Shown here piece by piece: positions 1-22,250 of a DNA stretch of 22,250 nt. Origin of the DNA: a virus. The notes under the pieces are model-generated. The model had not been told where the DNA came from and made no database searches. It saw only the letters and a list, made by a program, of their open reading frames with translations. The DNA lies in IMG/VR virus record IMGVR_UViG_3300044858_005533, positions 1 through 22,250 of that record. One strand, given 5' to 3'. The first letter of the stretch is position 1, and each line of letters starts with the position of its first letter. The position numbers and the translations under genes were made by a program.

Positions 1-2
1 TG

Positions 3-113
3 TTGAATGCTGAAACTATAAACTTAGCAGGTGTTGGCAATTTAGCTTCAAAGATTGCAGCAATGGATCTTGGGATAGCTGTTGCTAAGACTTTGCCTGT
101 ACCTAGCCCTTGA
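3..113 (+). CDS. 3' end of an unidentified structural gene (partial)
   Basis: An open frame enters from the left edge and stops at TGA 111-113, giving 36 residues that include NAETINLAGVGNLASKIAAM. The alternating polar and hydrophobic pattern (ETINLAGVGNLASKI) resembles the C-terminal beta-helix of gp5-type baseplate spike proteins, which often lie near gp25 in marine T4-like phages. The fragment is too short to prove this. It could equally be the end of another tail protein. The start and most of the gene lie outside the window. Confidence 0.5.
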   Translation: MNAETINLAGVGNLASKIAAMDLGIAVAKTLPVPSP

Positions 114-206
114 TATATAGTTACTTATGGTATGTCATTATCATAGGGTACACAGTAGTGTATCACATTGTCAAGTGTTTGTCAAGTTAAATTAAAGGAA
201 AATGTT

Positions 207-395
207 ATGTCTACAGTTACACATGAATCATTGGTAAATTTGTTTGATACCTATGTCAAAGACAACGAAAAGTTTGTCACAAAGGGAAACAAAGCAGCTG
301 GAACTCGCGCACGGAAAGCACTCGCAGAGTTCGCTAAGTTGGCTAAAGAACGCCGTAAAGAAATTCAAGCCGATAAAAACACAGAAGCGGAGTAA
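207..395 (+). CDS. Small basic Hc1-like (histone H1-like) protein
   Basis: This is a 62-residue protein. I chose ATG 207 because AGGAA at 196-200 sits 6 nt upstream; a longer reading from 168 has no such site. The middle of the protein, GNKAAGTRARKALAEFAKL followed by AKERRKEI, resembles the N-terminal helical part of chlamydial histone-like Hc1 (GNKAA, then R-x-R, then a YRKE-like end). Hc1 proteins bind DNA or nucleic acid. Small Hc1-like proteins occur in marine T4-like phages, but their role there is not established as far as I know. There is no signal peptide or membrane segment. It lies directly before gp25 and is probably co-transcribed with it. The family assignment comes from motif recall only; nucleoid binding is an inference. 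Confidence 0.6.
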   Translation: MSTVTHESLVNLFDTYVKDNEKFVTKGNKAAGTRARKALAEFAKLAKERRKEIQADKNTEAE

Positions 396-404
396 TTCCA
401 CAAA

Positions 405-788
405 ATGGCAAATACACCAGTTTTTTTCAAAGATTTCTCACTGGATATGATTCCGCATCCAGTGAGTGGTGATATTCGCCCAATTACTAATGAAATGGCG
501 ATTCGTCGATCTTTGCTGAATACGCTCAGAACAAAGAAAGGCGAGCGCCCCTTTTTCTCAGAGTTTGGCACCTCTCTAGAAAAATTTCTGTTTGAGCCTG
601 CAAATGCCCTGACAGAAACTCTAATAAATAAAGAAATACATGAAGTAATATCTAGATTTGAGCCGCGCGTGACGGTTACTTCAATTGAAAGTAAAGTGGA
701 AGAAGATGGCATTGAAGTAATAGTAAATTATTACATCAAAAACACTAACACACAAGACTCAATTGAGTTTTCAGTCACCAGAGCATAA
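405..788 (+). CDS. 25: Baseplate wedge subunit gp25
   Basis: A 127-residue protein of the GPW/gp25 family, close to the T4 gp25 length. In T4, gp25 joins the inner baseplate wedge to the first sheath ring and helps start sheath polymerisation. The family hallmark E-P-R is present at residues 86-88 (SRFEPRVTV). It is preceded by the usual pattern of a basic RRSLLNTLRTKKGERPF segment at about residues 34-50 and the FGTSLEKFLFEP helix. The start is ATG 405; a modest GGAG lies at 389-392 inside the end of the preceding gene. It is followed after 2 nt by gp6, so the two are likely translated from one late transcript. The same fold occurs in the type VI secretion protein TssE, but the gp6-gp8 neighbours make the phage role clear. 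Confidence 0.93.
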   Translation: MANTPVFFKDFSLDMIPHPVSGDIRPITNEMAIRRSLLNTLRTKKGERPFFSEFGTSLEKFLFEPANALTETLINKEIHEVISRFEPRVTVTSIESKVEEDGIEVIVNYYIKNTNTQDSIEFSVTRA

Positions 789-790
789 AA

Positions 791-1063
791 ATGGCAGATA
801 GCACAAATCTAAAAGTAAATGAGTTGGATTTTGATAAAATCAAAACTAATCTCAGAGACTATCTAAAAGCGCAGGACCAGTTTAGAGATTACAATTTCAG
901 CGGTTCTGGCATCAGTGTTCTTTTGGATATCTTAGCATATAATACTTACTATAATTCATTCTATTTGAATATGGTAGCTGCGGAGTCATTTTTGGCTACT
1001 GCGCAAAAAAGAAATTCAATTATCAATCACGCAAGACTCCTAGGTCTAGAATATCATCCCTAA
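791..1063 (+). CDS. 6: Baseplate wedge subunit gp6, N-terminal fragment (frame broken)
   Basis: The first 90 residues of gp6, starting 2 nt after the gp25 stop. The segment ISVLLDILAYNTYYNSFYLN, then MVAAESFLATAQKRNSI and HARLLG, is the typical gp6 N-terminus of marine T4-like phages. Homologues as I remember them continue with a Tyr-x-Pro-Arg-Ser motif. Here the frame instead reads LEYHP and stops at TAA 1061-1063. The remainder of gp6 follows in the frame one base back. In T4, gp6 dimers form the ring that links baseplate wedges and are essential, so a truly broken copy would not be expected to give viable virions. The fragment alone is far too short to be functional gp6. Confidence 0.85.
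   Translation: MADSTNLKVNELDFDKIKTNLRDYLKAQDQFRDYNFSGSGISVLLDILAYNTYYNSFYLNMVAAESFLATAQKRNSIINHARLLGLEYHP
1031..1047 (+). other. Frameshift junction in gp6, probable 13-nt deletion
   Basis: Before this point gp6 reads in the frame of 791; after it, homology continues in the frame of 1297 (TPRSRISSLIEG, then FTITPIGTPTSI). In gp6 homologues recalled from marine T4-like phages, seven residues separate the conserved His from Pro-Arg-Ser, which is 21 nt. Here only 8 nt (1031-1038) separate CAC 1028-1030 from CCT 1039-1041, so 13 nt are missing. One copy of ACTCCTAGGT is present at 1036-1045. Restoring a second copy spaced by TAT would give L-G-Y-T-P-R-S and repair the frame. Slippage between direct repeats explains this simply; an assembly error or recoding remains possible. 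Confidence 0.6.
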
Positions 1064-1296
1064 TTGAGGGCAGTTTTACTATTACTCCAATTGGCACACC
1101 AACAAGCATCAATATACCACAATATACTAGATTCACTGGTACAATTGACGGAGTAACATACTATTTCAATACTTTAACTTCCGCGACAGTAACTCCGTCG
1201 GCTGGAACATATACACTATCAAATGTAACTCTGAAAGAGGGTTTATATTACAACTATCGCTATATTGTCAATATAGTTGATAAAGAGCAGAGATTT

Positions 1297-2598
1297 ATGA
1301 TTCCAAATTCTGGAGTTGATACAACAACACTTGTAGTAAAGGTAGTAAATTCTTCTACAGATAGCACAACTAGATCATTTACATCAGCAACAAATTTAGT
1401 TGAAATTGACGCAACATCACAGATATTCTTTTTAGAAGAAGTTGAAGATGGCAAATTTGAATTGTTTTTCGGCGACGGAATACACGGTGTAGCACTTCAA
1501 GATGGTAATATAGTATCTCTTGAATACCTAGTATCTTCAGGCGAAACTGCAAACGATATTCAACAATTGACATATGCATCTTCTATTCCTAATGTATCTA
1601 CTATAGATTTTACATCAACATTTCCATCGCGGGGTGGGCAAGAGCGTGAAGATATTAATAAAATTAGATTCAATTCAACTCGCTCATATGAAGCGCAGAA
1701 CAGAGCGGTTACTGTAGATGATTTCAAAGCATTGCTCCTTAAGCAGCCAAATGTCAGCCAAGTTTCAATATGGGGGGGTGAAGATAATGTTCCTCCTACA
1801 TACGGAAGAGTATTCATTGCGATAAAACCAGTCAGCGGTGAAGTCTTGACAGCCACAGAAAAGACTAATCTAATTGAGTATGTCATCAAGCCTAAGAAAA
1901 TATTGACAACGACAATAGAAATGGTTGATCCTGAGTATATTTACTTGCTTGTTGATGTAAATGTGAAATTTGATTCTGGTAAAACTACTTTGACATCATC
2001 TAGTTTACAGTCTGCCGTTTTGAATGTAATTACAAACTATAACACAAATGAATTGACTGATTTTGCAAAGTATTTCAGATACTCTAGATTGTCAAGACTA
2101 ATTGATGTCGCAGAAAGATCAATTCTAAACTCTACGATGACTGTGAGATTGAGAAAAGAACTTGATGTTCAATTGAATCAATCCTCAAAGTATGATATTC
2201 CATTCTCTAACGCAATAGACAATACTTCGTTTGGTCGCCCAGAAACACATCCATATAATGTTGGAAATAAACTCTCATCAAATGAATTCACATACAATGG
2301 ATATCCAGCATGTTTCTTGGAAGAGAATAATGGTATAATAAGAATCTATCGTCAATCTGGAATACAAACAGTGGGCGTAGTTTCTAATATAGGAACTCTA
2401 AACTATAACACTGGATTAGTAGTTCTGAATGGTTTTGCGCCTCAAGCATTTGCTGACGGTGGAACTACTCTAAAACTAACTGCATATCCTAGAGATTTAG
2501 ATGTCCTTCCTCTGAGAAATCAAATTGTCAATATTAGAGATAATGATATATCAATCACTCTGACTGACGACAATACAATAAGTCTAACTAAAAGATAA
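1297..2598 (+). CDS. 6: Baseplate wedge subunit gp6, C-terminal part (frame broken)
   Basis: The main body of gp6. Coding sense in this frame extends back to about 1036; ATG 1297 is only the first methionine and has no convincing ribosome site, so I read 791-2598 as one gene split by a frameshift. The signature RGGQEREDINKIRFNSTRSY, then EAQNRAVTVDDFKALLL, VSIWGGEDNVPP and YGRVFIAIKP, is the conserved gp6/baseplate J-like core. In T4 this core contacts neighbouring gp6 chains, gp7 and gp25. Apart from the junction the frame is clean to TAA 2596-2598, with normal codon use and no other damage. That suggests the break is recent or a sequence error. Combined, the two parts give about 600 residues, typical of the family. 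Confidence 0.9.
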   Translation: MIPNSGVDTTTLVVKVVNSSTDSTTRSFTSATNLVEIDATSQIFFLEEVEDGKFELFFGDGIHGVALQDGNIVSLEYLVSSGETANDIQQLTYASSIPNVSTIDFTSTFPSRGGQEREDINKIRFNSTRSYEAQNRAVTVDDFKALLLKQPNVSQVSIWGGEDNVPPTYGRVFIAIKPVSGEVLTATEKTNLIEYVIKPKKILTTTIEMVDPEYIYLLVDVNVKFDSGKTTLTSSSLQSAVLNVITNYNTNELTDFAKYFRYSRLSRLIDVAERSILNSTMTVRLRKELDVQLNQSSKYDIPFSNAIDNTSFGRPETHPYNVGNKLSSNEFTYNGYPACFLEENNGIIRIYRQSGIQTVGVVSNIGTLNYNTGLVVLNGFAPQAFADGGTTLKLTAYPRDLDVLPLRNQIVNIRDNDISITLTDDNTISLTKR

Positions 2599-2607
2599 CA
2601 TAATCAT

Positions 2608-5148
2608 ATGAGTGTTATCAATAACAATCCAGGGTTAAATCTAGCGACTCTTCTTCCGGAATCTATTTACAATGATTCCGAGAATTTTGTTTTATTCTTA
2701 AAAGCATACTATGAGTGGCTTCAGACTAGCACTTTCTATCTAGAAGATCAAGTCGGAGTATTTTCTGCTGGAGAAATAATCACTGGAGATACATCTGGCG
2801 CAAAGGCTAAAGTAAAACTAGTCGGTGACGGATACATTATTGTTATCATAACGTCAGCAAAGAATTTTGATACTAGAGAAGTCATATCAGGAACTTCTCT
2901 TTCTACAGCAATACTATCATCAATTAGAGATAATGTGCTTAGAAGAAGCAGTAACTTTATTGATTATAGAAGTTTAGTTACTAGCGTTGATGTATTTGCA
3001 GAGTATCTAAAAGACGAATTGTATCCTAATTTTCCATCATCTTTGTATGGAGATAATAGACTTGTAGTAAGAAAACTAAAAGACTACTATCAAGCAAAGG
3101 GGCAAGAGCAATCTTATAAGTTCTTATTCAAAACTCTCTATAATCAAGACATTGATATTATCTTTCCAAGTGAAGATATTCTGAGAGTATCCGCTGGGCA
3201 TTGGGTTCAAAGTAAACTCCTTAGAGCGGTAATCACAGAAAATATATTTGACTTCCTATTCAAAACAGTTCGCGGATTGACTTCTGGCGCAGTCGCTAAC
3301 GTAATTGATATTAAACTAGTTTATGTAGGAACTCAGCAAGTCGCAGAAATGTCACTATCTCTAGTGTCTGGAACATTTGCTGTGAATGAAACTATAGTTG
3401 ACGTTGAAAACGAAGATGTTTCAACGACACTATATGGAATGATAACTGGTTTCAACATAAATCAATCAGGCACAGGTTATCAAGTTGGCGATCAACTGAC
3501 AATCACAGGCAATGGTCAAGCAGCATCAGCAGCGGTTTCTTCTATATTTGAATCGCCCATTGATTCTATTAATGTTGTTTCTACAGGGTACGGATATAGA
3601 TTAAACACATATGCAGTAGTAAACAATACCGGCACCGGTGGCACTGGGCTAAAAATAAAAGTAACTGGCATCACAAATCCATATACAGTTACTTCAGGTC
3701 CAAATACTTACACTGTGGGTGAAGTATCAGAAGTAACCATTGTAAATAGAGGCGACAATTATTTCTCATCACCAACTATAACACTGAGAGACACTACAAT
3801 TCAATCAATTGGATTACTCAGCGATAAGTTGATAAACATAACAAATGCAGGTAATAATTATACTGTAGGCGATTGGCTGACATTTAGTGCAAATACTGGT
3901 TCTGGTGCAAATGCCATAGTTGCTTCAGTAAATGAAGCTGTTTCATATGACTTTTTATTTGAAGATAACAACAGACTTCAATCTGAAACTGATTTTGATA
4001 TTCTAAAACAACAAGATTGGTCGCCAGTTGGTCCAATTGAGCGTATTTTCATGACGAATTACGGCTCTGGATATAACCAAACTAGTTTACCCACAGTCAC
4101 TGTAAATACTTCAACTGGCTCTAATGCTGCTCTGAGTGTCATTGGAGTTCAAGGTACAGGTGCAAATGTCGAAGTTGACTCAATAAACAATGTTGGTGGC
4201 ATTGGCTCTATCAGATCCATTACAATTCAAGATTTTGGTGTCAACTATACTACAGCAAACGTCGATTGTACTGCAATAGGCAATGGAAATGCTAATATAA
4301 CACCAATTTTATCTGGTATTGCAATCAATAATGGAGCATTTGCTACAGATGACGGCAAATTAGACTACAAGAAAATTCAAGATTCATATTACTATCAAGA
4401 TTTTTCATATGTCATCAGAAGTGGCATTGAAATCTCTAGATACAAAGAGACATTGAAGACATTGATTCACCCAGCCGGACTTGAAGTTTTCGGTGAAATC
4501 AGTATTGTATCTCAGTTGAATCTTCAGATGGCATCATCTTCTGCTCTCAATATAGAAAGCATTGGTAATTTCATCAAATATATCGTATCGCAACTTAGTG
4601 TTATTGCAAAAAGCACTAAAAATCACTATGAACTTGATCTTCCTGCTCAAAAAGTACAGACAATTGCGACATATGAAGCGTCACCTAGAGTTATTTTTGC
4701 GCCAAAGGGTGATAGCGCAGTAGACGCAAAAATAGATGCATTCAATATTGGCAATATTCTTGAATTGTCGCCGCTTGTAGATAATGCCGTTGATTTAGTT
4801 CCTCAAGATGTTTTTAACTATTGGGGCAATCAATCAATGTTGCCATACTCTTCAAATACAATTAATAGTCTTTCTTCAATATCATTCAATTCACTGTTTG
4901 GCACATTTACAGGCTACAATGCAGTAGAAACTCAATTGAAAGTTGCAGGAACAGTTGATGTATACACAAACAATGCAATTCTAGGCACAGGAACTTCATT
5001 CTCGCTAGATTTTGCAATTGGTGATTCTCTCATTGTCGGTAACGATAAATTCGTTGTGAATGGTGTATCATCTAACACAATATTGAGTATAGCAGTATCT
5101 CCACAATCACCGTACTTATCGCAATCTGCGTATAAGATTGTAGTATAA
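2608..5148 (+). CDS. Baseplate wedge protein in gp7 position
   Basis: An 846-residue protein between gp6 and gp8, the place of gp7 in T4-like phages (T4 gp7 is 1032 residues and links wedge proteins at the periphery). The N-terminal 200 residues are helical and aromatic (LLPESIYNDSENFVLFLKAY; LYPNFPSSLYGDNR; LKDYYQAKGQEQSYKFLFKT). Residues of roughly 290-580 carry repeated beta modules with a G-x-G-Y or G-x-N-Y signature, such as NQSGTGYQVGDQLTI, TNAGNNYTVGDWLTF and TNYGSGYNQTSLPTV. The C-terminus (from about residue 775) holds a GTxF-GDxI beta module also found in the DUF4815 protein. Only one Cys was seen. ATG 2608 has no clear Shine-Dalgarno site, so it may depend on translation of gp6. 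The gp7 identity rests on position and general likeness, not on a diagnostic motif. Confidence 0.6.
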   Translation: MSVINNNPGLNLATLLPESIYNDSENFVLFLKAYYEWLQTSTFYLEDQVGVFSAGEIITGDTSGAKAKVKLVGDGYIIVIITSAKNFDTREVISGTSLSTAILSSIRDNVLRRSSNFIDYRSLVTSVDVFAEYLKDELYPNFPSSLYGDNRLVVRKLKDYYQAKGQEQSYKFLFKTLYNQDIDIIFPSEDILRVSAGHWVQSKLLRAVITENIFDFLFKTVRGLTSGAVANVIDIKLVYVGTQQVAEMSLSLVSGTFAVNETIVDVENEDVSTTLYGMITGFNINQSGTGYQVGDQLTITGNGQAASAAVSSIFESPIDSINVVSTGYGYRLNTYAVVNNTGTGGTGLKIKVTGITNPYTVTSGPNTYTVGEVSEVTIVNRGDNYFSSPTITLRDTTIQSIGLLSDKLINITNAGNNYTVGDWLTFSANTGSGANAIVASVNEAVSYDFLFEDNNRLQSETDFDILKQQDWSPVGPIERIFMTNYGSGYNQTSLPTVTVNTSTGSNAALSVIGVQGTGANVEVDSINNVGGIGSIRSITIQDFGVNYTTANVDCTAIGNGNANITPILSGIAINNGAFATDDGKLDYKKIQDSYYYQDFSYVIRSGIEISRYKETLKTLIHPAGLEVFGEISIVSQLNLQMASSSALNIESIGNFIKYIVSQLSVIAKSTKNHYELDLPAQKVQTIATYEASPRVIFAPKGDSAVDAKIDAFNIGNILELSPLVDNAVDLVPQDVFNYWGNQSMLPYSSNTINSLSSISFNSLFGTFTGYNAVETQLKVAGTVDVYTNNAILGTGTSFSLDFAIGDSLIVGNDKFVVNGVSSNTILSIAVSPQSPYLSQSAYKIVV

Positions 5149-5151
5149 ATA
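5144..5151 (+). promoter_or_regulatory. T4-type late promoter motif TATAAATA
   Basis: TATAAATA is an exact match to the T4 late promoter -10 element, which is recognised by the gp55 sigma factor with the gp45 sliding clamp. It overlaps the stop codon of the upstream gene and lies 48 nt before the gp8 start. That leaves room for a leader of about 40 nt holding AGGAGA at 5185-5190. The position at the head of gp8 makes function likely, though this is not proven. Confidence 0.65.
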
Positions 5152-5198
5152 GATTATTCGTATCAAATTCAAACTCCAAACTTCAGGAGACATAAGAC

Positions 5199-6491
5199 AT
5201 GCCAGCAATCGTAACAAATAAATTCAGATTTCACAATGCAGTTCAGTTCAAAGAAGCATTTGATGAAGTCGCAAACACAGTTGTATACTTCTATGTCGGC
5301 GGTCCGACTGCGTTTACTGATGATTTGAATCCACCGACGCCAAGTTCAACAACAGCCAATATTGAATTCACTCCATGGACTGACATGATCGGCATGAAGC
5401 GAGTTCAACCTTCGGATGTATCTTTTGTTGTTCCTAGACACAATTGGTCTTCTGGAACAGTCTATACTCAGTTTGACGACAAGCTGACAAATATTTTGAC
5501 AAATAACTTCTTTGTTCTGACAGATGATTATAATGTTTACAAGTGTCTGTTTAACAACAACGGAGTGGCTTCAACTACAAAGCCAACTGGCACAAGTTCA
5601 TCTCCGATCACGACAGCAGATGGATATGTTTGGAAGTTCATGTATAGCGTCACAACAGCAGATGCATTGAAGTTTTTGACTACAAACTATGTACCAGTCA
5701 AAAAATTGACATCAAACGATGGTTCTCCTCAGTGGAGCGTCCAGTCTTCAGCAGTAGACGGTGCGATTCATGTGATCAAAGTCACAGCCGGCGGCTCTGG
5801 ATACACCGGAACACCGACAGTCACAATCACAGGAGATGGCGCTGGTGCCAATGCAACAGCAGTGATCACTGCCAACACAGTGACTGCAATTACAGTCAAC
5901 TCAATTGGAACTGGCTATACAAATGCAACAGTTTCTATCACTGGTGGTTCTGGAAGCAGTGCAGCAGCTACAGCGATACTGTCACCTAAGGGCGGGCATG
6001 GTGCTGATCCAGTAGAAGAGTTGGGTGGTCTATTCGTTCTTGTCAACACACGATTAGACGGCACCGAGTCTTCAACATTCTCAGTTGCTAATCAGTTCAG
6101 AAAGATTGGTCTTGTAAGAGATCCATTTACATTTGGAACATCTACATCAGCACTTGGTTCTGTTTATCGTCAGACATATAGATATACACTAACAGGAACA
6201 ACAGGCACATTCTCTATTGATGAGACTGTGACATCTGGAAGCAACACTGCAACTGTTGTTGAATATGATTCTTCAAATAATTACATATACACTACAGTTC
6301 CTTTGCCGCAGGCGTTTGCAAATACAGCGGCTATTTCAGGCAATTCTTCTGGTGCAGCAGCAACAATAAACGGAATTTCAACTCCAGGCATTCAACCATA
6401 CTCTGGAGAGATACTGTATGTTGAAAACAGATCACCAATTCAAAGAGCGGCAGATCAAATTGAAGATGTCAAACTAATCGTTGAATTCTAA
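5199..6491 (+). CDS. 8: Baseplate wedge subunit gp8
   Basis: A 430-residue gp8 homologue. In T4, gp8 is a dimer in the baseplate wedge that binds gp7 and gp10. The N-terminus MPAIVTNKFRFHNA and the block NNFFVLTDDYNVYKCLFNNN, then TKPTGTSSSPITTADGYVWK, match the gp8 family of marine T4-like phages, as does the C-terminal PYSGEILYVENRSPIQRA, IEDVKLIVEF. An insertion at about residues 195-260 adds two G-x-G-Y beta repeats (AGGSGYTGTPTVTI; IGTGYTNATVSI), the same style as in the gene just upstream. A strong ribosome site, AGGAGA at 5185-5190, fixes the start, and a late promoter motif lies 48 nt upstream. Confidence 0.88.
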   Translation: MPAIVTNKFRFHNAVQFKEAFDEVANTVVYFYVGGPTAFTDDLNPPTPSSTTANIEFTPWTDMIGMKRVQPSDVSFVVPRHNWSSGTVYTQFDDKLTNILTNNFFVLTDDYNVYKCLFNNNGVASTTKPTGTSSSPITTADGYVWKFMYSVTTADALKFLTTNYVPVKKLTSNDGSPQWSVQSSAVDGAIHVIKVTAGGSGYTGTPTVTITGDGAGANATAVITANTVTAITVNSIGTGYTNATVSITGGSGSSAAATAILSPKGGHGADPVEELGGLFVLVNTRLDGTESSTFSVANQFRKIGLVRDPFTFGTSTSALGSVYRQTYRYTLTGTTGTFSIDETVTSGSNTATVVEYDSSNNYIYTTVPLPQAFANTAAISGNSSGAAATINGISTPGIQPYSGEILYVENRSPIQRAADQIEDVKLIVEF

Positions 6492-6511
6492 TCGTCTAGG
6501 AAAAAAGAACC

Positions 6512-9500
6512 ATGTCAAATCCAGGTGGCGTAAATCTAAATGTAAGCCCTTATTATGATGATTACGATGAGGATAAGAAATACTCTCGTATTCTATTTCG
6601 CCCTGGGCGCGCAGTTCAGGCTAGAGAACTAACACAACTTCAGACAATCTTCCAGAAACAAATTCAGAGATTTGGTAATTACTTCTTCAAAGAGGGTAGT
6701 ATTATTGATGGCTGTGAGCAGGGGCTAGACTTGAATCTGTCATATGCTAAACTTCAGCCAACTTATAATGGAAATCAAATTGATGTAGACAATTTCAATG
6801 GAAAAAATGTAATTGGTTCAGAAACTGGAATTAAAGTAAAAGTTGGATTAGTATCTGATATTGAGGGTAATGATCCAAAGACATTGTTCATTAACTACGC
6901 ATCATCTGGAACGATGATTCTATCTGTAAATGCAGTTCCTTCAACCATAGTTTCTGGAAATACAATATCAACTGCAAATGCATCAGGTAGAATTGAATAT
7001 TGGAATGATTCTCTTTTCAAAATCTATGTTTCAAATATTACTGGTACATTTGTTCCGACAAATGCAACTACAGTAAGTTCAAATGGTTCTACATTGACTG
7101 TTCAAATCAACACAGTTACAGATAAAAGAGCATCAAAAGTATTAGAAGACGATGAAATCATTTTCACTGATGAGGCTTCTCCAGTATATGCAAATACTGC
7201 CATTTTACAGGCTACATCGCATACGGAAAATGATGTAACATATACTAAAGGCTCAAAAGTATCTGTTGGTGATGGCGTTGTATATGTTGCTGATCATTTT
7301 ACAAAGAATACAAATCAAACTATCATTCTAGATAAGTATAAGAATACTCCATCTTACAAAGTTGGCTTTGTTCCTACTAAAACTTTTGTTGATTATATTG
7401 AAGATCCTTCGCTAGTAGATAACGCACAGGGTACTCCAAACTATCAAGCTCCTGGAGCAGATAGATTTAAGATTGATACTGTTCTAACTAAACTTGAGTT
7501 GAATGCTGAAACATCAGAATCTGAGTTTATAACACTGATTGAAGTTGATGGTGGCTCAGTAAAGAAAAGAAAATCATTTGGTCTTGAAAGCAAACTAGAA
7601 GAAGTCATTGCTAAGAGAACATTTGAAGAATCTGGTGACTATACTCTCTCAAATCCAAAAATCAATATTCGTGAACACCTTTTAGCGGATAATAATGCAG
7701 GTAGATATACATCTGCCGAGGGCGGTAATACTAATCTATTGCTTCTGGAAGTTGATCCTTTTGTTGGATATGTAAAAGGTTTCAGAAATGAATTCATCAC
7801 TAGACAGAGTATTCAACTAAACAAAGGTTTAGATACACAGTACATCCAACAGAATAAAATTCAATTAGCATATGGAAATTATGTTGAAGTAAATGATGTA
7901 ATTGGTCCTTGGGACTTGATGGAAAGTACAAAAATTGATTTGTATGATACTGCTTTTAATGCAATTGCAGCTGGTGGATTTTCACTTGCAACATCTACAG
8001 CAGGAAAAACTAAAATCGGTGAAGCAAGAGTTCGCTCTATTGAGTATGTGAGTGGAAGCCCAGGCACAGTAAACGCAACATATAGAATCTATCTTTTCGA
8101 TATCGTAATGAATTCTGGCAAATACTTCAGCGATGTCAGAGCACTATATGATGCAGGTACTATTCAAAGAATTGCAGATACTGTGCTTGACTCATCTGGT
8201 AGGGCAATTCTTCAAGAATCTACATACTCTGTTGGGCTATTTGAGTTTCCATATGAAGCAGTCAAAACAATTCGTGACTCTAATGGCAACATCGTAAGTG
8301 GCTACACATTCAAAAAAGAGTTTCAAGTAACATTTACTAATGGAGTTGCTACTGTAAGTTCTGGCGATAACTCTGAAAACTTTGTTGGTTCTGGTGTCCT
8401 TTCTTCATCACAAAAGAACATCAACTACACTGTAGTTGTAAACAATAGCAACACTAACGTAGAAACAACATCGTTGACTGGTACAGTGACCGCTGCAAAT
8501 AATTCTACATCCGTAACGGGCGCTGGAACAAATTTCATCTCACAATTCAACGTGGGTGACTACATCAAAGCCTCTGGTCAAACAAGACGAATCTCTACAA
8601 TCACTAGTGCTACGGCATTGGTTGTTGAAACAGCATTTTCTCCTGCTGTAACCACAGCGGCAATGACAAAAGTTATTCCAGCTGGAGCATATGTTGACTT
8701 GTCTGGCAATGGTGGCTCTGCACTCAGTAGAGTTGTCACAGTGTCTTCACCGAGCACAATTCAAATTGACATCAAAGAACCGGCAACATTCACTGCCAGT
8801 TTGATTGCGACGATGAACAAGACTTCTGCAAGAGAGATGCAGAAACTTCTTCAGCCGAATCAGCAAGTCTTCATTCAAGCTAACACTCATCCAAGTGGTT
8901 TGAGTGGTCCTTACTCTCTGGGTAAGTCTGATGTGTATAAGATTCGTGGCATTTATCAGGCTGCAAACTTTGTTAGTGTGCCAACAACAGCAAACACTGA
9001 TGTCACTGCTAACTACATTTTTGACAACGGGCAAAGAGATTCAACATATGAACACGGAAGAATCACTCCAAAAGTTGGCATAGTTCCAACAGGAAGACTT
9101 CTTGTCGTTTTTGACTTCTTCAGGCACGACACAACGCAAGGTGTTGGATATATGTCTGTTGATTCATATCCAGTTGACGATGTTGGCACAAGCAACACTA
9201 CAATAGATACCGCTGAGATTCCATCATATGTCAGTTCATCTACAGGTACGAAATATGAACTTAGAAATTCTATTGACTTGCGCATTAGAAAACTTGATGA
9301 TAACGCAAACACAATCAATCCAGTAGATCCTGGCACATATCAGATTCCTATTGGTGGATTGCACAACACGAAACCAAGTTCAGATTTTGATTCTGATGTC
9401 ATCATATACAAGGGAAGAATTTCTAGACTGTTCTTGAACGAAAATGGTGAGTTTGGTATTGTTGATGGTAGCCCAGGCTATCCTAAACCACAAGTTCCGC

Positions 9501-12500
9501 CTTCTGTACCAGGAACACTGGACCTAGCAATCATCAATGTGCATCCGTATCCTTCTTCTCCTGTTGATATTGTCATTGAACCACAGAAGAATCGTAGATA
9601 CACAATGAAAGATATTGGTAAAATTGAAGATCGGATCAATAGACTTGAGTACTACACATCGTTGAATCTTCTAGAGAAGCAAGCAGCAGATTTGTCTATT
9701 CTTGATGAGAATGGTCTTGATAGATTCAAGAATGGTCTTCTTGTTGATTCATTTACAGGATACAACATAGCCGATGTAAACAATGAATATCTGAAGGTGT
9801 CTATAGACACTAAGGAAAAATATGTAACAGCACAAGCGTCTGTCGGTGAAATTCCATTGAAGTATACAACAACAGGATCTTCTGGAGTGACAAGAACACC
9901 CGGAAATAAACTCATGTTGAACTACACACATGAAGTGTTCTCAGAGAATCCATATGCTTCATCTGCATTGAATCTATCTCAAGAATTGACATATGACTGG
10001 ACTGGAGTCATGTCAATTCTTCCATCTACAGATAACTGGGTGGATACCACAAACAATCCTTTGAAGAATCTAGTTGTCGTTGATCTTGAGGGTAACGCAG
10101 ACAATTGGAGAACAATCGCCAATGCGTGGGACACAGAACTAAACTCATGGGAATCTAGATGGGTTGGAACATCAGTTCAGCAAGAAGTTGGCAGCACAAA
10201 ATCAACCGTCGCTAGAGTTGTTCAGCAAACTCAGTTGGGCGAGTTGATCGGTTCTAACATTACAGTTGGAACAACAGAATCACAAACACCAGCTAGAGTT
10301 GTAGATGTTTCAGTCAATCACTTCATGAGAAGCAGAGACTTCATCTTTGATGTAAGTGGAGTAAAATCCAATTCTAGACTCTATGCTTTCTTTGATGGAA
10401 TAGATGTAACTGCAAATTGTACTCAAATCACGATCAACAGTGGATATACAACTCGCGATGTGTTTGATCTTCTAGATGCAAATGGAACAGTTTCATCAAA
10501 CACTACAGTTTACACAGTAAAATCTACTGGAACGATGTTCGCTGATGGTGAAGGTAAACTTGTTGGAATCTTTACTCTTCCTGCGCAAAAGTTTAGTGTG
10601 GGTCAGAGAGAATTCAAGTTGATTGATGATGCTCAGAATAGAGACTCAGTGGCAACAACAAGCACAAAGAACTCAATTGTTGCTCAGGGTCTTTCTGTGA
10701 TTTCTGCGTCTAATCATGTTAACACAAGACCAATCAATGTGAATTTTACATCTGCACTTGAAAAGAGCAACATCAGTCGCCAGATCAAAAGCCCAACAAA
10801 CACATTTGTTCGTGATCCGTTGTCACAGAGTTTCTTTATTGACGAAGTGAACTATGCTTATGGCGTATTTGTGTCTAAGATTGATGTATACTTCAAGACA
10901 AAATCGGCAAATAGCTCTACGAAAGTATACATGCAGATTCGCGAGATGGAGAATGGATTCCCCACTCGCAAAGCAATTGGCGACTCTACAACATTTGTCC
11001 GATCAGGAAACATCGCAGTCAGCGCAGATGGAACTACAGCAACAACATTCACATTTGATAGCCCAATCTATCTATTGCCGGGAATTGACTACTGCTTCTC
11101 TCTAATTCCGGAGGGCAATGTCGATGACTTTGAAATTTGGACTGCTGAATTGGGTGCACTTGATGTGTCTAGTGGAGATTTGCAGAAGAGAATAGAGAAA
11201 CAACCAGCAGCCGGTATTCTATTCACATCTTCAAATGACTTCTCTTGGTCTGTCCGTCAAAATCAAGATTTGAAGTATAAGATTTATGTAGCCAAGTTCG
11301 CTCCAAGTGCATCTGGTGTTGTTGTTCTTGAGAACAAACCTATTGCATCTAGCAGAACATACTCATCGTTTGTTCCAAACATTGCTGCGTTGACTCCAGA
11401 TAAGACTGGTGTAGTGTTCAATGCAAGAGTTTCTGACTCATCTGGTCTATTGACAAACTATTTCAATGTCAACAACATTGAAAAGGTAAACTTGCCCAAT
11501 AGAAAGAGTCTTCTGACATCTGCGCAAGAAGTTTCAGCCGGTGTCAAATCCATGAATGTTCGCGGAACAATGAGCACGCAGAATGAGTATATCACTCCTT
11601 TTATTGATTTGGAGAGACTCCAATCTGTGACTCTTGACTATTCTATAAACAACACAACATCTTTAACTTTAGATGGAACTGCAACTGTCACTGCGGGATC
11701 AAACACTGTTGTCGGATCTAGCACACTGTTTACATCCCAAGTTCTTGCTGGCGAATACATCTCGTTTGGAGGAGTTTATCGGCAAGTGACAGCCGTGACA
11801 AATAACACAAGTTTGATTGTGGGAACTGCATTCTCAGCAAATGCTTCTGCTGTTTTGATAACCGCAGATAACGAAGAAAATCCTAAGGGACCGTATGTAT
11901 CTGGAGCAAGATACATCAGTCGCCGAGTTGAATTGGCTGATGGATTTGAAGCAAATGACTTGACTGTTTATCTAGATGTAAATAGACCAGCCGGAACTGC
12001 TATCAAAGTCTACTATAAAGTTCTTCATGAAACTGATAGTGATTCATTTGATGACAAGTTCTATAGAGAGATGTCACTTGATGGCAGCGCAACATTCACT
12101 TCAGATTCATCAGCATACACTGAAGAGAAGTATGTGGTGCCAACATCTGTAAAGAGTGGCGGCACCCTTCTGTTGAACGGAACTGTGGCTGTCAGCAATG
12201 TGTCAACTACAGTAACTGGTACATCAACACGATTCCTTGAAGAGTTGAAAATTGGCGACACAATCACTGTTGGCACAACATCAAAAATAGTTTCTACAGT
12301 TGCAAACAATATTTCCATGACTGTTGACAGTGCATTCAGCACAGTTGCATCAGATCAATTTGCATTCAAGCAATTGAATAATTCGTTGACATACACAACT
12401 CCAGACGGGCGTGTATATTCTGGTTATAAATACTTCGCCATCAAGATTGTATTCTTGTCAGATAATAATGCAATTGCACCAAGAGTGAAGAGACTTCGCA

Positions 12501-12517
12501 CAATTTCGTTGACATAA
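6512..12517 (+). CDS. Giant DUF4815 baseplate/tail structural protein
   Basis: A 2001-residue protein. Residues about 15-50 (YDDYDEDKKYSRILFRPGRA, then VQARELTQLQ) are the diagnostic start of DUF4815 proteins, which lie after gp8 in marine T4-like phages. They are virion proteins, probably of the outer baseplate or fibre attachment, a role that gp9/gp10 fill in T4; that parallel is inference. Further in, MKDIGKIEDRINRLEYYTSL (near residue 1030) is also typical. Three copies of a beta module (GT-V...GTxF...GDxI, then a V-x-x-V-x-x-x-T-x-L-x-V strand) begin near residues 653, 1716 and 1883. Only three cysteines were found. TAGGAAAA before ATG 6512 supports the start. Its stop codon overlaps the next gene's ATG. 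Confidence 0.85.
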   Translation: MSNPGGVNLNVSPYYDDYDEDKKYSRILFRPGRAVQARELTQLQTIFQKQIQRFGNYFFKEGSIIDGCEQGLDLNLSYAKLQPTYNGNQIDVDNFNGKNVIGSETGIKVKVGLVSDIEGNDPKTLFINYASSGTMILSVNAVPSTIVSGNTISTANASGRIEYWNDSLFKIYVSNITGTFVPTNATTVSSNGSTLTVQINTVTDKRASKVLEDDEIIFTDEASPVYANTAILQATSHTENDVTYTKGSKVSVGDGVVYVADHFTKNTNQTIILDKYKNTPSYKVGFVPTKTFVDYIEDPSLVDNAQGTPNYQAPGADRFKIDTVLTKLELNAETSESEFITLIEVDGGSVKKRKSFGLESKLEEVIAKRTFEESGDYTLSNPKINIREHLLADNNAGRYTSAEGGNTNLLLLEVDPFVGYVKGFRNEFITRQSIQLNKGLDTQYIQQNKIQLAYGNYVEVNDVIGPWDLMESTKIDLYDTAFNAIAAGGFSLATSTAGKTKIGEARVRSIEYVSGSPGTVNATYRIYLFDIVMNSGKYFSDVRALYDAGTIQRIADTVLDSSGRAILQESTYSVGLFEFPYEAVKTIRDSNGNIVSGYTFKKEFQVTFTNGVATVSSGDNSENFVGSGVLSSSQKNINYTVVVNNSNTNVETTSLTGTVTAANNSTSVTGAGTNFISQFNVGDYIKASGQTRRISTITSATALVVETAFSPAVTTAAMTKVIPAGAYVDLSGNGGSALSRVVTVSSPSTIQIDIKEPATFTASLIATMNKTSAREMQKLLQPNQQVFIQANTHPSGLSGPYSLGKSDVYKIRGIYQAANFVSVPTTANTDVTANYIFDNGQRDSTYEHGRITPKVGIVPTGRLLVVFDFFRHDTTQGVGYMSVDSYPVDDVGTSNTTIDTAEIPSYVSSSTGTKYELRNSIDLRIRKLDDNANTINPVDPGTYQIPIGGLHNTKPSSDFDSDVIIYKGRISRLFLNENGEFGIVDGSPGYPKPQVPPSVPGTLDLAIINVHPYPSSPVDIVIEPQKNRRYTMKDIGKIEDRINRLEYYTSLNLLEKQAADLSILDENGLDRFKNGLLVDSFTGYNIADVNNEYLKVSIDTKEKYVTAQASVGEIPLKYTTTGSSGVTRTPGNKLMLNYTHEVFSENPYASSALNLSQELTYDWTGVMSILPSTDNWVDTTNNPLKNLVVVDLEGNADNWRTIANAWDTELNSWESRWVGTSVQQEVGSTKSTVARVVQQTQLGELIGSNITVGTTESQTPARVVDVSVNHFMRSRDFIFDVSGVKSNSRLYAFFDGIDVTANCTQITINSGYTTRDVFDLLDANGTVSSNTTVYTVKSTGTMFADGEGKLVGIFTLPAQKFSVGQREFKLIDDAQNRDSVATTSTKNSIVAQGLSVISASNHVNTRPINVNFTSALEKSNISRQIKSPTNTFVRDPLSQSFFIDEVNYAYGVFVSKIDVYFKTKSANSSTKVYMQIREMENGFPTRKAIGDSTTFVRSGNIAVSADGTTATTFTFDSPIYLLPGIDYCFSLIPEGNVDDFEIWTAELGALDVSSGDLQKRIEKQPAAGILFTSSNDFSWSVRQNQDLKYKIYVAKFAPSASGVVVLENKPIASSRTYSSFVPNIAALTPDKTGVVFNARVSDSSGLLTNYFNVNNIEKVNLPNRKSLLTSAQEVSAGVKSMNVRGTMSTQNEYITPFIDLERLQSVTLDYSINNTTSLTLDGTATVTAGSNTVVGSSTLFTSQVLAGEYISFGGVYRQVTAVTNNTSLIVGTAFSANASAVLITADNEENPKGPYVSGARYISRRVELADGFEANDLTVYLDVNRPAGTAIKVYYKVLHETDSDSFDDKFYREMSLDGSATFTSDSSAYTEEKYVVPTSVKSGGTLLLNGTVAVSNVSTTVTGTSTRFLEELKIGDTITVGTTSKIVSTVANNISMTVDSAFSTVASDQFAFKQLNNSLTYTTPDGRVYSGYKYFAIKIVFLSDNNAIAPRVKRLRTISLT
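8472..8680 (+). repeat. Beta-sandwich-like module, copy 1 in DUF4815 protein
   Basis: Encodes a module of about 65-70 residues with the pattern GTVTAANNSTSVTGAGTNF, GDYIKASG, TALVVETAF. The same pattern recurs at about 11660-11870 and 12161-12370 in this gene, and near 4932-5140 at the end of the gp7-position gene. The copies are divergent at DNA level, so they are old protein-domain repeats rather than recent duplications. Confidence 0.6.
11660..11870 (+). repeat. Beta-sandwich-like module, copy 2 in DUF4815 protein
   Basis: Encodes DGTATVTAGSNTVVGSSTLF, then AGEYISFGGVYRQV and TSLIVGTAFSA. It matches copy 1 in spacing: a GT-V strand, then GS/GT-x-F about 14 residues later, an (A)G-E/D-x-I turn, and a final T-S-L-I-V strand. 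Confidence 0.6.
12161..12370 (+). repeat. Beta-sandwich-like module, copy 3 in DUF4815 protein
   Basis: Encodes NGTVAVSNVSTTVTGTSTRF, then IGDTITVGTTSKIV and ISMTVDSAFS. This is the same module as copies 1 and 2, placed just before the C-terminal end (GYKYFAIKIVF, RVKRLRTISLT). Confidence 0.6.
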
Positions 12518-12786
12518 TGATGCCGACACCGATGATGAATAATAAAGAAATAATAAAACTGAAAGAAGTGCATAATGGATTCTCTGAACGGGATATTCAC
12601 TCTAAGGCAATTTTGAGTAGAGATAATGATTCTCTTTTGAAGTATAAGATACAGAAGAATAGAATGAATTCTATTTCTTCAAGTGCAAAAGAAATGGAAT
12701 CACTGAAGTCAGAATTCATTTCTATCAAAGAAGAATTAAATGAAATAAGAAACTTACTTCTAAGAATTACAGCAGGTAAACAATAA
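12517..12786 (+). CDS. Small coiled-coil protein, function unknown
   Basis: An 89-residue, lysine- and serine-rich protein. The C-terminal third (MESLKSEFISIKEELNEIRN, then LLLRI) has heptad spacing of Leu/Ile/Phe and should form a coiled coil. No cysteine and no membrane segment are seen. Its ATG overlaps the TAA of the DUF4815 gene, and its own TAA overlaps the next ATG, so translation is probably coupled on both sides. A short coiled-coil protein at this place could be a connector or chaperone between the baseplate and the fibre encoded next. This is inference from position; I recognise no named family. GC content is low: 17 of 60 bases at 12601-12660. Confidence 0.75.
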   Translation: MMPTPMMNNKEIIKLKEVHNGFSERDIHSKAILSRDNDSLLKYKIQKNRMNSISSSAKEMESLKSEFISIKEELNEIRNLLLRITAGKQ

Positions 12787-14405
12787 TGCCAATTCAAACA
12801 GTTGCCATTTCAAACACATTTAATGAACTGCGTGTCGCTACGAATTCTGTTATTGGTGAAGTCAATAATCTAAGTAATGGCGTCGGTAATATCGTTATTG
12901 ATAGTATTACCGCAAACACATATGTTGGAGTTTCTTCTAATCTCAACATTTCTGGAAATACAGGCTCTGATGTAGTGAGTTTGACATCCGAAACTCTTAG
13001 AGTTGTTGGTACAAATGGCATCACAACAAATGTAAATTCTAGTTCAAATACAATAAGTGTTAATCTAGGATCAAGTCTATCACTCAGTACTCTAGCACTT
13101 ACAGGCGCCACTCCAAATACTTTTGATATAACAGGAGGCATTAGACTCAATGGCACAACAACAGGATATGTTGGTCTTCAAGTAGCGACATCTGGAACAA
13201 ATCAAACATATACACTTCCTGCTTCTGACGGGCTGAGCGGTCAAGTTCTACAGACAAACGGAGTCGGATCTCTTTCATGGGTGAATCAATCTGCCGGTGG
13301 TGGTGGAGGTGGTGGAGGAAGTGGAACATCCACATCAAGAACCGCATTCACTGCAACCGGTGGGCAGACAACGTTCAGTCTGACTTATACAGTTGGGCAG
13401 ATTGATGTCTACATGAACGGTTCTAAGTTGGTAGCTAATAATGACTTCACTGCGACAAATGGAACTTCTATTGTTCTTGCAACAGGCGCAGTCGCTGGCG
13501 ATGTCATTGATGCTGTCACTTATTCAAGTCAATGGATTTCTTCTGGATCAAATCTTTACTACGCAGACGGAAACATCGGTGTAGGAACAACAAATCCATC
13601 GGCGAGAATTCATGCTGCTAGCGCAAACACTGCGTTTGCTGTAGGAACAATTAGACTTGACGGCGCAAACGCCACAGGCGTAATTGATGCACCCACAACA
13701 ATCAATGCAGTTACGGGAGGTGGCGCAGGCAACGGCGGAAGCCAGTTGTACTTCCAAACACGCGAAGAGAACGGCTCATTGACTGAGAGACTCCGTATCA
13801 ATCAGTTGGGTAGAGTTGGTATTGGTACAGTCACACCCAACACAGAACTTGATGTAATTGGCACAGTCACTGCTACAACATTCTCTGGTTCTGGTGCATC
13901 TCTAACTTCAATAAATGCTTCAAATGTTTCTTCTGGAACTTTAGATAACGCTAGAACAACAGCAGCATCAGCCAATGGTGCATCAACGATTGTAACTAGA
14001 GATGCAGCAGGTAACTTTGTTGCAAATACAATTTCTTTGACAAACTTTGCAGTTGGTGTTGCGAGCCCAGCAGCAAACACAAAAGTGGATATTTTAGGTT
14101 CTCAAGCGGGCAACATCGTAGCAGTTGCTGCTCTAAACATTGATTGCTCAACTGGCAACTTCTTCACTAAAACAATCGCAGCAGACAGCACATTCACATT
14201 CAGTAATGTTCCTGCATCTAGAGCATATGGTTTCACACTTGAACTCACTCACACTAGCGGCAATGTGACATGGCCAGGCACGGTGAGATGGCCAGCAAAC
14301 ACTGCGCCAACACTGACAACAAGCAAAACTCATTTGTTTATGTTTGTCACAGATGATAGCGGATCAAGATGGCGCGGCTCTTCTCTTCTGAATTATGATA
14401 ACTGA
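12786..14405 (+). CDS. Tail fibre protein
   Basis: A 539-residue fibre-like protein. The N-terminal 60 residues (TVAISNTFNELRVATNSVIG) look like an attachment domain. A run of glycines (about residues 171-180) forms a flexible linker. Next come a beta block (TFSLTYTVGQIDVYMNGSKL) and two fibre repeats of the type GNIGVGTTNPSARIHA (near residue 262) and GRVGIGTVTPNTELDVIG (near 342), common in phage fibres of the gp36/gp37 and S74-peptidase style. No S74 autoprotease signature was seen at the end. The C-terminal domain (FTFSNVPASRAYGFTLELTH, then VTWPGTVRWP) is a beta-rich tip seen in many phage fibres. It probably binds the host surface directly or carries another adhesin. Confidence 0.82.
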   Translation: MPIQTVAISNTFNELRVATNSVIGEVNNLSNGVGNIVIDSITANTYVGVSSNLNISGNTGSDVVSLTSETLRVVGTNGITTNVNSSSNTISVNLGSSLSLSTLALTGATPNTFDITGGIRLNGTTTGYVGLQVATSGTNQTYTLPASDGLSGQVLQTNGVGSLSWVNQSAGGGGGGGGSGTSTSRTAFTATGGQTTFSLTYTVGQIDVYMNGSKLVANNDFTATNGTSIVLATGAVAGDVIDAVTYSSQWISSGSNLYYADGNIGVGTTNPSARIHAASANTAFAVGTIRLDGANATGVIDAPTTINAVTGGGAGNGGSQLYFQTREENGSLTERLRINQLGRVGIGTVTPNTELDVIGTVTATTFSGSGASLTSINASNVSSGTLDNARTTAASANGASTIVTRDAAGNFVANTISLTNFAVGVASPAANTKVDILGSQAGNIVAVAALNIDCSTGNFFTKTIAADSTFTFSNVPASRAYGFTLELTHTSGNVTWPGTVRWPANTAPTLTTSKTHLFMFVTDDSGSRWRGSSLLNYDN

Positions 14406-14420
14406 TCGGGAGCAATAATA

Positions 14421-16388
14421 ATGGATCGTTTGACACGAATGTTATCTCAGGCGGCAGGTGGCGCCGCAGAATCTACTTATGTTGAGGACGTTTTCTCAAC
14501 GTACCTCTACACCGGCAACGGCTCTACGCAAACCATCACCAACGGGATTGATCTGGCGGGTAAGGGTGGGTTGGTATGGATCAAGTCTCGCTCGTCGGCT
14601 CCACAAGACGGCAGGCATCAAATATTTGATACAGCCAGAGGCATTGAATATAGGTTGTTTACAGATCAAACAGCCGCGCAAAACGGGCCGTGGGAAACCA
14701 CATTAGTTCACAACCTTTCAAGCACAGGTTTCAATGTCGGCCTCGGGGGTTCGATTAACTACACGGGCGAAAACTTTGTCTCATGGACCTTCCGCAAGCA
14801 GCCCAAGTTCTTTGATGTGATGACGTATACGGGGAACGGTAATTCCACTCAGACCATCAGCCATAATCTCGGCTCTACTCCCGGTTGCATAATTATTAAA
14901 GCAACTGTTACTGACAGCGGGCAATCAAACGGAAACTGGGTTGTTTTTCACAGATCAACACCTGATAACTTTTTGATGCTCAATCGTACCGATATGCAGA
15001 CTGCCCAAACGGGGGCCACGACAGGTACGAGCACGACCTTTAATGCAATCAATGGTGTTTGTAACGGTAACGGAATCACCTACGTTGCCTACCTCTTCGC
15101 CCACGATGCAGGCGGCTTCGGCGTGTCTGGATCGGACAATGTGATTAGTTGTGGGTCAGTGACGACTAATGGCAGCGGTGTTGGTTCTGTCAATCTTGGG
15201 TGGGAACCTCAATGGGTCTTGGTAAAGGTTACAAACACTACAAACGATTGGCGCATTATTGACAATATGCGAGGTTTTGCCGCTACATATATAGCAAACG
15301 GCAGTAACCAATTGCGGGCCAACACCACAGGTGCTGAGTCAGACGCTTCGTATTTCTGCAACTCAACAGGTTTTACCTTTGACGCTGGCGTATCTCAACC
15401 ATTCATCTACATCGCCATCCGACGCGGCCCGATGAGGACTCCGACGACGGGGACGAGTGTTTACGATGCTTCGCTTTATACCGGAAACAACACAACAAGG
15501 GTAATTACGGCTCCATTTGTAACTGACTTGGCTGTTGTAAAAAGCCGAAGTGGTAGCGCCGCTGGGGCAACGTGGGCAGACCGTCTTCGTGGGAGACCCG
15601 CGCTTGATTCCAGCAGCACTGGCGCAGAAGTTTCAGCAGATTCGTTGTTTCCGGCTAACCCTTGGGATTTGCAAGGTGGCGTGCGAATTGGCAACGGAGC
15701 TAACGCCACCAACAATGGCAATGGCCCCTCGACCTATGTTGACTGGAACTTCCGCCGCGCCCCCGGCTTCTTTGATGTGGTGTGCTATACGGGGAATGGT
15801 TCGACTCAGACGATAAACCACAATCTTACTGTTAAGCCTGAACTTATCATAATAAAGGTACGTAGCCGTAGTGTTACCGGGTGGAGAGTAACGTATTCCA
15901 TGGGGGCAACAACCTATAATCAAGCATTACTAGAATCCACAGGTTCCGGATCGTCTTCTAGTTATGGTAGCGGTAGTAACCTAAATGCTGAACCCACTGC
16001 ATCTGTTTTCTCGGTTGGTAATGTGGGTGAAGTGAATTTTTCAGCGGCAACATTCGTCGCCTATCTCTTCGCCACTGTCGCAGGCGTCAGCAAGGTGGGC
16101 AGCTACACCGGCAACGGCAGCAACCAGACCATCAACTGCGGATTCACCACGGGTGCTCGTTTCGTACTCATCAAACGCACGGACAGCACGGGCGACTGGT
16201 ACGTTTGGGACACGGCCAGAGGCATCGTGTCGGCCAACGACCCGCATCTGAGCCTCAACAGCACAGCAGCCGAGGTCACCACCAACGACAGCATTGACCC
16301 CGACAACAGCGGGTTCATCGTCAATCAAGTATCGGCTACGAACGTTAATGTGACAAGCGCGACATACATCTACCTAGCAATAGCGTAA
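14421..16388 (+). CDS. Repeat-containing tail fibre/adhesin (DUF7483-like)
   Basis: A 655-residue protein built from repeats that each start with Y-T-G-N-(G)-S-T-Q-T-I, near residues 28, 133, 351, 454 and 559. Each continues with a strand ending in V-x-I-K-x-R and later WxxxDTARG or WR-Y segments. Ends such as TYVAYLFA, TFVAYLFAT and ATYIYLAIA close the units. This matches the beta-rich repeats of phage virion proteins often labelled DUF7483, likely exposed on the tail or head. GGGAG at 14408-14412 fixes ATG 14421. The gene is GC-richer than its neighbours and its codons differ (GGC, ACC, CTC, AAC common), strongly so at 16081-16320, pointing to acquisition from another phage. Six cysteines were seen. 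The exact target is unknown. Confidence 0.75.
   Translation: MDRLTRMLSQAAGGAAESTYVEDVFSTYLYTGNGSTQTITNGIDLAGKGGLVWIKSRSSAPQDGRHQIFDTARGIEYRLFTDQTAAQNGPWETTLVHNLSSTGFNVGLGGSINYTGENFVSWTFRKQPKFFDVMTYTGNGNSTQTISHNLGSTPGCIIIKATVTDSGQSNGNWVVFHRSTPDNFLMLNRTDMQTAQTGATTGTSTTFNAINGVCNGNGITYVAYLFAHDAGGFGVSGSDNVISCGSVTTNGSGVGSVNLGWEPQWVLVKVTNTTNDWRIIDNMRGFAATYIANGSNQLRANTTGAESDASYFCNSTGFTFDAGVSQPFIYIAIRRGPMRTPTTGTSVYDASLYTGNNTTRVITAPFVTDLAVVKSRSGSAAGATWADRLRGRPALDSSSTGAEVSADSLFPANPWDLQGGVRIGNGANATNNGNGPSTYVDWNFRRAPGFFDVVCYTGNGSTQTINHNLTVKPELIIIKVRSRSVTGWRVTYSMGATTYNQALLESTGSGSSSSYGSGSNLNAEPTASVFSVGNVGEVNFSAATFVAYLFATVAGVSKVGSYTGNGSNQTINCGFTTGARFVLIKRTDSTGDWYVWDTARGIVSANDPHLSLNSTAAEVTTNDSIDPDNSGFIVNQVSATNVNVTSATYIYLAIA
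16081..16320 (+). other. GC-rich island inside the DUF7483-like gene
   Basis: By hand count 147 of 240 bases are G or C (61%), against 17 of 60 at 12601-12660 in a nearby gene. The block encodes the last repeat unit (SYTGNGSNQTINCGF, WDTARGIVSANDP). The sharp change within one gene suggests that this repeat unit was exchanged separately from the rest. Confidence 0.7.
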
Positions 16389-16397
16389 GGGAAAATC

Positions 16398-16991
16398 ATG
16401 TATATCAATACAGAAACAAATCAATATCCACTTTCCGCGTCTGATATTAGATCGGAAAATCCAAACACAAGTTTTCCTTCTCCTTTTGTTCCTTCATCTA
16501 AATATCAGTGGGTGTTTCCTACACCACAACCAACTTTTGATCCAGTGATTGAAGTTGCGATTGAAACAACACCCCAGTTCACATCAAAAGGAGTCTGGGA
16601 GCAAAGATGGGAAGTTGCGCCAAAGTTCACTGAGTACACCGACGATGATGGCGTGACATACACTGTAGCAGAACAAGAAGCAGCCGCTATTGCAGCAGAC
16701 ACATCAGCCAAACTTGAAGCACTCCAGAGAACCATTGTAGAAAGAACTCAAGCAAGACTTGATGCATTTGCTCTGACAAGAAACTACTCTAGCATTCTCT
16801 CTGCGACTACATACGTTGATAGTGCAATAACTAAGTTTGCCATAGAAGGCGCATACGCAAAGCAAACTAGAGATTCTACATGGGCTACACTCTATGAAAT
16901 TCTAGCAGAAGTTCAAGCTGGAACAAGACCAGTTCCTAACTCATATGAAGAGATTGAGCCAGAATTGCCAGTTCTTCAATGGCAGAATTGA
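16398..16991 (+). CDS. Probable tail fibre assembly / fibre-associated protein
   Basis: A 197-residue protein. The N-terminus (MYINTETNQYPLSASDIRSE, NPNTSFPSPFVP) and the WEQRWEV motif at about residues 68-74 occur in small proteins encoded next to fibre genes and related to tail fibre assembly (Tfa) or DUF4376-type proteins. A helical middle (AEQEAAAIAADTSAKLEALQ, then RTIVERTQARLDAFAL) probably forms a coiled coil. The C-terminus has YEEIEPELPVLQWQ. AAGGGAAAA before ATG 16398 supports the start. The likely role is folding or joining of the neighbouring fibre, but some relatives may be virion components. No cysteine was seen. Confidence 0.65.
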   Translation: MYINTETNQYPLSASDIRSENPNTSFPSPFVPSSKYQWVFPTPQPTFDPVIEVAIETTPQFTSKGVWEQRWEVAPKFTEYTDDDGVTYTVAEQEAAAIAADTSAKLEALQRTIVERTQARLDAFALTRNYSSILSATTYVDSAITKFAIEGAYAKQTRDSTWATLYEILAEVQAGTRPVPNSYEEIEPELPVLQWQN

Positions 16992-16997
16992 TAAATA
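16990..16997 (+). promoter_or_regulatory. T4-type late promoter motif GATAAATA
   Basis: GATAAATA fits the NATAAATA late promoter motif of T4-like marine phages. It overlaps the stop of the preceding gene and lies 30 nt before ATG 17027, with AGAGGA at 17012-17017 between them. It would give the 17027-22250 block its own late transcript. Confidence 0.55.
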
Positions 16998-17026
16998 GAA
17001 AAAGAACAACAAGAGGAATACCCTAA

Positions 17027-17434
17027 ATGACAATTGCAAGAGACTTAGCAAACGTTGCATCGTTGATGGCGTCATCAAGTGCCAATGTTGTCTTTGATAA
17101 CACTGTCATTTTGAGTGGCGGTGTTTCTAATGGTGTTATTTTTCTCGACGACTCAAAAACTGCAAGAACGACATCATCTTTCGTTTATGATTCTGCAAAT
17201 ACCAGAATAGGTATCAACACATCTACACCTAGAGCATCAATTGATATAAATACGACAGATGGTATGATTCCTCCTTCTGGAACAACGGCACAAAGACCCA
17301 ATGTTCCTATTGAAGGATTACTCAGATGGAACACAGAAACTAAGACAACAGAACAATATACAGGTACAAAATGGACACCTATTGCGGGTGTTGATAAAAA
17401 TGCAATATCATTCTTCTTTGCGTCTAGTTTTTAA
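17027..17434 (+). CDS. Short fibre-like virion protein
   Basis: A 135-residue protein. The middle has one fibre repeat, DSANTRIGINTSTPRASIDI (about residues 55-74), of the same type as in the 539-aa fibre. The segment AQRPNVPIEGLLRWNTETKT, then TEQYTGTKWTPI (about 90-121), is a common C-terminal unit of phage fibres and neck fibres in which a short trimeric beta structure forms around the W-T motif. The start is supported by AGAGGA 9 nt upstream. It may be a short whisker, or a shaft segment that associates with the next products. No cysteine is present. Confidence 0.7.
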   Translation: MTIARDLANVASLMASSSANVVFDNTVILSGGVSNGVIFLDDSKTARTTSSFVYDSANTRIGINTSTPRASIDINTTDGMIPPSGTTAQRPNVPIEGLLRWNTETKTTEQYTGTKWTPIAGVDKNAISFFFASSF

Positions 17435-17453
17435 TAAAGAATAGGAAAAAACA

Positions 17454-17777
17454 ATGCCTTCTGGAAGATTAGCAAAATCAAATCCTGCAGCGGAAACAAT
17501 TACCACCGTTTACACTTCACCCGCGAATACATATGTTGTTTGTACCGCTGCGATGCTAAATTATGGCGATTCAACAACAACATTCAGGTTGTCTATACTA
17601 GAAAGTGCTAATAGTACACCTTCAGTATCAGACTTCATAGAGTATGACACCGTTATTACATCAAAAAATGTCATAGAACGATCTGGTATTGTAATTGGCA
17701 ATGGGCAAAAAATAGCCGTGTCGTCACCAACATCATCATTGATTGTCAATGTGTTTGGAATTGAAACTACACAATAA
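17454..17777 (+). CDS. Small beta-rich virion protein (107 aa)
   Basis: A 107-residue protein beginning MPSGRLAKSNPAAETITTVY. The pattern (MPxGRLA, then T-x-L/V-Y-T-x-P, YGDSTTTFRLSI, DFIEYDTVITSKNVIERSGI, and SSLIVNVFGIE at the end) is a recurring small phage protein that looks like a single beta-sandwich domain. Relatives sit among tail and fibre genes, so it probably decorates a fibre or the tail. TAGGAAAAA before ATG 17454 supports the start. Its one cysteine (VVCTAA) is unremarkable. No enzyme motif is seen. Which particle part it belongs to is unknown. Confidence 0.7.
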   Translation: MPSGRLAKSNPAAETITTVYTSPANTYVVCTAAMLNYGDSTTTFRLSILESANSTPSVSDFIEYDTVITSKNVIERSGIVIGNGQKIAVSSPTSSLIVNVFGIETTQ

Positions 17778-17801
17778 AGAATTCAATAGGAGATAAAGAA
17801 C

Positions 17802-18386
17802 ATGGAAACAATTTTAGTTTACGAAAAAAATACAGGAATTATTCAAGGTGCTGTTGGTTTGCCGTCACTTGATTATTTTCACAAAAGTAGAATGAAGCCT
17901 GTTATGAATACTGTAAATCTATTAGATAATAATGGCGTTGCGGTTGGCACGGCTGAAGTTCCATTGATTGATCCTGAGTTCGGTCAAGTATTTATTGATG
18001 ATCCATTACCAGAGCATCTTGGAATCATATATGTTTCTACTAAATCTGAGAGTGATCTTCTCTCTGAAGAGATTGAAGATTTTACTTTTTCAGAAAAAAA
18101 TATTGAAGTGCTCAATTCTAATAATAGCATAACAATTACAGTCGCAAAAACTACACCAAAACTTAGAATTTTGAGAAAAATAAATGATGAAGGAAAAGTT
18201 GAATTGCAACCTGTAATGCGTAAAAGAATTCTATCCGAACATACAAATGACGCAATTGCAGATTTGTCACTAGGCGATTATGTAATTGACGACACCGATT
18301 TTTCCGCATTTTATACTGAAATTTCTAATAAATATAAGATTGAAGTTAGTCAATCTGGTAAAAAAACTTTAGTTCTAAGAGGATAA
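17802..18386 (+). CDS. Unknown 194-aa protein coupled to the Cys-rich gene
   Basis: I do not recognise this protein. It has 194 residues, is rich in Asp, Glu, Lys and Ile, contains no cysteine, and lacks a signal peptide or membrane segment. The N-terminus METILVYEKNTGIIQGAVGL resembles small proteins encoded before phage fibres. The middle (EEIEDFTFSEKNIEVLNSNN) is acidic and the C-terminus (YKIEVSQSGKKTLVLRG) is probably a beta hairpin. AGGAG at 17788-17792 supports ATG 17802. Its TAA is one base from the ATG of the giant cysteine-rich gene, whose ribosome site (AGAGGA, 18378-18383) lies inside this gene. Coupled translation suggests a partner or chaperone for that protein; this is an inference from context only. 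Confidence 0.7.
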   Translation: METILVYEKNTGIIQGAVGLPSLDYFHKSRMKPVMNTVNLLDNNGVAVGTAEVPLIDPEFGQVFIDDPLPEHLGIIYVSTKSESDLLSEEIEDFTFSEKNIEVLNSNNSITITVAKTTPKLRILRKINDEGKVELQPVMRKRILSEHTNDAIADLSLGDYVIDDTDFSAFYTEISNKYKIEVSQSGKKTLVLRG

Positions 18387-18387
18387 T

Positions 18388-21300
18388 ATGGGCCGTTATA
18401 TAGGTGTTCCTGAATCTCTGATAACGGAGATTGAAAATATTGTTCCAGTCGCAAGACGATTCAATAATCGGTGTCTATACACAACTCCCGGCACATATAC
18501 ATTCACTGTACCTGTTGGTGTAACTTGTATTAATGCTGTCGCGGTAGGTCCTGGTGGCACTCAATGCTCTATTTTAGAGTGCATGATTACATGCGGAACT
18601 ATTGCTTGTTTATCAACATCTATGTGTGTCATAAAAAAGTTTCACGATGACGCTGGATCTACATGCATGTTATCATCTGTTGCGCGAGATCCTGTTGAAA
18701 ATATATGCACATGTGCATTTGAAGTCTGTAGGTACCTGTGTTCTACTACATTAAAGGACCGTTGGTCAATATATATTGACCAAGGCACCTCCGGTTGCTA
18801 CATGTGCGCAGGAGGAAAAACAGATTTCACTAATCAGACGATGAAGTTTTCTTATTTTCCGTCAGGTCCTGGTGGAGGATATACAGAAAAAGCTGCAAAT
18901 ACTGTAGCTGGATGCACATATACCGTAATTGTTGGGCAGAATTGCTCTGTGGGTGGATTCTCATGTGTAAGTGGTCAGAACGTAAGCATCTGCGCGACAG
19001 GACCCATCATGGTAAGTTGCGCTGGTTTGGTAGATGCAAATAATTCTACATTTTATAATATTAGCGGCACATGGCGGACACCAGATGCATGGAATTACAT
19101 GGACACATGCAGCATTTCCACAAGCTGCAGCGGCACCACGCCGTGGTGCTGTTTTGCGTGTTTTAGTAAATGTGGCAGTCGGGGCGAACTCGCATATTGT
19201 ATAGAATCTCGCTGGTGTGCATGTGTAGCCCAGGGGCAAGGCTTTGGTGGAGATATTAATCGTACTGGAGGATTTTGTTGCCTATCATACACAACGCAAT
19301 TATTAACATCTAATCCTTGCTATCCCTGTGGAGTTCTTACAGGATGTTGCTCAAGTGTCCTTGGGACAGGATCTATTTTTGCATGCGGCGCCGCCGCATG
19401 CACTACTACAGGAGGATATACAACAAACAATTGTTGTGGTGCCTCGGTATTTTGTTGCATACTTTGCACACCTTTTGTTAGCTCTTGCGGCACGGGTAGT
19501 ATAGGAACATTTATTTTATCCATGTGCATGTATAAGCGCATTACGCAATACTGCACACCTCTGGACGTCATCAGCGGCGCCTGCACAGCCTGCATATTCC
19601 AAAATAATTGCGCGTATTTCACTTTCTCACAATCATCAAGAGAAACAGGAAATACTATTTCATGCATAACTAATTTTAACTTCAATTCTCCTGGAAATTT
19701 TAATCCTTATTGTAGCATCAAAGCAGGATGCACTGGTTGCATATCTACGACTTTGTGTCACTGCACATGTATGCTTGTATGTGATATTACTTGTCCTGGC
19801 AGTGTGTCCGGCGGCAGTGCTTCTAGACAAACGATTTGCGGTGGATGGCACACATTCATTTATGATTGGAAGGGTATAACTCCTGAAACTTCTGGTGGAT
19901 GGTGTGGTAATCCATACTACTGTATGAATTGTGTATTGGTTGGTAATACATGTAATCGTTTCAAATTTGGAGGAAGTTCTGCAGGTAATTTTTATGGTAA
20001 TGGCGTTTCTGCCCTTAACGATTCTAATGTATATACTTTGTGCTGCAATAGAAATTTTGGACACTGTGACACAACTCCAGCAACAGTCGCTACAGTTTGT
20101 AATATGAATGGGCTTGCGAATATTACGTGTATGGCAGCGCAGGTGACGACACCAGAAGCAACTACCATGTGCCTCGGGCCCTGTGCTTTTATGCCATTCT
20201 TGTACAACATATCTACTTGGTGGCGCCACGACACCGGCAACTGCTGTACTTATTCACTAGGTACACCATCACTAAGTTGTCAATGCAAAACGCCAATTCT
20301 TTATGGTATTCCTGTATATGAATGTTCAACATCGTGTAATTGTGATATGTATTCTTTCCCCACAACAGGAACATGTACTGTTCTGGACATGTTTAGGGTA
20401 CATCCATTGCCTGGAATTTCTAGACATTCATCTATTTCAAATCACAAAAGCAATGCATATCATGATATGTTTATTAATTGGGCTGGTAATGTTATGTTCA
20501 ATAACTTGCAAGCTGGTGCGGGGTGTACATGTTTTGCAACAGCTTGCACTTGCTGCAATAGATTTTCGCCTTATTACCTCAATGCAGGCTTCAACGGACT
20601 GTGCTTTGCACCATGTGGCGAGTTCAGGATTGTGCCTGCAAAAACTTGCATGAAATATTATTCAACAGTTGCTTGCGTTCCTTTAGATTGCTGTGGTTCA
20701 TGTGGTCCAAATCCACTTGTAACTGTTGTGCCACTTACAAGTGGCACTAGAGATTTTGTGTCATATAATTTCTTTTGCAATTTGTGCACAACAGTCATGG
20801 TGCAAACTGCGGGATATAATTGCAGATATTATGGGCTTAATTGTTACTGGCCATGTGCATTGTGTTATGATTTCTGTAATACTACATGCAGAGTCAACAA
20901 TTTGAATCCTTTATTGAATTTGTACGATTACATTTGCTCAAACCCAGAAGATCGTTCAACAGGATCTACACCAACATGCGTTGGCATTAATACTCCATTC
21001 TGTCATTTGTTGACATTTGGTTCCATGATACCATTGAATACTAACAGCATTCTAACTAATTTTTATTTCCCTCAAGCAACGACGGTGTGTTGTGTTTATA
21101 AATCTTCAGACAAAATTACTGTAAATGATGCTCTTTATAATGCGCAATACGTACACAATTTTGGATATTGTTTGATTAACACTCGGGTTAACCCAGCCGT
21201 ATGGCAGGGCGGCGGGTGCGGTGTAGCCTGTCACACCTGGAATAGGATTGTTGCACTATCTCAAATTTGCTTTGACCAGTGTAAAGTATCTGGTATATGT

Positions 21301-22250
21301 AATTGCAGTTTGGCTGCATGCTGTTATTATGCTCAGGGTGGCGCTGGTATTGGAACAGCAGGCATTTGGGGAGAAGGTACTGTTTCATGTAATCTAACTT
21401 CTTCGGGTGGTGGTAACATTAAGTGCCTATCTCACTGCTTAAATCTTCAAGCGACATATTGCAATTGCTCTATGGGTTGCTGTTGGTTGCAGAATTTACC
21501 TTGTGCAGCTGGCTGGGGAATGAATTCTACCCTAGCGCAAATAACAATATGTGACACATTAAATTGTGGTTCAGGTGCAATTATTTCACCAAATTGGACA
21601 GCATATCAATGCTGCGCCGGTGTATTATGTGTACCCGCTCCATGCGGCAATGCAACTATACCCAATCAAGCGGGTGTTCCTGGCACTGGGCATCTTGCAT
21701 CAATTACTGTGTTGTGTGGCGGTATTAACTACAGTACTTCAACAAATACTTGTGCGCAATTAACTCCTTGTATGTGTGTGGCGTCAACTTATAGTAGTAC
21801 ACCTTGGCGATCAGAAATTGACCGCTTGCTGACCACTCTACCCTGCTGTAACGCGCCGGTCTGGTGTAATAACGGGTGTCCATTCACATTTACTGCTGCT
21901 GGACCGCTGTGTGGTTTACCAGTAATTACTCCTGCAATGTGCGTGTGTGTTGTCACACCATTTTCTAATTATTCCAATGTGGTTGCAACATATGCAGAAG
22001 GCTCTGGCGGTGGATCAAAGACAGGAATTCCGTCTTGTGCCAAGTATTCATCAATCACCGAATCTTCATCAATTGTGTCTGTATCGCCAGCTAGAGGTGG
22101 TAGAGGCAATGAAGCTCCATATGATCCGTATTACTTTTCGTATCCTGGAATTAGCGCAAGAATTAATACACCTAAATCTCCAGCGACATACGTTGGAGAT
22201 AATGTGTCAGGTTGCTCATGGTTTGATACAAATCAGATTTTAGGATCAGG
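18388..22250 (+). CDS. Giant cysteine-rich fibre-like protein (right end missing)
   Basis: The frame is open from ATG 18388 to the window edge: 1287 full codons with no stop. The start is set by AGAGGA inside the preceding gene. The N-terminus lacks a signal peptide. Residues 34-57 (PGTYTFTVPVGVT then AVAVGPGG) and 160-186 (GPGGGYTEKAANTV, CTYTVIVGQN) match the framing motifs of glycine-rich phage fibre tips. I count 137 Cys (10.6%): 135 lie before residue 1192 and only two in the last 96 residues, where Gly/Ser/Pro-rich fibre-like sequence resumes (PARGGRG). There are 14 Cys-Cys pairs and about ten Cys-x-Cys. In the first 360 codons TGT (20) and TGC (22) are used about equally. No catalytic motif was recognised. 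It is probably a host-binding adhesin, disulfide- or metal-stabilised; that role is inference. Confidence 0.85.
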   Translation, partial: MGRYIGVPESLITEIENIVPVARRFNNRCLYTTPGTYTFTVPVGVTCINAVAVGPGGTQCSILECMITCGTIACLSTSMCVIKKFHDDAGSTCMLSSVARDPVENICTCAFEVCRYLCSTTLKDRWSIYIDQGTSGCYMCAGGKTDFTNQTMKFSYFPSGPGGGYTEKAANTVAGCTYTVIVGQNCSVGGFSCVSGQNVSICATGPIMVSCAGLVDANNSTFYNISGTWRTPDAWNYMDTCSISTSCSGTTPWCCFACFSKCGSRGELAYCIESRWCACVAQGQGFGGDINRTGGFCCLSYTTQLLTSNPCYPCGVLTGCCSSVLGTGSIFACGAAACTTTGGYTTNNCCGASVFCCILCTPFVSSCGTGSIGTFILSMCMYKRITQYCTPLDVISGACTACIFQNNCAYFTFSQSSRETGNTISCITNFNFNSPGNFNPYCSIKAGCTGCISTTLCHCTCMLVCDITCPGSVSGGSASRQTICGGWHTFIYDWKGITPETSGGWCGNPYYCMNCVLVGNTCNRFKFGGSSAGNFYGNGVSALNDSNVYTLCCNRNFGHCDTTPATVATVCNMNGLANITCMAAQVTTPEATTMCLGPCAFMPFLYNISTWWRHDTGNCCTYSLGTPSLSCQCKTPILYGIPVYECSTSCNCDMYSFPTTGTCTVLDMFRVHPLPGISRHSSISNHKSNAYHDMFINWAGNVMFNNLQAGAGCTCFATACTCCNRFSPYYLNAGFNGLCFAPCGEFRIVPAKTCMKYYSTVACVPLDCCGSCGPNPLVTVVPLTSGTRDFVSYNFFCNLCTTVMVQTAGYNCRYYGLNCYWPCALCYDFCNTTCRVNNLNPLLNLYDYICSNPEDRSTGSTPTCVGINTPFCHLLTFGSMIPLNTNSILTNFYFPQATTVCCVYKSSDKITVNDALYNAQYVHNFGYCLINTRVNPAVWQGGGCGVACHTWNRIVALSQICFDQCKVSGICNCSLAACCYYAQGGAGIGTAGIWGEGTVSCNLTSSGGGNIKCLSHCLNLQATYCNCSMGCCWLQNLPCAAGWGMNSTLAQITICDTLNCGSGAIISPNWTAYQCCAGVLCVPAPCGNATIPNQAGVPGTGHLASITVLCGGINYSTSTNTCAQLTPCMCVASTYSSTPWRSEIDRLLTTLPCCNAPVWCNNGCPFTFTAAGPLCGLPVITPAMCVCVVTPFSNYSNVVATYAEGSGGGSKTGIPSCAKYSSITESSSIVSVSPARGGRGNEAPYDPYYFSYPGISARINTPKSPATYVGDNVSGCSWFDTNQILGS
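18705..18718. repeat. 14-bp perfect palindrome in Cys-rich gene
   Basis: ATGCACATGTGCAT equals its own reverse complement. It encodes part of I-C-T-C-A-F. It arises because TGC pairs with GCA and ACA with TGT, all of which are common codons in this gene. A 10-bp palindrome, ACATGCATGT, lies just upstream at 18661-18670. Confidence 0.8.
18762..18783. repeat. 22-bp perfect palindrome in Cys-rich gene
   Basis: The half-site TTGGTCAATAT is followed at once by its exact reverse complement ATATTGACCAA. It lies inside the coding frame (residues R-W-S-I-Y-I-D-Q) and contains no cysteine codon, so the codon bias of this gene does not explain it. It could form a cruciform, an mRNA hairpin with an ATAT loop, or a dimeric protein-binding site. 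Its function is unknown. Confidence 0.9.
19129..19153. repeat. Inverted repeat with GCC loop
   Basis: Arms GCACCAC (19133-19139) and GTGGTGC (19143-19149) flank a GCC loop. In RNA the stem extends to 11 pairs with two G-U pairs, covering 19129-19153. It is inside the Cys-rich coding frame. Confidence 0.7.
19380..19402. repeat. GC-rich hairpin, 10-bp arms and GCC loop
   Basis: Arms TGCATGCGGC (19380-19389) and GCCGCATGCA (19393-19402) are perfectly complementary around a 3-nt GCC loop. This is a very stable hairpin in an AT-rich genome. It encodes A-C-G-A-A-A-C. It is not followed by a T-run and lies mid-gene, so it is not a conventional terminator. Confidence 0.85.
20713..20747. repeat. Nested inverted repeats (two alternative stems)
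   Basis: Two stems share bases. CCACTTGTAA (20713-20722) pairs with TTACAAGTGG (20735-20744) across 12 nt. GTGCCACTT (20728-20736) also pairs with AAGTGGCAC (20739-20747) across 2 nt. The two stems are mutually exclusive. They lie inside the Cys-rich gene in a stretch without cysteine codons. Confidence 0.8.

Follow-up and report, generated by a model that had tools for sequence, protein, structure and literature searches.

A cysteine-rich gene at the contig end

Cysteine is usually scarce in phage fibre proteins, and the question raised by this locus is what kind of protein is specified by its last gene. The window, i.e. the whole stretch of 22,250 bp that was analysed, is all that the source record holds (IMG/VR IMGVR_UViG_3300044858_005533), and the gene is seen without its 3' end. 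The ORF (18388-22248, plus strand) begins with an ATG preceded by a Shine-Dalgarno-like AGAGGATA and reaches the contig end. Direct counting agreed with the first-pass annotation in giving 137 cysteines in 1287 codons (10.6%; 72 TGT and 65 TGC), against 0-0.9% in all other window proteins. Cysteine density is 8-15 per 100 amino acids across residues 1-1190, and the last ~90 residues are almost devoid of it. The protein contains no internal repeats above those found in shuffled sequences, and no hydrophobic N-terminal signal. AT skew is reversed in the gene. As the first-pass annotation held, the frame is genuine rather than misread: it lacks a stop, its GC3 is 0.32, as in most neighbours, its codon use is normal, and each of the other five frames contains 46-88 stops across this stretch.

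Among 1231 ORFs of 200 or more amino acids in the loci that we fetched, the median cysteine content is 0.34%. Only 11 exceed 7%, all of them host-recognition-cluster proteins of the cysteine-rich kind. In the subset of 190 ORFs with 1000 or more residues, five giants of a second type (type b, below) stand at 9.8-10.6%, the next highest value being 1.6%.

The host-recognition cluster

The gene layout of the window, from the baseplate genes to the contig end, is as follows:

5199..6491, +, baseplate wedge gp8
6512..12517, +, baseplate protein VrlC (2001 aa); bounds the host-recognition cluster on the left
12517..12786, +, 89-aa protein, conserved directly after VrlC; opens the host-recognition cluster
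12786..14405, +, tail fibre protein, 539 aa
14421..16388, +, fibre/virion protein, 655 aa, DUF7483 (PF24299)
16398..16991, +, 197-aa protein, possibly fibre assembly; C-terminal part resembles a gene of locus L099
17027..17434, +, 135-aa protein, PHROG 1417
17454..17777, +, fibre-related protein, 107 aa; conserved partner of the cysteine-rich gene
17802..18386, +, 194-aa protein without cysteine, directly upstream of the cysteine-rich gene
18388..22250, +, cysteine-rich (10.6%), glycine-rich adhesin-like protein, 1287 aa; 3' end lost at the contig end; homology to the type of L121 and L149

The cysteine-rich gene sits among fibre genes downstream of VrlC; the right border, formed by the neck genes, is seen in relatives only. 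The same arrangement, with a fibre region after VrlC, occurs in five isolates, and a host-recognition cluster (HRC) has been described at the corresponding position (PMC7029224). Judged by gene order, the gene is part of the variable HRC between VrlC and the neck genes of a T4-like phage. Six relatives encode the 107-aa partner (32-43% identity) one or two genes ahead of their cysteine-rich gene, and the C-terminal part of the 197-aa protein is 52% identical over 79 amino acids to the gene directly downstream of the type-b giant of L099. Our searches found no relative of the 194-aa protein. The marine origin assumed earlier is unproven: among isolates, the first fibre of the window has its nearest match (by identity) in the C-terminal domain of a Limnohabitans phage protein.

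The fibres and adhesins in the HRCs of pelagimyophages and other T4-like phages (HTVC008M, Mosig, Melnitz; PMC7029224) resemble the window in their place between VrlC and the neck, strand, neighbours and hypervariability. They differ in composition: in the HRCs of the fetched isolates no ORF of 250 or more amino acids exceeds about 3% cysteine and fibres are near 0-1%, whereas the window type has 8-12%.

Relatives of the cysteine-rich protein

IMG/VR relatives carry two types of cysteine-rich protein in the same cluster. Type (a), described in the present analysis, is a set of glycine-rich "MGRY" proteins (loci L121, L131, L134, L144, L149 and L154) of 317-631 amino acids with 8-12% cysteine. 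The N-terminal 200 residues of the window protein align to L121 (z = 11.7) and L149 (z = 7.9), and more weakly to L131, L154 and L134; the MGR[YF] start and the glycine-rich N-terminal module are homologous between them. Because of the alignment to L121 and the shared 107-aa partner gene, we place the window protein, on its sequence, in type (a) as a giant, divergent member. Its loops align to no relative, and conservation of cysteine positions is known from the relatives only. The following parts can be told apart:

18388..18558, +, N-terminal module, residues 1-57, MGRY...TYTFTVPVGVTCINAVAVGPGG; common to glycine-rich fibre proteins and L121
18862..18939, +, glycine-rich segment GPGGGYTEKAANTVAGCTYTVIVGQ, residues 159-184; matches GAGAGYADASFPVTPGQAYTVCVGS of L121
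19972..20010, +, GSSAGNFYGNGVS, residues 529-541; 10/13 identical to GASAGNYYGNGLS of L121
21958..22248, +, cysteine-poor stretch with glycine-rich segments, residues 1191-1287; perhaps the end of a scaffold domain

Complete members end in GxG[LF]V[VI]V[YE]Y; at the contig end the window gene breaks off short of its C terminus. In PHROGs, L149 and L144 match two tail-fibre families (863 and 6202). Against Gly_rich_2 (PF21722) the window protein scores 13.1 bits over positions 1-26, under the curated cut-off of 24.3 bits, and L121, L149 and L144 score 14.4-18.8 bits, also below it; the matches of L149 and L144 cover most of the profile. Phage proteins of the Gly_rich_2 family, for example L019/G006:52119-52772, share with the window protein the N-terminal TYTFTVPxGVT...VGxGG module and glycine-rich segments. 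In contrast to these, every cysteine-rich member tested falls below the Pfam cut-off, and cysteine-rich stretches replace or interrupt much of the glycine-rich core.

Type (b) comprises the giants of L099-L103 (~1,390 amino acids, 136-148 cysteines). They are like the window protein in locus, clade, size class and cysteine content (10%), but sequence homology between them is undetectable; membership of the window protein in this family was rejected (hhalign probability 0.2; Smith-Waterman z -1.4 to 1.0), and the two types are apparently unrelated in sequence.

Among the loci compared, cysteine-rich genes are confined to this VrlC clade, where their patchy distribution looks as if they were exchanged in blocks. 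The full-length window protein found no match in IMG/VR, INPHARED, PDB, Pfam or PHROGs; its N-terminal 57 amino acids matched only cysteine-poor, glycine-rich fibres, and a DNA pattern combining glycine-rich and cysteine codons gave only chance matches in IMG/VR. In GTDB genome contigs type (b) had no relative and the window type had matches to the glycine module only. Isolate phages yielded no relative of the cysteine-rich proteins of L121, L149 or L099, and for L018 the matches were no more than marginal. No tRNA-Cys accompanies the genes in the pieces fetched. The papers searched contain no description of cysteine-rich phage fibres; together with the outcome in Pfam, PHROGs, PDB and INPHARED, this bears out the earlier remark that no similar fibre family has been described, and this group of cysteine-packed, adhesin-like proteins from uncultured T4-like phages seems to be unstudied so far.

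Selection on cysteine

The first-pass annotation considered the composition to be under selection and looked to a family with conserved cysteine positions for support; such a family is found among the relatives. In type (b), cysteine has the highest pairwise conservation of all residue types (0.74) and occupies 72 all-cysteine columns; in 31 of 36 windows its conservation exceeds that of other residues. Between L149 and L144, 26 of 27 cysteines are identical, compared with 232 of 290 other residues (p 0.038). The dN/dS ratio is 0.14 for this pair and about 0.3-0.4 for type (b), with switching between TGT and TGC; since such changes in type (b) are silent, it is the amino acid itself that is selected. 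These comparisons show purifying selection on cysteine in relatives of the window protein. At non-conserved sites cysteine is replaced mostly by Ser, Asn, Thr, Ala or Gly.

What the cysteines may do

An adhesin identity is well supported by synteny, the glycine-rich module and the PHROG tail-fibre matches of close homologues, in line with the earlier annotation. The reading that we favour, at a probability just short of even, is that this T4-like phage uses the product as a receptor-binding adhesin, in which a glycine-rich scaffold would bear long variable loops, as in other glycine-rich fibre adhesins, here packed with cysteine. We infer its presence in the virion and its binding to a receptor. 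The protein would be synthesised reduced in the cytoplasm; lysis would expose it to oxygen, and the cysteines would probably then pair into many disulfides, fixing large loops that contact the receptor, diverge quickly and otherwise have hardly any folded core. In outline the T2-type gp38 tip adhesin (S16, PP01), in which glycine-rich motifs on a polyglycine scaffold alternate with hypervariable receptor-contacting loops (PMC12892980), works alike. The window protein differs in being much longer and cysteine-rich, and shows no match to gp38 in Pfam. A polyglycine-II sandwich in the cysteine-rich proteins would be conjectural: AlphaFold2 gave pLDDT 31.8 for L149 (6-row alignment) and 28.8 for residues 1-762 of L099 (5 rows), and neither model is usable. 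Cysteine gain and loss show no local co-variation (z = -0.04), the cysteines have no fixed spacing and CxxC is not enriched; disulfide pairing is therefore without a positive sequence signal. The odd number of cysteines in some members also speaks against it.

Phage assembly takes place in the reducing cytoplasm, a circumstance which, with the many conserved cysteines, speaks for an adhesin whose thiols bind zinc, iron or copper taken from the host cytoplasm, the metal sites holding the loops. There is a precedent for metal in phage fibres (PMC11705849): in the HxH fibres of T4 gp37 and Alteromonas phage R22Y, which bind iron, side chains with metal-binding capacity likewise recur, and the window protein would offer a thiol counterpart to the sites of gp37. 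The HxH sites are few and based on histidine, whereas the window protein has only 14 histidines and no HxH, its CxC and CxxC spacings (12 and 11) are at or below those of shuffled sequences, and its cysteines extend along the whole length instead of clustering; we consider metal binding unlikely. The lack of CxC and CxxC enrichment also sets aside a metallothionein-like or zinc-ribbon-like protein. Near-random spacing and the replacements listed above would suit cysteine as a small, mildly hydrophobic loop residue, left free or touching the receptor through its thiol. Such a filler role is rather unlikely: it predicts less than the 72 invariant columns and top conservation observed, and free thiols would be a liability in oxic water.

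Odd cysteine numbers in some members (145, 27 and 33) would spare thiols for links between chains, and in relatives several small cysteine-rich proteins are encoded beside the large one. Disulfides joining fibres to each other, to particles or to host-surface thiols, as a cross-linked sheath or covalent anchor, could be proposed on this basis; we think it improbable, internal bonds explaining conservation within single proteins equally well. It is quite improbable that the product is a secreted or cytoplasmic protein merely located in the fibre cluster. The HRCs of related phages do include non-structural genes, such as those for glycosyltransferases and carbamoyltransferases, but the glycine-rich fibre module, the tail-fibre matches of homologues, the fibre-type partner genes and the missing N-terminal signal argue otherwise. 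The contig end and reversed skew might suggest a misread frame, a chimeric contig or sequencing error; against 1287 open codons, normal GC3 and independent contigs with cysteine-rich relatives at the same locus under purifying selection, the chance of this is negligible. Homologues combining loss of the cysteines with a broken frame, named beforehand as the sign of an artefact, were not seen; the independent contigs hold intact genes.

Significance

Since selection keeps the cysteines, the attachment protein of this locus may be of an unusual kind, either cross-linked or metal-binding. Two sequence types without detectable kinship, apparently serving as interchangeable adhesins with 8-12% cysteine, would point to a shared chemical solution for variable receptor-binding loops. 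MGRY-type members of about 320 residues exist, a size suited to expression and structure solution; the smallest complete ones are those of L149 (318 aa) and L144 (317 aa). It is possible, if doubtful, that this T4-like clade evolved, in two unrelated types at one locus, adhesins that need a dense cysteine chemistry in order to fold, this chemistry being off in the reducing cytoplasm and on at lysis, with maturation after release. The shared chemical solution may be tied to the shift in redox conditions that lysis brings. The locus makes it testable whether a virion protein can mature by oxidation after release.

Genomic context and composition of the Cys-rich gene

The window carries T4-like baseplate genes (gp6/J-like, gp7-like, gp8 and VrlC) followed by the fibre region. 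The order gp8-VrlC-small gene-fibres is common to the window, HTVC008M, Mosig, Melnitz, Ochrobactrum phage OC and Caulobacter phage Cr30, and the variable VrlC-to-gp14 stretch has been named the host recognition cluster (HRC; PMC7029224). The Cys-rich gene lies within the HRC, on the same strand as the fibre genes.

791-1063 and 1297-2598: gp6-like baseplate gene, in two pieces
14421-16388: gene for a DUF7483 protein
18388-22248 (+): Cys-rich gene, cut by the contig end

In relatives the gp6-like gene is a single ORF of ~605-622 aa; its split in the window may be genuine or may stem from misassembly. The DUF7483 gene was likely imported recently, since its GC (0.47-0.51) and GC3 (0.54 vs ~0.3 in neighbours) are deviant.

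The Cys-rich gene starts one base past the preceding gene's stop codon, is preceded by a Shine-Dalgarno-like sequence (AGAGGATA) and has no stop up to the contig end; because the record comprises 22,250 bp in all, the 3' end of the gene lies outside it. It encodes 1287 residues including 137 Cys, which are evenly spread to approximately residue 1190 and rare beyond. Codon use is ordinary (GC3 0.32; mostly 0.18-0.33 in neighbours), the five other frames contain 46-88 stops each, and the AT skew flips within the gene. Cys makes up 0-0.9% of the remaining window proteins. Across all fetched loci, the 1231 ORFs with at least 200 aa have a median of 0.34%, and the highest value among those of 1000+ aa outside the Cys-rich family is 1.6%; the Cys count of the first-pass annotation was correct, and lies far beyond this background.

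Two types of Cys-rich protein

Direct searches of IMG/VR, INPHARED, PDB, Pfam and PHROGs with the full window protein gave no match, and its first 57 residues retrieved a common Gly-rich phage-fibre module and nothing else. Using the neighbouring VrlC as query, 80 relatives were reached, the nearest of which (IMG/VR locus L018) has Cys-rich ORFs at the same locus. A complete gene in L099, with relatives in L100-L103, represents a family of 1,373-1,397 aa and 136-148 Cys, here called type b, for which Pfam and PHROG gave no match. Homology of type b to the window protein was not detectable (hhalign probability 0.2, Smith-Waterman z -1.4 to 1.0). Just upstream of the type-b giant, L099:9275-9949 (+) encodes a ~225-aa protein, also present in L100, L101 and (partial) L103, with a Cys-rich C-terminal part (5-6% overall); the Cys habit thus extends to a second gene of this cluster.

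A VrlC alignment specific to the clade yielded ~40 close contigs, several of which contain a second Cys-rich type. These proteins begin with MGRF, MGRY, MSRY or MARY and contain Gly-rich segments; complete members share the C terminus GxG[LF]V[VI]V[YE]Y.

Cys-rich proteins of the second type (locus, length, Cys content)
L121, 631 aa, 11.7%
L131, 363 aa, 10.5%
L134, 356 aa, 9.2%
L144 and L149, 317 and 318 aa, 8.1-8.4%
L154, cut, 10.1%

Against shuffles, the first 200 residues of the window protein score z = 11.7 with L121 and 7.9 with L149; BLAST gives E = 8e-4 for its first 50 residues and also pairs its GSSAGNFYGNGVS with GASAGNYYGNGLS of L121. One to two genes upstream of the Cys-rich gene, the window and 6/6 relatives encode a 107-aa fibre-related protein (32-43% identical) which matches PHROG tail fiber families. 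The L149 and L144 proteins themselves match PHROG 863 and 6202 ('tail fiber') and, below cut-off, most of the Gly_rich_2 profile. Given the N-terminal alignment, the synteny of the partner gene and these profile matches, the window protein is best interpreted as the giant member of the second type, in which a Gly-rich scaffold would be opened by Cys-rich insertions; this reading covers the aligned anchors, the long middle part aligning to nothing.

Directly downstream of the Cys-rich gene of L149 are two small look-alike genes (17462-17773 and 17777-18139, ~5-6% Cys), a pair also present in L144, with weak PHROG 2636 tail-fibre matches. At the same locus L133:8306-9724 (+) encodes a fibre of NTTG...NNFFGxxAG repeats with 4.2% Cys, which differs between repeats; L040 has a similar repeat protein (3.6% Cys).

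Selection on Cys

Pairwise conservation within type b is highest for Cys (0.74; Trp 0.73, Gly 0.70, Ser 0.51), which exceeds the other residues in 31/36 windows. Approximately 28-36% of conserved Cys differ as TGT/TGC and dN/dS is ~0.3-0.4, so it is the amino acid that is kept, not the DNA. Between L149 and L144 (dN 0.14, dS 0.96), Cys is kept at 26/27 positions vs 232/290 for other residues (Fisher p 0.038). A family with conserved Cys positions, which the first-pass annotation named as support for its reading, is thus borne out for type b, where five sequences share 72 all-Cys columns, and for L149/L144, from which these figures come; for the window protein no close relative was found.

Distribution and exchange

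Among the fetched relatives, HRC genes with >7% Cys are confined to the window's VrlC clade, and 113 more distant VrlC relatives (L020-L097, L158-L192) have none. The 11 Cys-positive rows on the VrlC tree amount to 6 changes (shuffled mean 10.2), so that such genes have repeatedly been gained or lost; in this scoring, contigs ending inside the HRC are perhaps falsely negative and the window is a long branch. In VrlC, the DNA of L144 and L149 is 66% identical; identity then steps up sharply to 82.6% over the stretch that begins at the fibre end, includes the Cys-rich gene and continues towards the neck. Apparently the HRC has been exchanged between lineages as a block, which would produce such a step. 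Cys-positive clusters also encode a GT9-like protein and a carbamoyltransferase (L099:14704-17413, L121:17854-20595, L149:18178-20916), a pair which perhaps modifies surface sugars.

Possible role of the cysteines

Adhesins of the HRC and fibre tips rich in Gly have been described before; searches of Pfam, PHROGs, PDB, INPHARED and open papers (subscription papers and preprints being outside the scope) found no family of phage adhesins in which Cys makes up 8-12%, in agreement with the earlier remark that no described phage fibre family is known to have this feature.

The cysteines might bind metal, remain as free thiols or form disulfides. CxxC and CxC are not enriched in the Cys-rich proteins examined, CC is mildly enriched in type b only, and the spacing of a metal site is not seen; metal binding and free thiols are both less likely alternatives. 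Gain and loss of Cys show no local co-variation, some members have an odd Cys count, and AlphaFold2 pLDDT (31.8 for L149, 28.8 for L099 residues 1-762) was too low for a fold. Disulfides are our first choice, on the indirect grounds that the conservation of Cys resembles that of a structural residue and that metal-site spacing is lacking. In T2-type gp38, a polyglycine-II sandwich bears protruding variable receptor-contacting loops (PMC12892980); the window family, by comparison, combines Gly-rich segments with highly variable insertions rich in Cys. It probably represents an adhesin, whose loops would be locked by Cys, through disulfides forming after lysis.
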